Assembly: GCA_024743195.1 (NCBI GenBank)
Contig: JANSXE010000001.1
Span: forward strand, 62,001-126,000
Length of the DNA: 64,000 nt
DNA from: Alphaproteobacteria bacterium
Lineage (GTDB): Bacteria; Pseudomonadota; Alphaproteobacteria; UBA8366; Aestuariispiraceae
Direction of reading: 5' to 3'
Numbering within the stretch: position 1 is the first letter of the stretch; each line of letters begins with the position of its first letter. The position numbers and the translations under genes were made by a program. This document shows positions 1 to 64,000 of the stretch, piece by piece. The notes below the pieces were generated by a model that saw nothing but the letters and a program-made list of their open reading frames with translations, did no database searches and had not been told where the DNA came from.

Positions 1-285
1 AAGAACTTTGACCTCCTTTTCCGCCCGAGGGCGGTGAACGACGCCTTTGGGAACGATGAACAGCTCGCCGGCTTTGACGGTGCGCGAGGGCTCGCCCTCG
101 ATGTCCATCTCCATCTCACCCTCCAAGACGTAGAAGAAGTCATCTGTCGCATCATGTTTATGGAACGGGTATTCACCGATGAACTTGACCACCATCACGT
201 CGTTTTCATTATAATCGGCGACCACATTCGGGTCCCAATGACTTGAAACTCTACTTAGTTTATCAAATAGATTTATTGTTTTCAC
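1..285 (-). CDS. cupin domain protein (partial, cut by left edge)
   Basis: The first 95 codons of a small cupin protein are visible and the gene runs off the left edge. The GTG start at 285 is chosen because a strong Shine-Dalgarno AGGAGG lies at about 292-297. Both cupin motifs are present: G-EYPFHKH followed by a Glu-rich turn (about residues 38-55), and GELFIVPKGVVH (about 74-85), giving the His ligands of a mononuclear metal site. Single-domain cupins of this kind have varied or unknown functions, so no reaction is assigned. It is divergent from the AraC-type regulator at 417 and shares its upstream region, so co-regulation is likely but inferred. Confidence 0.8.
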   Translation of the reverse strand, partial: MKTINLFDKLSRVSSHWDPNVVADYNENDVMVVKFIGEYPFHKHDATDDFFYVLEGEMEMDIEGEPSRTVKAGELFIVPKGVVHRPRAEKEVKVL

Positions 286-416
286 CTCAACCCTCCTGTA
301 TCTATAGAGTAATCTTTCGGCCATCCGCCAAGGTAAGGAGAGAACGGATTTCAACTGGGCCGGGACTTTCTAGTGGTAGAGCACAAGACCCGACGCCGGG
401 TCTTGAACGATCGTGC

Positions 417-1229
417 GTGCGCGATTGGGTTCGAACCGCCCCATGGCAAAGGGGCATCCAACGCATCGAAGCCTTCTTTTCAGGCGAAGCCTACGCACCC
501 CATCGGCACGACACATACTCCATCGGCTACACGATCAAAGGCGTCCAAAGCTTCGACTACCGCGGGGCGCGTTCGGACAGCACGGCGGGCCGCGTGATCG
601 TCCTGCACCCGGATGAGATCCACAACGGAGAGGCGGGCGACGAGGAAGGGTTTCATTACCGGATGCTCTACATTGAGCCGTCGATGGTCAGAGAGGCTCT
701 TGGTCGGCCTGCAACGGCGCTTCCCTTCGTGAAAGACGCGGTCTTGAGCGATCAAAGGCTGTTTTGGGCGATCCAAGCCGCCTTTGCCGACATCGAGGAG
801 ACGTTGGAGCCCGTCGCGCTTGATGAAATCACCGCGCTTCTGGCCGACGGGCTGTTGGCGAACGACCCTTCTGCGGATCGATCCACGCGCTCGTTGATCG
901 ACGCCAACGCCACCCGCTTGGCGCGGGAATTCCTTGACGCCAACCTTGGGCGGACCGTTTCTTCGGATGAACTCGAGGCGTTGACGGGGCAAGATCGCTA
1001 TGCGCTCGCCCGGCAGTTCCGCAAAGCCTATGGCACAAGCCCCTATCGCTACCTGACAATGCGCCGCCTGGATCAAGTCCGCGCTGAAATCGCTATCGGA
1101 TCGAGCTTGGCGAACGCCGCGATAGCCGCCGGATTCAGCGATCAGCCCCACATGACGCGCCAGTTCAAGGCAAACTACGGGATTTCGCCGGGGCGTTGGC
1201 AACGTCTGGTGCGAAAGACCAAGGCCTAG
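417..1229 (+). CDS. AraC family transcriptional regulator
   Basis: About 270 aa. The N-terminal half is an AraC-type sensing domain (GEAYAPHRHDTYSIGYT, then VLHPDEIHNGEAG), and the C-terminal 100 residues are the double helix-turn-helix DNA-binding domain ending with FSDQPHMTRQFKANYGISPGRW. The reading frame stays open back to a TTG at 243, but that would overlap the divergent cupin gene. Family members begin shortly before the conserved DWVR..P segment, so GTG 417 is preferred, without a clear ribosome binding site. It probably controls the divergent cupin gene, a neighbour inference. Ligand unknown. Confidence 0.8.
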   Translation: MRDWVRTAPWQRGIQRIEAFFSGEAYAPHRHDTYSIGYTIKGVQSFDYRGARSDSTAGRVIVLHPDEIHNGEAGDEEGFHYRMLYIEPSMVREALGRPATALPFVKDAVLSDQRLFWAIQAAFADIEETLEPVALDEITALLADGLLANDPSADRSTRSLIDANATRLAREFLDANLGRTVSSDELEALTGQDRYALARQFRKAYGTSPYRYLTMRRLDQVRAEIAIGSSLANAAIAAGFSDQPHMTRQFKANYGISPGRWQRLVRKTKA

Positions 1230-1266
1230 AGCCTGATGATATCATTCGGACCCACCTGAGATCGGT

Positions 1267-1401
1267 TTTCCGGGTTTCCGGGTTTCCGGGTTTCCGGGTT
1301 TCCGGGTTTCCGGGTTTCCGGGTTTCCGGGTTTCCGGGTTTCCGGGTTTCCGGGTTTCCGGGTTTCCGGGTTTCCGGGTTTCCGGGTTTCCGGGTTTCCG
1401 G
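1267..1401. repeat. octamer tandem array, about 17 copies of TTTCCGGG
   Basis: Sixteen perfect copies plus 7/8 of a seventeenth copy of TTTCCGGG follow head to tail with no interruption. The array lies just after the AraC regulator stop (1229). Because 8 is not a multiple of 3, all reading frames through it stay open and give low-complexity peptides (GFRVSGFP or NPETRKPG repeats), which I do not regard as coding. The gene-free stretch 1230-1739 contains only this array and the GGGGACA array that follows. Confidence 0.95.
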
Positions 1402-1464
1402 CTAGGAGAGGCCGTGCAGGCGATGTGGTTCATCGTCAAGCGGCCTCGACGCGCTCTGAAAAAC

Positions 1465-1591
1465 GGGGACACGAAAAACGGGGACATACAGAAAAACGGG
1501 GACATAATACAATTTCAAAACGGGGACATAATACAATTTCGCAGAAAAACGCGAAAAACGGGGACATAATACTATTTCAAAAACGGGGACA
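1465..1591. repeat. REP-like direct repeat array with GGGGACA core
   Basis: GGGGACA occurs six times in the same orientation, starting at 1465, 1480, 1498, 1522, 1560 and 1585. Each is preceded by AAAAC or AAAAAC. The last four are followed by TAATAC(A/T)ATTTC, giving units near 25-38 bp, and a broken unit (GAAAAACGC) sits near 1544. Related GGGGACA/TGTCCCC motifs are ones I associate with REP elements mobilised by RAYT transposases, but no RAYT gene is visible here. No gene is seen from 1592 to 1739. Confidence 0.75.
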
Positions 1592-1739
1592 TAATACTAT
1601 TTCGGCGCCACCGCGAACTTGACGTCGCATCCCGCCGCCGGCTCTCAGGCATGGGCGCTGACTTTCGTCAGCGCGGGGAGACGGCCTTGTGGCGGGATAG
1701 AGAGCAAGGCGGCGCGGGCGCCTCCCGCCAGTCCGGCTG

Positions 1740-2792
1740 TCACCCCAGCGGCGCGTGCAGCTGCGTGCGGCTTGTCATGACGCCGCCCCGGTTGCCGGGC
1801 TCCAGGCAGCCGTAGCGTTGGGCGAAGCAGTCGGGCAACGCGCGGTCGCCCGGGATCGAGAGCCAGAGGCGGAGCAGGTGGCGGCGGCGCTCCGGCTCCG
1901 GCCAGTCGGTGAAGCCGGTGCGGTCGTGCAGTTGGGAATGGTTGTAGACGAACTGCATGTCGCCGGGCCGGAGCCGCATGCGCAGATGCAGGCCCGGGTC
2001 GTCCGCGAGCGCGTCGAACAGGTCGAGCGCCTCCCTATGCGCCGGCGTCAGGCGCGGCGCGTCCGCAAATCGCTGTGCGCTGTCGATGTATTGGCGCTGG
2101 TAGAAGACGGTGAGCTTGCCCGCATGCCAGGAAAGCGGCGGGATGGTCATGAAGGGGGCCATGCCGTCGGGAATCTCGCCGCGCCGGTCGGTCGCGATGG
2201 GGTCGAACAGCCGCGCCAGCAGATCCGGCCGCTCCGCGCGCATTCGGTTATAGAGCGTCTCCGCGCTGACGAGGAGCGATTCACCCCCTTCCCGCGCCTC
2301 GCGCAGGCATAAGAGCCCCACCACGTCGGCGCTGTCGGTGTGGAAGGTCTGGCGGGCGTTTGTCTGATAGATGCGCACGTCCGGATCGTCCGGATCGGCG
2401 CCGACATTGCGCACATGGCCCAGGATGTGGCCCGCCGCGTTCTGCGAGCGCGCGGCGCCCAGATGCGCCCCCACCCCGCAGAAGATCGCGGCCGTCATCT
2501 CCGGCGCGTAGCGCTCCACCGGCAGGCCGCGCAGCACCTCGAAGCCGATCCCGTGCAGCAGTTTCTCCCGCAGCGCCGCCAGACGCCCGGCGAAGGGGCC
2601 GAGGGGGAAGGTCTCCTTCGCGATCTCCCCCACATCGCGGCCGAGCGCGAGGTAACGGCGCGCCGCCTGCTCCAGGTCCGCGATCTCGTCGGCCGAAAGC
2701 GCGACCAGCCAGGCCTCCGGCCGCGCCGCCATCTCCGCGCCGGCCCAGGCGGCGGGGCCGGTGAAACGGTCGGGCAGGGTCGGGTCGAGCAT
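1740..2792 (-). CDS. TauD/TfdA-family Fe(II)/2-oxoglutarate dioxygenase
   Basis: About 350 aa. Iron ligands are seen as HTD in the motif FHTDSADVVGLLCL and the distal His in QFVYNHSQLHDRTGF, followed by the 2-oxoglutarate-binding Arg in RRRHLLRLWLS. These define the non-haem iron oxygenase fold that couples 2-oxoglutarate decarboxylation to substrate hydroxylation. The ATG at 2792 is chosen over the upstream start at 2822 because GGAGG lies about 5 nt before it. The substrate cannot be named: TauD acts on taurine, but the family is broad. It is transcribed away from the flavocytochrome at 3031. Confidence 0.85.
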   Translation of the reverse strand: MLDPTLPDRFTGPAAWAGAEMAARPEAWLVALSADEIADLEQAARRYLALGRDVGEIAKETFPLGPFAGRLAALREKLLHGIGFEVLRGLPVERYAPEMTAAIFCGVGAHLGAARSQNAAGHILGHVRNVGADPDDPDVRIYQTNARQTFHTDSADVVGLLCLREAREGGESLLVSAETLYNRMRAERPDLLARLFDPIATDRRGEIPDGMAPFMTIPPLSWHAGKLTVFYQRQYIDSAQRFADAPRLTPAHREALDLFDALADDPGLHLRMRLRPGDMQFVYNHSQLHDRTGFTDWPEPERRRHLLRLWLSIPGDRALPDCFAQRYGCLEPGNRGGVMTSRTQLHAPLG

Positions 2793-3030
2793 GGGGCCTC
2801 CGGAGCGGCGGTTCTCTCTCATGCATGCAAGGAGCGCGCCCGTGGGGCCGCCGGAAAACGACGGGTTCGGCGCCCTTGCCGCCGCAGCGGACGCGCGACG
2901 CGATTGCCCCTCCGGCCGGCGGGTGCCATGCTGGCGTCATGAACCGCGCGCATCCTGACGCTCCCGTTCCCGGCGCCCGCCATCGCATGGGCCGCCGTTC
3001 CCTCCTCCGGCGCGCCGTCCCGACTGGCTG

Positions 3031-4353
3031 ATGACCCCTAAACTCCTGATCCCGCTCTATCTGGCCGTCCTGCTGGCCCCGCTCGCGCTGGCGGCGCTCG
3101 GCGGCAGACCGCCGCGCTCCGTCTGGGACGAGCTGGCGTCGGGTGCCGGCATGTTGGCCTTCACGATCCTGTTGGTGGAGTTCGTGCTGTCCGGGCGCTT
3201 CCGGACGGTGTCGGCGCGCATCGGCATGGACGTCACCATGCGCTTCCACCAGGTGATCGCGCGCACGGCGCTGGCGCTGGTGCTGCTGCATCCGATCCTC
3301 TACGCCGCGCCCTTCGCCGCGCCCTACCCATGGGACACGACGCGGGAGCTGACGCTCTATTCCGGCAGCCGCGGCCTCGCGACGGGGGTTCTGGCCTGGG
3401 TGCTGCTGATCGCGCTGGTCGTCTTCGGGATCGGCCGGCGGCAGCTTGCGCTGCGCTACGAAAGCTGGCGGCTGACGCACGGGCTCGGCGCGCTCGCGGT
3501 CGCGGGCCTGGCGCTCGACCACACGCTGATCGCCGGGCGCTACAGCCAGGATGCGGCGCTGGTCGCCTTGTGGAGCGGGCTCACCGCGGCGGCCGCCTTC
3601 TCGCTCGCCTGGGTCTATGCGATCAAACCGTTCCTGCAGACGCGGCGGCCCTGGCGCGTCGCGGGCGTCCGCAGGTTGGCGGAGCGCGCCTGGGAGCTTG
3701 CGATCGAGCCCGAAGGGCATGACGGCCTACGATTCGAGGCGGGGCAATTCGTCTGGCTCAATGTCGGGAGGAGCCCGTACTCCCTGTCCGAGAACCCCTT
3801 TTCGATCAGTTCGGCGCCGGCGGAGGGGCCGGGCCTGCGCTTCGTCATCAAGGAGCTCGGCGACTTCACGCGCACCGTGGGCGCCATAGCGCCCGGAACC
3901 CGCGCCCATCTGGACGGTCCGTTCGGGAGCCTCGTCGTCGCCGGCCGAAAGGAGCCCGGCGTCGCCCTGATCGCCGGCGGCGTCGGCGTCGCGCCGGCGC
4001 TGTCGATCCTGCGCCAACTGCGCGCCGAAGGCGACCCGCGGCCGATCCATCTGGTCTACGGCAACCGGACCGAGGCGCAGATCGTCTATCGCGCGGAACT
4101 GGACGCGATGGCCGCCGAGGCCCAATCGGTGCAGGTGACGCATGTCCTGGCCGAGCCGCCCGCGGGCTGGAGCGGCCGCACGGGCGTGGTCGACGCCGCG
4201 CTGATCCGCGCGCTCTTCGACGATCCGGCGCACACGGACTGGCTCTACATCATCTGCGGCCCGCCGGCGATGATCGAGGGCGCCGAACAGGCGCTGATCG
4301 ATCTCGGCGTCCCCTCGCGCCAGATCCTCTCGGAGCGCTTCCAATATGACTGA
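3031..4353 (+). CDS. ferric reductase-like flavocytochrome (FAD/NAD(P)H oxidoreductase)
   Basis: 440 aa. The N-terminal half has about six membrane segments (residues 5-200) with His residues suited to haem b (RFHQVIARTALALVLLHP, RLTHGLGALAVAG, ALDHTL). The C-terminal half is a ferredoxin-reductase module: FAD-binding NPFSISSAP, pyridine nucleotide-binding IAGGVGVAPALSILR and terminal CGPPAM. The family moves electrons from cytoplasmic NAD(P)H across the membrane to haem and an acceptor such as ferric iron. The acceptor here is unknown. The stop overlaps the start of a 35-aa membrane peptide at 4346, suggesting a paired product. Confidence 0.88.
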   Translation: MTPKLLIPLYLAVLLAPLALAALGGRPPRSVWDELASGAGMLAFTILLVEFVLSGRFRTVSARIGMDVTMRFHQVIARTALALVLLHPILYAAPFAAPYPWDTTRELTLYSGSRGLATGVLAWVLLIALVVFGIGRRQLALRYESWRLTHGLGALAVAGLALDHTLIAGRYSQDAALVALWSGLTAAAAFSLAWVYAIKPFLQTRRPWRVAGVRRLAERAWELAIEPEGHDGLRFEAGQFVWLNVGRSPYSLSENPFSISSAPAEGPGLRFVIKELGDFTRTVGAIAPGTRAHLDGPFGSLVVAGRKEPGVALIAGGVGVAPALSILRQLRAEGDPRPIHLVYGNRTEAQIVYRAELDAMAAEAQSVQVTHVLAEPPAGWSGRTGVVDAALIRALFDDPAHTDWLYIICGPPAMIEGAEQALIDLGVPSRQILSERFQYD

Positions 4354-4453
4354 CGGGCTCTCGAAACTGTCGAGCCGCCGGCGCCTGTCGCTCGGCCTCT
4401 GGACGATCAACGGCGCGATCCTGCTCGCCCTGCTGCTCTTCGCGCTGCGCTGA
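4346..4453 (+). CDS. 35-aa single-span membrane peptide coupled to the flavocytochrome
   Basis: The ATG at 4346 lies inside the last codons of the flavocytochrome (8-bp overlap), typical of translational coupling. The product has a basic head (KLSSRRR), a hydrophobic stretch WTINGAILLALLLFAL and a final Arg, so one transmembrane helix with N-in topology is expected. It ends 22 bp before a strong hairpin at 4475. No homolog is recognised. Conservation next to this reductase family would be the real test of coding status. Confidence 0.55.
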   Translation: MTDGLSKLSSRRRLSLGLWTINGAILLALLLFALR

Positions 4454-4474
4454 CGCCGGCGCCCAGACGACGAA

Positions 4475-4498
4475 CGGCCCGACCGGTGGGTCGGGCCG
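4475..4498. terminator. hairpin between convergent genes
   Basis: A perfect 10-bp stem (CGGCCCGACC / GGTCGGGCCG) with a GGTG loop lies between the convergent ends of the 35-aa peptide gene (4453) and the rhodanese gene (4547). There is no strong T-run on either side, so it is a likely but not certain bidirectional terminator. Confidence 0.65.
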
Positions 4499-4546
4499 CT
4501 GTGCAGGCTGTGGGGGCCGGCCTTGCCGACCAGCCCCGACGGTCGA

Positions 4547-4975
4547 TCAGTTGGTCATGACCGGCAGCGCGCGATCCTTCCACTCCGCCATACCGAGGGC
4601 GTAGTAGTAGATCTTGCTGTAGCCGAGGTCGCGGGCGATCTCTACCGCGTTGGCGGCGCGACCGCACTTGATGCCGTTGCAGTACATAAGAACGGCCGTG
4701 TCCTTGCTCGGAATGACGGCCGACAGGCTGTCCGCCGTGATCTCGGTGTCGATGAGACGGACGGCGCCTTCGATGTGGCCGGCGTTGAAGTCCGTCTCCT
4801 TGCGGTTGTCGAGCACGACCAGGTCGGGATGCTCGTCGAACAGGGCGATCACGCCGTCGGCGTCGACCGTCATGGCGCCGGCAATCTCCATGGGGGCGTC
4901 TTCGGCCACCGCCGGGGTGGCGAAGAAAGCCAGGGCCGCCAGGGCCATAACCGCGAACTTCGGGAACTTGATCAT
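4547..4975 (-). CDS. periplasmic rhodanese-like domain protein
   Basis: 142 aa with a signal peptide (basic MIKFPK, hydrophobic core, cleavage after TPAVA). The mature part is one rhodanese domain: LVVLDNRKETDFNAGHIEGA (CDC25-like substrate loop) and the active-site loop YCNGIKCGRAANA with the catalytic Cys. Rhodaneses carry a persulfide on this Cys for sulfur transfer. The periplasmic acceptor is not evident. The start is supported by GGAG about 8 nt upstream. It may be an isolated gene, as the chemoreceptor behind it starts separately. Confidence 0.85.
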   Translation of the reverse strand: MIKFPKFAVMALAALAFFATPAVAEDAPMEIAGAMTVDADGVIALFDEHPDLVVLDNRKETDFNAGHIEGAVRLIDTEITADSLSAVIPSKDTAVLMYCNGIKCGRAANAVEIARDLGYSKIYYYALGMAEWKDRALPVMTN

Positions 4976-5032
4976 CTCACGTCTCCATGTCTAAGGTGGT
5001 TTGGGTTTAACGTCATTACGTGTGCGAAGGCG

Positions 5033-6937
5033 CTAGGCGGCCTCCGTTTTGTCGGCCGCGCCGTTGTCCCGCCGGACAGAGGCAAGCACCGTCTTGATGC
5101 GGCCGAGCATCTCTTCAATCTGGTCGCCGATATCGGCGGTCGTGCCCGTGAACTCGTTGGCGATTCCGGCCACAGACTGGGTCTCTGTGGACGTTCCGAC
5201 CGCGGTGTCGTTCACGTCCTTGATGCCGTTCGAGGCTTCCTGGGCGTTCCGGGCGATCTCCTGGGTCGCAGCGGACTGCTGCTCCGCCGCCGCGGAAATG
5301 GCGGACACGATTTCGTTGATGTTCGCGATCTCGCCGCTGATCGTCCCGATGGCGTCCACGGTTTCGTCCGCCGCACCCTGGATGGCGCTGATCTGGCTGC
5401 CGATCTCCTCGGTCGCCCGAGAGGTCTCGTTCGCCAGGCTCTTGACCTCGGCTGCGACGACCGCGAAGCCCTTGCCGGCCTCTCCGGCGCGCGCCGCCTC
5501 GATCGTGGCGTTAAGCGCCAGCAGGTTTGTCTGCTCCGCGATGTCCTGGATCAGCGTGGCCACCTGGCCGATCTTCTGGACCGCATTGACCAGATTGCGA
5601 ACGGTGCCGCTGGTGGTGTCCGCGCTTTCGACCGCCTGGGCCGCGATGGTCGCGGATTCAGAGACGCGGTCGCCGATTTCGCGGCTTGAGACGGCCAGTT
5701 CCTCCGTCGCCGAGGCGACGGTCTGGATGTTGCGCGACGCTTCGCCCGCAGCGTCGCTGACGGACGAAATCATGCTGCTGATCCGCTGGACCGTCTCGTT
5801 CAAGGAGCCCGCATCGCCGCGCATGGCGCCGGTCCGCTCGGAGACGGAGCCGACCACGGTTTCCAGATCCTGCTCCAGCTGATCGCACAGCATCAGGATG
5901 CTCTGCCGCAGTTCATCCGCCTTCTCCTCCTCCAACCGGGCCTGACGGGCGGCGGCCTCCATGCGTTCGCGCTCTTCGACTTCGCGGGCCGCCTCCCGAT
6001 TCGCCTCGGCCTCGGCGTTCATTGCGGCCTCGCGCTTGCGGCTGCGGTGCATCGCGACGCTGACGACCACGACGCCTGCGGCGCCCACGGTCCCCGCCAC
6101 CGCGAGGAACAGAAGGAAAAACTCAATCCGGGTGTCCGCGAGCTGCGAGGCCAGATCCGTAACGTCCGCCTTGAGCTTCACGTCGAGAAGCGGTTCGCCG
6201 CTGCGCATCGTCACAGGGACCACGAAATCGTTCGTCGCGGCGTCCGGCTCGATCGTCACGTTCTCAAGCGCCTTAAGGTCCGGTCCGGCGTTTGGCTGGC
6301 GCAGCGTGACCGCCATGCCGATGCGCCCGTCCAGGGTGGTCAAGGCGTGCACGACATCAAGATGAGCGGCGACATAGCCGCGCAACCGCAAGCCGCCGAC
6401 CGGGGCGAACACTGAAAGGACCGGGCCGTCCGGCGTCGACCAGGCGATCGAGAGGCTCTCTAGACGCTCCGCCCCTTCCCGCTCCGTCACCCGGGCCATG
6501 TACTGCGCGGGCATCGCGCCGGCGTCGGCGCCCGGCGCCCACTGATCGCCCAACAACGTCCCATCGACGGCGTAGGCGGAGAGCCCGCGGAGGTTCACGC
6601 GCCCCTCGCTGACGAGCCCTTGGTTGAACTCGTCGCGAAACGCGTCCCCAATCGCGGCCGTGTCGGCGGACCGAATAGCGTTCGGCAACGCCTTGTTGCG
6701 GGAAACCGCCTGGGCCAACTCGATCCCCAGGGATTCATAGCGGTTCCAGAGCAGATCGTCGGTGGCGACCGCCACCAGCTCTTCCGCCTGCTCCTTCTGG
6801 AAATCCGCGATGAACGCCTCGTAGCGATCCGTCAAACGCCACCCGACCCAGGAGGCCGAGGCCAGAATCACGAAAACGGTCGCCGCCAGAAGCGCCGTGA
6901 CGGAGTGTTCGCGAATTTGGGCAATGAGCTTCGTCAT
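5033..6937 (-). CDS. methyl-accepting chemotaxis protein
   Basis: About 634 aa. One membrane helix near residues 10-30, a periplasmic sensor of about 230 residues, a second helix ([20 protein letters not shown]), a charged coiled-coil linker rich in E/R/A, then the receptor signalling domain with the hairpin tip [20 protein letters not shown]. The signalling tip contacts CheA/CheW. The start at 6937 is preferred to GTG 6952 because GAGGA lies in front of it. No che genes are in the window, so it works with a distant array. Ligand unknown. It is less GC-rich than its neighbours and has an AT-rich upstream region (6953-7114). Confidence 0.92.
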
Positions 6938-7114
6938 TTCCGTGATCCTCACGCTGGTTGCATGAGGAAAGGTAGACGAGCTTACCTAACGAAAAGTAAA
7001 CCTTACTATATCTATTTCTTAACAGAATCCTAATGTATCACAGTACTAAAAATACTGGGATTGATACTCGATTAATTGGATAGTCTTTTCGGTGGACGGC
7101 TCACCGCAGCCGCC

Positions 7115-7900
7115 TCACGCCATGATGTGGCAGCCGCCGTCGATATGCAGGGTCTCGCCGGTGATGCGCCGGGCGGCGTCGCTGGCCAGGAAGGCGACGG
7201 CCGCGCCGACGTCGTCGATGTCGGCGAGGCTGTGCGCCGGCGCCCCGCGGCTGGCGCGCTCGATCAGCTCGTCGAAGCGCTCGATGCCCGAGGCGGCGCG
7301 CGTGCGCATCGGACCGGGCGAGACGGCGTGCACGCGAATGCCCTGCGGCCCCAACTCGTGCGCCATGTAGCGCGCCGCGCTCTCCAGCGCCGCCTTGACC
7401 GGGCCCATCAGATTGTAGTGCTCGACCACCTTCTCCGCGCCGTAATAGCTCATGGTGAAGAGCGCGCCGCCCTCGGTCATCAGCGGCTCTGCGTAGCGCG
7501 CCATGCGGATGAAGCTGTGGCAGCTCACATCCATCGCCAGCGCGAAGCCTTCGCGCGAGCAGTCGGTGACGCGCCCGTGCAGATCCTCGCGCGGGGCGAA
7601 GGCGATCGAATGCAGCACGAAGTCGAGCCGCCCCCAGCGCTCGCGAATGGCGTCGAAGAAGGCGCGCATCTCGCCCTGCGCGCGCACGTCGACGGGCAGG
7701 AAGATCTCCGCGCCGAGATCCTCGGCCAGCGGCTCGACATAGGGTCGCGCCTTCTCGTTCAGATAGGAAAGCGCGAGATCCGCTCCCGCGCGGCGGAAAG
7801 CCCGCGCGCAGCCATAGGCGATCGACTGGTCGTTGGCGACGCCGAGCACGGCGCCCTTCTTGCCCGCGAGGCTGAAGGCCGCCGGCGAAAACCCGTCCAT
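7115..7900 (-). CDS. fabI: enoyl-[acyl-carrier-protein] reductase (NADH), FabI type
   Basis: 261 aa, normal FabI length. It has the Rossmann motif GVANDQSIAYG, the YYGAEKVVEHYNLMGPVKAA segment with the catalytic Tyr and Lys, and the C-terminal GETLHIDGGCHIM. FabI reduces the enoyl-ACP double bond, the last step of each fatty-acid elongation cycle. The second of two close ATGs (7900) is chosen because GGAGGG sits 6 nt before it, whereas it directly abuts the first ATG (7906). An inverted repeat at 7938 lies in its upstream region. Alphaproteobacteria often carry more than one fabI, so this may be a secondary copy. Confidence 0.9.
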   Translation of the reverse strand: MDGFSPAAFSLAGKKGAVLGVANDQSIAYGCARAFRRAGADLALSYLNEKARPYVEPLAEDLGAEIFLPVDVRAQGEMRAFFDAIRERWGRLDFVLHSIAFAPREDLHGRVTDCSREGFALAMDVSCHSFIRMARYAEPLMTEGGALFTMSYYGAEKVVEHYNLMGPVKAALESAARYMAHELGPQGIRVHAVSPGPMRTRAASGIERFDELIERASRGAPAHSLADIDDVGAAVAFLASDAARRITGETLHIDGGCHIMA

Positions 7901-7937
7901 CCGCATCCCTCCGCGTCAGAGTCTGCGTCTTCCGCAT

Positions 7938-7956
7938 CGCACAAAAATCTTGTGCG
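7938..7956. promoter_or_regulatory. inverted repeat upstream of fabI
   Basis: CGCACAA-AAATC-TTGTGCG, a perfect 7-bp inverted repeat with a 5-nt spacer, centred about 47 bp before the fabI start. It could be a regulator site or an RNA hairpin in the leader. Which one cannot be told from sequence. Confidence 0.35.
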
Positions 7957-8417
7957 GTGCAACACAATAACCGAACGCGAAGGCGCCGTCACCGGTTCGA
8001 CAATGACGGTTTCGTTGCAGCGCGACGCGGCGGGCGCGCGCCGTTTGACGCGATGCGGGGGGAGAAAGAAAGCGACGCCCCATCCCGGAGGGAGGTCGAA
8101 CGAGATCCGGGGCGGCATTTCCAGCTTCGGAAAAATGGCGCCCGCGCCCACCCGCAGGAAGTATATCGCATGTGATTGCAAATGGGCTGGTCCTCTCAAC
8201 GAGGAATGGTGTCGTAGAGGAGCCGTGGCAGGGCATTTCTACTGGGAGCAATTGAAGAATGATTTTGTATACATCCGTCGAATAGAGCGACGCACGCCAA
8301 TTTGACGCCGCAAACACTTATTTTGCACGCTTTTGGATCAGTTCCGATCCATCCGGCGTCCGGCGGAAAATGCGCACTCATAGCCACAAGCGGACCGTCG
8401 TCAACGTCGCAAGCGCC
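7957..8417. other. gene-free stretch between fabI and the hydrolase gene
   Basis: No convincing gene is seen on either strand; the open frames here are short and of arginine-rich shadow composition. The stretch becomes AT-richer toward 8160-8340 and contains the palindrome TGTATACA (8266-8273), which resembles FadR/VanR-type GntR operators although no such regulator is adjacent. It marks the step from GC-rich core sequence to the less GC-rich cluster at 8.4-18.9 kb. Confidence 0.6.
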
Positions 8418-9335
8418 TCAGGGTGCGTTCAACCAAGCAGCAATTTCGGTGAAGACCTCGCGCACGGCCGCTACGCTCGCTGCATAGCTAAGGAAGCCGT
8501 GGGGCAGCGCCGGCGCGTGATCAAGCCTGATGGACTGACCGTTGGCCGCCATCCTCTCGGCGAGATAAACGCTGTCGTCGCGCAGAGGATCCAGGCCAGC
8601 GGCCAGGACGAGCGTTCGAGGTAAAGAGACGTCCGTCACCCGTTGGATCAGGTTGCGGTGGCGATAGGTCGAGGGAGGCGCTGCGAAATACGCCGCCCAA
8701 TAGCGCTTGAGCGCGTGATCTGACAAGCCGTACGCACCGCCGCCGAACAGCCGATGGCTCTCAGCTGCGCACTCGTAAACGAAGTTTCCGTAGAGCAGAA
8801 TCAGCGCTTCGGCCCAAGTTGCAATGCATCTGTCATTAAGCGCAAGTTCGAGCACCAACGACGCCCCGGCCGAATCCCCCGCAAGACACGGCCGGGCTTC
8901 TTTCGCAGTTTTTGGAACAGGCAACGGTCCGCGCAGCGTTGCCTGTATAGTCCTCAACGCCGTCGGATAAGGGTGCTCCGGGGCCAGCGGATAGTCTAAA
9001 GCGAGCAGCCATCGCCCGCTGGCCAAGGCCAAGCGACGGCAAATTGTGTCATGGCTGTCCAGGCTGCCGACACACCCTCCCCCGCCATGAAGGTAGATGA
9101 TCAGGCCGTGCGCGGCCGCGCCGCCGTATAGCCTGGCCGCCATGTCGCCAACACGAAGGTTCTCGACCCAAGCCAAAGCAGGCGGATCGGGCTCAAGGAT
9201 CGCCCTTTCGCGATCTAGGAGGGTTCGGGCGTCTTGGAAGGAAACGCCATAGCGATCAGGCCACCCTCGGGTCAAATCGGAAAGACGATTGCGGGCGGCC
9301 GCAAACTCAGAATCAAGCTCTGCTCTAGGCGACAT
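8418..9335 (-). CDS. alpha/beta hydrolase, hormone-sensitive-lipase type
   Basis: 305 aa. Oxyanion-hole motif YLHGGGGCVG (family HGGG), nucleophile elbow GDSAGAS, acid in AGLDPLRDD and catalytic His in LPHGF: a full Ser-Asp-His triad of the HSL/acetyl-hydrolase family, acting on esters or related bonds of small molecules. The ATG at 9335 overlaps the previous hydrolase by 11 bp, so the two are translated together. It is the last gene of the GntR-diiron-Liv cluster, which suggests it processes the imported compound or its oxidation product. Confidence 0.85.
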   Translation of the reverse strand: MSPRAELDSEFAAARNRLSDLTRGWPDRYGVSFQDARTLLDRERAILEPDPPALAWVENLRVGDMAARLYGGAAAHGLIIYLHGGGGCVGSLDSHDTICRRLALASGRWLLALDYPLAPEHPYPTALRTIQATLRGPLPVPKTAKEARPCLAGDSAGASLVLELALNDRCIATWAEALILLYGNFVYECAAESHRLFGGGAYGLSDHALKRYWAAYFAAPPSTYRHRNLIQRVTDVSLPRTLVLAAGLDPLRDDSVYLAERMAANGQSIRLDHAPALPHGFLSYAASVAAVREVFTEIAAWLNAP

Positions 9336-10158
9336 TGCCGGGGCGTAAGACGGCCAGCGCCGCTTTGAACAGGGGATCTGCCGGATCGGCCAGGCTATCC
9401 AGGATCGTGAAGTGATTACGATCGGCGACTTCCATCTCGTGCACAGAGACCCCTGCGGCGCGGAGGCGATGGGCGAAATCCAAGGTCTGACGTTTGAACC
9501 CGAGCGTTTCCCGCCCGCCCGTGGCCAGCAACACGGCCGCGTCGCCCAAGGTCTTGGGCCAAGGGCGTCGCGCCGGGCTGAACGCGAAGGCCTCCATTGC
9601 ATCTAGATCGAGCTCGACATTCACATTGGTCTGCAAGAGCGGCAAAAGATCATACAATCCGCTCAAGCCGATAAGACCTGCTGGCGGCGCGCCGTCCTGC
9701 GCCACGGCCAAAGCCCCCCAAGCCGCGAGATGGGCGCCGGCCGAATGGCCCGCTATCACCAAAGGTGTGTTCGGCCGTTCGCGGCGTAACGCCCGGCAGG
9801 CCGCTTGGGCGTGATCGACAATGCCGGAGAGCGGGAACTCGGGGGCCAACCCATAGTTCGCTAAGCTCACCTCCACGCCGGCTTCAAGGAAGGGCCGAGC
9901 CAGAAACACGCAGTGATCTTTGTCCAACGTCCGCCAATAGCCGCCGTGGAAGAACACCAAGTGAGCCGTCGCGTCCGGGCGCTCGAAAAGCTCGATGCGG
10001 TTCAATGAGTGGGGGCCATAGCAAATCTCGCGCGAGGGTGTGCGCGCTTTCACAGTCCGCCCCCGGGCCAGATGGCCTTTGTAGACCTCCATGCGCTCCG
10101 GATGGCGAAGACGCATATTGAACTGTGCCTCGAAATGCGGGTTGGACACCTCAGACAC
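9325..10158 (-). CDS. alpha/beta hydrolase resembling kynurenine formamidase
   Basis: 277 aa. FFHGGYWRTLDKD near residue 70 matches the HGGYW oxyanion motif of the alpha/beta-fold arylformamidases, with nucleophile elbow GHSAGAHLAAW and a C-terminal His in DRNHFTILD. Such enzymes cleave N-formyl or related amide/ester bonds; the true substrate is not known here. GTG start 10158 overlaps the LivF stop by 8 bp, and its own stop overlaps the next hydrolase by 11 bp. The context indicates work on a compound brought in by the Liv-type transporter. Confidence 0.82.
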   Translation of the reverse strand: MSEVSNPHFEAQFNMRLRHPERMEVYKGHLARGRTVKARTPSREICYGPHSLNRIELFERPDATAHLVFFHGGYWRTLDKDHCVFLARPFLEAGVEVSLANYGLAPEFPLSGIVDHAQAACRALRRERPNTPLVIAGHSAGAHLAAWGALAVAQDGAPPAGLIGLSGLYDLLPLLQTNVNVELDLDAMEAFAFSPARRPWPKTLGDAAVLLATGGRETLGFKRQTLDFAHRLRAAGVSVHEMEVADRNHFTILDSLADPADPLFKAALAVLRPGNVA

Positions 10159-10864
10159 CCAGATAGGTCTCCCGGACAGTCGGATCGTGCTTCAAGTCGG
10201 CGGCCGAGCCGGATCGCGCGATCCGGCCCTCGGCCAGCACATAGGCGCGCTCCGCGATCTTCAAGGCGGCGCTGGCGTTCTGTTCGGCCAGAAGCACAGT
10301 GGCGCCGGCCTGGTTCAAGTCCGCGATCGTACGAAAGATATCCTTGACCACCAGCGGCGCTAGGCCCATCGAGGGCTCGTCGAGCAGGAGCAGGCTCGGT
10401 CGCGCCATCAGGGCGCGACCAATCGCCAGCATCTGCTGCTCACCGCCCGACAGCGTGCCAGCCGGCTGCTCCAGACGTTCTTCCAAACGTGGAAAGAGAT
10501 TCAGTACGAATTCTCGATCTCGTGCGACCTCGTCGCGCTCGCCGCGTTTCAAGCGCTGATAGGCTCCCATCTCGAGATTCTCTGCGACGCTCATCGGCGC
10601 AAAAACCCGTCGGCCTTCCGGCACGAGAGCGCAGCCTGCCGCTACGATGCGATCCGGCGTGGCGGCCTCAACGCGCACGCCGTTGAGCAAGATCTCCCCG
10701 CGCAGCGGGCGAAGAAGCCCCACGATCGCGCGCATGGTCGAACTCTTCCCCGCGCCGTTGGCGCCGATCAGGCAGACGATTTCGCCGGCGCGCACCGATA
10801 GATCGAGCGCATGCAGCACATCGCCTTGATCATAGCCTGCGCAAAGCGCCTTCACCTCAAGCAT
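10151..10864 (-). CDS. livF: branched-chain amino acid-type ABC transporter ATPase LivF
   Basis: 237 aa. Walker A GANGAGKSS, signature LSGGEQQMLAIGRALM, Walker B LLLLDEPSMGLAP and the LivF-typical ALVPEGRRVFAPMSV. It energises the LivHM permease together with LivG. The ATG at 10864 (MLEVKALCAGY) overlaps the LivG stop by 8 bp; the longer upstream frame is LivG shadow. The divergent partner genes suggest a substrate other than a branched-chain amino acid. Confidence 0.93.
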   Translation of the reverse strand: MLEVKALCAGYDQGDVLHALDLSVRAGEIVCLIGANGAGKSSTMRAIVGLLRPLRGEILLNGVRVEAATPDRIVAAGCALVPEGRRVFAPMSVAENLEMGAYQRLKRGERDEVARDREFVLNLFPRLEERLEQPAGTLSGGEQQMLAIGRALMARPSLLLLDEPSMGLAPLVVKDIFRTIADLNQAGATVLLAEQNASAALKIAERAYVLAEGRIARSGSAADLKHDPTVRETYLGV

Positions 10865-11630
10865 CGTCGTCGTCTCGGCCAAGATAAGCTTCCAGCACCG
10901 CCGGATCCTGTTGTACTTCCGCTGGTGTGCCTTCAGCGATCGGACGCCCATGGTTCAGCACCAGAATGGAATGAGCCAGAGCCATGACCATGCGCATATT
11001 GTGTTCAACCAGGACTACCGTGATCCCCTGGGCGTTGACTTTGCGGATGGTCTCAGCGACCCGCCCGATTTCGTCCTGGGGCAATCCGGCGATGGGCTCG
11101 TCGAGCATCAGAAGCGAAGGCTCGCTTAACAGCGCTCGGGCGATTTCCAGGACCTTGCACTCTCCAAAGCTCAAATCTCCCGCCTTGTGGTAGGCGCGTT
11201 CAGCGAGTCCCAGGCGGTCGAGTTGATCGTACGCCAGCGCTTCGAGGCGCGCTTCCTCTCGTGCGATACCGGGAAGCCGCAGCATGCTAGCGAGAAAACC
11301 TCCCGTACTGGCCACATGCGCGCCCACCATCGCGTTCTCTAAGACCGTGAGTTCCTTGAAGATTTGCAGGTTCTGAAAAGTACGCACCATGCCCGCAGCG
11401 ACACGGCGATCGACGGGAATAGCGTCGATCCGCCCATCGCGGTAGAACACATCCCCACTACTCGGCGGGGTGACTCCGCTCAAGACGTTGAACAGTGTGG
11501 TTTTACCGGCGCCATTGGGGCCGATGATGGCCTTGATCTCACCTTCCTTGAGGACGAAGGACACGTCCCGCAGCGCCTCCAGACCGCCGAATCGGCGCGA
11601 CAGGCCGCGCACTTCCATAAGGGGGCTCAT
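10857..11630 (-). CDS. livG: branched-chain amino acid-type ABC transporter ATPase LivG
   Basis: 257 aa. Walker A GPNGAGKTT, the LivG marker VRTFQNLQIFKELTVLEN, signature LSFGECKVLEIARALL and Walker B LMLDEPIAGL. It pairs with LivF to power import. Start and stop overlap livM (4 bp) and livF (8 bp), so the four transporter genes are translationally linked. Confidence 0.93.
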   Translation of the reverse strand: MSPLMEVRGLSRRFGGLEALRDVSFVLKEGEIKAIIGPNGAGKTTLFNVLSGVTPPSSGDVFYRDGRIDAIPVDRRVAAGMVRTFQNLQIFKELTVLENAMVGAHVASTGGFLASMLRLPGIAREEARLEALAYDQLDRLGLAERAYHKAGDLSFGECKVLEIARALLSEPSLLMLDEPIAGLPQDEIGRVAETIRKVNAQGITVVLVEHNMRMVMALAHSILVLNHGRPIAEGTPAEVQQDPAVLEAYLGRDDDDA

Positions 11631-12634
11631 CGCGCTCGCTCTCGCCGGCGGAGAGCGCCGCCCGCGCGCTCAAAGAGGCTGACAAGGCCGCTGGGAAAGA
11701 AAAGCATGACCAAGATCATGATCAGGCCGAACATGAACAACTCCATGTCCTCCAAGGTCCGAAAGACCTCTGGCGCGGCGACATAGATCGCCGCCCCGAT
11801 GAATGCGCCCCAATAGCGGCCCCAACCGCCCAGCGCGACCATCACCACCAAGAGAACCGAGATGAAGAAACTAAAGGTTTCAGGGGACGCGAAGTTGTTC
11901 TTGTGAACGTAAAGCGAGCCTGCGACACCCGCAAAGCCGGCGGAAATCGCAAAGACGACCACCTTGTAGGCGGTCACGTTGATCCCGAGGCACGCCGCAC
12001 CGATTTCATTGCCCGCCAGGCTGCGCAGCGCCCGACCAGGGCGTGACTGGATCAAGTTGAGAATCGCCAGCATCACCAAGCCGGCAATAGTCCAGGCGAA
12101 GTAGAAAAACGCCGTCTCATTGGCGAGCGAAACGCCGAAAAGGGTGAACCCTGGGACCCCGATGAGGCCGTTTGGGCCGCCGGTGAGGAACACCAATTCG
12201 TTGAAAAGGACCGTCATGATAGCGTTCAGGCCGAGGGTGGCCATGGCGAGATAATGCCCCTTCAAGCGCAACGCCGGTACGCCGACGAGCGTCGCCACCA
12301 CGGCGCAGACCAAGAAGGCGCTTGGAAGGCCGATCCATGGACTGACGTCGGCTTTCACCGCCAGGACGCCGCTTGTGTAGGCGCCGAGCCCAAAAAAGGC
12401 GCCATGCGCCAGGGATATTTGCCCCGCGAACCCCATAAGCAGGTTCAAGCTGGCGATCAGGATAAGGTAGATCCCAAAGAAAGAACCCAGCGCGAGGATG
12501 TAATTGTTGGGCGCAATCGCCGGCCAGACCAGGAAACCAAGCCAGATCGCGGCGAGGAGCATGAGCGAACGGCGCCGTTCGCGTTTCAATGCGGACCGAT
12601 CTTGCACGCTCGCGTGCTTCACAGGCGCGTTCAT
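11627..12634 (-). CDS. livM: branched-chain amino acid-type ABC transporter permease LivM
   Basis: 335 aa with a basic N-terminal tail (about residues 1-22, KRERRRS), then eight or more hydrophobic segments. Family motifs include NLLMGFAGQISLAHGAFFGLGAY and the cytoplasmic loop RALRSLAGNEIGAACLGIN, which contacts the ATPases. It forms the channel with LivH. A 4-bp ATGA overlap joins it to livH. The long basic tail lies before the first membrane segment. Confidence 0.92.
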   Translation of the reverse strand: MNAPVKHASVQDRSALKRERRRSLMLLAAIWLGFLVWPAIAPNNYILALGSFFGIYLILIASLNLLMGFAGQISLAHGAFFGLGAYTSGVLAVKADVSPWIGLPSAFLVCAVVATLVGVPALRLKGHYLAMATLGLNAIMTVLFNELVFLTGGPNGLIGVPGFTLFGVSLANETAFFYFAWTIAGLVMLAILNLIQSRPGRALRSLAGNEIGAACLGINVTAYKVVVFAISAGFAGVAGSLYVHKNNFASPETFSFFISVLLVVMVALGGWGRYWGAFIGAAIYVAAPEVFRTLEDMELFMFGLIMILVMLFFPSGLVSLFERAGGALRRRERAR

Positions 12635-13515
12635 ACCTTTTCGATTTCCTTGTGGCCGAACAGGCCGGTCGGGCGAAAGAACAGGATGCCCAAAAGGACC
12701 ATAAAGGCTACGGCGTCCTTGAACTGGCTGGATATGTAGCCGCCCGCCAGCGATTCCAAAATGCCCAGCAAGAGCCCTCCGACCATCGCCCCATAGAGGT
12801 TTCCGACCCCTCCCAACATCGCGGCGCTGAAGCCTTTGAAACCCAGCACCGTGCCGTGATCGTAGGAGGTGAAGGTCAAGGGTGTGATGATCGCCCCGGC
12901 CACGCCCCCCGCCAGAGCCGCGATCGCGAAGGCCATCATGGTTGCGTGGCGCACTCTGACGCCCATCAAGACGGCGACCTCTCGGTCGGCGGCCGCCGCC
13001 CGCATCGCTTTACCGGTCAGTGTCCGCTCGAAGAAGAAATGTACGGCCAACATGAACAAAGCGGCGACGACAATGATCCACACGGTCTGTGGATGAAGAC
13101 TTGCGCCGGCGATCATTATCGGAGTCTCGCCGGAGAAACCTGGATAGCCGGCAGGGTTCTTCCCCAGGGTCAACATCACACCGCTCTTGGTAACGATAGC
13201 GAGCCCGATGGTGACCAAAGTCAGGGTGACCGGCGAAGGATTCCGCAACGGTTCTATCACGAAACGTTCGGACAGTACGCCCAACACGCCGATGCAGAGC
13301 ACGGCGGCTGCGCAGGCCACCCAGATGGGAGAGTCAAAGGAGACGAAGAAGAACGCCGAAAGCATGCCGCCAATCATCACCCATTCGCCTTGGGTGAAAT
13401 TGATGGCCCCGGTGCTCTTAAAGATCACATTGAAGCCGACGGCGATGATGCCGTAAATGCTGCCGGTACTGACGCCGGCGAACAACAGTTGCAGCAGTTG
13501 CGTCTGCGGATCCAT
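12631..13515 (-). CDS. livH: branched-chain amino acid-type ABC transporter permease LivH
   Basis: 294 aa, close to the usual LivH length, with about eight hydrophobic segments. Typical segments are GVSTGSIYGIIAVGFNVIF and FTQGEWVMIGGMLSAFF at the N-terminus and the ATPase-contact loop GKAMRAAAADREVAVLMGV. It starts 27 nt after the second diiron gene in the direction of transcription. Together with LivM, LivG, LivF and the binding protein at 15464 it completes a HAAT-family importer. Confidence 0.92.
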   Translation of the reverse strand: MDPQTQLLQLLFAGVSTGSIYGIIAVGFNVIFKSTGAINFTQGEWVMIGGMLSAFFFVSFDSPIWVACAAAVLCIGVLGVLSERFVIEPLRNPSPVTLTLVTIGLAIVTKSGVMLTLGKNPAGYPGFSGETPIMIAGASLHPQTVWIIVVAALFMLAVHFFFERTLTGKAMRAAAADREVAVLMGVRVRHATMMAFAIAALAGGVAGAIITPLTFTSYDHGTVLGFKGFSAAMLGGVGNLYGAMVGGLLLGILESLAGGYISSQFKDAVAFMVLLGILFFRPTGLFGHKEIEKV

Positions 13516-13542
13516 GGGGCCATTCTGTCCTGCGTCGGGGGT

Positions 13543-14451
13543 CTATAGCGACGGGCGCGTGGGCGCCGCGACGCCCAACTCGGCGAAACGCTCCCAGGAC
13601 CGATCGAGGTAGCCGTTCACGATCTCGCGCTCCCGCTCGGCCGCGCAAGCGCCCAGTCCGGCGGCGGCGACGATGCGGTCCGCTTCGGCTTCCTTCGCCG
13701 CGGCCGGATTGGCCCACGGGCAGTGATAGCCCGCCTGCTCGACGGTTTCGATGTGCCGAACCAGCGCCGCGCCGATATCGGCCTTCAGCGCCGAATCCCA
13801 GCTCGGCGCGCGTTCTTCTAGATAAAGCCACCCGAATGCGGCGTGGCGCGTCTTGGCGGCCACAACCATCTCTAGGACGCGCTTCACAACGGGGTCCGCC
13901 GCGTTTTCGAGATAGCCCTGGTAGAGCGCCAGATCGATTCCCCCCTCCAGCGCGCAATGCACGGCGACATAGCCATCCAAGGGCGTGCCCGCGTCCAGGG
14001 CCTCGCGGGCCTGCGTACGGTTGAAGGCGGCCGCGTAAACTGGGTCGGCCGGCTGTTCGACCCTACCGCCGAACGCTTCCGCCAGCCGGTCGAAGCATTC
14101 GATATGCCAGGCCTCCTCCGTGTTGCGAACGGTTAGAAAGTACTTCGGGTCGGCCTCACGCCCCGGCTCCAAGCAGAAGCGGATCAAAAGGGCGGGGGTC
14201 TCGCTAAGTCCCGTGTATTCAACCCACAGGCGTCGGCTCCATGTCAGGCGTGCAGCGTCGCGCGTCGCCTTGTCGTGCCGTGCGGGATCAAGATCCGCCC
14301 AAGGAACATCGCCGGCTGGGTTCCAACACTGACGCTTGCCTTGCTCATACAGCTCGCGGATCGAGAGGATCGACCGGGAGAGGGACAGCGGAAAGCGCTT
14401 CTCGATCAGGATCCGGGTCGCTCCCGAAGCGGCGGTATCGGCAGTCGTCAT
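13543..14451 (-). CDS. ferritin-like diiron family protein with an altered metal site
   Basis: 302 aa, a clear paralog of the gene just upstream (14456). Conserved: the WNP..DVPW N-terminal motif, Glu78, the first ExxH (Glu113/His116 in TEEAWH), and Glu169. Where the paralog has the second ExxH (Glu200-VRH), this protein has Lys200-TRH, so one carboxylate ligand of the diiron centre is replaced by Lys while the His remains. It may be a non-catalytic or modified partner of the upstream protein, forming a heteromer; this is inference. ATG 14451 lies 4 nt after the upstream stop. No close characterised relative is recognised. Confidence 0.8.
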   Translation of the reverse strand: MTTADTAASGATRILIEKRFPLSLSRSILSIRELYEQGKRQCWNPAGDVPWADLDPARHDKATRDAARLTWSRRLWVEYTGLSETPALLIRFCLEPGREADPKYFLTVRNTEEAWHIECFDRLAEAFGGRVEQPADPVYAAAFNRTQAREALDAGTPLDGYVAVHCALEGGIDLALYQGYLENAADPVVKRVLEMVVAAKTRHAAFGWLYLEERAPSWDSALKADIGAALVRHIETVEQAGYHCPWANPAAAKEAEADRIVAAAGLGACAAEREREIVNGYLDRSWERFAELGVAAPTRPSL

Positions 14452-14455
14452 GATC

Positions 14456-15388
14456 TTAGAACTCTCCGATCTTGGGATGGTGGAACAGAGGCAACTCAAT
14501 TCCCCAAGGGCGCATTTGCCTGCGAATGCGCTTCACCGACTCCACGAAGATCGGCTTCTCCAGTTCCTCGACGGTGGCCCCAAGGCCGGCTTCCCAAGTG
14601 TGGCGGTCGCACTCGATCTCGAAGCGTGCGCCCGGCGAGTCGGGCGCCAACCAAGATGAATGGTAGCCGTTGCATTCAACCTTCTCGATCATCGTCACCA
14701 CCGCGTCTCGGATCACCTCGAGCTCGGCGGGGCTCATCTCTTTGGTGCGCTGGTTCATGAACTGCCAGCCGAACGCGCAATGCCGCACCTCGTCGCGCAT
14801 GATTGCCTGACAAACCTGGCGAGCGACCGGATTGGGCGTGATCTCGATGAGATGCTTGAAGACGTCGAAAGCGATCTCCTCGGCCGCGCAGACCAAGGCG
14901 GCGATGATCGCTTCGAGAGACACATCCGGGTCGAGCGCCATCTTGCGCACCCCATGGGTCGCGACCGAGCCCTCGTAGCCCTGGGCTTCGGGTTTCTCGA
15001 TATACCCGCCGAGCTTTTCCGCGATCAGATAGCAAACTTCCGCGTGGCGGGATTCCTCTTGCGATCGGATGGTGAAGAACAGGCGCATGTCGGCCGGGTA
15101 GTCCTGCAGGCAATATCGGATCTGTAGCGCCGGACTTTCGGAAATGGCGCCGTATTCGCCCCAAGCGCGCCGACTCCAATAGTGGCGCGCGCCCCAAAGC
15201 TGCGCCTCCGAAAACTGCGCCGGATCCAGAAGATCCCAATCGATATCGGTCTGTGGGTCCCACTGGTTCTTGGTGGCCGCAGCGAACAGGTCACGGACGC
15301 GCGGTAGCTTCGGAGCCATAGACAGGGGGAAGCGCTGTTCTGGCCCATCCAGAATCGTCGGCTCCGCGACGGTGGCGTGCGCGTTCAT
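14456..15388 (-). CDS. ferritin-like diiron oxygenase-family protein
   Basis: 310 aa, mostly helical. A complete carboxylate-bridged diiron ligand set can be proposed: Glu78 (WGEYGA), Glu112/His115 (QEESRHAE), Glu170 or 171 (CAAEEIAF) and Glu200/His203 (RDEVRHCAFGW). The N-terminal NQWDPQTDIDWDLL resembles ferritin-like oxygenases. It probably activates O2 to oxidise an organic substrate; the substrate is unknown. It is separated from the binding-protein gene by a strong hairpin and followed at 4 nt by a paralog lacking one ligand. Its place beside a dedicated importer and two hydrolases points to catabolism. Confidence 0.82.
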   Translation of the reverse strand: MNAHATVAEPTILDGPEQRFPLSMAPKLPRVRDLFAAATKNQWDPQTDIDWDLLDPAQFSEAQLWGARHYWSRRAWGEYGAISESPALQIRYCLQDYPADMRLFFTIRSQEESRHAEVCYLIAEKLGGYIEKPEAQGYEGSVATHGVRKMALDPDVSLEAIIAALVCAAEEIAFDVFKHLIEITPNPVARQVCQAIMRDEVRHCAFGWQFMNQRTKEMSPAELEVIRDAVVTMIEKVECNGYHSSWLAPDSPGARFEIECDRHTWEAGLGATVEELEKPIFVESVKRIRRQMRPWGIELPLFHHPKIGEF

Positions 15389-15426
15389 GGCGATTCACTC
15401 CTCATTCACGGTTCGAAGGAAAAGGA

Positions 15427-15455
15427 GGGGGCGACGGCAGGCGGCCGTCGCCCCC
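15427..15455 (-). terminator. strong hairpin after the binding-protein gene
   Basis: A perfect 12-bp stem (GGGGGCGACGGC / GCCGTCGCCCCC, loop AGGCG) begins about 9 nt after the binding-protein stop and is followed on the minus strand by CTCCTTTTCC. It is probably a partial terminator that lets the binding protein be made in excess of the downstream enzymes and permease, a common arrangement in ABC operons. Confidence 0.75.
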
Positions 15456-15463
15456 CCGCGTCT

Positions 15464-16627
15464 TCACTTGTAGTCGGCGAGGTGAAAACGACCGTCCTTC
15501 CAATTGACCAGCACGAGATCTTCTTTCGACAGACCAGAATGGCGCTTTTCGGAGAACGTGAACGTGCCGCCGACGCCGCCCCAGCCCTGAACGGCGGGTA
15601 TGGCTGCGCGCACAGCCTCCGCGTCATCGCCGCCGGCCTCCAGCGCCTTGGCCGCCAGATGGATCGCATCATAGGTCTGGGCGGCGAACTGGCTCGGCGC
15701 ACGGCCGAACTTCTCCTGAAACTTTTGCTGCAAAGACAGGATCTGCTCGCGCGTGGGGTCGTCGGCGGGCAACTGATCTCCCACCGGAAACTTGACGCTA
15801 ACCAACAGAAGCTTGGAGGCTGCGTCGCCCGCCAGCTCCATATAGCGCTGGCTGACGAAGCCGTAGCTATGGACCAGCGTCAGATCGTCCATGCCGAGCT
15901 GTTGGGCCTGCTTCAGAAACACAACGCCGGCTGGGGTAACGGTCCAGCAAATGATCGCCTGGGCGCCCGAGCTCTTGATCCGGGTCAGTTGCCCGGTCAT
16001 GTCGGTATCGGCCGGGTTGAACGCTTCGTAGACCACGTCCAGACCGCGCTCAGGGCCAACCTTCTCCATCTGCTCCACCGCACTTTGCCCGAAGCCGGAC
16101 GTGTCGGACAGCAACGCGACCTTCGTTATGCCCTGCTTCTCGAAGTAATCGGCCAGGCGATGGATAACCTGATCGTCGTCAACCGTGCTCTTGAAGGTCC
16201 AGCGACGCTCCTCCACCGGATTGACGATCTTCATGGAGCCTTCCGTGGAAATGAACGGAAGCCCTGCGCTTTCGGTCAGCGGCACCATCGCCAGCGCAAT
16301 TCCGCTCATATTGCCGCCTCCAACGAGGATATCGACCTCGTCTTGGGAGATCAGACGGCGCGTGGCGGTGATTCCCTTGGCGGTCTGGCTTTCCGCGTCG
16401 TAGAAGACCCACTCAACCGGGCGCCCGCCGATTCCGCCCGCCTCATTGATCTCATCGAGTGCGATCTCCATTCCAGCTTTCATATCTTCGCCCAGAAAGG
16501 CGGCGGGGCCGGTCACGGAGAGGATTGAACCGATCTTGAGTGGCTCGGCGGCCTGCGCCGGGGCGGCAAGCCCAAGGGCCATGACCGCCGCCGCAGCCCA
16601 GCGATTTATCGTGAACTTCGTTCGCAT
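15464..16627 (-). CDS. periplasmic binding protein of the Liv/HAAT ABC family
   Basis: 387 aa. Signal peptide to about residue 27 (cleavage after APAQA), then a type I periplasmic-binding fold: LKIGSILSVTGPAAFLGEDM, ALDEINEAGGIGGRPVEWVF, the ligand-region GGGNMSGIALAM and LLSDTSGFGQSA. It captures the substrate for LivHMGF. Residues around the pocket do not let me name it; members bind amino acids, amides, urea or aromatic acids. It lies directly after the GntR regulator and before the hairpin at 15427. Confidence 0.9.
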   Translation of the reverse strand: MRTKFTINRWAAAAVMALGLAAPAQAAEPLKIGSILSVTGPAAFLGEDMKAGMEIALDEINEAGGIGGRPVEWVFYDAESQTAKGITATRRLISQDEVDILVGGGNMSGIALAMVPLTESAGLPFISTEGSMKIVNPVEERRWTFKSTVDDDQVIHRLADYFEKQGITKVALLSDTSGFGQSAVEQMEKVGPERGLDVVYEAFNPADTDMTGQLTRIKSSGAQAIICWTVTPAGVVFLKQAQQLGMDDLTLVHSYGFVSQRYMELAGDAASKLLLVSVKFPVGDQLPADDPTREQILSLQQKFQEKFGRAPSQFAAQTYDAIHLAAKALEAGGDDAEAVRAAIPAVQGWGGVGGTFTFSEKRHSGLSKEDLVLVNWKDGRFHLADYK

Positions 16628-16690
16628 GTTGATTCCCCTGCTCTTTAGTTCTTGTTCAGCTCTGTCGTCTCGCCGATCGGATCGGCGCGT

Positions 16691-17578
16691 CTAGTCAATC
16701 TCGTTTGCCGGCTCCGTCCTTGGGGTTGTAGGCCGCGCGCGAAGAGAGAGAGAAAGACCCGGCTTCGCCTCGACAGCCGAGTCTCCGCCGAGGTCGGGCC
16801 TGTCGGACTGACGGCCCAACGGGACGCGCATTGAGTACCGGACCTGGTCAGCGCGATACGTAGACCATCCGACCAAGACGTATTGTCCGCGCGTATCGCG
16901 GTAGCGCAGCCAGCGCACCAACACCGCGTCGCCTTCCATGATCTCCAACTTCTCGGCGACGCTCGGGTCGGCCAAGGCCGATTCAATCTCGATCTCCCCG
17001 TGATCGAGGTCGGTCTGGCGCTTCAACAGATCGAGCAGCGAAACCCGCGCGGCGGCCTCGCGGGAGAAGCCGTCGGCCAGCCAAGCGGGGATGTAACGAT
17101 GGTCGATCGACACCGGAATCCCCGCGCTTAGCCGAACACGTTTGATGTACAAAACCTCTTCGCCCGCGGGCACGCCGAAGGCGGCGGCGACCTCGCGATC
17201 AGCCCCGCAGCGTTCGAAACGGTCGATCTCCAGCGAAAGGGGCCGGCCGCTTTGCGCCCACTGGTCGATGAAGTCCATGCGCGGCGTAAACTGCTCAGAG
17301 ACCTTCTGTACGGAGACGAACGTCCCCAGCCCTTGCACTCGGCGCAAATGCCCTTCCCGCACCAACTCCTGCACAGCTTGACGGACGGTGTGGCGGCTTA
17401 GCCCGTACTGGCGAACCAAATCGTCGTCTGTGGGGAACCGCCGTTCCGGATCGGACCAGGAAAGGATGGCGCTCATCAGCCGGCGCTTGAGCTGAACATA
17501 CAGCGGCAACGGCGAGGCCCGATCGATAGTCGGCCAATCAGAAAACTCCTGCGGCTTCGGCGACGGCCAATGCGCCAT
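16691..17578 (-). CDS. GntR family regulator with UTRA effector domain (HutC type)
   Basis: 295 aa. Winged helix about residues 24-92 (PLYVQLKRRLMSAILS, FPTDDDLVRQYGLSRHTVRQ, GLGTFV), then a UTRA domain about 105-255 (VLYIKRVRLSAGIPVSIDHRYIP). UTRA domains bind small metabolites and release the repressor. It heads the cluster and is divergent from the unknown gene at 17715. The intergenic stretch holds repeated GTACGGTAAA boxes that may be its operator. The C-terminal 40 residues are basic and look disordered. Confidence 0.9.
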   Translation of the reverse strand: MAHWPSPKPQEFSDWPTIDRASPLPLYVQLKRRLMSAILSWSDPERRFPTDDDLVRQYGLSRHTVRQAVQELVREGHLRRVQGLGTFVSVQKVSEQFTPRMDFIDQWAQSGRPLSLEIDRFERCGADREVAAAFGVPAGEEVLYIKRVRLSAGIPVSIDHRYIPAWLADGFSREAAARVSLLDLLKRQTDLDHGEIEIESALADPSVAEKLEIMEGDAVLVRWLRYRDTRGQYVLVGWSTYRADQVRYSMRVPLGRQSDRPDLGGDSAVEAKPGLSLSLRARPTTPRTEPANEID

Positions 17579-17640
17579 TTCATCTTCCCAATCGAGCAGG
17601 CCCGCTCAAAGCACGGGCCGGGTTGCGCAATTGCTAGATA

Positions 17641-17672
17641 GTACGGTAAAACGCTTGTACGGTAAACCATAC
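17641..17672. promoter_or_regulatory. candidate operator of the GntR/UTRA regulator
   Basis: GTACGGTAAA occurs twice, at 17641 and 17657, 16 bp apart. The second copy is part of a near-palindrome, GTACGGTAAACCATAC (17657-17672), whose halves differ at one position. It lies between the divergent GntR gene and the unknown gene at 17715. Spacing and symmetry suit a GntR-family dimer, but no consensus was tested. Confidence 0.45.
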
Positions 17673-17714
17673 TTTTTCAAATATGACGGTTTTCTGAGAA
17701 AGTGGGCAAGATAC

Positions 17715-18887
17715 ATGCGCTGTGCGAGCGTCGGGTTTCATGGATCAGTCGCAGGAGTCGAGACGCTGGACTATTCCGCGCCTCAAGAGCTCGACCGCTA
17801 CGACGCGATCTTCTGGCATACGGACGCGCCGTTCGACGCGTTCGCCGGTGATATAGAAAGGCCCGGCGCCCTGCCCGTCCTGTCCTCACGCGGGTCGCAG
17901 CGTTTGCTCGCGTGCGCCCGCATTTGGCGCGCGGAGCTGCGCGCCGCGCTCAACATGGGCAAGGCGGTATGCCTGTTGGTGGGCCCCGAACGGCAGCTTG
18001 CCTATCACACCTTCGAAGACATCATGGTGGTGGACCGGATGGATCCGCTCGCCGACATGTGCCGGATCGCAACAGAACCCGCCTCCGGCGTCGCCAGAAT
18101 GGTTTCTGGCGAGCCGTTCGCCCGAGCGCTCACCTCCGCGCTCGAACTGGGACAGGTTCACACCAGCCTATCCGGCGGTTTTGGAACGCCGCTCGCCAAG
18201 GCGGGAGACGGCGTGATCGCGTCCTATTCATACAGTGCGCTTGGGCATCTGTTGCTGTTGCCCGCCGCCACAGCGCGCACGCCGCTTCCCTCACAGGGCC
18301 TGTTGGCGCTCATCGAGCTGATGGAAACGCTTATGCAAGGCGGGGATTGGATCGGCTTCGAACCGTGGGCGCGCGATTATCGCCTTCCCTTGGAGGCGTC
18401 CATAGCCGAAGACATCGACGCCGCGCGGGCCGAGTTGAAACGCGCGGCGGACGCGGTGAGCGAACTTGAAGAGCGCGCATCCACATTGCGACGCCGACGC
18501 GCGCTCGTGGGCGCGACCGGTCGTTCGCTTACGCGGGGCCTTGAGAAGGCCTATGGCGAGTTGGGCGTCTTAACTCTAGGCCACACCTGCGGCCCAGATG
18601 TTCTCGTGCTGGAGGAACAAGAGGGATTTCGCCTCGCCCTGATAGTAGACGACCCCGACTGCGAACCCAAGGCCGTGCTAGAACGCTTCCGAGAGGTCAA
18701 CGCCCAATTCGAGGCGGAGTTCATGGCCACCGCCCAGGCGACCCTTATCGACGCGCGCGCCAATCGCTTGGGTCCGGCGGCCTCGGTCGTCCCCCCGCCC
18801 CTGCACCCGCCCATAGAAGGCGGCGAGGTTCTGACACCCAAGGACATTTTGGACCGCCTTCCAGCTGTTGCGCTTTGGTCCTCGTAA
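17715..18887 (+). CDS. uncharacterised protein with coiled coil and nuclease-fold-like C-terminus
   Basis: About 390 aa, not recognised. The frame is open from a TTG at 17631, but that start lies before or within the putative operator, so ATG 17715 is preferred. The N-terminal 220 residues contain alternating hydrophobic strands (AIFWHTDAPFDAF, KAVCLLVGPE) and an SYSYSALGHLLLLP segment. Residues about 232-262 form a charged coiled coil. It is followed by GATGRSLTRGLEKAYGELG and GPDVLVLEEQEGFRLALIVD, an order I associate with restriction-endonuclease-like domains, but the usual E-x-K is absent (LALIV). Possible role: a DNA-associated or sensor protein; unproven. It is divergent from the GntR regulator. 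Confidence 0.7.
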   Translation: MRCASVGFHGSVAGVETLDYSAPQELDRYDAIFWHTDAPFDAFAGDIERPGALPVLSSRGSQRLLACARIWRAELRAALNMGKAVCLLVGPERQLAYHTFEDIMVVDRMDPLADMCRIATEPASGVARMVSGEPFARALTSALELGQVHTSLSGGFGTPLAKAGDGVIASYSYSALGHLLLLPAATARTPLPSQGLLALIELMETLMQGGDWIGFEPWARDYRLPLEASIAEDIDAARAELKRAADAVSELEERASTLRRRRALVGATGRSLTRGLEKAYGELGVLTLGHTCGPDVLVLEEQEGFRLALIVDDPDCEPKAVLERFREVNAQFEAEFMATAQATLIDARANRLGPAASVVPPPLHPPIEGGEVLTPKDILDRLPAVALWSS

Positions 18888-18907
18888 GATGTTAGGCTGC
18901 GAATTCG

Positions 18908-18970
18908 TCAACCGCGCGGCCATAGCCTGATTGAGGCGAGTTTGACGGCGGCGAGGAAGTTCTCAGAGGT
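18908..18970 (-). mobile_element. IS5-family transposase C-terminal fragment
   Basis: About 20 codons read TSENFLAAVKLASIRLWPRG and stop. This matches the C-terminal end of IS5/IS427-type transposases (pattern T..NFLAA..LAS.RLW). Nothing else of the element is left, and the reading frame runs upstream into the IS3 remnant. Confidence 0.55.
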
Positions 18971-19002
18971 GGCCCCATTGATTGAACAGTTTGGCGGCAG
19001 TC

Positions 19003-19501
19003 TTAATACCAACTCCCGATGATTCCGACCCATGAGGGCGCCTCGTCGGGCGTTCGTCCACCGAGAGCCGAGTGCGGCCGATCGGCGTTGTAGTGCGCGA
19101 TCCATGGTGCGAGCCCCGCCCGCAGCTCGGAGCCGGTCTCGAAGGCGTGGAGGTAGACGCACTCCTACGTCGCCGAGCGCCATATGGCCGCAGCGCCGCA
19201 AATGGCGCGCCATCTGGCGCGAGCCGTAGTAAGGGTGCTCCTCGGGCCGCCTCATCGATCAGCCGCATCAGCGTCAGACTCAGCGGCGGCTCGCCCGTGG
19301 GTCGGTAGTAGATCGCAGACCGGCTGATCGACGCCAACCGGCATTGGCTTGGCTGCGACAGCGCCGGGTGCGACGGCTCGATCATCTCCCGGCTCCGCTC
19401 GACGCTCATCGACCGACGGCTTTCGGCAAGAAATCCCGTTCCACGACCAATTCGCCGATCTTCGCATGCGACTTCGCGAATTCGGCCTCGCGCGCCGTCT
19501 T
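19003..19501 (-). mobile_element. degraded IS3-family element (orfA end plus broken orfB)
   Basis: The end of orfA is visible at 19406-19501 (AKIGELVVERDFLPKAVGR, stop). It overlaps by ATGA the start of orfB at 19409 (MSVERSREMIEPSHPALSQ, ISRSAIYY). orfB then breaks: its continuation HPYYGSRQMARHLRR is in a second frame, and the C-terminal AHYNADRPHSALGGRTPDEA, ending at the stop near 19003, is in a third. The DDE catalytic core between them is deleted. It is inactive. It appears to have removed the 5' part of the adjacent integrase gene. Confidence 0.85.
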
Positions 19502-19540
19502 CGACGCCGCGGCCCCGCCGGAGAAGCTCTCCGCCACCCG

Positions 19541-20012
19541 CTCCACCGCCTGGCGCTCTACACCGGCCAGCGCGAGGCCGACGTGTTGGCGATGACTTGG
19601 CGTTCGATTGAAGACGGCATGATCGAGGTCACGCAGTCCAAGACCGGCGCGACCGTCTGGATCCCGGTGCACGCCACGTTGCGGGAGGAATTGGACGCGG
19701 CCGATCGGCGCGGCTTCCATATCGTCTCGACGCAGGCCGGGCGGGCCTACAGCCTCGACGGCTTTAAAAGCCTTTGGTGGCGCTTCATCAAGGATGCGGG
19801 TTTTGGCGGGCGTCCAGCTCCACGGGCTGCGAAAGAACGCGACGGCGGCGCTGGCGGAAGCCGGCTGCACGACCGAGGAAATCAAGTCGATCACCGGCCA
19901 CAAGACCGACGCGATGGTCTCGCTCTACACCCGATCGGCCCGTCAGAAGCTGCTAGCGCAAAGCGCGATGCGGCGGCTCAGCAACCGAGAAGTGGCTAAC
20001 GGAGGCGCATGA
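19541..20012 (+). pseudogene. tyrosine recombinase (integrase) remnant
   Basis: The catalytic domain of a phage-type integrase is readable: ALYTGQREADVLAM (first Arg), VTQSKTGATVWIPVH (beta Lys), QLHGLRKNATAALAEAG, ITGHKTDAMVSLYTRSA (His and nucleophile Tyr). The frame shifts by one base at the T-run 19801-19804; removing one T restores DAGLAGVQLHG. The N-terminal core-binding domain is missing, replaced by the IS3 remnant. It lies next to the 3' end of tRNA-Phe, the normal place for an island integrase. Confidence 0.85.
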
Positions 20013-20079
20013 AAGTGGCTAACGCGCTCGCGGCCCGATCTGACGATAAGGACAACGCTTTGTTTTTGCGGGGGAAAAA

Positions 20080-20155
20080 TGGTGCCCAGGGGAGGAATCG
20101 AACCACCGACACTGCGATTTTCAGTCGCATGCTCTACCAACTGAGCTACCTGGGC
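20080..20155 (-). tRNA. tRNA-Phe (GAA)
   Basis: A full cloverleaf with encoded CCA: acceptor GCCCAGG / CCTGGGC, D-arm GCTCAGTTGGTAGAGC, anticodon stem-loop TGCGA-CTGAAAA-TCGCA with anticodon GAA, T-loop GGTTCGATTCC, 3' ACCA. Its 3' end faces the integrase remnant, so it is the likely attachment site of the island at lower coordinates. Confidence 0.97.
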
Positions 20156-20508
20156 GCGCCCGTCGGACCGGGCGCTGTCGCCCGGCCCCGTTCGGAGCGC
20201 GCTATCCATAGAAAATCGCGCCCGCCCTGTCCAGACCGATTTTCGGCAAAGTGCGCGACCGCTTGCTTGAGCGGCCGGACCCGAGGCGCTCGTGAGACTG
20301 CTTTGCAGTCGCTAAACCTTTCTTAACCAGTACCGAACTACCCCTGACGCAACAAAGGAACCGCCCGTCGCGTCTCGACGCACAGTCGGCCGCAGCGCGC
20401 GGACAAGAGGCCGTGTGGGTGATCGCCGTCTCGCTCCGCCTCCCAGGGGAGGTCGCACTGAGCGACGCCTGCGCCCTTGGCCGCGTTTGGGAAGGAAAGG
20501 AGACTCGC
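20156..20508. other. gene-free stretch before the second chemoreceptor
   Basis: No gene is supported. The stretch holds the promoter region of the tRNA-Phe (minus strand) and the leader of the chemoreceptor at 20509. I see no clear sigma-70 boxes or terminator. Confidence 0.5.
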
Positions 20509-22287
20509 ATGCGCACCAGCTTTTCGATCGCTTGGTTTCAGGACGCGCAGATTCGGACCAAGCTGTTTGTAATGGCCGGAGCCATCATGGTGCTCCTGGC
20601 GGCGGTGTCCGGCGTCGGGCTCTATAAACTCACCCTGATCGGCGCGACGCTGACGCAAATCACGGACGAGGATGCGCCGACGCGTTCCCTCGCCTCCGAC
20701 CTCGCGATCGCGCAGCTCGAGCGCACCATCGTGTTCAACCGGCTGATCGCGTTGGCCGGCGAAAGTCAGCAGAACGAGGTTCTTGAGGATAATCTGCGTA
20801 CGTCCTACGCACAAAGCGGCGAGCGGATCGAGGCGCTTTACAACGAACTGGCCGCCGTCCAGGAGCGCGTCGCAGCGACTGCGGCCGGCCCCCAGCGACG
20901 CGACGCCGCGCAGGCTGTTCAGGCGAAACTCGCGGCGCTGTCCGAGAGCCTCGCCGCATACAAAGAGCAGGCCGACCAGGTGCTGGCCGAAATGGGTTCG
21001 ACGCCCATTTTCATGCTCGGTCCGAAGATGGCGGCGGCGCAGGACATGCAGACGGCCATCCGCGATCAGATCGAACAGATCCGCAGCGCTGCGATCAGCG
21101 CATCGGAGCAAGCGCTGGCTTACGCCTACAGCACCGAGCAACGCGCGTTGCTGCTGATCGCCGTCCTGACGGGCGCGGCCCTTGTTGTCGGGGCCGGCGT
21201 CTCGACCTTCCTCTCTGGGGTCATCACCAAGCCTTTGACGCGGGCGATCAAGACGATGCAGGCGCTGTCGGAGGGCGACACCTCCGTCGCAATCTCGGTC
21301 CAGTCCAAGGACGAGGTCGGGATGCTGGCGCGCGCGATCGAGGTCTTCCGGGAGAAGACGATCGCGGCGAACGAGATGGCCGAGCAGCAGAAGCGCGAAG
21401 AGGAGCGCCGGCGCGAAGAGGAGCGCCGCCAGACCGAGCGCGCCCAGACCATCCAGCGCCTGACCGAACGCTTCGAGGAGGAGGTCCGCGAGGTTCTGGA
21501 GGCGGTCACCGCGGGGTCGGCGCAGATGCTGACCACGTCCGACAGCATGGCCCAGGTGGCGGAGGAGACGAGCAGTCAGGCGGCGACCGTCGCCGCCGCG
21601 TCGGAGCAGGCCTCTGCGAATGTCCAGACAGTGTCGGTCGCGGCCGAGGAGCTGTCGAACGCCATTTCGGAAATCACCACGCAAGTCTCCTCCGCCAACG
21701 ACGCCGCCCGCGAGGCCGTCGGCGCCGCGCGCGAAACCAACCAGGACGTTCGCGCCCTCAACGAGGCCGCGGACCGGATCGGGGCGGTGATCCAGCTGAT
21801 CTCGGAGATCGCGGAGCAGACCAACCTGCTGGCGCTCAACGCCACGATCGAGGCGGCCCGCGCCGGGGAGGCCGGCAAGGGCTTCGCCGTGGTCGCCCAG
21901 GAGGTGAAGTCGCTGGCCGAACAGACCGCCAAGGCGACGGAGGAGATCGCCCAGCAGATCGGCGATATGCAGGGCGCGACGAAGAAGGCCGCGGGCGCCA
22001 TGGAGGGCGTGGCCGAGACGATCGACCGGATCGAGGAGATCGCCGGCGGCATCGCCTCCGCGGTGGAGGAGCAGAGCTCCGCCACCCAGGAGATCGCCCG
22101 CAACGTCGAACAGGCCGCCGCCGGCGCCCATGAGGTGAACGAGACCATTGCGGGCGTCAGCCAGGCGGCCTCCGAGACGGGCCAGGCGGCCGGTCAGGTG
22201 AAGACCGTCGCGACCGACCTGACCGCCCGGGCCGACAGCCTGCGCGCCTCGGTCGACGGTTTCCTGAGCGAGGTGCGCGCCGCCTGA
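20509..22287 (+). CDS. methyl-accepting chemotaxis protein with HAMP domain
   Basis: About 592 aa. First membrane helix about residues 17-40, a four-helix-bundle-like periplasmic sensor of about 150 residues ([15 protein letters not shown]), second helix ([18 protein letters not shown]), HAMP, a Glu/Arg-rich coiled coil ([13 protein letters not shown]) and the signalling tip [23 protein letters not shown] 20509 follows AGGAG at 8 nt; the earlier start in frame has none. Ligand unknown. It lies between tRNA-Phe and yacG, which are neighbours in many alphaproteobacteria, so it may be an insertion. Confidence 0.93.
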
Positions 22288-22384
22288 TCCCGTTCCGCGC
22301 CGCCGGACGCCGTGCGCTTGCGTCATCCCGCGCCCGAGGTGGGAACCGTCGGGCGCGGGATAACGGGCAATCAGGGGATCGAGC

Positions 22385-22622
22385 GTGCGCGTCTACGCCA
22401 TGACGCGCGGTGTCCCGACGGTCGGCGTGGGCCGCACGGCCGGCGACGGCGGCTGCGTCTTTCAGATCGTCGACATCGCGGTCCTGCCGGCGCATCAGGG
22501 CCGCGGGCTGGGCCGGCGGATCGTGGAGGCGCTGATGCGGACGGGTCTACCGTTCGATCGGATTCCGCGACACGGCGCCCGCGACGATCGGGATGGCCTA
22601 TCGCGTCCCCGGCGCGCCATGA
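22385..22622 (+). pseudogene. GNAT acetyltransferase remnant
   Basis: GVGRTAGDGGCVFQIVDIAV followed by LPAHQGRGLGRRIVEALM is the acetyl-CoA-binding core (Q/R-x-x-G-x-G/A) of a GNAT acetyltransferase. The N-terminal third is missing, about 30 residues after the core are deleted, and the C-terminal FRDTAPATIGMAYRVPG continues in another frame to a stop at 22620-22622. The gene is therefore dead. It lies immediately upstream of the convergent yacG stop. Confidence 0.75.
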
Positions 22623-22646
22623 CGCATCGGGCGTCGGTCGGCCGCG

Positions 22647-22853
22647 TCACCAGCGGCCGCCGCCCTCCTCGTCGTCCGGCGCGCCCGGCTCGTCGGTCGG
22701 GATGCGGTACTGCTCGCCGAGCCAGCGGTTGAGATCGACCTGACGGCAGCGCTCGGAACAGAACGGCTTGTGCGCGGCGACCGCCGGCTTGCGGCAGATC
22801 GGACAACGCGCCTTGCGGGCGGCCTTCAAGGGCTTGCGGTCGGGGTCCAGCAT
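22647..22853 (-). CDS. yacG: DNA gyrase inhibitor YacG
   Basis: 68 aa. The zinc motif CPICRKPAVAAHKPFCSERC (two CxxC-like pairs) is followed by RQVDLNRWLGEQYRIP, the YacG signature that binds GyrB. ATG 22853 gives the typical length with a basic lead (RKPLKAARKA). It lies 7 nt after the RNase E/G gene, in the usual maf-RNase-yacG order. Confidence 0.92.
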   Translation of the reverse strand: MLDPDRKPLKAARKARCPICRKPAVAAHKPFCSERCRQVDLNRWLGEQYRIPTDEPGAPDDEEGGGRW

Positions 22854-22860
22854 GGCGGGC

Positions 22861-24267
22861 TCAGCGCTCCATCTCGACGACCGGCGGCGTGCGGTCCTCT
22901 CCGCGCCGGATTTCAAGCGGCCGGCCCAACCGGCGATCGACCTCCGCCTTGGCGGCGGCCAGCGGGCCGGCGAAGGCGCGCTCCACCGCCTCCGACGCCC
23001 ACGCGACCGGGCGCCCCGCCCCGCGCAACCGCAACGCGGCGCGCAGGATCGCGGCGGCCTGCGCGTCCGGGGCCGGCGCCGGCGAGGCCGCAGGCGCGTT
23101 CATCACCTCGTCCAGCGAGGGCCCGAAGCGCTGGCGCGTCGCCTCGATCAAGCCGGCCGCGGTGAAGCCCAGCACGTCCGTCTTCACCGGATCGCTCCGC
23201 ACCCGGGCGCGCAGGCTCTCCACCAGCGCCTTCATGCGCCCCTTGCCGCGCAGGGTCACGCAGTCGATCACGATCAGCCCGGAGAGGTTGCGCAGTCGGA
23301 TCTGACGCGCCGCCTCCTCCAAGGCGCGCTTGTTGAGGCGAAACAGCGCCTCCTCCTTCTTGCCGCCGCCGTCGGCCGATCCGCCGCTGTCGACGTCGAT
23401 CACCACCATCGCCTCCGTCCGGTCGATCGTAATGCGCCCGCCGCCCGGCAAGGGAACCCGACGCGCCAGGGCTTGCTCGAGCGAGTCGGCGATCCCCGCC
23501 TCGTCGAACAAGGCGCCGCGGGCAGGGTCGGAGAAGGCGAGCCCCTCCGCCAGATCGGGCCAGGTCTCGGCGGTCAGGCTCTTCAGACGCTGGTGCAGCG
23601 CCCGGTCGTCGGTCGCGACCCGCGCTTGGGCCGGGGCGTCCCGCACGGCGGCCTGTGCGAAGTCCAGCGCCGGCTCCAGCGCCGCCGGCGGCTTGGCCGC
23701 GCCTTCGGCCGCCAGGATCGCCGTGCGACGCTGCGCGAGGCGCGTCAGATCCCCGGCCAACGCGTCGCCGTCGGCGCCCAGCGCCTGCGCCCTGACGGAC
23801 AGCCCGTCGCGCAGGCCGGCCCTATCGGGCGCCGCGGCGAGCGAGCGCTCGAGCGCCTCCTCCAGGTCCGCCCGGCGCTTGCCCTGCCCCAGCGCGGGCG
23901 ACCACTGGATCCCCTTGCGGCCCGCCGTCCAGGAGAGATAGCGCTCGCTCAGGCTCCAGCCGCGGGTGACACCCGCGCCCTTGCCGCCGAACGCCTCGCG
24001 CGTCGCCTGAACCGTCACGGCCGCCCCCTCTGTCAGGCCGCCGGCCTTGGGCAGCATCGCCTCCCCCGCCGGACCGAGATCGAGGAAGGCGGCGCCCGTC
24101 TGCTTGTCGATCCGCACGACGCGCGCGCGGAAGATCGCTTCCGCCGCGCGGGGCCGCCCGTCGCGGTCGATGCGCAGGCTCTCGAGCCGCCCGTCGGGCC
24201 CGACCAACGCCGCGCGCCGCTCGCCCGGGATCGCGTCGAGATAGAGTTCGTAGGATCCCCCGCTCAC
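22861..24267 (-). CDS. ribonuclease E/G family protein
   Basis: 468 aa. The N-terminal S1-like part (ARVVRIDKQTGAAFLDLGP) is followed by the catalytic region. The metal-binding Asp residues are seen in VVIDVDSGGS and GLIVIDCVTLRGKGRM, and TRQRFGPSLDEV ends the domain. The zinc-link Cys pair (CPxCxG) that follows in RNase E and G is absent, so tetramer assembly may differ. It probably processes rRNA or mRNA. GTG 24267 shares a 4-bp GTGA with the maf stop. This short form is common downstream of maf in alphaproteobacteria and is distinct from the long RNase E. Confidence 0.88.
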   Translation of the reverse strand: MSGGSYELYLDAIPGERRAALVGPDGRLESLRIDRDGRPRAAEAIFRARVVRIDKQTGAAFLDLGPAGEAMLPKAGGLTEGAAVTVQATREAFGGKGAGVTRGWSLSERYLSWTAGRKGIQWSPALGQGKRRADLEEALERSLAAAPDRAGLRDGLSVRAQALGADGDALAGDLTRLAQRRTAILAAEGAAKPPAALEPALDFAQAAVRDAPAQARVATDDRALHQRLKSLTAETWPDLAEGLAFSDPARGALFDEAGIADSLEQALARRVPLPGGGRITIDRTEAMVVIDVDSGGSADGGGKKEEALFRLNKRALEEAARQIRLRNLSGLIVIDCVTLRGKGRMKALVESLRARVRSDPVKTDVLGFTAAGLIEATRQRFGPSLDEVMNAPAASPAPAPDAQAAAILRAALRLRGAGRPVAWASEAVERAFAGPLAAAKAEVDRRLGRPLEIRRGEDRTPPVVEMER

Positions 24268-24845
24268 CGCACCGGCCTCCCGACGCTTTCCAACAGGTTC
24301 GCCGTCTCGTAGAGGTCGAGGCCGACCACGTTGCTGTAACTCCCATTCAAAAGCCGGACGAAGGCCGCCGCGCGGCCCTGGATCGCGTATCCGCCCGCCT
24401 TGCCGCGCCATTCGCCGCTTTCGATGTAGCGGTCGATCTCCCCCGGGGTCAGGCGCTTGAAGCCGACCGCCGTGGCGGAGAGGCGCCGCCGCAGCGCCCC
24501 GTCCGCGCCGATGACCGCGATCCCGCCATAGACCGTATGGCGGCGGCCGCTCAAACGCTCCAGGCACCGGCGCGCCGTCGCCTCGTCCTCCGCCTTCGGG
24601 AGGGCGCGCCGGCCCAAGGCGACGACGGTGTCCGCCGCCAGCACGACGGCGTCGGCGTGCGCCGCCTTGACCGCCGCCGCCTTCGCTTCCGCCAGACGGC
24701 GGGCCAGGTCGCGCGGGAGCTCCCGGCTCCGGGGCGTCTCGTCGATCTCCGCCGGCGCGACCCCGTCGGGCTCCACGCCGATCTGTCGCAGCAGGTCGAG
24801 CCGCCGGGGGCTGGCCGAGGCCAGGATGAGCCGCGGCGCGCTCAC
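24264..24845 (-). CDS. maf: Maf-type nucleoside triphosphate pyrophosphatase
   Basis: 193 aa. N-terminal LILASASPRRLDLLRQIG, the central AADTVVALGRRALPKAED and the C-terminal YAIQGRAAAFV with SYSNVVGLDLYE are Maf hallmarks. Maf hydrolyses non-canonical or modified NTPs to monophosphates. GTG 24845 shares GTGA with the phosphatase stop upstream, and its own stop shares GTGA with the RNase gene. In relatives infA often precedes maf; it is missing here. Confidence 0.93.
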   Translation of the reverse strand: MSAPRLILASASPRRLDLLRQIGVEPDGVAPAEIDETPRSRELPRDLARRLAEAKAAAVKAAHADAVVLAADTVVALGRRALPKAEDEATARRCLERLSGRRHTVYGGIAVIGADGALRRRLSATAVGFKRLTPGEIDRYIESGEWRGKAGGYAIQGRAAAFVRLLNGSYSNVVGLDLYETANLLESVGRPVR

Positions 24846-25276
24846 GGATCGGCTCCGAAGCGCTGCGTCAGGCGCTGGCGCAACTGGTCGCGAACCTGCC
24901 GATAGGCGTCGAGCCGCTGCTCGCGCGAGCCCTCGATGATCGTCGGGTCGAAGGTGTTCCAGAACTCCACCTCGCAGGCCATCGTGCGGGTGAGTTCCAC
25001 CGCATGGTGCTGCGCCTCCGGCGACAGCGCGATGATCAGATCGAAGGAGGTGTCCTCCAGCTCCTCGAAGGTCTTCGATCTGTGCCGCGACATGTCGACG
25101 CCGATTTCCTGCATCACTTCGATCATCATGGGATCGGCGTGGCCTTCGCGCGCGCCGACGGAATCGACATAGATCCGCGCGCCTTTCAGCTGCTTCAGAA
25201 TCCCTTCCGCCATGGGAGAGCGCACCGAGTTCATGGTGCAGCAGAACATCACCGCATCCGGCAGATCCGCGTCCAT
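24842..25276 (-). CDS. low-molecular-weight protein tyrosine phosphatase family protein
   Basis: 144 aa. The P-loop MFCCTMNSVRSPMAEG has the C-x5-R-S motif at the N-terminus, and FDLIIALSPEAQHHAVEL plus the late Asp-Pro (FDPTIIEG) carry the general acid. Members are tyrosine phosphatases or arsenate reductases; the genome context (hisD-UPF0262-this-maf) is housekeeping rather than arsenic resistance, so phosphatase is preferred. Confidence 0.88.
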   Translation of the reverse strand: MDADLPDAVMFCCTMNSVRSPMAEGILKQLKGARIYVDSVGAREGHADPMMIEVMQEIGVDMSRHRSKTFEELEDTSFDLIIALSPEAQHHAVELTRTMACEVEFWNTFDPTIIEGSREQRLDAYRQVRDQLRQRLTQRFGADP

Positions 25277-25314
25277 GCCCGGCCCCTATCCGCACCGCCT
25301 CCGCATCGACCGGG

Positions 25315-25821
25315 TCATCCGCGAATGTGCAGAACGCAGATCAGGGTGAAGAGCCGACGCGCGGTCGCCTTGTCGACCGCGATCTTGTCCTTGAGCCGCT
25401 CCATCAGCAGATCCGACCCCTCGTTGTGCAAGCCCCGCCGGGCCATGTCGATGGTCTCGATCTGGCTGGGGGACAGCTTCTTGATGGCGTCGAAATAGCT
25501 CTCGCAGATCTGAAAGTAGTCGCGGATCAGCGACCGAAAGGGGCTGAGCGGCAGCATCACCGAGGTGAGGTCGCGATCCGCCTCGTCGCGGATGCTGAAG
25601 AGGAGCCGCTTGCCGTCCTCGATCGAGAGTGTGACCTTGTAGGGGCCCTCGAAATCGCCGACCGGGCTGAAGCGATTCATGTCCAGGAGGTCGTAGATCG
25701 CGACCGCCCGCTCATGCTCGATCTCGGGCGCGCGGCGCACGACCGAGTGTTCGTCGAGCGCGATGTCGACGATCCGCTCCGGCGTCTCGCTCGGGCTCTT
25801 GGTCTTCTCATGATCGGCCAT
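25315..25821 (-). CDS. UPF0262 family protein
   Basis: 168 aa. It matches the alphaproteobacterial UPF0262 family in size and features (IVDIALDEHSVVRR, GPYKVTLSIEDGKRLLF, PLSPFRSLIRDYFQICESYF, DMARRGLHNEGSDLL). Function unknown. ATG 25821 follows GAGAGG. It regularly sits after hisD, as here, which supports identification by context. Confidence 0.9.
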   Translation of the reverse strand: MADHEKTKSPSETPERIVDIALDEHSVVRRAPEIEHERAVAIYDLLDMNRFSPVGDFEGPYKVTLSIEDGKRLLFSIRDEADRDLTSVMLPLSPFRSLIRDYFQICESYFDAIKKLSPSQIETIDMARRGLHNEGSDLLMERLKDKIAVDKATARRLFTLICVLHIRG

Positions 25822-25911
25822 GGCGTCGCCTCTCGTCCTCTCGCCGAACGCCGCGCCGACGGCGGCGGGGCTCCAACGCATCCTCGTTTCGCGGCGCGGC
25901 GGCCGGTCTCG

Positions 25912-27216
25912 TCAGTCCCGGACCGGCAGGTTGAGGCGCACCGCGACCGAGCGCGCATGCGCGCCCAGCCCCTCCGCCTCGGCCAGCAGGACCGCCGCCG
26001 GCCCGATGGCGCGTAGACTATCGGAATCGCAGGCGACAAGCGAGGTGCGCTTCATGAAGTCGAGCACGCCGAGCCCGCTGGAGAAGCGCGCGCTGCCCGA
26101 CGTCGGCAGCACGTGGTTCGGCCCGGCGATGTAGTCTCCGACCGCTTCCGGCGTGTAGCGGCCAAGGAAGATCGCGCCCGCATGACTGATCCGCTCGGCC
26201 AGCGCCTCGGGCTCGGCGACCGCGAGTTCGAGATGCTCCGGCGCGATCCGGTCGACCAGCGCAGGCGCGTCGTCCAGCGATCGCACCAGGATCACGGCCC
26301 CGTGCGCCTCCCAGCTCGCCGCCGCGATCTCGCGCCGCGGCAGGCGGGCGAGCTGCGCCGCCAGCGCGCGCTCCACCGCCTCGGCGAAGGCGGCGTCGTC
26401 CGTGATCAGCACGGACTGGGCGGAGACGTCGTGCTCCGCCTGGCTCAACAGGTCGATGGCGATCCAATCCGGATCGTTGGCCCTGTCGGCCACGACCAGG
26501 ATTTCCGACGGACCCGCGATCATGTCGATTCCCACGGTCCCGAAGACCCGGCGCTTGGCCGCGGCGACATAGGCGTTGCCGGGACCGACGATCTTGTCGA
26601 CCGGCCGAATGGTCTCGGTGCCGTAGGCCAAGGCGCCGACCGCCTGGGCTCCGCCGATGCGGTAGACCTCGTCCACCCCGGCGAGCTTGGCCGCGGCCAG
26701 CGAGAGCGGGTTGGTCTTGCCCGCCGGCGTCGGATGAACCATCACCAGCCGCTCGACGCCCGCGACCTTGGCGGGAATAGCATTCATCAGGACCGAGCTG
26801 GGCAGCGCCGCGGTGCCGCCCGGGACGTAGAGCCCGGCCGCCGACACCGGCCGCCAGCGCGCGCCGAGACGCACCCCGTCCGCATCGCGATAATCGAGCC
26901 CCTGCGGCAGGGTCTTCTCGTGGAAGCTGCGGATGCGCTCGGCGGCGAGGTTGAGCGCGGCCAGGGTCTCGGGCTCGACGGCGGCGGCCGCGGCGTCGAT
27001 CTCTTCGGCCGGGATGCGCATGGTCTCGGCGGTCAGCTCCAGCCGGTCGAACTTCGCCGTCAACCCGAGCACCGCGGCGTCGCCGCGCGCGCGCACATCC
27101 TCCAGAATCTCGGCCGCCGCGCGGTCGGCGCTGTCCTCCACGTCGCGGCGGGCGCCGAGGAACCGCTCGAACGCCGCCGCGAAGCCGGGCTCCGCGTCGT
27201 TCAGCCTATGCGGCAT
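25912..27216 (-). CDS. hisD: histidinol dehydrogenase
   Basis: 434 aa, full length. [37 protein letters not shown], the zinc and catalytic segment [26 protein letters not shown] and the C-terminal [20 protein letters not shown] are all present. It oxidises L-histidinol to L-histidine with two NAD+, the last steps of histidine biosynthesis. Its start overlaps hisG by 11 bp. Confidence 0.96.
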
Positions 27217-27943
27217 GGGCGGCCTCCGCGAAGCGGTCGATCCAGCCGCCGATCTGGCGCGGCCGGGTCTTCAGCGCGGTGCGGTTCACGATCAGGCGCG
27301 ACGTGATCTCGGCGATCACCTCGACCTCGACCAGCCCGTTCGCCTTCAAGGTTCCGCCGGTCGAGACCAGATCGACGATGCGCCGGCACAATCCCATGCC
27401 GGGGGCGAGCTCCATCGCGCCGTTCAGCTTGATGCACTCGGCCTGCACGCCGCGCTCGGCGAAGTGGCGGCGCGTGATGGTCGGGTATTTGGTGGCGATG
27501 CGGATGTGGCTCCAGCGGCTGGGATCGTCGGTCTTGCGGAGGCTCGCCGGCTCTGCGACCGACAGACGGCACGCCCCGATCCCCAGATCGACCGGGGCGT
27601 AGAGCTCCGGATAGTCGAACTCCATCAGCACGTCATTGCCGGCGACGCCCAGATGGGCCGCGCCGAAGGCGACGAAGGTCGCGACGTCGAAGCTGCGCAC
27701 CCGCACGATCTCCACCTCCGGCCGGTTGGTGGCGAAGCGCAGTTGGCGGCTCGACGGGTCGTCGAAGGCGGGCTCCGGCTCGACGCCGACATGGTCGAGC
27801 AACGGGCGCAACTCCTTCAGGATGCGTCCCTTCGGCACGGCGAGCACCAGCGGCTCATTCGCCGCGGCCTCTCCCGCTACGGGCTCTGGAGCCGCGGACT
27901 CTGGGGCCGCGCCCCTGCGGGCGGCGTCGTGGGCGGTCGTCAT
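27206..27943 (-). CDS. hisG: ATP phosphoribosyltransferase, short form
   Basis: 245 aa with an Ala/Pro-rich N-terminal extension of about 30 residues before [50 protein letters not shown] and the PRPP loop [14 protein letters not shown] are seen. It is the short HisG lacking the C-terminal regulatory domain, which needs HisZ for activity and feedback control; hisZ is not in the window. It catalyses the first step of histidine synthesis. Confidence 0.94.
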
Positions 27944-28046
27944 CTCGGGTTCCGGCGGTTCGGACGGATCGCGTCTCGGAAAACGGGGCTCTATGTGGCA
28001 CAGCCGGCCGGCGCTTTCCAGTCGCGATTGCCCCGCACGGGCGCGC

Positions 28047-29243
28047 TCACAGCAGCGCCGCCCCGGTCAGGGCCGCGGCGATCACCACCGCCCAAGGCGG
28101 CGCGCGCCAGATCGCGACCGCGACGAAGCACACGGCCGCCAGCGGCACGGCCAGCGGCCGGTCGATGATGCTGGTCAGCACCGGATCCGCGAAGGCCGCC
28201 GCCAGCAGGCCGACCACAGCCGCGTTGACGCCCGTTAGCGCCCGGCGCATCGCCGGAAACCGTCGCAGATCCGCCCAGAAGGGCAAGGCGCCGTAGGTCA
28301 GCAGCATGGAGGGCAGGAAGATCGCCGCCGTGGCGATGAGCGCGCCCGACCAGCCCTCGGCCGCGCCGCCGAGATAGGTCGCGAAGGTGAAAAGCGGCCC
28401 CGGCACGGCCTGCGCCGCCCCGTAGCCCGCTAGGAAGGCGTCGCGGGCCACCAGCCCGCCCTGCACCATTTCCGCCTCCAACAGCGGCAGCACCACATGT
28501 CCGCCGCCGAAGACCAGCGCGCCCGCGCGGTAGAAGCGATCGGCCAGGTCCAGGGCCGGGCCGAGCGCCAGCAAAGGCGGCGCGGCCAGCAGAAGGGCGA
28601 ACAGCGCCAACGCCGTGAGGGCGCCGCCCCGCGAAACGCGGATCGTCAGGCCGCCGTCGCCCTCGTCCGACGCGCCGCCGGGGCGGCAAAGGATCAAGCC
28701 CAGCACGCCGCCCAGCAGGATCGCGCCCACCTGCGCCCAGACCGGGGCGCCCAGATAGTGACTGACCCCCGCGACGGCGGCGAGGCCGGCCACGGCGATC
28801 CCTGCGCGCGGCCCGTCCGGGGCCAGCGTCTTGGCCATGCCGATGAGCGCCTGCGCCACCACCGCGGCGGCCGCCGCCTTCAGACCGACCAGCCAGCCGC
28901 CGCCCATCAGGTCGCCATATTCGACGACGCCATAGGCGAACAGTCCCATCAGCAGCGCCGACGGCGCCGTGAACCCGACCCACGCCGCCACCATTCCCAG
29001 CAACCCGCCGCGCGCCAGACCGATCGCCATCCCGACCTGGCTCGAGGCCGGGCCTGGCAGGAACTGGGCCAGCGCGACGATATCGGCGTAGGCCGCCTCG
29101 CTGAACCATTTGCGCCGTGCGACGAAGGCCTCCCGAAAATAGCCGATATGGGCGACCGGCCCCCCGAAGGAGGTGCAACCGAGCAGGAAGAAAAGGCGCA
29201 GAAGATGAAGCGGCGCGGTGCGCCCGGGTGCGGGATCGTCCAT
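28047..29243 (-). CDS. chrA: chromate efflux transporter ChrA family
   Basis: 398 aa with two homologous CHR halves. The first has [20 protein letters not shown] and [20 protein letters not shown], the second [20 protein letters not shown] and [20 protein letters not shown]. About ten membrane segments are predicted. Family members export chromate, or in many genomes have unknown anion substrates. It stands alone, with no ChrB or regulator beside it. Confidence 0.9.
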
Positions 29244-29385
29244 GCGGCGCCTCCTAGCCGATCAACCATGACAGTTTCATGACCGCGGCCGACCCGATCA
29301 ACCGCCTTGCATCGGCCGGTCCGGAACGACTGGCGGCCTTCCGCCGATTGCACACCGCATCACGATCCACCCGGCCGACCGATCG

Positions 29386-29607
29386 TTGGCGACGCGGATC
29401 GACGGCCAGACGACGGCCGACGACATGATCGCGTCCTTCCAACAAGCGGCCGCAGACCGGAGCTTCGACCCGTCGTTCGACGACCTGGTGGTCGAGGGTC
29501 CCGAGTGCGACCTGTGCCTGCTCTCGCCCAACGACCTGCCCCGGGTCATCGCCGCCCATGACGCGGCGCTCTCGGCGCACCCGGCCTATCGCGCCGCGCC
29601 GGATTGA
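29386..29607 (+). CDS. small hypothetical protein (TTG start, possibly truncated)
   Basis: 73 codons from a TTG. The frame continues upstream without a stop to about 29272 but offers no ATG or GTG, and the preceding residues HRITIHPADRSLATRIDG look protein-like. The product, with DDMIASFQQAAADRSFDPSF and ECDLCLLSPNDLPRVIAAHD, recalls small alpha/beta domains that begin with a strand and end with helices. It may be a 5'-truncated gene. Function unknown. Confidence 0.45.
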   Translation: MATRIDGQTTADDMIASFQQAAADRSFDPSFDDLVVEGPECDLCLLSPNDLPRVIAAHDAALSAHPAYRAAPD

Positions 29608-29687
29608 GCGGCTCGCAGCCGCCCGACGCGCGATGATTGCCCGCCCGATGATTGCCCGCCCCTGGGCATTGCCTATATAGGGGGCGC

Positions 29688-30848
29688 ATGAGCCCGCGCC
29701 TCGCCATCGATCTCGGCTTCGACAAGCCGAGGCGTGAGACCCGCATCGTCGCCGCGATGTCGGGCGGGGTCGATTCGTCCGTCGTGGCCGCCCTGCTGCA
29801 CGAGGCCGGCTACGAGGTGGTCGGGATGACGCTGCAGCTCTACGACCACGGGATGGCGCTCGGCAAGAAGGGCGCCTGCTGCGCCGGGCAGGACATCTAC
29901 GACGCCCGCCAGGTCGCCGAGCGCATGGGCTTCGCCCACTACGTGCTGGATTACGAGAGCCGGTTCCGCGAGCAGGTGATGCATGATTTCGCGGACGCCT
30001 ATGCGCGCGGCGAAACCCCGATCCCCTGCGTGCGCTGCAATCAGACGGTCAAGTTCACCGACCTGTTGGAGACCGCGCGCGATCTCGACGCCGACGCGCT
30101 GGCGACTGGACATTACGTGCGCCGCGCGCTGGACCCGCAGGGCCGCCCCGCCCTCTACCGCGCGGCCGACGAGGGCAAGGATCAGAGCTATTTCCTGTTC
30201 GCCACCACGGCCGAGCAGTTGGACTATCTGCGCTTCCCGCTGGGCGGCCTGAGCAAGGCCGAGACCCGGGCGGAGGCCGAGCGCCTGGGCCTCGTGACCG
30301 CCGACAAGCCGGACAGCCAGGACATCTGCTTCGTGCCGGACGGGGACTACGCCAAGATCGTGCGGCGCCTGCGGCCGGACGCGGACCGTCCGGGGGAGAT
30401 CGTCGATCTGAGCGGTCGGGTGCTGGGCCGGCACGCCGGCGTCGTGAACTTCACGATCGGCCAACGTCGCGGTCTTGGAATCGGCGGGCGCGACGCCTCG
30501 TCCGAGCCGCTTTACGTCGTGCGTCTGGAGCCGGAGGCGGCGCGCGTCGTGGTCGGCCCGCGCGCGGCGCTGGCGACGCCCGACGTCGAGCTCGCCGACG
30601 TCAACTGGCTGGGCGCGGCCCGGCTGTCCGACGGGCCGCACCGGGTGCTGGTGAAGATCCGCAACACCATGGCGCCGGTTCCGGCGCTGGTGGAGGCGAC
30701 GCCGCTCGGCGACGTCGCGGTGCGCTTCGAGGCGGCGCAGCACGGCGTCTCGCCCGGCCAGGCCTGCGTATTCTACGACGCGGAGGACGGCCGCCGCATG
30801 CTGGGCGGCGGCTGGATCGCGCGCAAGAACGCCGCCCGCGCCGCCTGA
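29688..30848 (+). CDS. mnmA: tRNA-specific 2-thiouridylase MnmA
   Basis: 386 aa. The PP-loop [16 protein letters not shown], catalytic Cys in [12 protein letters not shown] and second Cys in [14 protein letters not shown] are in place, with the C-terminal beta-barrel [11 protein letters not shown]. MnmA adenylates U34 of Lys, Glu and Gln tRNAs and inserts sulfur delivered as a persulfide. ATG 29688 gives the usual N-terminus. The SUF genes at the other end of the window supply Fe-S clusters, not this sulfur. Confidence 0.95.
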
Positions 30849-30959
30849 CGGGGTCGCCTAACGGGGCCGCCTGACCGGCGCCGCGCCGGGCGCTCGGCGC
30901 GCGGTCCGGACGGAAGGAGCAGCGCCGACCGCCGGCGCGCGCCTTTTTGGAGACCGCCC

Positions 30960-31832
30960 ATGCGGGACGACGGATCGGTCGAGCGGATCGACGACGCGGC
31001 GCGCGCGCTTTACGCCCGCGACGGGGTGGTCTGCCTGCGCGCCGCGTTCGACCCGGTCTGGACCGACCTCCTGGCGGATGCGATCGCGGAAAACCTCGCC
31101 CACCCCTCCCCGCGGTTTCTGGACCGCAGCAAGCCCGGCGATCCGGCGCGGTTCGTCGAGGACTACTGGGTCTGGCGGCGCATCGACGGCTTCCGGCGCT
31201 ACGCCTTCGAGAGCCCGGCCGCGGCGACTGTCGGCGCGCTTCTGCAGGCGGAGCGCATCACGCTCCTGATGGACAATTGGTTCCTGCGCGAGGCGGGCGC
31301 GCCCGCCCGGGCCCCCTGGCATCAGGACGAGCCCTATTTCGACTTCCACGGCCGCATGGCCGTGATCTGGACGCCGTTGGAGGACGCGCCGCGCGATCAG
31401 GGGCTGGTTTTCGCCGCCGGCAGCCACAGAACGGGCCTCTACGCGCCGACCCACTTCCAGACGCACTTGCCGAAGACCGATGCGATGGCGGCCGGCGGCG
31501 AAACCTACCGTCCGATCCCCGACATCGACGCGGCGCCGGCGGGCGCGCATCGCCTGGTGGGTTTCGACATGCGGCGCGGCGATTGCCTGATCTTCGACAT
31601 GCGCACGCTGCACGCGGGGCGCGCCGGGCCGCCGCCGGACCGGACGATCCGCCGCGTCTCGCTGCGCCTCGGCGCAGACCCCGTGACCTATCGTCCGCGC
31701 GGTCCCTGGACGCTCGACGACCGGCCGACGCTGGAGGCGGCCGGCCTCGCCCCGGGCGATCGCGTCGCCGGTCCCGATTTCCCGACCGTGTGGGCTCGAT
31801 CCGAGCGATCCGAAGATCGGACTTCTGCGTAA
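30960..31832 (+). CDS. phytanoyl-CoA dioxygenase family protein
   Basis: 290 aa. Non-haem iron ligands HQD in APWHQDEPYFDFHG, the distal His in MRTLHAG and the 2-oxoglutarate Arg in RRVSLRLGADP are seen. An INRI-like INTLLMDNWFLREAG region precedes them (here ITLLMDNWFLREAG). PhyH-type enzymes hydroxylate varied small molecules. The substrate is not evident, and no clear operon partner is present (111 bp after mnmA, 43 bp before the cyclase). Confidence 0.85.
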   Translation: MRDDGSVERIDDAARALYARDGVVCLRAAFDPVWTDLLADAIAENLAHPSPRFLDRSKPGDPARFVEDYWVWRRIDGFRRYAFESPAAATVGALLQAERITLLMDNWFLREAGAPARAPWHQDEPYFDFHGRMAVIWTPLEDAPRDQGLVFAAGSHRTGLYAPTHFQTHLPKTDAMAAGGETYRPIPDIDAAPAGAHRLVGFDMRRGDCLIFDMRTLHAGRAGPPPDRTIRRVSLRLGADPVTYRPRGPWTLDDRPTLEAAGLAPGDRVAGPDFPTVWARSERSEDRTSA

Positions 31833-31875
31833 ATCCTTGCAACGCCGGCCCGCTGTCGGCCGAAGGGAAAACGCC

Positions 31876-33495
31876 GTGCGCGCGATCAGTCAGCCCCTCC
31901 CCGCCGCCGCTTCCGGCCGGCGCGCCGTCGCGCGCGGCGGGGAGCCTTGGATGCGCCGTCGCCTGGTCATGACGGCCTTGGGCGTGGCGCCGCTCGATCT
32001 CGGATTCACCGGCGCCTACATCGCGGTGTCCGGGCGGTGGGAGGCGGCGCCGCTCGCGGTGCTGCTCAATCTCGCGATCCTGATCGGTCTCAATGCGCTC
32101 GTCGTGACGCTCCTGGTGCGCCCGCTGCGCCATCTCGGATCGGGCGACGGGGAACGCCGGCGCCGGGCGCGGCGCCGGCTCGGCCGGCTGGGCGCGCTGG
32201 CGCCGGGTTGGGCCTTCCTGTTGGGCGCCGGCTACTGCGCGGCGATCTTCCTCGCCGGCGCCTACACCGGCGGCCCCGGCGGGGAAACCGGCGTATCGCC
32301 GGCGCTGGGCGTGGGCGCCTATCTGTGGTTCGCCTTCGTCTACGGCTTCCATTTCGCCTTCTACATGTCCTTCGCAATGGGCGACGCGCTGGCGGGCTAC
32401 AGGCAGCGCCATCCGGAGGAGCAGGCCGCCGTCGTCAAACAGCCGTTTGCGCTGAAACTCGCGCTGGTCGCGGTCGCGCTTGCGGTGATGCCGCCGGCGT
32501 TGATCCTGCAGGACCTCACCTGGCTCGCGCCGGTGCGCGCCGCGCAGGGTCTGTCGCCGACGGACGCGGTCGTCCTCGACCTCATGGCGCTGATGCTGGC
32601 GGCGGCGCTGTCGCTCTTTTTTGTCGGGCGCGCGCTGATACGCCCCGTGGTCAGCCTCGTCGAGGGCTTCGACGCGGTCGCCGGCGGGCGGCTGGACGTG
32701 CGGCTCGCGCCGGCCTCGGACGACGAACTCGGCGACCTCGCCCGGCGCTTCAACCGCATGGTGCGGGGCCTCGCGGAGCGGCGGCGGGTCGAAGGCGTCT
32801 TCGCGAAATACGTCGCGCCCTCGGTCGCACGCTCGATCCTGGCGGAAAGCGCCGACGGACGCCTGCGCGGCGCGGCCCGCACGGCCACCAGCCTGTTCGC
32901 AGACATCGAAGGCTTCACGGCGCTGAGCGAGGCGCTGACGCCCGACGAGGCGCTGGACACGCTGAACGCCTACTTCGACTGCATCGCCCGTCCGATCACC
33001 GACCATGGCGGCGCGATCGTCAACCTGACCGGCGACGGGCTGCACGCCGTCTTCAACGCGCCGACGGCGCGGCCGCACCACGCCGCAGACGCCGTCGCGG
33101 CCGCGCTCGCGATCCAGCGCCTCTTGGCCGACGCGCGGTTCGGGCCGCGCCAGGTGCGGTTGCGCACCCGGATCGGGGTCCACACCGGACCGGTGGTCGC
33201 GGGCTCCGTCGGCTGCGACGACCGGCTGCACTACACGGTCTACGGCGACAGCGTGAACGTCGCCGCCCGTCTCGAATCCCTTAACAAGGAGTTCGGATCG
33301 CAGACCATCGTCAGCGACGCCGTGGTCCAGGCCGCGCGCGCCGCGCCGAACGGCGAGGCCGCGCTGAACGCCGCCCGGCTGGAGCGCCGCGACGGCGTCG
33401 TCCTGCGCGGGCGGCGGGAGCCGATGACGGTCTACGCCCTGTCGCCCGCCGCCATCCGTGAGGAGGGCCTCGCCGCCCCCGGCGCGCCTGCTTGA
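31876..33495 (+). CDS. membrane class III adenylate/guanylate cyclase with HAMP domain
   Basis: About 539 aa. About six membrane segments in the first 250 residues, a HAMP domain (LIRPVVSLVEGFDAVAGG to LARRFNRMV), then a class III cyclase domain. Metal Asp residues are in SLFADIEGFTALSE and NLTGDGLHAVF, and the transition-state Asn/Arg in YGDSVNVAARLE. It makes cAMP or cGMP in response to an unknown signal. GTG 31876 is preferred for the GAAGGG before it; ATG 31951 is the alternative. Confidence 0.85.
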   Translation: MRAISQPLPAAASGRRAVARGGEPWMRRRLVMTALGVAPLDLGFTGAYIAVSGRWEAAPLAVLLNLAILIGLNALVVTLLVRPLRHLGSGDGERRRRARRRLGRLGALAPGWAFLLGAGYCAAIFLAGAYTGGPGGETGVSPALGVGAYLWFAFVYGFHFAFYMSFAMGDALAGYRQRHPEEQAAVVKQPFALKLALVAVALAVMPPALILQDLTWLAPVRAAQGLSPTDAVVLDLMALMLAAALSLFFVGRALIRPVVSLVEGFDAVAGGRLDVRLAPASDDELGDLARRFNRMVRGLAERRRVEGVFAKYVAPSVARSILAESADGRLRGAARTATSLFADIEGFTALSEALTPDEALDTLNAYFDCIARPITDHGGAIVNLTGDGLHAVFNAPTARPHHAADAVAAALAIQRLLADARFGPRQVRLRTRIGVHTGPVVAGSVGCDDRLHYTVYGDSVNVAARLESLNKEFGSQTIVSDAVVQAARAAPNGEAALNAARLERRDGVVLRGRREPMTVYALSPAAIREEGLAAPGAPA

Positions 33496-33551
33496 CACCC
33501 CGCCGCGCGCGCAATATCTAACGGCCGCCTCCGCCCCTCGGGGCGGCCTGC

Positions 33552-33628
33552 GGCGGAGTAGCTCAGTTGGTTAGAGCAGAGGAATCATAATCCTTGTGTC
33601 GGGGGTTCGAATCCCTCCTCCGCTACCA
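33552..33628 (+). tRNA. tRNA-Met (CAT), elongator type
   Basis: 77 nt with encoded CCA: acceptor GGCGGAG / CTCCGCT, D-arm GCTCAGTTGGTTAGAGC, anticodon loop ATCATAA (anticodon CAT), T-arm GGGGGTTCGAATCCCTC. The D-arm and acceptor resemble the alphaproteobacterial elongator Met tRNA rather than initiator or lysidine-Ile forms. Confidence 0.95.
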
Positions 33629-33635
33629 GTTCGGG

Positions 33636-33669
33636 AAAGCCCGGAGACCGATCGGCCTCCGGGCTTTTT
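33636..33669 (+). terminator. intrinsic terminator of tRNA-Met
   Basis: An 11-bp stem (AAAGCCCGGAG / CTCCGGGCTTT) with a 10-nt loop ends in TTTTT. It begins 8 nt after the tRNA CCA. Confidence 0.9.
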
Positions 33670-33714
33670 CATGTCAGGGTTGCGCCGACCCAAAAAACAC
33701 CATTAAATTAGTTT

Positions 33715-33858
33715 TTGTTGGTGTCACCCCGATGATCGCGTACAGTCTTTGCGCGACGTCGGATTTCTTTCCCCCGACGCTGCGCCTTGTGTTCTGCGGA
33801 CCAGGCAACGGTTCGCGCACCTGATGCGGCCGGATCGACGATCCGGCCGCCTTTTTTT
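33715..33858 (+). ncRNA. candidate small RNA with a pyrimidine-rich hairpin loop
   Basis: Between two terminators lies a promoter-like pair (TTGCGC 33680-33685, 17-nt spacer, TTAAAT 33703-33708), then a hairpin at 33751-33785 (GCGC-GA-CGTCGG / CCGACG-CT-GCGC) exposing the loop ATTTCTTTCCC, and a strong intrinsic terminator at 33826. Exposed C/U-rich loops are the hallmark of alphaproteobacterial anti-Shine-Dalgarno sRNAs. A 30-codon frame (33732-33824, MIAYSLCATSDFF...) could alternatively be a peptide. I favour an sRNA. Confidence 0.5.
33826..33858 (+). terminator. intrinsic terminator
   Basis: A perfect 11-bp stem (GCGGCCGGATC / GATCCGGCCGC), loop GAC, followed by C and seven T. It ends the candidate sRNA, since no recognised protein gene lies between it and tRNA-Met. 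Confidence 0.92.
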
Positions 33859-33906
33859 GTCCACCCCGAAAACTGTCGGCAAACCGCCAACCGTATGACG
33901 ACAAGT

Positions 33907-33936
33907 TTGACAGTTCGCACCCCGGAACCATACCCT
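33907..33936 (+). promoter_or_regulatory. candidate sigma-70 promoter of the CGNR gene
   Basis: TTGACA (33907-33912), an 18-nt spacer, then TACCCT (33931-33936). The -35 box is perfect and the -10 box weak. It would start transcription near 33943, which excludes the upstream in-frame ATG 33895 and supports GTG 33976. Confidence 0.5.
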
Positions 33937-33975
33937 GCCCGTCGGGGTAATCGTGACCAGCTTCGGGGGCTGATC

Positions 33976-34629
33976 GTGAGCAACAGCGTATATGCACGGG
34001 TGCGCCCGGGGCGCGCGCCGAAACCGATGCCGTCGCTCGTCACCGACGAGCTGTGCTTGAACTTCCTGAACAGCCTGAACGGCCGCGACACCGCCTTTGA
34101 AAGCGATTTCTTGACGGGCGGCGAGGATGTGGTCGATTTCATGCGGCACGCCGGCGCGATCGACTTGCCAACGGCGGAAGCGCTGCACCACCAACTCGCC
34201 GGCCGCAAGGGCGGCTATACCCGGCTCTATAAGCGGGCGGTCGAGATTCGCGAAATCCTGGCCGCCCTCTTTTTCTGCCTGCGGCAGGACCAGGCGCCCG
34301 CCGCGGAAGACGTCGCCGCGCTCGACGGCTATTGGCAGGAGTTCATCGCCGACGGCGCGCTGGTCTATGACGCGGCCGGGTTCCATCGCATCTGGCGGCC
34401 TGAAACGGCCCCCGCCGCCTTCCTGCTCGGGCCGGTGATCCGGTCCTTCTTCGATCTCACCGCCGTGGGCGATTGGCGGCGCATGAAGGCGTGCCCGGCG
34501 GAGGATTGCCATTTCGCCTTCTACGACCACTCGAAGAACAATTCGCGGGTCTGGTGCCAGATGGCCACCTGCGGCAATCGCGCGAAGGTCCGCCGCTTCA
34601 CCAGACGGCAGAAGCGCCGCGCCGGCTGA
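33976..34629 (+). CDS. CGNR zinc-finger protein (ABATE domain), probable regulator
   Basis: About 217 aa. The N-terminal ABATE-type domain opens with LVTDELCLNFLNSLNGRD. The C-terminal zinc finger is complete: CPAEDCHFAFYDHSKNNSRV, then CQMATCGNRAKVRRF with the CGNR motif and a basic tail. Such proteins are thought to be DNA-binding stress regulators. GTG 33976 is chosen for GGGGG upstream and the promoter at 33907. It converges with the P450 gene. Confidence 0.85.
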   Translation: MSNSVYARVRPGRAPKPMPSLVTDELCLNFLNSLNGRDTAFESDFLTGGEDVVDFMRHAGAIDLPTAEALHHQLAGRKGGYTRLYKRAVEIREILAALFFCLRQDQAPAAEDVAALDGYWQEFIADGALVYDAAGFHRIWRPETAPAAFLLGPVIRSFFDLTAVGDWRRMKACPAEDCHFAFYDHSKNNSRVWCQMATCGNRAKVRRFTRRQKRRAG

Positions 34630-34641
34630 GCGAACCGCAAG

Positions 34642-35811
34642 TCACGCGAAGTCCTCGAAGGATGGAAGCCGGGCGTTGTGCGACGGGCGGTAGCCGCCGA
34701 GCGCGATACGCTCCGCCACCCCGGGACAACGGGTGAGGATCGTCATGAATCCGATCTCCGCGATGGCCGCGGCGAGCCGCCGCCCGGGACAGGCGTGTCG
34801 GCCGCCCGAGAAGGCGAAACTGCGCCGCGCCGTGCGATAGAGATCGAAGCGGTCCGGCTCGGGATTGGCCTCCGGGTCGCGATTCGCCGCCGCGAGGGCG
34901 ACGATCACCGTCGCGCCCTCGGGGACCGGGACTCCCCGAAGGGCCGCCCCGTCGCGGGCGATCCGCCGGGTGAGCTGGATCGCCGGATCGAAGCGGTCGG
35001 TCTCTTCGACGAAGGCGCTCCGCGCATCGAATTGCAGCAGATCGACGCCATCGGCGCGGCCCGCCAGATGATGCGCCAAGCAGTTGAGCGTGAGGCCCTC
35101 GGTCGCCTCCTGCGCCTGCAGACACAACCCGACCAGATTGGCCAGCAGGTCATCGGCCCCGACGCCCGGTGCAGCGGCGCCCACGTCGTCGTCCAGGAAT
35201 CCGATGTGATGCGACAGCACGCCGGTCAGCGTCTCGTAGCTGCGCTCCAACGCCTCGATCGGCTGGGCCGGCGCATGCGGCGACAGCGGCGCGCACAGGC
35301 GCGCAATCGGCTCCGCCAACGCCGCCGCCTCGGCCCCGGGAACGCCCATCAGGTGGGTGAGCGCCGCCGTCGGCAGCCGCCGGCAGAAGGTCTCGACGGC
35401 CTCGGCCGACGGCTGCGCCGACAGCGGCTCGCCCAGCCGGTCGGCGACGGCGGCGATGCGCTGCCGGCCGCGCAGGCCCGTCGCCTCGCGCAGCGGGAAG
35501 ACGAGCCGGCGACGCACGGCCTGCGCCCGCGGATCCTCCCGCCACCGCACCAGCTTCGCATAGAAGCCGTCCAAAAGATCGGCGCCGACCGGCGCGGCGA
35601 GGACATCGGCGGCCGGCGGCGTGGCGAAGGCCGGGTCCTGCAGCACGGCGTCCACCGCGGCCGCCCGCGCGACGACGAGACAATCCGAGGCTTCGTCGCG
35701 AACGAGCCACTCCGCGCGCCGACGAATCGCCGCGTAGACGGGATACGGGTCGTCAAGAGAGGGCGCCCGCCGCAGCAGATCACCGTCCTCCAACACATCG
35801 CACTGCAACAT
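34642..35811 (-). CDS. cytochrome P450
   Basis: 389 aa. The haem loop FAFSGGRHACPGRRLA carries the Cys thiolate, and EETDRFDPAIQLTRR is the K-helix ExxR region. The I-helix reads QAQEATEGL and lacks the usual Gly of AGxxT, so proton delivery may differ. It is a soluble bacterial type with no membrane anchor. No ferredoxin or reductase is adjacent, so redox partners are elsewhere. It is divergent from the hydrolase at 36163 across a 350-bp region that holds no other gene. Confidence 0.88.
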   Translation of the reverse strand: MLQCDVLEDGDLLRRAPSLDDPYPVYAAIRRRAEWLVRDEASDCLVVARAAAVDAVLQDPAFATPPAADVLAAPVGADLLDGFYAKLVRWREDPRAQAVRRRLVFPLREATGLRGRQRIAAVADRLGEPLSAQPSAEAVETFCRRLPTAALTHLMGVPGAEAAALAEPIARLCAPLSPHAPAQPIEALERSYETLTGVLSHHIGFLDDDVGAAAPGVGADDLLANLVGLCLQAQEATEGLTLNCLAHHLAGRADGVDLLQFDARSAFVEETDRFDPAIQLTRRIARDGAALRGVPVPEGATVIVALAAANRDPEANPEPDRFDLYRTARRSFAFSGGRHACPGRRLAAAIAEIGFMTILTRCPGVAERIALGGYRPSHNARLPSFEDFA

Positions 35812-36097
35812 CGCACAAACCGCCTCTTCGCACCCGCGCGCTCTCGTTCGAGCCGGCGCCGATCATCAACTCTCGCACGCCGCGCCCGCCGTCCGCGACC
35901 GCCGTCGCTTCGCCGGGGGTGGAAGTGACGGCGCGTTCCGCGGACGTCGGGCCAGGTCGATACCGGCGCCGGACTTCTGTCCGGCCGGACCGGGAAAGTC
36001 TTGAACAATATTTCACCCAGCCGATCGGCACGGAAGTCTAGGCGCCCCGCACGCATCCCGCACCCTCAAAAATAACCATCATTACTATTTTCACCGG

Positions 36098-36126
36098 TTG
36101 ACAGCGCTTCGTCGAGCGGCTGTAAG
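36098..36126 (+). promoter_or_regulatory. candidate promoter of the alpha/beta hydrolase
   Basis: TTGACA (36098-36103), a 17-nt spacer, then TGTAAG (36121-36126, 4 of 6 matches). Transcription would begin near 36133, after the in-frame ATG 36127, so the downstream ATG 36163 is the likely start. The rest of 35812-36097 shows no gene. Confidence 0.5.
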
Positions 36127-36162
36127 ATGACGTCTGCAACGCTTCAACCGGCAGGCCCCTCC

Positions 36163-36969
36163 ATGCTGACCCTTCCCAACCGCTTCAATCATCAGGGCCG
36201 GTCCGTGGCCTGGGGAACGCTGGGGGACGGCGCGCCCCTGGCGCTCGTGCACGGCACTCCCTTCTCCTCGCAGGTCTGGCGGCGCATCGCGCCATGGCTG
36301 GCCGCGCGGCATCGGCTCTACTTCTTCGATCTGCTGGGCTACGGCGCGTCGGACATGAGCGCCGGAGAGGACGTTTCGCTCGGCGTCCAGAACGGGCTGC
36401 TGGCGGCCCTGTTTCAGGAGTGGGGCCTGACGCGCCCGGAGGTGCTGTGTCACGATTTCGGCGGCGCGACGGCGCTGCGCGCCTATTATCTGGACGGGCT
36501 GCGCTACAGCCGATTGACGCTGATCGACCCGGTTGCGGTGGCGCCGTGGGGCTCGCCTTTCGTAAGCCATGTCCGGCGGCACGAAGCGGCCTTCGCCGGG
36601 CTGCCCGCCTACGCCCATGCGGCGATGCTCGCGGCCTATCTCCAATCGGCGGCTCACCGCCCGCTGTCGGAGGAGGCCCAGTCGATCTACGCCGCCCCGT
36701 GGACCGGCCCCGTCGGGCAGCCCGCCTTCTACCGCCAGATCGCCCAGATGGACCAGCGCTACACCGACGAGGTCGAGGCCGCCTACGGGCCCATGGAGGG
36801 CCCCGTGCGCCTTCTGTGGGGCGAGCAGGACCAGTGGATTCCGATCGAGCGCGGCCGAACCTTGGCGGCTAAGTTGACCGGCGGCGCCCTGACGCCGGTG
36901 CCGAACGCCGGCCACCTGGTCCAGGAGGACGCGCCGGAAGCCGTGGTGGCGGCGATGCTCGACCGGTGA
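36163..36969 (+). CDS. alpha/beta hydrolase with Asp nucleophile (dehalogenase/epoxide hydrolase-like)
   Basis: About 268 aa. Oxyanion region ALVHGTPFSSQVW, nucleophile elbow LCHDFGGATAL with Asp in place of Ser, acid in WGEQDQWIP and His in PNAGHLVQED. An Asp nucleophile is characteristic of haloalkane and haloacetate dehalogenases and epoxide hydrolases, which form a covalent alkyl-enzyme ester. The substrate is unknown. ATG 36127 is a possible longer start, but the promoter at 36098 makes it unlikely. It is divergent from the P450, suggesting oxidise-then-hydrolyse teamwork (inference). Confidence 0.85.
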   Translation: MLTLPNRFNHQGRSVAWGTLGDGAPLALVHGTPFSSQVWRRIAPWLAARHRLYFFDLLGYGASDMSAGEDVSLGVQNGLLAALFQEWGLTRPEVLCHDFGGATALRAYYLDGLRYSRLTLIDPVAVAPWGSPFVSHVRRHEAAFAGLPAYAHAAMLAAYLQSAAHRPLSEEAQSIYAAPWTGPVGQPAFYRQIAQMDQRYTDEVEAAYGPMEGPVRLLWGEQDQWIPIERGRTLAAKLTGGALTPVPNAGHLVQEDAPEAVVAAMLDR

Positions 36970-36997
36970 CCGGATCCGGCCGACAGGCGGCGGCCAA

Positions 36998-38173
36998 TCA
37001 ACCGTAGCGCGCGCGCCAGCGTGCGGCGTTCGCCTCCCGGCGCGCGCTCACCGCCGCCAACGCGTCCGCGGCGTCCTCTCCGCCCTGCGCCTCGGCGCCT
37101 TCGCCGATCGCGCGGATGCGCTGCGTGTACCAGGCGGTGACGGCGCCTTCCGGCGGGTCCTTGAAGCGCGGAAAGGCCGGGGCCTCCTCGCCGCCCGCCA
37201 GCCAGCGGGTCGGTAGATCCGGGTCGAGCACGAGAAGACGCGCCAAGCCCACGCAATTGACCGCGCCGGACGCGAGCGCCGCATCGACGTCCGCGCGACG
37301 CTTGAAACCGCCGGCGCTCGCAAGGGGAACCGCGGTCCGGCGCCGAACCTCCCGGGCGGCCTCCAGGAAGTAGGGACCCGAACTGGTGCGATCGCTGGCT
37401 GACGGCGCGCCGGGAAAATAGACCCCGCCGCTGAGGTCGAGGAGGTCGACGCCCGCCCCGTCGAGCCGCTCCACGACGGCGAGGGCGTCCGGCAGGTCGA
37501 GCCCGCCCTCAAGCCCGTCCTCGACATTGAGCCGCACCGCGACGGGGAAAGCGGGGCCCACGGCCGCGCGCACCCGCTCGATCACGGCGAGCAGCAGGCG
37601 GCTGCGATTCTCCACCCCGCCGCCCCAGCGGTCGGTTCGACGGTTGAAAAAGGGGGAGAGGAATTGATTCAGCAAGAAGCCGTGCGCCGCATGAACCTGC
37701 ACCCCGGTGAAGCCGACTTGCCGCGCCGCCAGGGCGGCGCGCGCAAACGTCTCCGGCAGCGCCTCGATCTCCGCGTCAGACAAGGCCTCCGCCTCAAGCG
37801 CGCCGACGCGCAGCGCGGACGGGCCCTTGGGCGGCCCCGTCACCGGCGGCGCGAGCGCGCCCGCATGGCCGAGTTGCGCCCAGATCTCCGCCCCGGCCGC
37901 CCGGGCCGCCCCCGTCAACCGCGTCAACCGGTCGATCGCGACGGGCGGCTGCAGCACCAGGTTGCCGCAGTTCTCCGGATGCTCCGGCCCGATCTGGCAT
38001 TCGCCCACGACCAGCAGCGCCGCGCCGCCTTCGGCCCAGCGCCGATAAAGCGCGATCTGCGGTTCCGTGGCCCCGCCGACGCCGTCGCCGAGCTCGTCCG
38101 ACATCGCCGCCTTCACCAGACGATTCTTCAGCACGACGCCGCATGGCAGCGCGATCGCTTCGCTCAGCATCAC
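36998..38173 (-). CDS. NADH:flavin oxidoreductase, old yellow enzyme family
   Basis: About 391 aa, a single-domain OYE TIM barrel. Seen are VLKNRLVKAAMSD near the N-terminus, GFTGVQVHAAHGFLLNQFLS, FNRRTDRWGGGVENRSRL and the FMN phosphate-binding region around SAGGFKRRADVDAALASG. It probably reduces an activated C=C bond of an intermediate. It is the last gene of the TRAP/CoA-ligase operon (78 nt after dctM). GTG 38173 has GAGGG at 7 nt; ATG 38170 is equally possible. Confidence 0.88.
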   Translation of the reverse strand: MMLSEAIALPCGVVLKNRLVKAAMSDELGDGVGGATEPQIALYRRWAEGGAALLVVGECQIGPEHPENCGNLVLQPPVAIDRLTRLTGAARAAGAEIWAQLGHAGALAPPVTGPPKGPSALRVGALEAEALSDAEIEALPETFARAALAARQVGFTGVQVHAAHGFLLNQFLSPFFNRRTDRWGGGVENRSRLLLAVIERVRAAVGPAFPVAVRLNVEDGLEGGLDLPDALAVVERLDGAGVDLLDLSGGVYFPGAPSASDRTSSGPYFLEAAREVRRRTAVPLASAGGFKRRADVDAALASGAVNCVGLARLLVLDPDLPTRWLAGGEEAPAFPRFKDPPEGAVTAWYTQRIRAIGEGAEAQGGEDAADALAAVSARREANAARWRARYG

Positions 38174-38251
38174 CGCAAGGCCCTCACTCCACGTTTCCGA
38201 ACGCCGCCATCATAAACAATTTCGGCGGTTACGCCATGGGAGCGCCCCCCG

Positions 38252-39619
38252 TCAGCCGCCAAGGGTCCGCGGCAGCCAAAGCGCGACGTTCGGAACGGCC
38301 AGAAGCAACGCCAATGTGGCGAGCTGGATCACAAGGAACGGGATCGTGCCCCGATAGATCGCGCGGGTCCGCACGGCCCGGCCGGCCGCGCCCTTCATGA
38401 AGAAGAGGGCGAGCCCGAAGGGCGGCGTCAGGAAGCTGGACTGCAGATTGACGGCGATCAGGATGGTGAACCAATAGATCAGCTCCGGCTTCGGCACATG
38501 CGTCCCGAAGTCCAACAGGGCCACGATCGGGGCGAAGATCGGCAGCACGATGAGCGTGATCTCGATCCAATCGAAAAAGAAGCCGAGCAGGAACACGGTG
38601 ACCATCACCAGCATCAGGATTCCCCAGGCGCTCAGGTCGTAGGCCTGGATCGTCTCGATCACCAGCGCCTCGCCGCCGAGCACGCGGAAGACGTAGGAGA
38701 AGGCGGTCGCGCCGACGAAGATGAAGAACAGCATGGCGCTGGTCAGCACCGCCTTGCGCACCACGTCGTTCATGGTCTTCCAGGAAAGCCGGCCCTTGAG
38801 CAGCGCGAGAAGCGTCGCGCCCGCCGCGCCGACGCCGCTCGCCTCGGTCGGGGTGGCCCACCCGCCCACGATGGAGCCGAGCACGAGCGCGATCAGGAAG
38901 ACGACGGGCAGGAAGCTGCGCACGACCATCACGATCAGGCCGAGCGCGTCCGACGGCCCCTCGTCGTCGGCGAGCGGCGGGGCGAGATGCGGGCGCACCC
39001 CGGCGACGGTGACGATGTAGAGCATGTACAACACGGCGAGCACGAGCCCCGGGGCGAGCGCCGCGATGAACAGCGTGCCGACCGAGATCGACAACAGGTC
39101 CCCCATGATCACGAGCATGATCGACGGCGGGATCAGGATGCCCAACGTGCCGGAGGCCGCGATGGTGCCGCTCGCCAGGCTGGGCGAGTAGCCGCGCTGC
39201 AGCATGACGGGCAGCGCCAGGATGGTCAGCAGCACGACCGAGGCGCCGATGATGCCGGTGGCCGCCGCCAGGATCGTGCCCAACAGCGCGACCGACAGCG
39301 CCAAGCCGCCCGGCACCCGGCGCAACAGGACCTGCAGCGCCTTCAAGAGGTCCTTGGCGACCCCGCTGGCTTCGAGCATCGCCCCCATGAAGACGAACAT
39401 CGGTACGGCCACGAGGACGAGGTTCTCGACGATGCCGCCGTAGATGCGGTTGACCAGCAGCGCGAACTGCGCCTCGCGAAAGACGTCGAGCGCGATTCCG
39501 AGCCCGCCGAAGCTGAGCCCCACCCCGCCGATCACCACGGCGACCGGCAGCCCGGTGAACAGACCCAGCGCCAAGGTCAGGAACATGAAGACCGGCAGGT
39601 AATGAATGAACGTTTCCAT
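38252..39619 (-). CDS. dctM: TRAP transporter large permease DctM
   Basis: 455 aa with about twelve hydrophobic segments. VAVVIGGVGLSFGGLGIAL, VPMFVFMGAMLEASGVAKDL and SGTIAASGTLGILIPPSIML are DctM hallmarks. It is the ion-driven channel subunit importing the ligand handed over by DctP. ATG 39619 starts 11 nt after the dctQ stop; the longer frame upstream is dctQ shadow. Confidence 0.94.
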   Translation of the reverse strand: METFIHYLPVFMFLTLALGLFTGLPVAVVIGGVGLSFGGLGIALDVFREAQFALLVNRIYGGIVENLVLVAVPMFVFMGAMLEASGVAKDLLKALQVLLRRVPGGLALSVALLGTILAAATGIIGASVVLLTILALPVMLQRGYSPSLASGTIAASGTLGILIPPSIMLVIMGDLLSISVGTLFIAALAPGLVLAVLYMLYIVTVAGVRPHLAPPLADDEGPSDALGLIVMVVRSFLPVVFLIALVLGSIVGGWATPTEASGVGAAGATLLALLKGRLSWKTMNDVVRKAVLTSAMLFFIFVGATAFSYVFRVLGGEALVIETIQAYDLSAWGILMLVMVTVFLLGFFFDWIEITLIVLPIFAPIVALLDFGTHVPKPELIYWFTILIAVNLQSSFLTPPFGLALFFMKGAAGRAVRTRAIYRGTIPFLVIQLATLALLLAVPNVALWLPRTLGG

Positions 39620-39630
39620 GGAAGGCCCTT

Positions 39631-40209
39631 TCAGGTCCGCTCGATCTGGTCGGGATCGGCGCCCTCGCCCATCAGCCAGGCCGCGCCCTCGCGGCCCAAG
39701 CTGGCGGGATGGGTCAGAACGGCGACGCACTTGATCAGCACCGAACAGGCGGCGAGCAGCAGTACGGAAAAGCCGAACGCCAGGAAAGACTTGATCACCC
39801 AGCGATTGGGCAGGCCCACGCCGCCGGGCGCGCCTTCGTTGCGCAGGAAGGCGCGCTCCGCGAAGTCGTAGCCGTGCAGGATCATCAGGAGGCACAGCGG
39901 GATGATGAAGAAGACGACGCCCGCGATCTCGATCGCCGCGCGCCGGCGCACCTTCCAGCCGTCGCGCAACAGCTCGATCCGCACATGGGCGTCTTTCAGA
40001 TAGGCGAAGCCGAAGGCGCTCAGGAACAGCACGCCGTGCAGGTGCCACTCCAGATCCTGGATCATCATCGAGCCCGTGTTGAAGAAGCGCCGGCCGACCA
40101 CATCGTAAAGGATGACCGCCATCAGCGGCACGGCGATCCAGCCGCCGGCCATGCCGATGGCGGTGACGATCCGGTCGATCGCCGCCGATAGGCGAAGCAA
40201 GAGTCGCAT
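39631..40209 (-). CDS. dctQ: TRAP transporter small permease DctQ
   Basis: 192 aa, four membrane helices. The conserved YDVVGRRFFNTGSMMIQDLE and KDAHVRIELLRDGW mark DctQ. It scaffolds DctM. ATG 40209 is preferred since the longer frame upstream runs through non-coding sequence behind dctP. Confidence 0.92.
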   Translation of the reverse strand: MRLLLRLSAAIDRIVTAIGMAGGWIAVPLMAVILYDVVGRRFFNTGSMMIQDLEWHLHGVLFLSAFGFAYLKDAHVRIELLRDGWKVRRRAAIEIAGVVFFIIPLCLLMILHGYDFAERAFLRNEGAPGGVGLPNRWVIKSFLAFGFSVLLLAACSVLIKCVAVLTHPASLGREGAAWLMGEGADPDQIERT

Positions 40210-40294
40210 GGACGTCCCCGCAATCCGCAAAGAGAAGGACGGGGCGGCGCGCGCGTCGGCCCGCCGCCCCGCCAGTGGGGCCTGCCGGTGAGGC

Positions 40295-41335
40295 CTACCG
40301 GAGGTAGCCGAGATCGCGCCAGATGGCGTAGTTCGCCCGGAACTCGCTGTAGGACGCCCAGACCCGCGCGAAATCCTCGTCGTCGGCCGCCATCTCGGCC
40401 GCCACCTCATCCCAGGCGGCCTTCATGGCCTCCAGGATCGGCTCCGACCAGCTATGCAGCGTCACGCCGGAGGCCTCCAATTCCTGCATCGCCTCGAACT
40501 GGATCGCTTCGCCCCAGGCGATGCTCTGCGCCACGCTGGAGCGGCAGACCTCCTGGATCGCGAGCTTCGCCTTGTCGGAGAAGCCGTCCCAGACCGCCGT
40601 GTTGAACAGCAGGTTGAACAGGCTCGTCTGCTGATGCCAGCCGGGGAAGTAGTAATGGCTGGCGTACTGGTTCATGCCGAGCTTGAGATCGAGCGCGGGC
40701 ATGGAGATCTCGGCCGCGTCGATGGCGCCGAGCTCCAGCGCGGGCGCCGTGTCGCCCACCGGCAGCGTCAGGGCCTGGACGCCCAGCTTCTCCATCACCT
40801 TCGCGCCGAGCCCGAAGACGCGCATCTTCTTGCCCTGAAGCTGATCGAGCGAGGTGATCTCCTCCCGGAACCAGCCGGAGGCCTCGGGCGGGATCGTCGA
40901 GCACAGGATCGGCTTCACGTCGCTGCGCGCGGCGATCTCCGTCCACAGCTCCTGGCCGCCGCCGTGATAGTACCAGGCCAGATACTCCGGCGCCTCGGGC
41001 CCGAAGGGCACGGAGGTGAACATCGCCGCGGACGGGATGATCCCCTGGGCGAAGCCCGGCGAGTACCAGACGGCGTCGACCCCGCCGATCGAAACGGCGT
41101 CCCAAGCCTCCGGCGCCGGGACCAGCGCGCCCGGCTCGTTGAAGTGCAGCTCCACCTCGCCGTCGCTCAGGATCGCGATCCGCTCCGTAATCTCCTTGCC
41201 GATGTCGCCGATGATCAGGAACGAGCTCGGATAGACCGACTGCATTTCCAGGGTCTTGGCGCCGGCGGGGGCGCCCGCCAGCGCAAGGCCGGCCGCCATC
41301 GCGCCGGCGCAAAGCGCTGCTTTCATTCGAAACAT
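40295..41335 (-). CDS. dctP: TRAP transporter solute-binding protein DctP
   Basis: 346 aa. Signal peptide to about residue 25 (cleavage after APAGA), then the DctP fold: GKKMRVFGLGAKVMEKLG with the ligand-binding Arg, LPVGDTAPALELGAIDAAE and YASHYYFPGWHQQTSLFN. It belongs to the long subgroup (IIGDIGKEITERI, PEAWDAVSIGGVDAVWYSPG) that often binds 2-oxo or aromatic acids; the ligand is not proven. The start follows GGGAGG at 6 nt. Confidence 0.92.
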   Translation of the reverse strand: MFRMKAALCAGAMAAGLALAGAPAGAKTLEMQSVYPSSFLIIGDIGKEITERIAILSDGEVELHFNEPGALVPAPEAWDAVSIGGVDAVWYSPGFAQGIIPSAAMFTSVPFGPEAPEYLAWYYHGGGQELWTEIAARSDVKPILCSTIPPEASGWFREEITSLDQLQGKKMRVFGLGAKVMEKLGVQALTLPVGDTAPALELGAIDAAEISMPALDLKLGMNQYASHYYFPGWHQQTSLFNLLFNTAVWDGFSDKAKLAIQEVCRSSVAQSIAWGEAIQFEAMQELEASGVTLHSWSEPILEAMKAAWDEVAAEMAADDEDFARVWASYSEFRANYAIWRDLGYLR

Positions 41336-41358
41336 TCTTAACCTCCCTCTTCGGTTCT

Positions 41359-42120
41359 TTATGCGGCGTCGACCGCGCCGCGCAGGCCGGCCGACAGGAA
41401 TCCACCGTCCACCGCCAAGGCGGCGCCGGTGACGAAACTGGCCTGCTCGGACAGCAGCCAGAGGATCGCGTCCGCAATCTCCTGCGGCGCGGCGTAGCGG
41501 CCCTGCGGGGTCAGGCGGCGCCACTGGTCGGTTGCGGAGGCCGTGTGCACGCTCTTCACCAGCGGCGTCTCGACCGGGCCGGGACAGACCGCATTGACCC
41601 GGATGTTCTCGGCCGCCAATTCGGTCGCCATCACCTGGGTCAGGGTCAGAAGCGCGCCCTTGGAGGCGCCGTAGGCGGCGCGCCCGTAATTGCCGCGCAG
41701 ACCGGAAACCGAGGCGACGTTCACGATCGCCCCGCCGCCATTGCGCTCCAGAAGCGGCAGACAGGTCTGCGCGGTGATGACCGCGCCCAGCACATTGACG
41801 TCGAGCATCGCGCGGAAGAGCTCCACCGAGGTCTCGCGAAACGGTCGCTCGATCGCCACGCCCGCATTGTTGACGAGCGCGCAGACCGGCCGCCCGTCCA
41901 GCGCCTCCTCCAGCGCGCGCGCCACCTGCGCGGCGTCGGAGATGTCGACCGCGGCGCCGGCGAGGTCGGCGTCAGGCGGCGCCGCGGCCAGCGCGGCGTC
42001 CAGCGCGGCCGCGTCGCGGTCCAGGATCAGCGCCGGACGCCCCGCGCGCAGCAGGCTGTCGACGACGGCCCGGCCGATGCCGGACGCGCCGCCCGTCACG
42101 ACGGAGAGGGGCCCGCTCAT
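41359..42120 (-). CDS. short-chain dehydrogenase/reductase
   Basis: 253 aa. Nucleotide-binding TGGASGIGRAVV, NNAGVAIERPF, catalytic Ser in NVASVSGLRGN and Tyr-x3-Lys in YGASKGALL. It oxidises or reduces an alcohol/ketone with NAD(P). It overlaps the PPC gene by ATGA, within the operon whose thiolase and CoA ligase suggest beta-oxidation-like chemistry. Confidence 0.9.
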   Translation of the reverse strand: MSGPLSVVTGGASGIGRAVVDSLLRAGRPALILDRDAAALDAALAAAPPDADLAGAAVDISDAAQVARALEEALDGRPVCALVNNAGVAIERPFRETSVELFRAMLDVNVLGAVITAQTCLPLLERNGGGAIVNVASVSGLRGNYGRAAYGASKGALLTLTQVMATELAAENIRVNAVCPGPVETPLVKSVHTASATDQWRRLTPQGRYAAPQEIADAILWLLSEQASFVTGAALAVDGGFLSAGLRGAVDAA

Positions 42121-42500
42121 ACGCGCGCCTCCAGGGCCTCGATCGTCACCTCGAAGGTGATGCAGACCGGATTGAGCCCGCGGGCGAAGCGCCCCCCATA
42201 CACCGCGCCGTCCGGCCCGCAGACGACGCCGGACAACTGGGCGCAGGGGGCGCCGTCGCGGCCCGGGGCGATCTCCCCCGCGAGCGACAGCACCTCGGCC
42301 GCCGGCCCGCGAATCTCCACCGCGCCGCCGTCCGCGACCTCGAGCACCGCGTCGGTCAGGCTGCCGAGCGATCCGCGCACGACGGCGCGCTCGATCCCCC
42401 GCTCAACGCAGGCCGCCTCGACGGCTCCGACAAGATCTTCGTTCGGGGCGATGCGCAGATAGACGAGTTCGGCGGGCGTGACGGACAGGGCGTCGATCAT
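42117..42500 (-). CDS. PPC/DUF296 domain protein (first of a pair)
   Basis: 127 aa, a single PPC (plants and prokaryotes conserved, DUF296) domain: VYLRIAPNEDLVGAVEAACV, VVRGSLGSLTDAVLEV, GEIAPGRDGAPCAQLSGVV. The domain forms trimers and its bacterial function is unclear. ATGA overlaps join it to the second PPC gene (42497) and to the SDR (42120). Confidence 0.82.
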   Translation of the reverse strand: MIDALSVTPAELVYLRIAPNEDLVGAVEAACVERGIERAVVRGSLGSLTDAVLEVADGGAVEIRGPAAEVLSLAGEIAPGRDGAPCAQLSGVVCGPDGAVYGGRFARGLNPVCITFEVTIEALEARV

Positions 42501-43081
42501 GGCGCGGTCCTCTCTTCGGGCTTGAAGATGCTGTGCCCCGTCTCCGCGTCGTCGCGCTGGCTGAGCGCGATCGCATCGAAGCCCCACAGCAGGCCCTGCA
42601 ACCCCTCCCACCCGATGACCGCGTCGATCGGGACGAGGTGCCCGCCGGCGAGCGCCCCGTTCGCGTCGGCGAAGGCGGCGTGGCAATGGATCAGGGGCGC
42701 GCCGTCCAGGCCCGTCCCGATGGTTCCGGCCCCGCACACCAGGCGCTGCGGCGCAGCCAGCGTCGTTTCGCCGACATAGGTGGCGACGCGCCCGCCTTCG
42801 GCGTCAGGCCCGGCGGTCCAGTAGCGCACCCGCGCGAACCCGCCCGCCAGCAGGGAGAAGGCGGCGCAAGGCGCCTGCGTGCGCCGGGCCGCCTGCAGCA
42901 GCCCGTCCTGCAAGGCGACGCCGGGCCGCAGCGAGAAGCGCAGGGCGGGCCGCGACGGCTGGGCGAGATGCTGGCGGCGCGGTCCGTCCGCCGGCCCGGG
43001 ATGCGTCATCCGGCGCGCGGCCGCCGGTCCGGCGCCGTCGTGGGACGAGGCGTGGGGCGCCGGCGTCGGGGCGGGGCTCAT
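42497..43081 (-). CDS. PPC/DUF296 domain protein (second of a pair)
   Basis: 194 aa. After a 45-residue Pro/Ala-rich head the PPC domain follows: LRFSLRPGVALQDGLLQAAR, FSLLAGGFARVRYW, GAGTIGTGLDGAPLIHCHAA with His residues typical of the PPC core, and GHLVPIDAVIGWEGLQGLL. It resembles the shorter partner at 42117 and probably forms a mixed oligomer with it. It overlaps the ligase stop by ATGA. Confidence 0.8.
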   Translation of the reverse strand: MSPAPTPAPHASSHDGAGPAAARRMTHPGPADGPRRQHLAQPSRPALRFSLRPGVALQDGLLQAARRTQAPCAAFSLLAGGFARVRYWTAGPDAEGGRVATYVGETTLAAPQRLVCGAGTIGTGLDGAPLIHCHAAFADANGALAGGHLVPIDAVIGWEGLQGLLWGFDAIALSQRDDAETGHSIFKPEERTAP

Positions 43082-44670
43082 TGCGGCGCCTCCCCGCGCG
43101 CGATCAAGGCCTCGCGCACCGCCTTCTTGGTCACCTTGCCGTAGCCGGACTTCGGCAGCGCCTCCCAGAAGGCGACGTAGCGGGGGCGCTTGTAGCGGGC
43201 GATCCGTCCGTCGAGCCAGCCGAGCAGCTCGTCCGCCTGCAGCCCCGTTCCGGGTTCGAGGACGATCGCGGCGGCGCCCACCTCGCCCCACTTCGGGTCG
43301 GGTACGCCGACCACCGCGCATTCGGCGACGGCAGGATGCGTCAGCAGCTTCTCTTCGATCTCGCGCGGATAGATGTTGGAGCCGCCGGAAATGTACATGT
43401 CCGACGCGCGCCCGGTGATGTAGAGGAACCCCTCCGCATCGAGATGGCCGAGATCGCCGGTGCGGAACCAGCCGTCGCGGAAGGCCTTCCGGTTCGCCGC
43501 CTCGTTCCGATGATAGCCGGCGAAGACCGCGGGGCCGCAGACGCAGATCTCGCCGGTCTCGAACGGCTCGAGGGCGCGCCCCGCCTCGTCCATCACCGCG
43601 ATCTGCATGCCGGTGCGCGCAAAGCCGCAGGAGCCGACCCGCATCGCCGCATCGTCGATCGTATGGTAAGCGGGCGGCAGAACGGTGATGTTCCCGGTGA
43701 CCTCGCCCAGACCGAAATACTGGACCAGCACCGGCCCCAGCTTCTCCAGCGCGCGCACCTGATCGGCGCGGTACATGGGCGCTCCGGCGTAGACCACGTA
43801 TTTGAGCGAGCCATGGTAGACCCGATCGACCGCGTCGGACGCGACCAGCGCGTTCACGATGGTCGGCACGGTGAAGATGTTGGTCACCCGCCGCGCCTCG
43901 ACCAGCTCCCAGGCGCCCTCGGGATCGAGCCCGTCGCCGGGCAGCAGGACGGATTCCGCGCCGCGCGCCGCCATCACGAGCTGGTGCACCCCCGCCCCGT
44001 GAGAGAGCGGCGCAACCACCAGCGAGACGTCGGTCTCGTCGGTTCCAGGAAACAGATCCGCCAGATGGTTGGCGATGACGAAGGCCATCTGGCCGTGCGT
44101 CAGCACCGCCGCCTTCGGGGCCGCCGTCGAGCCGGAGGTGAAGAAGAACCAGCAGGGATCGTCGTACTCCACGGGCTCAGGCTTGGCGGTCCGGCCCTCG
44201 GCGGAGGTCAACAGCGCGTCATAGGCGAGGCACCCGTCCGGCGCGCCGCCGATCCAGACCGTCGGCGCCTCCGGCAGCGCATCGGCCAGCGCGGCCGCAT
44301 GCTCCGGGAAGGCCGCGTGGCAGAGAATCGCCTTGGCCTCGCAGCGCGCCGCGATCTCCGCGACCTCCGGCGGGGTCAGGCGGAAATTCGTCGGCGCCCA
44401 GACCGCCCCGATGCGGAAGCAGGCGAACATGCTCTCGAACATCTCGAGGCAGTTCTTGGATTGGACGATGACCGGATCGCCCTTGCCGACGCCGAGCCGG
44501 CGCAAGCCCTCGGCGGCGCGCCCGACGCGGGCTTCGATCTCCCGCCAGGTCCAGCCCAGATCGCCTTGCGACAGGCCGCGCCGGTCCGGGAAGCGGGTCG
44601 CGGCCTGGGTGAGGATCCCGCTCAGGTTCATCACCCGCCGCGTGATCGGAAGCGCGGGATCGCGGCTCAT
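43078..44670 (-). CDS. acyl-CoA ligase (AMP-dependent synthetase)
   Basis: 530 aa. P-loop FFFTSGSTAAPKAAVLTHGQ, YFGLGEVTGNITVL, the ATP-binding GWFRTGDLGHLDAEGF and the C-terminal Lys in KSGYGKVTKKAV. It activates a carboxylic acid as acyl-AMP then acyl-CoA. The substrate is not predictable from motifs. In the operon it would act on the acid imported by DctPQM, feeding the thiolase. Confidence 0.93.
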   Translation of the reverse strand: MSRDPALPITRRVMNLSGILTQAATRFPDRRGLSQGDLGWTWREIEARVGRAAEGLRRLGVGKGDPVIVQSKNCLEMFESMFACFRIGAVWAPTNFRLTPPEVAEIAARCEAKAILCHAAFPEHAAALADALPEAPTVWIGGAPDGCLAYDALLTSAEGRTAKPEPVEYDDPCWFFFTSGSTAAPKAAVLTHGQMAFVIANHLADLFPGTDETDVSLVVAPLSHGAGVHQLVMAARGAESVLLPGDGLDPEGAWELVEARRVTNIFTVPTIVNALVASDAVDRVYHGSLKYVVYAGAPMYRADQVRALEKLGPVLVQYFGLGEVTGNITVLPPAYHTIDDAAMRVGSCGFARTGMQIAVMDEAGRALEPFETGEICVCGPAVFAGYHRNEAANRKAFRDGWFRTGDLGHLDAEGFLYITGRASDMYISGGSNIYPREIEEKLLTHPAVAECAVVGVPDPKWGEVGAAAIVLEPGTGLQADELLGWLDGRIARYKRPRYVAFWEALPKSGYGKVTKKAVREALIARGEAPQ

Positions 44671-45836
44671 TTCAGCCGCCTCAGGATGCTGACATAGTTG
44701 GCGACCGCCGCGCCTCCCATATTGAAGACGCCGGCGGTCGCCGCCCCCCCGATCTGCATGCCCTCGGCCTCGCCCATGAGCTGCAGGCAGGCCATGACGT
44801 GCATGGAAACGCCGGTCGCGCCGATCGGGTGCCCCTTGGCCTTCAAGCCGCCCGACGGATTGACCGGCAGGCGGCCCCCTTTGAGCGTCCAGCCTTCGTC
44901 GATGGCGCGCGCGCCGTCACCCGGGCGACACAGCCCCATGGCCTCGTATTCCAGAAGCTCGGCAATGGTGAAGCAGTCATGCGTCTCGACCAGATCGAGA
45001 TCGCCCAGCGTCGCTTCCGCCCGATCGAGCGCCGCCGCCCAGGCCGCCTCCGCCCCGGCGAACCGCGTCGGGTCGCGGCGGCTGAGCGGCAGCGCATCGT
45101 TGACGTGCGCGCGGCCGGCGAAGCCGACGGCGCGCGGCAGGGCCTCGATCTCATCCTCCGAACTGACCACCAGCGCCGCCGCGCCGTCCGAGATCAGCGA
45201 GCAATCCGTGCGCCTCAGCGGGCCTGCGACGCGCGGGTTCTTCTCCGAGGGCGCGTTGCAGAAGGCGAAGCCGAGATCCTTGCGCAGATGGGCGTAGGGA
45301 TTGTCGACGCCGTTGCGGTGGTTCTTCGCGGCGATGCGGGCGAGCGACTCGCTCCGGTCGCCGTAGCGTTGGAAATAGGACTGCGCGATCCGCCCGAAGA
45401 CTCCGGCGAAGCCGCCGGGCTCGCCGGCCTCCTCCTTGCGATAGCTGGCGCCCAGCAGGATGTCGCCGACATCGGCCGTCGCCGTCGCCGTCATCTTCTC
45501 GACGCCGACGACCAGCACGTGGCGGGCGGCGCCGGCCTCGATCTTCTCAAGCGCGGTAAAGAGCGCGGCAGACCCGGTGGCGCAGGCGTTCTCGACCCGC
45601 AGCGCGGGCGTACTGCGGAACCGGTCGTCCACGACGCCCACCAGCGCCGCCTGGAAATCCTGTTTCGAGAAGCCGTTGTTGAGGACGCCCAACACCAGGG
45701 CGTCGACGTCCTGCGGCTCGATCTCCGCATGCGCCAGCGCCGCTTCGACGACCGGCGCGATCAGCGCCTCACTGTCCGGCGCGTCGGCCTTCCCGAACCG
45801 ACCATGCGCCCAACCGGAAATCACCGGTCTCGGCAT
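44667..45836 (-). CDS. thiolase family protein (SCP-x-like)
   Basis: 389 aa. Nucleophile Cys in RVENACATGSAALFTAL, His/Cys region ETHDCFTIAELLEYE and GGLKAKGHPIGATGVSMH. It has the lipid-transfer/SCP-x thiolase pattern rather than the FadA type, and would cleave a 3-ketoacyl-CoA. It is the first gene of the operon, with GGGAGG before the ATG, and divergent from the Lrp/AsnC regulator. Confidence 0.9.
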   Translation of the reverse strand: MPRPVISGWAHGRFGKADAPDSEALIAPVVEAALAHAEIEPQDVDALVLGVLNNGFSKQDFQAALVGVVDDRFRSTPALRVENACATGSAALFTALEKIEAGAARHVLVVGVEKMTATATADVGDILLGASYRKEEAGEPGGFAGVFGRIAQSYFQRYGDRSESLARIAAKNHRNGVDNPYAHLRKDLGFAFCNAPSEKNPRVAGPLRRTDCSLISDGAAALVVSSEDEIEALPRAVGFAGRAHVNDALPLSRRDPTRFAGAEAAWAAALDRAEATLGDLDLVETHDCFTIAELLEYEAMGLCRPGDGARAIDEGWTLKGGRLPVNPSGGLKAKGHPIGATGVSMHVMACLQLMGEAEGMQIGGAATAGVFNMGGAAVANYVSILRRLK

Positions 45837-45900
45837 CGCTTCCTCCCAACCCGTGTTTTTCGAAACGTTAATGCGGAGTTAGAGGAATTTCTTTGCTAAC

Positions 45901-45930
45901 TTATGCGCGATAGAGTTTATTTTTGCATAA
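45901..45930. promoter_or_regulatory. candidate Lrp/AsnC operator between divergent genes
   Basis: TTATGC at 45901 and GCATAA at 45925 form an inverted repeat with an 18-bp gap in an AT-rich spacer (45837-45958) between the thiolase operon and the regulator. The placement suits autoregulation and operon control by the regulator at 45959, but it was not tested. Confidence 0.4.
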
Positions 45931-45958
45931 TCAATTCATATCGCAGGGAGCGCGCCTG

Positions 45959-46435
45959 ATGAGTTATGCAACCCTCGACCGAACGGATCGTCGAATTCTG
46001 ATCGAACTCCAGAAGGATCCCGAACTGTCCACCAAGGAGCTTGCGGAGCGGGTCGGCGTCTCGCAGTCGCCTTGCTGGCGACGGCTGGCCAGACTGCAGG
46101 AGGCGGGGGTGATCAAAGGGCGCTTCTGGTCCTTCGATCCGAAGAAGCTGGGGTTCGAGCTCGTGCTCTTCGTGCGGGTCAAGATGGGCGTGCACGACAA
46201 GGAGACCTTCAAGGCCTTCGAGGAGGCGGTGTCCGCCATCCCGGAAGTGCAGGTCGTGCAGCTGCTGATCGGCGAGATCGACTATCGCCTGCGCGTCGTC
46301 GTGCGCTCGATGGCCGAGTATGAGACCCTTTTCCACAACAAGCTGCTCGGCCTGCCCGGCGTCCGGGAGTTCGAATCGAGCATCATGGTGAAAGAGGTGA
46401 AGAACACCCAGGCGCTGCCGATCACAGCCGATTGA
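45959..46435 (+). CDS. Lrp/AsnC family transcriptional regulator
   Basis: 158 aa. N-terminal helix-turn-helix: LDRTDRRILIELQKDPELST, VGVSQSPCWRRLARLQEAGV. The C-terminal RAM/AsnC ligand domain carries VRVKMGVHDKETFKAFEEAV and VVQLLIGEIDYRLRVVV. ATG 45959 follows GGGAG; the upstream TTG has no ribosome binding site. It probably senses an amino-acid-like or organic-acid effector and controls the divergent nine-gene operon. Confidence 0.93.
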   Translation: MSYATLDRTDRRILIELQKDPELSTKELAERVGVSQSPCWRRLARLQEAGVIKGRFWSFDPKKLGFELVLFVRVKMGVHDKETFKAFEEAVSAIPEVQVVQLLIGEIDYRLRVVVRSMAEYETLFHNKLLGLPGVREFESSIMVKEVKNTQALPITAD

Positions 46436-46468
46436 GCGGAGCTTGGGCGCCGCTCGCTGCGCGCTCGC

Positions 46469-46942
46469 TCATGGCGCGGCTGCGCGAATGCGGCATTGGA
46501 AGCAATTGTTCCGCGCCGAGCGGACATCGACGAAGCTGACGGAGGGACGCGCCAAAAGCGCTTCCGCGCGCGTTGCGATATCGGCGGTCGGAATCACGTC
46601 GCCGGTTCCGTAGACAATGCGCTCGTTCGCGTCGTAGCCGCGCAGGATGTAGGCCGGTCCGGCCAGTATCTCCGGCGGCGTCGGCGACGCGGCGGCGCGT
46701 TTGCACGGGTCCGCGTGCAGGAAGATCGGCCCCGTCTCCGCATAGGGCTGCGTCGTCTCGAAGGGTCGATAGGCCAGGATCAGAAAGCTCGCCCCCTTCT
46801 CGACCTGGCGCAGACAATGCCGGCATGGGACGCCGTCGCCGTCAGAGACCGCCTGCTCGGCCGGCGCGCCGTAGGCGTCGGGGGCGCCGCGCTGGAGACG
46901 GCGAACCGGATCGGTCGGCAGGGCTTCGAAGCGAATGGACAT
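46469..46942 (-). CDS. DUF1203 domain protein
   Basis: 157 aa. The family's Cys motif PCRHCLRQVEKGASFLILAY is followed by GPIFLHADPCKR, YILRGYDANERIVYGTG and the C-terminal RSARNNCFQCRI. The function of the family is unknown; the paired CxxC motifs suggest metal or redox chemistry. ATG 46942 has GGAGG at 6 nt. It is convergent with the Lrp regulator. Confidence 0.85.
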   Translation of the reverse strand: MSIRFEALPTDPVRRLQRGAPDAYGAPAEQAVSDGDGVPCRHCLRQVEKGASFLILAYRPFETTQPYAETGPIFLHADPCKRAAASPTPPEILAGPAYILRGYDANERIVYGTGDVIPTADIATRAEALLARPSVSFVDVRSARNNCFQCRIRAAAP

Positions 46943-47189
46943 GGGCGGCCTCCTTGCTGAAGGCCCAAGTCTGCGCGGCGCCGACGGCGCCCGCCACCCG
47001 GTTCTTGCGCATCCCCGAGATCGGGTCCGCGCACCGCGCGCGGCGGCGTCGCAACCCGACCGGCGACGCCTCAAGCACTCCCATGAGGCGCCTTTCTTTT
47101 TTTGCGCCACTTAAAGATGCTTTAACGATTTCGCGCGATACGTGGGTACCGAGCGACTCAAGACGCAGGCAAAAAAGGGAAAAGCCGAA

Positions 47190-48872
47190 ATGTCCAAACT
47201 GAGAATGGCTTACAAGTTCGGGATCCTTGTGGCCGTTTCGGTCGCATCGATGGTGGCGCTTGGAGCGGTCGGCTTCATCGGCGCCGAGTCCACGGGCAAG
47301 ATTTTCGCCGAGTACCGCCAGACAGCGCGCGCCCAGATGCTGGTCGCGGACATGGCGGAAGACCTGATGCAGGCCCGGCAAGCCGCCCTGAAGCTTCGGA
47401 TCGACGACGACGGGGCCTTCGCGCGCGAGGTGCACGACAACCTGGCCGAGATCGAAGCGCTGCGCGCCGATGTCTCCAACTTGGTGCGCGACGCCGACCG
47501 ACGCCGGCGGATCGACGCGGCGCTTGAGGACATCCGACGGTACGCCGCGGCCTTCGATACGGCCCTCTCCGCCGATGGGGCGAGCCGCGAGCGCGTCTTC
47601 ACAGAGCAGTTGGACGTCATCGGCCCGCGGGCGTCCGAGGCGCTGGATTCCGTTCAGGACGGCCTGCAAGCCCTGCAGAACAGGATCGGCCCGGAAGCCA
47701 GGGCCAGCATCGCAGCGACGGAAACGGGCATCGTGGCCTTCGGCGCCGTCGCGATCCTTCTGGGGGCTGCGGCCAGCCTTCTCATAGCCCGCGGGATCAG
47801 CCGTCCCGTCGTGGCGGTGAGCGCGGTCATGGATCGTATGGCCGACGGCGCCGATCTGACGGTCGAGGTTCCCTACACCGACCGGCGCGACGAGATCGGC
47901 GACATGGCCCGCGCGCTCGACGGCTTCAAGCAGGGATTGATCGAAAAGCACCGCTTGGAGCGTGAGCAGGCGGCGGAGCAGCAGCGCACGATGGAGCGGG
48001 AGCGTGAAGAGCGCGCAGAACGCGTGGCCGCCCGCGAGCAGATGGCCCAGGAGTTGGAGAAAGCGGTCGGCGACGTCATTCGCTCTCTAAGCGGGTCCGC
48101 CTCGGAGTTGCAGACTGCGGCCCAGGCGATGGCGTCGACGTCGGCGCAGGCTGAGAGCGAATCCGCAACGGTCGCCGCCGCTGCGGAGGAGGCCTCGACC
48201 AGCGTCCAGAACGCCTCGTCCGGCGCCGAACAACTGACCTCCAGCATTCAGGAAATCAGCCGCCAGGTGGCGCAGGCCGCCGACATCGCCAACGCGGCCG
48301 CCGCAACGGTCTCCCGAACCGACAGCTGCATCTCGGGCCTGTCGAAGACCGCCCAGTCGATCGGGGACGTCGTCAACCTCATCCACGAGATCGCGGATCA
48401 GACGAATCTGCTCGCCCTGAACGCCACGATCGAGGCGGCGCGCGCGGGCGACGCCGGTAAGGGCTTCGCCGTGGTGGCGAGCGAAGTCAAGGCGCTCGCC
48501 ACCCAGACGCAGCAGGCGACGGAGCGGATCGCGAACCAGGTGCGCTCGGTCCAGGACGAGGCGTCAGGGGCGGTCGAAGCAGTTCAGGAGATCGGAACGG
48601 TGGTCCGTCAAGTGACCGACATCAGTCAGGCGATCGCGTCGGCCGTGGAGGAACAGAACGCCGCCACGGGAGAAATCGCGCGCAACATGGACGAAGCGGC
48701 CGCAGGGGCCCAGCAGGTCTCGCGCTCCATCACGGGCGTCAGCGAAGCGGCCCGCGAGACCAGCGGGACCTCGTCCCAGGTGCTCCAGGCCGCCGAAGGA
48801 GTCGCGGAGAACGCCGGCGCGCTGGACACGGCGATCGCAACGGTCCTGAGGCAGATCCGCGGTCAAGCGTGA
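47190..48872 (+). CDS. methyl-accepting chemotaxis protein with HAMP domain
   Basis: About 560 aa. Membrane helix about residues 8-28 ([20 protein letters not shown]), a periplasmic helical sensor of about 150 residues, second helix ([20 protein letters not shown]), HAMP, coiled coil and signalling tip [20 protein letters not shown]. It is the third receptor in this window, each with a different sensor. ATG 47190 is preferred over the upstream start at 47142, which has no ribosome binding site. The upstream gap (46943-47189) shows no gene. Confidence 0.92.
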
Positions 48873-48965
48873 AAACCGGGCCCAGGGCGCCGCTCACGAC
48901 GGCGAGGCTAAGCTAGGCGAAATCGGAGACCCGTCGGCGTCCCGTCGCCTCGCCGCGCGCCGGCC

Positions 48966-50234
48966 TCAGCCCATCGAGAGCGTCGCCGCCGCCTCGCGCA
49001 TCGCCTCCAGGAACACCGCGACCTCCGCCTCCGTGTTGTAATGGCACACGGAGACCCGCACGCAGTCCTCGAGGCCCAGCGGCCCCAGGACATTGCCGCA
49101 ATAATGGTCGTTCTTGCGGATGTGGACGCGCACGCCCCGCTCCCGCAGGAAGCGGACGAGATCCGCCGAGGGCGCGCCCTCCAGCCAGAAGGACACGACG
49201 CCCTCCCGCCCACTCAAGCCGTCGCCGCCGACCAGCCGCACCCGGGGCGCATCGGCGAGGCCGCGGAGGTTGCCGGTCCCCCGCAAGAGGGCGCCCACAA
49301 GGCGCTGCTCATGCGCCTGGATCGCGTCGGCGGCGGCCTCGATCCGTGCGCGGCGCGCCGCGTCGGCCGTGAACTGGGCGCCCAGCCAATCGAGATAGTC
49401 GATCACGTCCGAAAACGTCGCATAGGCGCCGGCGTCGCGGGTTCCAAGCTCCCAATTGTCGGCCGGCCCGTCGACGATCTGTTCTTTCGCCAGCGCCGTC
49501 AGACGCTCCGACGCCCAGCCGACCCCGTAGCCGTGGCGCGAGAACATCTTGTAGGGCGAGACCGCATACCCGTCGGCGCCGCAGGCGACGACGTCCACCG
49601 CGCCGTGGCTCGCATGCTGGATGCCGTCGACGATGATGAAACAGTCGGGCGCGGCCTCCCGGATCGCCGCGGCGATCGCCGCGACGTCCACGGCCATGCC
49701 CGTGACGGGCGAGGTGTGAACGATGGTCGCCACCCGCAGGTCCGGCCCGATCCGTTCCCGATAGGCGGCGAGATCCACCGTCCCGGTCGCGTCGTCGTGG
49801 GCGACGCGCCGATGCGGGCGGCCCGTTACCCCGGCCCAGCGCGCCATGGCGCTGGCGGTGGCCGGATGCTCCAACGTCGAGCCGAGCATCGCCCCGCCGG
49901 GCGCCGCGCCGAGCGCGGCCGTGCGGATCAGACGAAAGAGGACTTCCGTGCCGCTTTCCCCGACGAAGACCCGCCCGTCGGGCGCGTTCAGAAAGGTCCG
50001 CATGTCGGACCGTCCGCGCTCGATCGCCGCCATCAGGGCCTCAGACGCCGGGTTGTCGCGGCCCTGATTGTCCGGGTAGCCGGCGTAGGCGGCCGAGGTC
50101 TCGATGACGGAGCGGAGGCGGAGCGCGCCGCCGGCGTTCTCGAAATAGACGCGCGGACCGTCGAAGGGGCAGGAGTCGACATGGGCGAAGCGGCTGCGGA
50201 CCGCCTCCATCAGGCCGGGACGATCGGCGATCAT
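48966..50234 (-). CDS. class V aminotransferase / cysteine desulfurase-like enzyme
   Basis: 422 aa. PLP fold type I: VYFENAGGALRLRSVI, TSPVTGMAVDVAAIAA, cofactor Asp and Lys in IIVDGIQHASHG and SPYKMFSRHGYGVGW, C-terminal VRVSVCHYNTEAEV. It belongs to the NifS/Csd superfamily but lacks the SufS context, so a desulfurase or a distinct lyase/aminotransferase role is equally possible. ATG 50234 is chosen (MIADRPGLMEAV). Confidence 0.85.
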   Translation of the reverse strand: MIADRPGLMEAVRSRFAHVDSCPFDGPRVYFENAGGALRLRSVIETSAAYAGYPDNQGRDNPASEALMAAIERGRSDMRTFLNAPDGRVFVGESGTEVLFRLIRTAALGAAPGGAMLGSTLEHPATASAMARWAGVTGRPHRRVAHDDATGTVDLAAYRERIGPDLRVATIVHTSPVTGMAVDVAAIAAAIREAAPDCFIIVDGIQHASHGAVDVVACGADGYAVSPYKMFSRHGYGVGWASERLTALAKEQIVDGPADNWELGTRDAGAYATFSDVIDYLDWLGAQFTADAARRARIEAAADAIQAHEQRLVGALLRGTGNLRGLADAPRVRLVGGDGLSGREGVVSFWLEGAPSADLVRFLRERGVRVHIRKNDHYCGNVLGPLGLEDCVRVSVCHYNTEAEVAVFLEAMREAAATLSMG

Positions 50235-50405
50235 GCACGGGGCTCCATCGGCTCGAGAAACAAAGGGGCGCGCAGGTCTCGTGGGGATCGGGCCCATGAG
50301 GCCGCCGGTCAGACCCTAGCTAAGTCATCCGCCTTCGCTTGTCCATGCGACGGACGCTGTTTACGGCGGGAGCGCCTGACGGTACGCTTCAATCGGGAGG
50401 GCTTC

Positions 50406-50996
50406 GTGAGGGTTTCTGCGCCTCGTTGGGCTTGGCGGCTCGCCGGCGCACGTGCGGGTGACTGGGAAGCGGACCCTCTGATGCCGATTTGGCGAACGCC
50501 GGAACAGATCGTCTCCCCGAAGGTTCACGCCTTCGACGCCTACTGGCGCGCCCGTCGCCCGCCGGACGGCGGCCTGCCGCGCCGGTCCGATATCGAGCCG
50601 GCGGAGTTGCGGGCGTTGCTGCCCCACATCCTGATCGCGGACTTCCAGGCCGACCCGCTTGAGGTGCGGTATCGACTGATCGGCACCAAGATCGTCGAGA
50701 TGTCGCGAGTCGACTTCACCGGCAAACGGCTCGCCGACTGCGACTTTCAGGCGGAGGATCCGGGCGTCTGGCGACGCGCGTACGACCTCATCGCGGAGAG
50801 CGCCGAGCCCGTCTACGGGCGTATCGACATTCCGCCAGCCGAGGGGACGTCCGACCGCCGCGTGACCGAGGAGTTCGGCATTTTCCCGCTCAGCCTGGAC
50901 GGCCGGACGGTCGCACAATGCATCGCGCTCGAGGATTACGACGCAGCCGACCCACGGGTCGCGCCCGAGGATCTGCGCCCCATGCGGGTGCGCTGA
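50406..50996 (+). CDS. PAS domain protein (PAS_5 type)
   Basis: About 196 aa. The core LPRRSDIEPAELRALLPHIL followed by YRLIGTKIVEMSRVDFTGK and VYGRIDIPP is the one-domain PAS type typical of alphaproteobacteria. GTG 50406 has GGGAGG at 5 nt; ATG 50481 is the alternative and leaves the whole PAS domain intact. No output domain is present. Ligand and partner are unknown. Confidence 0.8.
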   Translation: MRVSAPRWAWRLAGARAGDWEADPLMPIWRTPEQIVSPKVHAFDAYWRARRPPDGGLPRRSDIEPAELRALLPHILIADFQADPLEVRYRLIGTKIVEMSRVDFTGKRLADCDFQAEDPGVWRRAYDLIAESAEPVYGRIDIPPAEGTSDRRVTEEFGIFPLSLDGRTVAQCIALEDYDAADPRVAPEDLRPMRVR

Positions 50997-51029
50997 CGCC
51001 CTCCGTCGCCCCGGGCGCGGCCGGCTCCC

Positions 51030-51506
51030 TCAGGCGAGGCCTTTGTTGGCGGACTGCAGGTAGTTCTGCTCGCCCATCTTGTCCATCAGGCCGAGCTGCG
51101 TCTCGAGCCAGTCGATATGCTCCTCCTCGGACTTCAGGATGTCGAGGAACAGGGCGCGGCTCACATAATCGCCGGTCGACTCGCAATACTCGATCGCCTT
51201 CGCCAGATCCGGATGCGCGATGTGCTCGAGTTTGAGATCGCATTCGAGGATTTCGCGCACGCTCTGCCCGATCATCAGTTTCCCGAGATCCTGCAGGTTC
51301 GGCAGCCCTTCCAGGAACAGGATCCGCTCGATCAGCATGTCGGCGTGCTTCATCTCATCGATGGATTCCTCGTATTCTTTCGCGCCGAGGTCCTCAAACC
51401 CCCAGTCCTTGAGCATCCGGGAATGCAAAAAGTACTGATTGATGGCGGTGAGCTCGTTGTAGAGCACCTTATTCAGATGCTGGATGACGGTCTTGTCGCC
51501 CTTCAC
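51030..51506 (-). CDS. bfr: bacterioferritin
   Basis: 158 aa, full length. The diiron ligands ([40 protein letters not shown]) and the haem Met of DEMKHAD are present, with [16 protein letters not shown] at the C-terminal end. It stores iron as ferric mineral in a 24-mer shell with haem at dimer interfaces. GTG 51506 has GGGAGA before it. Its ferredoxin partner bfd lies 199 nt upstream. Confidence 0.95.
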
Positions 51507-51704
51507 GCGATGGTCTCCCGTTTGGCTTGCTGTCAGGCTGGCGATTGCAGGTATGAGAATATCGCGCGTCGGCTCTTGCTGTCGAGGGGGCCTCACCCCC
51601 GCGCGCGAGGGTTTCGGCAAGACGGATCCAGGTCGGCATGCGGCGGACGCTGAACATCGAACGCCTCGGTCGTCAAATCGCGCGCCGGAGACGACGTTGA
51701 GCGC

Positions 51705-51938
51705 TCACTCTGCGGGCGCCGGCGCGGCCTCGAGACCGACAGAGCCGGGGGCGCCGCGTCCGATCAGGTCGTTGCCCTCGCTGCGCTCGCGGATCATGTC
51801 GCCGATCATCGGCTTGCAGCGACCGCAGACGGGCGCGCAGCCGAGCGCCGCGTAGACCCCCTCCGGTTCGTCGACGCCCGAGTCGATCGCGCGACCGATG
51901 GACTGATCGCACAGGGCGTTGCACAGGCAAATGTACAT
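51705..51938 (-). CDS. bfd: bacterioferritin-associated ferredoxin
   Basis: 77 aa. MYICLCNALCDQ and GCAPVCGRCKPMI give the C-x-C...C-x2-C [2Fe-2S] motif of Bfd, which reduces the bacterioferritin core so iron is released. ATG 51938 is the natural start. A perfect palindromic Fur-type box lies about 75 bp upstream, so bfd is probably induced in iron starvation. Confidence 0.92.
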   Translation of the reverse strand: MYICLCNALCDQSIGRAIDSGVDEPEGVYAALGCAPVCGRCKPMIGDMIRERSEGNDLIGRGAPGSVGLEAAPAPAE

Positions 51939-52012
51939 CGTGCGCGCCTCTTCTTCCCGCCGCGGCCGATAGCGTCCCAGAGAGACGGACGTCCCGGCTG
52001 CGAAAATCTGCA

Positions 52013-52037
52013 ACTGCAAATCAATATCATTTGCAGT
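52013..52037. promoter_or_regulatory. Fur-type operator of bfd
   Basis: ACTGCAAAT-CAATATC-ATTTGCAGT, a perfect 9-bp inverted repeat with a 7-nt spacer, lies between bfd (start 51938) and the stop of the next gene (52096). Its centre matches the classical Fur 19-mer at about 12 positions. Bfd repression by iron fits known biology; the exact regulator (Fur, Mur or another) is not determined. Confidence 0.7.
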
Positions 52038-52095
52038 CTCTCGATTTCAAGCCCAAAACGTCAATCCGGCGTGACGACCGGCGGAAGCCGCCGCG

Positions 52096-53019
52096 TCAGA
52101 CCCCGATCGGGCCCGACGAGGCGTCGGCGCCGGGCGCTTCGCGCCCTGCCGGGGCCGCGTCGCGTCCGCGTCGAAAGGGGTGCGCAAGCTGGCCGAGGAA
52201 ACTCGCAGGCATCGGCTCGTCAACGCCGATCCGGCTCGACGGCCGATAGGGTCTGTAATAGTGGGTGCGGAGGAGAAGATCGTAAATCATCAGATTCTCG
52301 CCGTAGTTCTTGTTCCCCTCCTCGAGATTCCGGGAATGATGGAAGCGATGGAGGACCGGCGTGTTGAATAAATAGTTCAGCCATCCGAAGCGCATGTCGA
52401 CATTGCAATGGGTCAACATCCCGATGAAGGCGGTGGTGGCGCTGACCCATTTGAAGACCTCGGTCGGCGCGCCGGCCAGGAACAGGATGGGCTGGCTGAG
52501 GACGATGCTGACCGCGGTGTCCACGACATGGAAGCGGCCGGTGTTGATGAAGGTCAGCCGGGTCGAACTGTGGTGGACCGCATGGAAGCGCCACAGCAGC
52601 GGCCATTCATGCGCCAGGCGATGGGCGGCGTATAGCCCCGCCTCGACCAGCACCAAGCCGAGCGCGACCTGCAGGCCCATCGGCCAATGCGTCGGCCAGA
52701 GCTGATGCAGGCCCCGGTCGACCGCCGCCTCCGCGATCCCGAAGACGGCGCCCACGGCGATGAGGACCTGCACGGCCCCCTTGTTCAGGACCGTGTGGGC
52801 AAGATCGACGCCGATCTGACCGTCATTCGCAAGCCACGCGCGCTCATAGGGCCACAGACGCTCAGCGCAGAACAGCGTCACCGCCAGTCCGAGATACGCG
52901 AGATTGAAGGCAAGGAAGGCGTAGCCGTTCACCATCCCGACATAGGTGATCGACAGCACGGTGGTGAGCAGAGCAGGCCAAAGCGCAATCTGCCGAAACG
53001 TCGTCAATGCCTCGCGCAT
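52096..53019 (-). CDS. sterol desaturase/fatty acid hydroxylase superfamily protein
   Basis: About 307 aa, several membrane helices. The eight-His di-metal clusters are clear: HRLAHEW, HAVHHSS, a His in MLTHCNVDM, HRFHHSR and TPVLHRFHHSRN. The family inserts oxygen into lipid chains or sterols. ATG 53019 removes a basic non-coding lead. The C-terminal 40 residues are Pro/Ala-rich. No operon partner. Confidence 0.88.
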   Translation of the reverse strand: MREALTTFRQIALWPALLTTVLSITYVGMVNGYAFLAFNLAYLGLAVTLFCAERLWPYERAWLANDGQIGVDLAHTVLNKGAVQVLIAVGAVFGIAEAAVDRGLHQLWPTHWPMGLQVALGLVLVEAGLYAAHRLAHEWPLLWRFHAVHHSSTRLTFINTGRFHVVDTAVSIVLSQPILFLAGAPTEVFKWVSATTAFIGMLTHCNVDMRFGWLNYLFNTPVLHRFHHSRNLEEGNKNYGENLMIYDLLLRTHYYRPYRPSSRIGVDEPMPASFLGQLAHPFRRGRDAAPAGREAPGADASSGPIGV

Positions 53020-53257
53020 GCTCGCCACAATCCGCTCACGCCTAGCCCTGAGACGCGCGTGCCGCGGCGCAAAAGACCGCGATCGCGCCGCGCGACGCCG
53101 ATCGGCTCGATAGAACCGATCCGGAAATCGCACCGAACACAAAAATAACACAACCGCCGATCGGCCCCTGCCAAAATCAGCGTTCGCGGCCGCGCGTCCA
53201 GCCGGCCATCTTTATGTGTTACCGAATGAAGTCTGTTTCAAGAAACTTCGGGCGTCC

Positions 53258-55846
53258 TCAGCCCGTTTCCCGGCCATCGTCGCCGAAACGCAACAGGATG
53301 GCCGGCAGCACGACGATGCTGGCCAACAGAACGGCGGTGACGCCGAGCGCCAGGAACTCGCCCATGCCCGCAACGCCCCGATTGTCCGACAGCATGAGCG
53401 TCGCGAAGGAGGCGATCGTCGTGGCGCCGCTCAGCAATGTCGCCCGCGGCGTGGAGGAGCGCATCAACAAGGCCAAGGACGTCTCGTCGCGCCAACGCAT
53501 GACCACATGCAGCCCGTTGTCGACCCCCAACCCGAGGATCAGCGGGATCACGATCACGTTGGTGCTGTTGAACGGCCGGTCGAACAGCACCGAGTAGCCG
53601 CCGAGCACGACCGCGGCCAGCACCAGCGGCGCCATGACGGCGGCGGCCGTGCGCGCAGTGCCCAGAATCGCCCAAACCAGGAGAAAGACCGCGACCGCCG
53701 CACTCGCGATCGCCTGCAGGAAGGATCCGGTGACGATCGCGCCGACGCCGGCCTCCAGCGTCGGTCGGCCGGTCGCCTGGGGATAGAGCGTGGTCACCGC
53801 CTCGACGAAGCGGCGGAGCGCCCGAAAGTCGGTCAGATCCTCCGCCGGCAGCGCCACGGCCCGGCCGCGCCCGTCCTCGGAGACGTAGCGCGCGCGCATC
53901 TCCGCCGGCAGCGTCTCGAGCGAGACCGGCTCGGCCTGCAGCGCCTCGCGCAGGCGATCCAGCAGCATCGGGATGTGGCGCGTGACCCGGTCGGCGAAGT
54001 CCTCGATCGCCTCGGGCCCCGCCGCGGTCAGCGCGTCGACCCGCCCGGCAAGCGCCCCGCCGGCGGGGTCTTCGATCCCGCGCGCGGCGTCGCGGAGCCG
54101 ACGAAGCGCGTCCAGCCGACCTTCCGCGTCGAGCGGCGCCGCCGTCTCTATCGGGTTCAGCGCCGGCCAGAGACTGGCCGCCAAGTCGGCGATGATCGCA
54201 CGCTTCACCGTCTGATCGGTCGGGACCAGGCTCTGCGGGCCTTTGGCGTCGGCGACCTCCGACAAGGTCGACAGGCGGCTTGCAGCCGCATTCGCCTGCG
54301 CAGGCGTCTCCTTCACGATCGACAGGGAATAGGCGGTCAGCACCCCGTCCTCCTGCAGGTCGCGCAACGCGGCGATCGACTCCGCCTCCGGATCTTTCAA
54401 AGACAGCGTGTTGAAATCGAAGGAGATCTGGATGGACAAGGCCGCGGCGACGAGCCCGACCCCAAGCGCCCAGACCCGCACGGCGCCGGCGCGGCGCGTG
54501 AGCCACCGCGCCGCCTCGCCGCCGAACGGCAGCACCCTGCCGGCTTCCTCCGGCAGATCCTCGGCCTTCATGACGGCCAGCAGCGCCGGCAGGACCGTGA
54601 AACTCGCAAGCAGGGCGAACAGCATGCCGCCGGCGGAGATGAGGCCGAGTTCGGCCAAGCCCCTGAACTCCGTCGGCGTGAAAGCCAGGAAGCCCACCGC
54701 CGAGGTCACCCCGCACAGCGCCAGCGCCGCCGCCGTCTGCGCGCCGGTGCGGGCCGCCGCGCGTTCCGCCCCGTCGGCGAAGGCCGCCTCCTCGCGGAAG
54801 CGCAAGCCGAAGTGGATCGCGAAATCGATGCCCAAGCCGATGAAGAGAACCGAGAAGACGACGGACAGCAGGTTAAGGTCGTCCACCACGACCGATGCGT
54901 AGCCCGCCGTCCAGGCGAGCCCGACCAACAAGGTCGCAACCCCGGCCGCGATCATTCGCCAGGACCGGAAGCCGACCCACATCACCGCCGCCACCAAGGC
55001 CAGCGAGATCAGCCCGGCGCGCTGGATGTCGGCGACCATGCCGTCGACCTCCTCCGCCGAAAGCGGACCGCGCCCGGTCAGCCGCACCTGATAGCCCGCC
55101 TCCGCGTCCAGCCCCAGGGCCTGCGCCTCGGCGCGGATGACGCGGCTGGTGTCGCCGCCGACCTCCTGTTCCGCCCCGTCCAAGCGCCCCTGAACCAGCA
55201 GCAAGCGGCGTGACGTCGCCAGGTCCTCGCCAAGCAGCAGACGGGACCAGGACGTCGCCGCCGGCGCGCCTTCAAGCGTCCGGGCCGCCGCCTCCGCCAG
55301 AAATTCGGCAAGCCGCGCCGCCGCCTCCGGATCGCGCGCCGCCGCCCCCTCCAGCAGGTCGGCGACGCCGCGCAGGCTGGGGTCCCGGGCGAGCGCGGCG
55401 ACCGCCGGCTGCGCCGGCGCCAATCGATCGGCGAGGCTCTCCAACCGATCCGGAGCCAGAAAGAGCAGGCCGTTTCGGCGCATGAAGGGCGTCTCTTCCG
55501 GCGCGCGGACCGCATTGAACAGGGACCCGTGCGCCCGCAACGCGTCGCGCAAGGCCCGCTGGGCCGCCGCGGCCTGATCGGCCCCCGGCGCGTCGATCAC
55601 GACGATGTTGGTGCGGCGGTCATAGGTGAACGCGCGCTTGTAGCGCTCATAGTCCTGCAGGAAGGGGGCGTCCTGCGGGATCAGGGCCGTCGCGTCCGGC
55701 TCGACCTCAAGGCTCGCGAACGCCGCCGCGACGCTGAGAGCGGCCAACAAAGCCGATGCGCCGAGCACGAGCAGCGGCCGACGCGCCGCGCCGCGCGCGC
55801 AGGCGGCGGCGATCCGCTTCAGGCGAGGGCTCAAACGATCGATCAC
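53258..55846 (-). CDS. hpnN: MMPL/RND-family lipid exporter, HpnN-like
   Basis: 862 aa, RND fold with two repeats: periplasmic loop (ATALIPQDAPFLQDYERYKR), five-helix blocks VFSVLFIGLGIDFAIHFGLR and STNVIVIPLILGLGVDNGLH, GVTSAVGFLAFTPTEFRGLA. HpnN moves hopanoids to the outer membrane. GTG 55846 is chosen as the frame further upstream is shadow. It is divergent from the MlaC-like gene at 56088, a pairing seen for hopanoid transport. No squalene-hopene cyclase is in the window, so hopanoid as cargo is inferred. Confidence 0.82.
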   Translation of the reverse strand: MIDRLSPRLKRIAAACARGAARRPLLVLGASALLAALSVAAAFASLEVEPDATALIPQDAPFLQDYERYKRAFTYDRRTNIVVIDAPGADQAAAAQRALRDALRAHGSLFNAVRAPEETPFMRRNGLLFLAPDRLESLADRLAPAQPAVAALARDPSLRGVADLLEGAAARDPEAAARLAEFLAEAAARTLEGAPAATSWSRLLLGEDLATSRRLLLVQGRLDGAEQEVGGDTSRVIRAEAQALGLDAEAGYQVRLTGRGPLSAEEVDGMVADIQRAGLISLALVAAVMWVGFRSWRMIAAGVATLLVGLAWTAGYASVVVDDLNLLSVVFSVLFIGLGIDFAIHFGLRFREEAAFADGAERAAARTGAQTAAALALCGVTSAVGFLAFTPTEFRGLAELGLISAGGMLFALLASFTVLPALLAVMKAEDLPEEAGRVLPFGGEAARWLTRRAGAVRVWALGVGLVAAALSIQISFDFNTLSLKDPEAESIAALRDLQEDGVLTAYSLSIVKETPAQANAAASRLSTLSEVADAKGPQSLVPTDQTVKRAIIADLAASLWPALNPIETAAPLDAEGRLDALRRLRDAARGIEDPAGGALAGRVDALTAAGPEAIEDFADRVTRHIPMLLDRLREALQAEPVSLETLPAEMRARYVSEDGRGRAVALPAEDLTDFRALRRFVEAVTTLYPQATGRPTLEAGVGAIVTGSFLQAIASAAVAVFLLVWAILGTARTAAAVMAPLVLAAVVLGGYSVLFDRPFNSTNVIVIPLILGLGVDNGLHVVMRWRDETSLALLMRSSTPRATLLSGATTIASFATLMLSDNRGVAGMGEFLALGVTAVLLASIVVLPAILLRFGDDGRETG

Positions 55847-56087
55847 AGGCAGGCGGTTCCCGATTTTTCCAGGGGACTCGTCACGAAAGGACGACGAATG
55901 GACTTTATGTCTCCGGCCGTATGGGTTAAAGCCCGACGCTGTCGAAACGCCAAGGCGCGGCCGCAGAATCGCCCAAAAGCGGGGAGAGAGAAGGAGACGG
56001 ACCGTCGCATGCGGCGGCGGCCCGGCGAGATGGCATTGCATGCGCCCGGCAGACGGCCGGTGCGACGGGTGGGGAGTAGCGGCCGTT

Positions 56088-56738
56088 ATGCTGAAGACCC
56101 TTTTGCCCCGGCGGCGTTTCGCCGCTTTGGCGCTGTGCGCCGCCGCTTGGCTGAGTGCGGGTCCGAGCTTTGCGCTGACCGACGCCGACGGCGCCGCCGC
56201 GCGCACCGTCGTCGAGGAATTGGCGCGGGATCTCGGCGATCTCGCCGAGCGCACCGCCGGCATGTCTCGCGCCGACGCGGTCGACGCCTCCGCGTCGCTG
56301 CTGACGTCCAGTTTCGACCTGGACCGGATCGCCGCCGCGACGGTCGGCCGGACGCGCTACGAATCCTGGACGCCCGAGCAGCGGGCCACCTATGTCGAGG
56401 CCTTCACCCGCTACACGCTGGCGACCCAGACCGGATCGCTGACACGCTACGAGCAGGACCGGCTCACCATCGGCGAGGCCGTGGACGGTCCGGCCGGGCT
56501 CGTCATGGTGCGCACGCAGTATCAGGAGGGGGACGGCGGAACCTCCACCGTCGATTTCATGCTGCACAAGGATGGATCGGGCGCCTTTCGCATCGTCGAC
56601 CTCGTGGTCGACGGATCGGTCAGCCAGCTCCAGCTCCGGCGGGCGGAGTTCTCGTCGGTCCTGCAGTCGAAGGGCTATGACGGGTTGATCGAGGTTCTGA
56701 ACGAAACCACGCAGAAGATCCTGGCGAAGTCCGGCTGA
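56088..56738 (+). CDS. MlaC/HpnM-like periplasmic lipid-binding protein
   Basis: 216 aa. Signal peptide (LLPRRRFAALALCAAAWLSA, cleavage near SFA) then the MlaC/Ttg2D fold: VEELARDLGDLAERT, FDLDRIAAATVGR, EAFTRYTLATQTGSLTRYE and FRIVDLVVDGSVSQLQLRRA. It likely shuttles lipid through the periplasm for the divergent HpnN-like exporter. Upstream (55847-56087) no other gene is seen. Confidence 0.85.
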   Translation: MLKTLLPRRRFAALALCAAAWLSAGPSFALTDADGAAARTVVEELARDLGDLAERTAGMSRADAVDASASLLTSSFDLDRIAAATVGRTRYESWTPEQRATYVEAFTRYTLATQTGSLTRYEQDRLTIGEAVDGPAGLVMVRTQYQEGDGGTSTVDFMLHKDGSGAFRIVDLVVDGSVSQLQLRRAEFSSVLQSKGYDGLIEVLNETTQKILAKSG

Positions 56739-56772
56739 CGAGCGGGACGGACGGGCGACGACGGAAGGGCGC

Positions 56773-57618
56773 ATGCGGACCGGTTACGCGGCGTTGAGCG
56801 CGACAGGCGCGGTGCTGACGGCGGCGGCGATCGTCGGCCTGCTGTCGCCGATCGAAGACGCCGCGATGGCGGCTCTCGTCGCCTGGATTCGGCCCACGAA
56901 CGCCTATTACGACGCGCTGCGGATCGAGCTGTCGCTGGTGGCGTTGGGCCTTTTCCTGATCTGGGCGGGTTTCGCGCTCCAGCGCAGCTTCCCGCCGCCC
57001 GCCCGTCCGCCGCGCTTCATCTGGCGGCCGGAGTTCGTCGCCGGCTTGGCGATCTTTCCCGTCTTCTGGATCGGTCATCACGAACTGCTCGGCGTCCCGG
57101 AGTGGATCTGGGCGGAAGACGGTCCGATGGAGTACCTGACCGTTGCGCTCCTCGCAGCCTCCGCCGGCTTCGCCCTGATCGCCCGGCGGCGCGGCGCAGA
57201 CCGCTTCGATGGGGCCGAGCGCGCGCTGCTGTTGATCTTCGCAGTCGGCCTGCTGGTGCTGGCGGCGGAGGAGATCAGTTGGGGTCAGCGCCTGCTCGAC
57301 ATCGAAACCCCGGCCGCGCTGAAAGAGAAGAACGTCCAAGGCGAGATCAATCTGCACAACCTGACCGTCGGCTGGAACGAGGTGTTCCGCATGGCGGTCG
57401 CCTGCGCGCTCTCCGCGCTGATCCTGTTGAACGAGACGGACGCGATTCCCGGCCTCCGGGGACGGCTCGACGGGCTGAAGCCGGCGCCGGGCCGCTTCTT
57501 CTGGCTGCCGCTTCTGCTGATCCCAGCGCATCTCTATGACGAGTTGTTCGAGCAGGTCGCCTCCTTCGCCATCCTGGCCTATGCGATGGGATTGGCCGCT
57601 CGTTCGCGCCATTCATGA
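56773..57618 (+). CDS. uncharacterised integral membrane protein (EEISWGQR type)
   Basis: 281 aa with about six hydrophobic segments. The conserved family motif EEISWGQRLLDIETP, followed by NVQGEINLHNL, is present. The residues cluster on one face near the middle of the membrane and look catalytic or binding, but no function is established. It starts 35 nt after the MlaC-like stop, so the two may be co-transcribed and share an envelope-lipid role (inference). Confidence 0.75.
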   Translation: MRTGYAALSATGAVLTAAAIVGLLSPIEDAAMAALVAWIRPTNAYYDALRIELSLVALGLFLIWAGFALQRSFPPPARPPRFIWRPEFVAGLAIFPVFWIGHHELLGVPEWIWAEDGPMEYLTVALLAASAGFALIARRRGADRFDGAERALLLIFAVGLLVLAAEEISWGQRLLDIETPAALKEKNVQGEINLHNLTVGWNEVFRMAVACALSALILLNETDAIPGLRGRLDGLKPAPGRFFWLPLLLIPAHLYDELFEQVASFAILAYAMGLAARSRHS

Positions 57619-57691
57619 TTGTGCGGCACAGGTATTCGCCGATTTTGCCCACTTCTTTGCATCCCTCCACCCCCTACACTATCGCCCCATC

Positions 57692-58981
57692 ATGACGCCG
57701 CGCTCCACAGGCTTCACCCTCAGCCCCGCCGATCCGGGCTACCGGCCGTCGGCGCGCGCCTATGTCGCGTTCGGGCTGGCCTGCCTGTTCTTCGGCTACG
57801 CCTTTCTGCAGCGGGTCGCCCCCAGCGTCATGACCGACGAGTTGATGCGCGCCTATTCGGTCGGCGGCGCGGCGCTGGGCTCGCTTTCGGCCTTCTATTT
57901 CTACGCCTATGCCGGCATGCAACTGCCGGTCGGCCTGCTGATCGACCGGTACGGCCCGCGCCGGCTGATGGCGGGCGCGATGGCGCTTTGCACGCTGGGA
58001 AGCCTGTTTTTCGCGCTCAGCGACACGGTGGCGCTCGCCTCCATCGGCCGGGCGATGATCGGCGGCGCGGTCGCCTTCGGCTATGTCGGCGCGATGACGG
58101 TCGCGGCGCACTGGTTCCCGCCGGGCCGCTTTACGCTGTTGGTGGGGGTCCTGCAGGCCGTCGGCATGGCCGGCGCGGTGGCCGGCCAGGCGCCGCTGCG
58201 TCTGGTCGTGGACGCGGCCGGCTGGCGCGAGACGATGATGCTGATCGGCGGTTTGGCCGCGCTGCTCGCCCTTGCGCTCTTCGTCGTGCTGCGCGACAGG
58301 ACCGAGCGGCGCAAGGCCAAGGGCGACGGCGTGCTGGCGGGCGTCGCGCATGTGTTGCGGCGGCGGGACACCTGGGCCAACGCCGTGGCGGGGCTGGCGC
58401 TGAGCGCGCCGATGCTGGCCTTCGCGGGTCTGTGGGCCGTGCCGTGGCTCGTGCAGGTGCACGGCTACAGCCAGGCGGAGGCGGCGGCGACCGCCTCGCT
58501 GGTCTTCATCGGCTGGGGCGCGACCGCGCCGGTCTATGGCTGGCTCACCGATCGGATCGGGCGGCGCAAGCCCCTGCTCCTGCTCGGCTACGGCTTGGCG
58601 GCGACGGGACTGGGCGGGCTCGTCTATCTGCCGGATCTGTCGCCCGGGCTGATTTCCGGGCTGACCCTGCTCGTCGGGATCGGCGGCTGTTCGATGGTGC
58701 TGAACTTCACGCTGGTGCGCGAGACCAACCGGCCGGGCGACGCCGGCGCGGCGCTCGGCTTCGTGAATATGTGCGTCGTGGCCTCGGGCGCGATTTTCCA
58801 GCCGCTGATCGGCTTCCTGCTCGACGTCGGCTGGGACGGCGCCATCGTGGACGGGGTGCGCGTCTATTCGGAGGCGGCCTATCGCGCGGCGTTCAGCGTG
58901 CTGATCGCATCCTATGCGGTGGGCGTCGCGGCCTGTCTGACGATGCGCGAGACCCGCGGGCGCCAATTGGTGGAGGATTGA
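57692..58981 (+). CDS. MFS transporter
   Basis: 429 aa, twelve membrane segments. The loop 2-3 motif is GLLIDRYGPRRLMAG and the symmetrical loop 8-9 motif GWLTDRIGRRKPLLL. The N-terminal FFGYAFLQRVAPSVMTDELM resembles the ExuT/NarK-like sugar-acid and anion branch. The substrate is unknown. It starts 4 nt before the GNAT gene in the sense that the GNAT follows its stop by 4 nt, so they are co-transcribed. Confidence 0.88.
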   Translation: MTPRSTGFTLSPADPGYRPSARAYVAFGLACLFFGYAFLQRVAPSVMTDELMRAYSVGGAALGSLSAFYFYAYAGMQLPVGLLIDRYGPRRLMAGAMALCTLGSLFFALSDTVALASIGRAMIGGAVAFGYVGAMTVAAHWFPPGRFTLLVGVLQAVGMAGAVAGQAPLRLVVDAAGWRETMMLIGGLAALLALALFVVLRDRTERRKAKGDGVLAGVAHVLRRRDTWANAVAGLALSAPMLAFAGLWAVPWLVQVHGYSQAEAAATASLVFIGWGATAPVYGWLTDRIGRRKPLLLLGYGLAATGLGGLVYLPDLSPGLISGLTLLVGIGGCSMVLNFTLVRETNRPGDAGAALGFVNMCVVASGAIFQPLIGFLLDVGWDGAIVDGVRVYSEAAYRAAFSVLIASYAVGVAACLTMRETRGRQLVED

Positions 58982-58985
58982 CCCC

Positions 58986-59471
58986 ATGACCCAGTCCAAG
59001 GGCGGCGTCGTCATCGCCGCGGAAAGCCCGGATCAGGGCGCCGTCAACTGCATGATGCGGGAAAGCGACCGCTACTTCGCGTCGCTCTACGCGGATGACG
59101 AGAACCACCTGCTCGATCTGGGCGAGTTGGAGCGGCCCGAAGTCACGTTCCTGGTGGCGCGCTGCGACGGCGTGATCGCCGGCTTCGGCGCCCTGGTGCG
59201 CTGCGAGGATGCGCAGGACGGACCCTATGGGGAATTGAAGCGGATCTATGTGCCCGCGGCCATGCGGGGCATGGGCGTCGGGCGGATGCTGGTCGACGCC
59301 CTGGAAGAGGCGGCGCAGAGCCAGGGGCTTTCCCTGCTGCGGCTCGAAACCGGCACGCTTCAACCGGAAGCGCTCGGCCTCTACCGCGCGGCCGGATACG
59401 TCGAGCGCGGCCCGTTCGGCGACTATCCGCCGGCAGAGGTCAGCCTGTTCTTCGAGAAACGGCTGGCGTGA
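58986..59471 (+). CDS. GNAT family N-acetyltransferase
   Basis: 161 aa, complete. AcCoA-binding RGMGVGRMLVDALEEAA follows IYVPAAM, with LGLYRAAGYVERGPFGDYPP at the end. Acetylates a small molecule or protein amine; substrate unknown. Coupled to the MFS gene at 4 nt. It is convergent with the SufA-type gene at 59507. Confidence 0.88.
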   Translation: MTQSKGGVVIAAESPDQGAVNCMMRESDRYFASLYADDENHLLDLGELERPEVTFLVARCDGVIAGFGALVRCEDAQDGPYGELKRIYVPAAMRGMGVGRMLVDALEEAAQSQGLSLLRLETGTLQPEALGLYRAAGYVERGPFGDYPPAEVSLFFEKRLA

Positions 59472-59506
59472 CGCCGCGTCGACAGGCCGTCGGCCCGGGG
59501 TGGTCC

Positions 59507-59854
59507 TCAGCTAACGGAAAAGCTCTCGCCGCAGCCGCAGCGCGCCGTCTCGTTCGGATTGGAGAAGGTGAAGCCGCTCTTCAACTTGTCCTCGGCGTAG
59601 TCGATCTCGGCGCCGACGAGGAACATGGTGGCCGCCGGGTCGATGAAGACCTTGGCCCCGCCGCAATCCACCTCTTCCTCGAACTGCTTCTTGTCGGTCG
59701 CGTATTCGACGACGTAGGACAGGCCCGAGCAGCCCTTGCTGGAGACGCCGACGCGCAGGCCGATCACGCCCGCGCCGCCCTTCTCCACCAGCCGGCGCAC
59801 CCGGTCGGCCGCCCGCTCGGTCAGGTTCACCATGGGTTTGTTGGGATCGAACAT
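59507..59854 (-). CDS. sufA: A-type iron-sulfur cluster carrier (SufA/ErpA type)
   Basis: 115 aa. Cluster-binding Cys in SSKGCSGLSYVVEYA and the C-terminal ARCGCGESFSV, with LRVGVSSKGC and AEIDYAEDKLKSGFTFSNPN. It receives an Fe-S cluster from SufBCD and passes it to apo-proteins. It is the last suf gene, 59 nt after sufT. Confidence 0.9.
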   Translation of the reverse strand: MFDPNKPMVNLTERAADRVRRLVEKGGAGVIGLRVGVSSKGCSGLSYVVEYATDKKQFEEEVDCGGAKVFIDPAATMFLVGAEIDYAEDKLKSGFTFSNPNETARCGCGESFSVS

Positions 59855-59913
59855 CGCTGCACCGTCCTTTTCGCGGCTGACCGTCGGCCGCTCCAGTCTA
59901 TATCGGAAGCCGC

Positions 59914-60411
59914 CTAGAACAAATCCAGGGCGAGCTTCGCGTCTTCGCTCATCATGTCCGGCCGCCAGGGCGGGTTCCAGGTCAGGGTCACCGTGACCAC
60001 GCCGATCCCGTCGACCCCGGCGACCGCGTCCGCGACCTGCTGCGGCATCTCGCCCGCGACCGGGCAGGCGGGCGCGGTGAGGGTCATCTCGATGTCCGCG
60101 TCGCCGTTGTCGTCCACATCGCAGCGGTAGATCAGGCCGAGATCGTAGATGTTCACCGGAATCTCGGGGTCATAGACGCTGCGCAGCGCCGCCTCGACCG
60201 CCGCCGGTTCGGCGACCGGCTGACCCTCGGCCAGCGGCTCTCCGGACAGCGCCTGGGTCCCCTCTTCCGCGCCGTCGCCGCCGCCCATGAACCCCAGATA
60301 GGGATGCACGAGGTCGGCGCCGGTCTGCGGCGCGGACTCCTCTGAAGCCGCGTCCGACCCCTCGGGCCGCATGACGTCGCGGGTCTTGTCGTCCGTCGTA
60401 TCCATCATCAT
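59914..60411 (-). CDS. sufT: SUF system protein SufT (MIP18/DUF59 domain)
   Basis: About 165 aa. A Glu/Asp/Ala-rich head of about 70 residues precedes the DUF59 domain: VYDPEIPVNIYDLGLIYRCD, LTAPACPVAGEMPQQVADAV with the conserved Cys, and LTWNPPWRPDMMSEDAK. SufT helps mature Fe-S proteins. Several ATGs cluster at 60405-60411; 60411 has AGGG at 4 nt. Confidence 0.9.
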   Translation of the reverse strand: MMMDTTDDKTRDVMRPEGSDAASEESAPQTGADLVHPYLGFMGGGDGAEEGTQALSGEPLAEGQPVAEPAAVEAALRSVYDPEIPVNIYDLGLIYRCDVDDNGDADIEMTLTAPACPVAGEMPQQVADAVAGVDGIGVVTVTLTWNPPWRPDMMSEDAKLALDLF

Positions 60412-60443
60412 TCGCCCTGTGTTCCGACGCCTCAAGCGCCGCC

Positions 60444-61709
60444 TCAGCCGAAGATCTTCACGACCTTCTCCAGCGCGACGCCGAGCTGGTCGATCTCGGC
60501 GCGCGTATTGTACATCCCCATGGACGCCCGGGTCGTCCCCGTGACGCCCATCCGGTGCATCAGCGGCTCCGCGCAGTGATGCCCGGCGCGCACCGCGACG
60601 CCCTGCTGGTCCAGAATGGTCGCCACATCATGCGGGTGCGCGCCGGCCAGGGTGAAGGACAGCACGGCCGTCTTGTCCGGCGCCGTGCCGATCACCTTGA
60701 GCCCCTCCACCGCCGCCAAGCGCTGCATGGCGTAGCGCAGCAGGTCCTGCTCGTGCGCCGCGATCGCCGGCAGCCCGACGCCCGAGACGTAGTCGATCGC
60801 GGCGGCCAACCCGATCGCCTCGACGATCGGCGGGGTGCCGGCCTCGAATTTGGCGGGCAGGTCGGCCCACTCCGACGTCTCGAAGCTGACGGAGGAGATC
60901 ATGTCGCCGCCGCCGAGGAAGGGCGGCATGCGCTCCAGCAGGTCCTCGCGGCCATAGAGCACGCCGATCCCGCTCGGCCCGTAGAGCTTGTGGCCGGTGA
61001 AGATGTAGAAGTCGCAATCCAGGTCCTGCATGTCGACGCTCATATGCATGACCGCCTGGCTGGCGTCGAACAGCACCCACGCGCCGGCGTCGTGCGCCGC
61101 CTCGACGATGCGCTTGGCCGGCGTGATCGTGCCCATGACGTTGGAGACGTGGGTCACCGCCACCAGCTTCACGCCGCCTTCGGCCAGCCGCTCGCGATAG
61201 GCGTCCATCAGGAACTCGCCCTCGTCGGAGACCGGCGTCACGACCAGCTCCACCCCCGTCGCGTCGCGCAGCATCTGCCACGGCACGATGTTGGAGTGAT
61301 GCTCCATCTCGGAGATCAGCACCTTGTCGCCGGCCTTCAGCAGGCCGCGGCCCAGGCTGTGGGCGACCAGATTGATCGCCTCGGTCGCGTTCTTGGCGAA
61401 CACGATCTCCGCGTCCGAGCGGGCGTTGAGGAAGCGCCGGACCGTCGCGCGCGCGCCCTCATAGGCGGCGGTCGTACGCTCGGAGAAGTCGTAGGCCCCG
61501 CGATGGACGTTCGCGTAACAGTGCTCGAAGCTCCAGCGCATGGCGTCGATCACCGCGCGCGGCTTCTGCGCCGACGCGCCGTTGTCCAGGAAGCAGAGCG
61601 GCTTGCCGTGCACCGTCTCGGACAGGATCGGGAACTCGGCGCGGATCGCCTCGACGTCGTAGGCGGCTTCCGCCGCGCCCGTCCTCATCGCTTCGGCCGC
61701 CTCGCTCAT
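60444..61709 (-). CDS. sufS: cysteine desulfurase SufS
   Basis: 421 aa, full length. PLP Lys in FYIFTGHKLYGPSGIGVLYG, catalytic Cys in AGHHCAEPLMHRMG, plus LDNGASAQKPRAVIDAM and RAGHHCAE as SufS-group markers. It removes sulfur from cysteine for SufBCD. Its start overlaps sufD by ATGA (61706-61709). Confidence 0.95.
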   Translation of the reverse strand: MSEAAEAMRTGAAEAAYDVEAIRAEFPILSETVHGKPLCFLDNGASAQKPRAVIDAMRWSFEHCYANVHRGAYDFSERTTAAYEGARATVRRFLNARSDAEIVFAKNATEAINLVAHSLGRGLLKAGDKVLISEMEHHSNIVPWQMLRDATGVELVVTPVSDEGEFLMDAYRERLAEGGVKLVAVTHVSNVMGTITPAKRIVEAAHDAGAWVLFDASQAVMHMSVDMQDLDCDFYIFTGHKLYGPSGIGVLYGREDLLERMPPFLGGGDMISSVSFETSEWADLPAKFEAGTPPIVEAIGLAAAIDYVSGVGLPAIAAHEQDLLRYAMQRLAAVEGLKVIGTAPDKTAVLSFTLAGAHPHDVATILDQQGVAVRAGHHCAEPLMHRMGVTGTTRASMGMYNTRAEIDQLGVALEKVVKIFG

Positions 61710-63031
61710 GCGCCCACTCCTTCGACCGCCTTCAATTTGGCCGCCAGCGCCGCCGCCAGCGCCGCGCGCGCGCCGGCGTGGGCTACCGCCTGAACATGCT
61801 CCGTCAGGAACGCCTCAATCAACAGGCCGCGCGCCGTCGCCTCCGGGATCCCGCGGGCGCGCAGATAGAAGAGTTGATCATGATCCAGATCGCCCGCCGT
61901 CGCGCCGTGGCTGCAGGCCACGTCGTCGGCGTAGATCTCGAGCTCCGGCTTGGCGTCGACCTCGGCGCCGTCGGACAGCAGGAGCGCCTTGTGCAGCTGG
62001 CGACCGTCGGTGCGCTGGGCCTCCGGCCGGACCAGGGTTTTGGCCTGGAACACGCCGCGCGCCTTGTCGTCGAGCACCCCTTTGAAGGTCTCGCGGCTGA
62101 CCGTCTCCGGCGCCGCATGGTCGACGAAGAGCGTATTGTCCAACACCTGCGCATCGTGGCCGAGATAGGCGCCGTCGAGCCGGCAATCGGCGCGCGGGCC
62201 CGCCAGCTCCACGCGCAGTTCGCGCCGCGCCAGCGCGGCGCCGAGTTGCAGCACGAAGCCGTCATAGACCGCGCTCTCGTCGAGCCGCAGCGCGCTGGAT
62301 GCGATATGGAAGGCCGCATCCGTCTCGTCCTGCAGGACGTAATGGCCGAGGCGCGCGCCGCGGGACAGCGCGATCTCGCTGACGCTGTTCGAGAAGGTCG
62401 GGCCGGCGCCGAGGCCCACATGGCTCTCGATCACCGTCGCCGACGCGTTCGCGCCCAGCGTCAGCGCGAGCCGGGGATGGCACGCGGCGGCCTGCTCCGC
62501 GCCCTCGTTCGCCGCGATGAAGATCAGGTGCAGCGGCGTCTCCACCATCGCGCCCTCGGCCACATCGATCAGCCAGCCGTCTTCCAGCGCCGCCGTATTG
62601 AGCGCGGCGAGCGGCGCGTCGGTGACGCCCGCATCGACGCTGAGCCGATCCGCCAGCGCCGCGTCCCCGTCAGCCAGCGCGGCCGCGAGCGAGCGTACGC
62701 GTACGCCCTCCGGCAGGGTGTCGAGATCGGACAGGGCGGCGCAAACGCGGCCGTTGACCAACGTCAGCCGTACGCCCTCAACCGCCAGAGCGTTCTCGGG
62801 CACGACCGCCGGCTCGACCACGGGGGAACCTGAAAATCCAAGCTTCCGCAAGCGGTTGAGGTCGGTGAACTTCCACCGCTCAACCCGGCGCGTCGGCAGG
62901 CCGGCGGCGGCGTACGCATCGGCCGCGCGGGCGCGAAGCGGGGCGATCGCGTCCGCCTTGGCGCCGCCGGATCGGGCGGCCTCCAGAAAGGGATCGGTGG
63001 GGGCGTCGCTGTGGCTCATCGGGAAATCCAT
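61706..63031 (-). CDS. sufD: Fe-S scaffold subunit SufD
   Basis: About 441 aa. Parallel beta-helix family; GRRVERWKFTDLNRL is replaced by TRRVERWKFTDLNRLRK at the N-terminus, and LEIYADDVACSHGATAGDLD and RGIPEATARGLLIEAFL carry the SufD motifs. It works with SufB and SufC in assembling clusters. ATG 63031 (AGGTGAT before it) or 63019 are the plausible starts. Confidence 0.92.
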   Translation of the reverse strand: MDFPMSHSDAPTDPFLEAARSGGAKADAIAPLRARAADAYAAAGLPTRRVERWKFTDLNRLRKLGFSGSPVVEPAVVPENALAVEGVRLTLVNGRVCAALSDLDTLPEGVRVRSLAAALADGDAALADRLSVDAGVTDAPLAALNTAALEDGWLIDVAEGAMVETPLHLIFIAANEGAEQAAACHPRLALTLGANASATVIESHVGLGAGPTFSNSVSEIALSRGARLGHYVLQDETDAAFHIASSALRLDESAVYDGFVLQLGAALARRELRVELAGPRADCRLDGAYLGHDAQVLDNTLFVDHAAPETVSRETFKGVLDDKARGVFQAKTLVRPEAQRTDGRQLHKALLLSDGAEVDAKPELEIYADDVACSHGATAGDLDHDQLFYLRARGIPEATARGLLIEAFLTEHVQAVAHAGARAALAAALAAKLKAVEGVGA

Positions 63032-63057
63032 ATCACCTGTCAAAGACGGTCCGGCGC

Positions 63058-63810
63058 TCAGGCCGCGTCCACGTAGTCCGCGTAGCCCTTGGCCTCGAGC
63101 TCGTGCGCCAGTTCCTTGCCGCCGGATTTGACGATCCGACCCTTGGACAGCACGTGCACATGGTCCGGCACGATGTAATCGAGCAGCCGCTGATAGTGCG
63201 TGATGACGACGAAGGCGCGCTCGGGGCTGCGCAGCCGGTTGACCCCGTCCGCGACGATCTTCAGCGCGTCGATATCGAGACCGGAATCCGTCTCGTCCAG
63301 GATCGCGAGCCGCGGTTCGAGCACCGCCATCTGCAGCGTCTCGTTGCGCTTCTTCTCGCCGCCGGAGAAGCCGACATTCACGGGGCGCTTCAGCATGTCG
63401 TCGGACATGTTGAGCTCCTTCGCCTTGGCGCGCAGCGCCTTGACGAACTCCATGGCGTCAAGCTCGTCCTCCCCGCGATGCTTGCGGCGGGCGTTGAGCG
63501 CGTGCTTCAGGAAGGTCGTGCCGCCGACGCCCGGCAGCTCGACCGGGTACTGGAAGGCGAGGAACAGGCCCTCGCAGGCGCGCTCCTCCGGCGCCATCTC
63601 CAGGAGGTCCTGACCGTCGTAGGCGACCTCGCCCTCGCTCGGCTCATAGCCTTCGCGGCCGGCGAGCGCGTAGCTCAGCGTCGACTTGCCGGACCCGTTC
63701 GGCCCCATGATGGCGTGCACCTCGCCCGGATTCACGGTCAGGTCCACGCCGTGCAGGATCTCGGTCCCGTCGACCGCGACATGCAGGTTCTTGATCTCCA
63801 GAAGCGCCAT
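63058..63810 (-). CDS. sufC: Fe-S assembly ATPase SufC
   Basis: 250 aa. Walker A GPNGSGKSTLSYALAG, signature GFSGGEKKRNETLQM, Walker B AILDETDSGLDIDALK and ITHYQRLLDYI. The ATPase drives cluster formation by SufBC2D. sufB would lie upstream, beyond the right edge. The spacing to sufD is 26 nt. Confidence 0.96.
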   Translation of the reverse strand: MALLEIKNLHVAVDGTEILHGVDLTVNPGEVHAIMGPNGSGKSTLSYALAGREGYEPSEGEVAYDGQDLLEMAPEERACEGLFLAFQYPVELPGVGGTTFLKHALNARRKHRGEDELDAMEFVKALRAKAKELNMSDDMLKRPVNVGFSGGEKKRNETLQMAVLEPRLAILDETDSGLDIDALKIVADGVNRLRSPERAFVVITHYQRLLDYIVPDHVHVLSKGRIVKSGGKELAHELEAKGYADYVDAA

Positions 63811-63846
63811 CTCTTCGCTCTCTCTTGCTCTTGTCCGCGGGCGCCG

Positions 63847-63888
63847 CTCATCCTTCGAGACGGCGCTAGCGCGCCTCCTCAGGATGAG
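63847..63888. repeat. palindromic intergenic repeat (CTCATCCT ... AGGATGAG)
   Basis: CTCATCCTTCGAGACGGCGC, then TA, then GCGCGCCTCCTCAGGATGAG: outer arms CTCATCCT / AGGATGAG are perfect and an inner GCGC-TA-GCGC completes a hairpin. It is like a palindromic repeat widespread in alphaproteobacterial intergenic DNA. One copy is seen in this window, just upstream of sufC. Confidence 0.8.
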
Positions 63889-63892
63889 GCTC

Positions 63893-64000
63893 TTGGCCCC
63901 TTACCTCTCTTCGGCCCGGCGCCGCTCGGCCCCTTGCCTCTCTCGGCTCCCGGCGCCGCTCGGCCGCTTGCCGCTCACGGCCCCCGGCGTCGCCCGGCCG
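63893..64000. repeat. 34-bp imperfect tandem repeat, cut by the right edge
   Basis: Units begin at 63917, 63951 and 63985 with CGGCG(C/T)CG(C/T), followed by a run like CTCGGCC(C/G)CTTGCC. A partial diverged unit precedes them (63893-63916). The third unit is cut by the edge. No gene is seen between 63811 and 64000. Confidence 0.7.

Follow-up and report, generated by a model that had tools for sequence, protein, structure and literature searches.

To our knowledge, pairs made up of a diiron enzyme and a ligand-deficient sister protein are few. R2lox, which has an R2-like fold, a Tyr-Val ether crosslink and a bound fatty acid, is not known to us as a two-gene pair; the AurF family, active in the N-oxygenation of arylamines, has an extra His ligand four residues ahead of the ExxH Glu; and the fold of AibH1H2 differs from the R2 fold. 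AibH1H2 is a catabolic hydroxylase with a mononuclear site in one subunit and a dinuclear site in the other (PMC10401708), PaaC is regarded as a structural subunit accompanying PaaA, paralogous to it and of one fold with it (PMC4498308), and Rnr4, with three iron ligands changed, stabilises the active site of Rnr2 (PMC2704937). Class Ie R2 has three Glu replaced (PMC11846895) and forms a DOPA (PMC11846895; PMC8463856); Arg211, Asp212 and Lys213 are named for it, with a modelled salt bridge between Lys213 and Asp88 (PMC8902622).

The locus compared here with these systems consists of two genes on the minus strand of the window (the whole stretch of 64 kb of DNA that was analysed), the products of which are referred to as window A and window B. 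Gene A (14456–15388, minus strand, starting with ATG at 15388; 310 aa) encodes an R2/R2lox/AurF-like diiron protein with the full ligand set, as judged from sequence, Pfam, structural model and alignment, and gene B (13543–14451, minus strand, starting with ATG at 14451; 302 aa) encodes a paralogue of A in which two of the ligand columns are occupied by Lys200 and Gly170, as judged from BLASTP, model and alignment; the program-made ORF list placed the start of B at an upstream TTG instead of the ATG. The TAA of A is separated from the ATG of B by four bases (GATC), and the two proteins are 34% identical over 285 columns (BLASTP, E 1e-47), so the location of both ORFs, the 4-nt gap and the paralogy claimed in the initial annotation were all borne out: A and B are genuine, adjacent, paralogous genes.

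In combining a full-site, putatively catalytic diiron subunit with a paralogue of degenerate ligand set and, by prediction, the same fold, the pair resembles PaaA/PaaC, which serve catabolism (PMC4498308). However, neither A nor B gave a PaaA_PaaC Pfam match at E ≤ 1, no PaaB-like or PaaE-like gene, as present in the PaaA/PaaC operon, was recognised among the scanned genes of the cluster, and the identity within the pair is 34% for A and B, as against 17% for PaaA and PaaC. Yeast Rnr2/Rnr4 likewise are duplicated R2-type subunits, Rnr4 being incapable of holding a diiron site and needed to activate Rnr2 (PMC2704937), but they belong to a eukaryotic ribonucleotide reductase, whereas A/B are encoded in a bacterial operon with a transporter and hydrolases, and no ribonucleotide reductase large subunit was recognised in the A/B cluster.

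The pair is rare. A contig scan of genomes with A alone as the query found no relative, and the same scan with a two-row A alignment yielded ten loci, seven of which (L017 to L023) carry both genes: three come from Azospirillum species and one from Acuticoccus mangrovi, both genera of the Alphaproteobacteria, and three from alphaproteobacterial MAGs, the remaining three being distant actinobacterial singletons. A complete pair was found by tblastn against plasmid records on the megaplasmid of Paraburkholderia sp. PREW-6R (A 60% and B 45.5% identical), and one more, L058, with both genes open, in a B-profile search of 11 genomes from the family of genome G107. This brought the total, window included, to ten clusters, which encode 11 A but 10 B because locus L021 has A twice (3409–6244 of that locus, two A copies followed by one B). 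The spacing between A and B ranges from -1 to 14 nt in all ten clusters, with the start codons as chosen by the analyst. With at most five candidates scored per genome, the A profile found matches in 2 of 385 genomes of the class at E ≤ 1e-30 and in 7 of 398 genomes of the phylum at E ≤ 1e-8; among these seven, only the window's genome has the pair. No Lys-bearing B without A was found in the sets searched, and the unpaired matches of the B searches were singletons with Glu at column 200. Elsewhere in the window's own genome (31 contigs), a different contig carries a further distant relative (E 4.9e-20), and a single weak match, partial in extent, was seen at E 0.012. Two Variovorax plasmids (L012, 8001–10005, and L013) carry distant singletons, about 23% identical to A, beside genes for a 2Fe-2S reductase, a CoA ligase and a thiolase, perhaps belonging to an unnamed CoA-dependent aromatic pathway.

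AlphaFold2 models of A and B, built from 16-row alignments, had mean pLDDT values of 84.0 and 89.6, respectively, and both proteins are predicted to be R2/R2lox-like bundles. The closest solved fold among the matches listed was R2lox for either model (A: 7qbp, Z 22.3, rmsd 3.4, 259 aligned; B: 3ee4, Z 21.6, rmsd 3.3, 259 aligned), with R2, class Ie R2 and VlmB within about three Z units of it. The identity of R2lox to A/B is only about 15%, and its six-ligand dimetal set is found in A with another helix spacing (third-to-fourth ligand spacing of 30 in the A/B family, 35 in R2lox) and is absent from B. A combined A/B profile matched R2lox 7qbk at E 2.3e-6, which adds little because a designed helix bundle ranked above it (4.9e-9) and Crov588 close below (8.6e-5); a PDB sequence search with B alone gave one weak match (E 0.52). 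Among the Pfam families, window A passed the cut-off of AurF (PF11583) narrowly (31.9 bits, cut-off 29.6), the A protein of L058 fell just under it (27.4 bits), and all ten A of alignment A6 matched AurF at E ≤ 0.01, but the column of the extra His ligand of AurF (196) is occupied by Ile or Val in all 11 A. None of the ten B had a Pfam match (nine at E ≤ 0.01, that of L058 at E ≤ 0.001), and NCBIfam gave nothing above a cut-off for window A or B. The azoxy synthase VlmB shares the R2-like fold (Z 21.3, rmsd 2.9, 253 aligned with A; Z 20.4, rmsd 3.1, 256 aligned with B), but is only 12–16% identical and, unlike A/B, has no paralogous partner described in the available text of the source (PMC11705231).

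The ligand columns were counted in a joint alignment of the 11 A and 10 B with 13 singleton relatives, from which O_L003 had been removed as the same gene as L028 and for which L017 and G107, alike in length and match, were taken as one contig and counted once. The full set claimed for window A is present: Glu78, Glu112/His115, Glu170 and Glu171, and Glu200/His203; all 11 A have the six-ligand dimetal set (Glu78, Glu112, His115, Glu170, Glu200, His203). Glu170 is preferred over Glu171 as the third ligand because the singletons keep Glu at 170 (Glu in 11/11 A and 13/13 singletons) and have Gln, Val or Gly at 171; Glu171, which lies at the same distance from Glu200 as the third ligand of aldehyde-deformylating oxygenase from the fourth, was rejected. 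Position 171 in B is Gly in nine of ten, with Glu in locus L011.

At residue 200, window B has Lys within AKTRH (codon AAG, 13852–13854, minus strand) and window A has Glu within DEVRH (codon GAG, 14789–14791, minus strand), at the same residue number as had been noted initially; the column is anchored by the RH directly after it and, in A and B, also by FGW. An alignment of homologues had been preset in the initial annotation as a refutation test for Lys200, and the Lys survived it, being present in all ten B, with Glu in all 24 A and singletons (11/11 and 13/13). The Lys-bearing B proteins come from alphaproteobacteria and from the Paraburkholderia megaplasmid, and the B protein of L058, found after the claim had rested on the other nine, also has Lys200. 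Invariance by itself is weak evidence, B having 59 invariant columns in the alignment and A 114. Only seven columns (85, 105, 114, 159, 165, 176 and 200) are fixed in both A and B with different residues, and column 200 is the only one among them that is invariant across A and the singletons together; on the aligned sequences, the striking point is the fixed charge reversal at a ligand universal in A and the singletons.

The third-helix Glu of column 170 is replaced as well, by Asp in eight of ten B, by Gly in window B (codon 13942–13944, minus strand, numbered from the ATG at 14451) and by Ala in Paraburkholderia; the nearest Glu of window B is Glu169, one position off. The second-helix pair of window B is Glu113/His116, equivalent to Glu112/His115 of A, and the His116 column has His in 8/10 B (Gln in L011, Ala in L022), with Glu78, Glu113 and His203 retained in 10/10. 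Of the six columns of the old metal site, four are thus retained in 8 to 10 of the ten B, and two of the ligands that remain vary more in this alignment than Lys200 does. The initial statement that B keeps the equivalents of all ligands but one is therefore wrong for window B, which has Gly170 besides Lys200; the second-helix pair has the numbers 113 and 116 in B, and His116 is absent from two of the ten B.

A strain-specific mutation was rejected on the presence of Lys200 in all ten B orthologues. More broadly, it is extremely improbable that Lys200 is a chance mutation or that B is a decaying copy in this strain: the Gly of window B at the third-helix column, where eight of ten B have Asp, would fit such decay, but the Lys is common to the ten B, the eight orthologues in alignment A7 are only 46–56% identical to window B, the frames are open, and dN/dS is about 0.1 between close relatives. 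In a maximum-likelihood tree of 29 rows with nine B and ten A (without L058, L059 and L064–L066), B forms one side of a branch with a support of 98/96, A likewise with 91/98, and the branch that separates A plus B from the singletons is supported at 83/87. With a root among the singletons, the duplication would be older than all nine clusters in this tree, and the Lys would have a single origin.

The dN/dS ratios were calculated for eight of the ten clusters (L021 and L058 left out), in 7 chosen pairs of the 28 possible. They were 0.087 for B and 0.071 for A between L018 and L019, and 0.107 and 0.046, respectively, between L017 and L023; the ratio was higher in B than in A in all seven chosen pairs, several of which had high synonymous divergence. 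Judged by these ratios, B is under purifying selection and less tightly held than A. The faster divergence of B, together with its lack of a Pfam match, would suit separate enzymes of one pathway that form no complex, with B perhaps a non-redox enzyme or a binding protein, and sister genes of a catabolic operon can indeed act in sequence. This appears quite doubtful, however, given the tight A-B spacing in every cluster, the lack of a Lys-bearing B without A in the sets searched and the retention of four of the six old metal-site columns in most or all B.

The gene neighbourhood was counted by tblastn across eight loci (L011 and L017–L023). The cluster, on the minus strand, begins with a GntR/UTRA-type regulator (16691–17578; HutC-like, under the NCBIfam cut-off), a homologue of which is present at all eight loci. 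It is followed by a Liv-type (Peripla_BP_6) substrate-binding protein (15464–16627) and, beyond A and B, by a LivH-type permease (BPD_transp_2; 12631–13515), a LivM-type permease (BPD_transp_2; 11627–12634), a LivG-type ATPase (ABC_tran, BCA_ABC_TP_C; 10857–11630) and a LivF-type ATPase (ABC_tran; 10151–10864, start inferred at an internal ATG of a longer ORF), the assignment of the two permeases to H and M and of the two ATPases to G and F being our assumption. These Pfam-assigned genes are each present at 7/8 loci, the exception being L021, where neither the binding protein nor any of the four Liv-type transport genes was detected. The best solved relatives of the binding protein carry only generic names as ligand-binding receptors and therefore point to no particular ligand. 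Next comes an alpha/beta hydrolase (Abhydrolase_3; 9325–10158, minus strand; 6/8 loci), the best solved relatives of which are esterases or lipases (E 6.9e-24), with the more distant kynurenine formamidase fifth (E 1.2e-10), and then a second alpha/beta hydrolase (8418–9344, minus strand, start inferred) with a homologue at one of the eight loci (L022). RidA-family genes lie downstream in L011 and L018 and, from ORF reading, in L019, and an amidase lies downstream in L011 and L058 (NCBIfam scores under the curated cut-offs). Enzymes of C-N bonds next to a transporter of the amino-acid/amide type suggest that the compound broken down is nitrogenous.

Pfam and NCBIfam revealed no recognisable electron-transfer reductase in the cluster, taken as the ten genes that start with GntR and end with the second hydrolase; a reductase-free cluster is unusual for a multicomponent monooxygenase. 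A FabI-type enoyl-ACP reductase is encoded downstream of the cluster (7906–7115), and a gene for a ferric-reductase-like membrane flavoprotein lies on the other strand (3031–4353, plus) about 4 kb beyond it. A terminator-like hairpin of 14 pairs with a T-rich tail is located at 15425–15457 (minus strand) between the binding-protein gene and A, and may, by prediction, leave A, B and the permeases less strongly expressed than the binding protein; the region has 7 terminator-like sites versus a mean of 4.2 in shuffles, and a sigma-70 promoter scan, with 0 sites, was uninformative. Between B and LivH, locus L017 has a creatininase-like ORF, apparently cut short (11895–13160), and locus L023 has ORFs resembling transposase genes on visual inspection (7591–8369). 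A divergent ORF without Pfam match (window 17631–18887, plus strand) has 25–27% identical homologues beside the cluster in L011, L017 and L023 (3/8) and may belong to the A/B system, judging by this placement. TauD-type dioxygenase genes were seen in the window at 1740–2822 (minus strand) and beside the cluster in L021 (8232–9305).

By spacing from the class Ib ligands, Lys213 of class Ie R2 is taken here to stand at the position of the ExxH Glu, and Asp88 at that of the first-helix ligand. The Lys at the fourth-helix (D)ExxH Glu, found in 10/10 B, is as in class Ie R2 (NrdF VPK/QSK; PMC11846895; PMC8902622). B also differs from A at further positions: Trp115 and His165 are fixed in B, with Arg and Leu, respectively, in A; Tyr161 is present in 9/10 B (Ile in A, Thr in one); position 169 is Glu or Asp in 9/10 B (Ala in A, Ser in one); and position 173 is Asp or Glu in 10/10 B (Ala in A). 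Positions 161, 165, 169 and 173 form a B-specific polar stripe on the third-ligand helix (window 13933–13971), mostly hydrophobic in A. These features would fit a redox protein with a rebuilt site, either single-metal (Glu78, Glu113, His116/His203) or metal-free as in class Ie, in which Lys200 would serve oxidant or proton handling and B would act in series with A. The B model also aligns with class Ie R2, at Z about 19–20, no better than with other R2 proteins. Such a redox role is rather unlikely: the position of the DOPA tyrosine of class Ie R2 (four residues after the His, position 120 in B) is not conserved (F, Y, C, F, F, F, C, F, C, C across the ten B), class Ie replaces three Glu (PMC11846895) and B, with columns 170 and 200 changed, keeps Glu113 in all ten, no NrdI or NrdE (R1) gene was recognised among the cluster genes (Pfam; NCBIfam for seven proteins), and B, unlike class Ie R2, has a full-site sister gene. 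A class Ie-like DOPA radical in B was rejected for lack of a conserved Tyr; the radical cofactor suggested in the initial annotation, taken as class Ie-like, lacks this Tyr at the expected place. The one-iron site is weakened because His116 is not kept in two of ten B and the third Glu has become Asp, Gly or Ala. It is unlikely that B holds a new kind of R2-fold site, metal-free or single-metal, in which Lys200, the polar stripe (Tyr161, His165, Glu169, Asp173) and Trp115 replace the dimetal centre and take part in the reaction; if it did, the site might, for example, bind a substrate carboxylate or serve A's metal site in the handling of protons or superoxide.

The best explanation is that A and B are probably subunits of one oxygenase or oxidase, A being the active dimetal subunit and B a ligand-deficient partner without a dimetal centre. 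The conserved adjacency, the single B lineage and the purifying selection fit the catalytic subunit and modified partner proposed initially, for which PaaA/PaaC and Rnr2/Rnr4 are precedents, the complex itself being a matter of inference, as are metal occupancy, salt bridge, reaction and substrate, on folds that are predicted. A would perform the chemistry at a normal dimetal site with carboxylate bridges, either diiron or, in the manner of R2lox, Mn/Fe, and B would be the duplicated copy, the site of which no longer forms a dimetal centre. Lys200 would replace the bridging Glu of B and probably form a salt bridge with Glu78/Glu113, so holding the fold without metal; a pairing with Glu78 would follow the likeness to Lys213-Asp88 of class Ie. 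B would then stabilise, position or regulate A, and such a non-metal structural or regulatory role is favoured because B keeps the second-helix Glu and lacks the conserved class Ie Tyr. The operon would import a small organic compound, probably nitrogen-containing, via the Liv-type transporter, A/B would oxidise it, and the hydrolases, with RidA or amidase in some relatives, would complete the breakdown. Against this explanation stand the residues Glu78, Glu113 and His203 in all B and His116 in most, which fit a mononuclear site, the fixed Trp115 and His165, which could represent a rebuilt active site, the two A to one B in L021, and the cluster without a recognised reductase.

No publication naming the A/B pair was found among the literature listed for paired or pseudoenzyme diiron proteins and such operons. 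Neither the fold nor the concept of pairing with an inactive subunit is new. Within the literature, Pfam and NCBIfam searched, what appears new is the family, together with the operon and a Glu-to-Lys swap that is fixed in proteins other than ribonucleotide reductase. An apparently undescribed family joins the diiron enzymes that have a ligand-deficient sister, and the ExxH Glu-to-Lys swap of the metal-free ribonucleotide reductase recurs, within the same fold, in what seems to be a separate lineage. The operon is marked out as an uncharacterised one, catabolic by appearance, and the small, adjacent A and B genes in named strains of Azospirillum and Paraburkholderia offer a clean system for asking why a Lys, as opposed to random loss, replaces a metal site.
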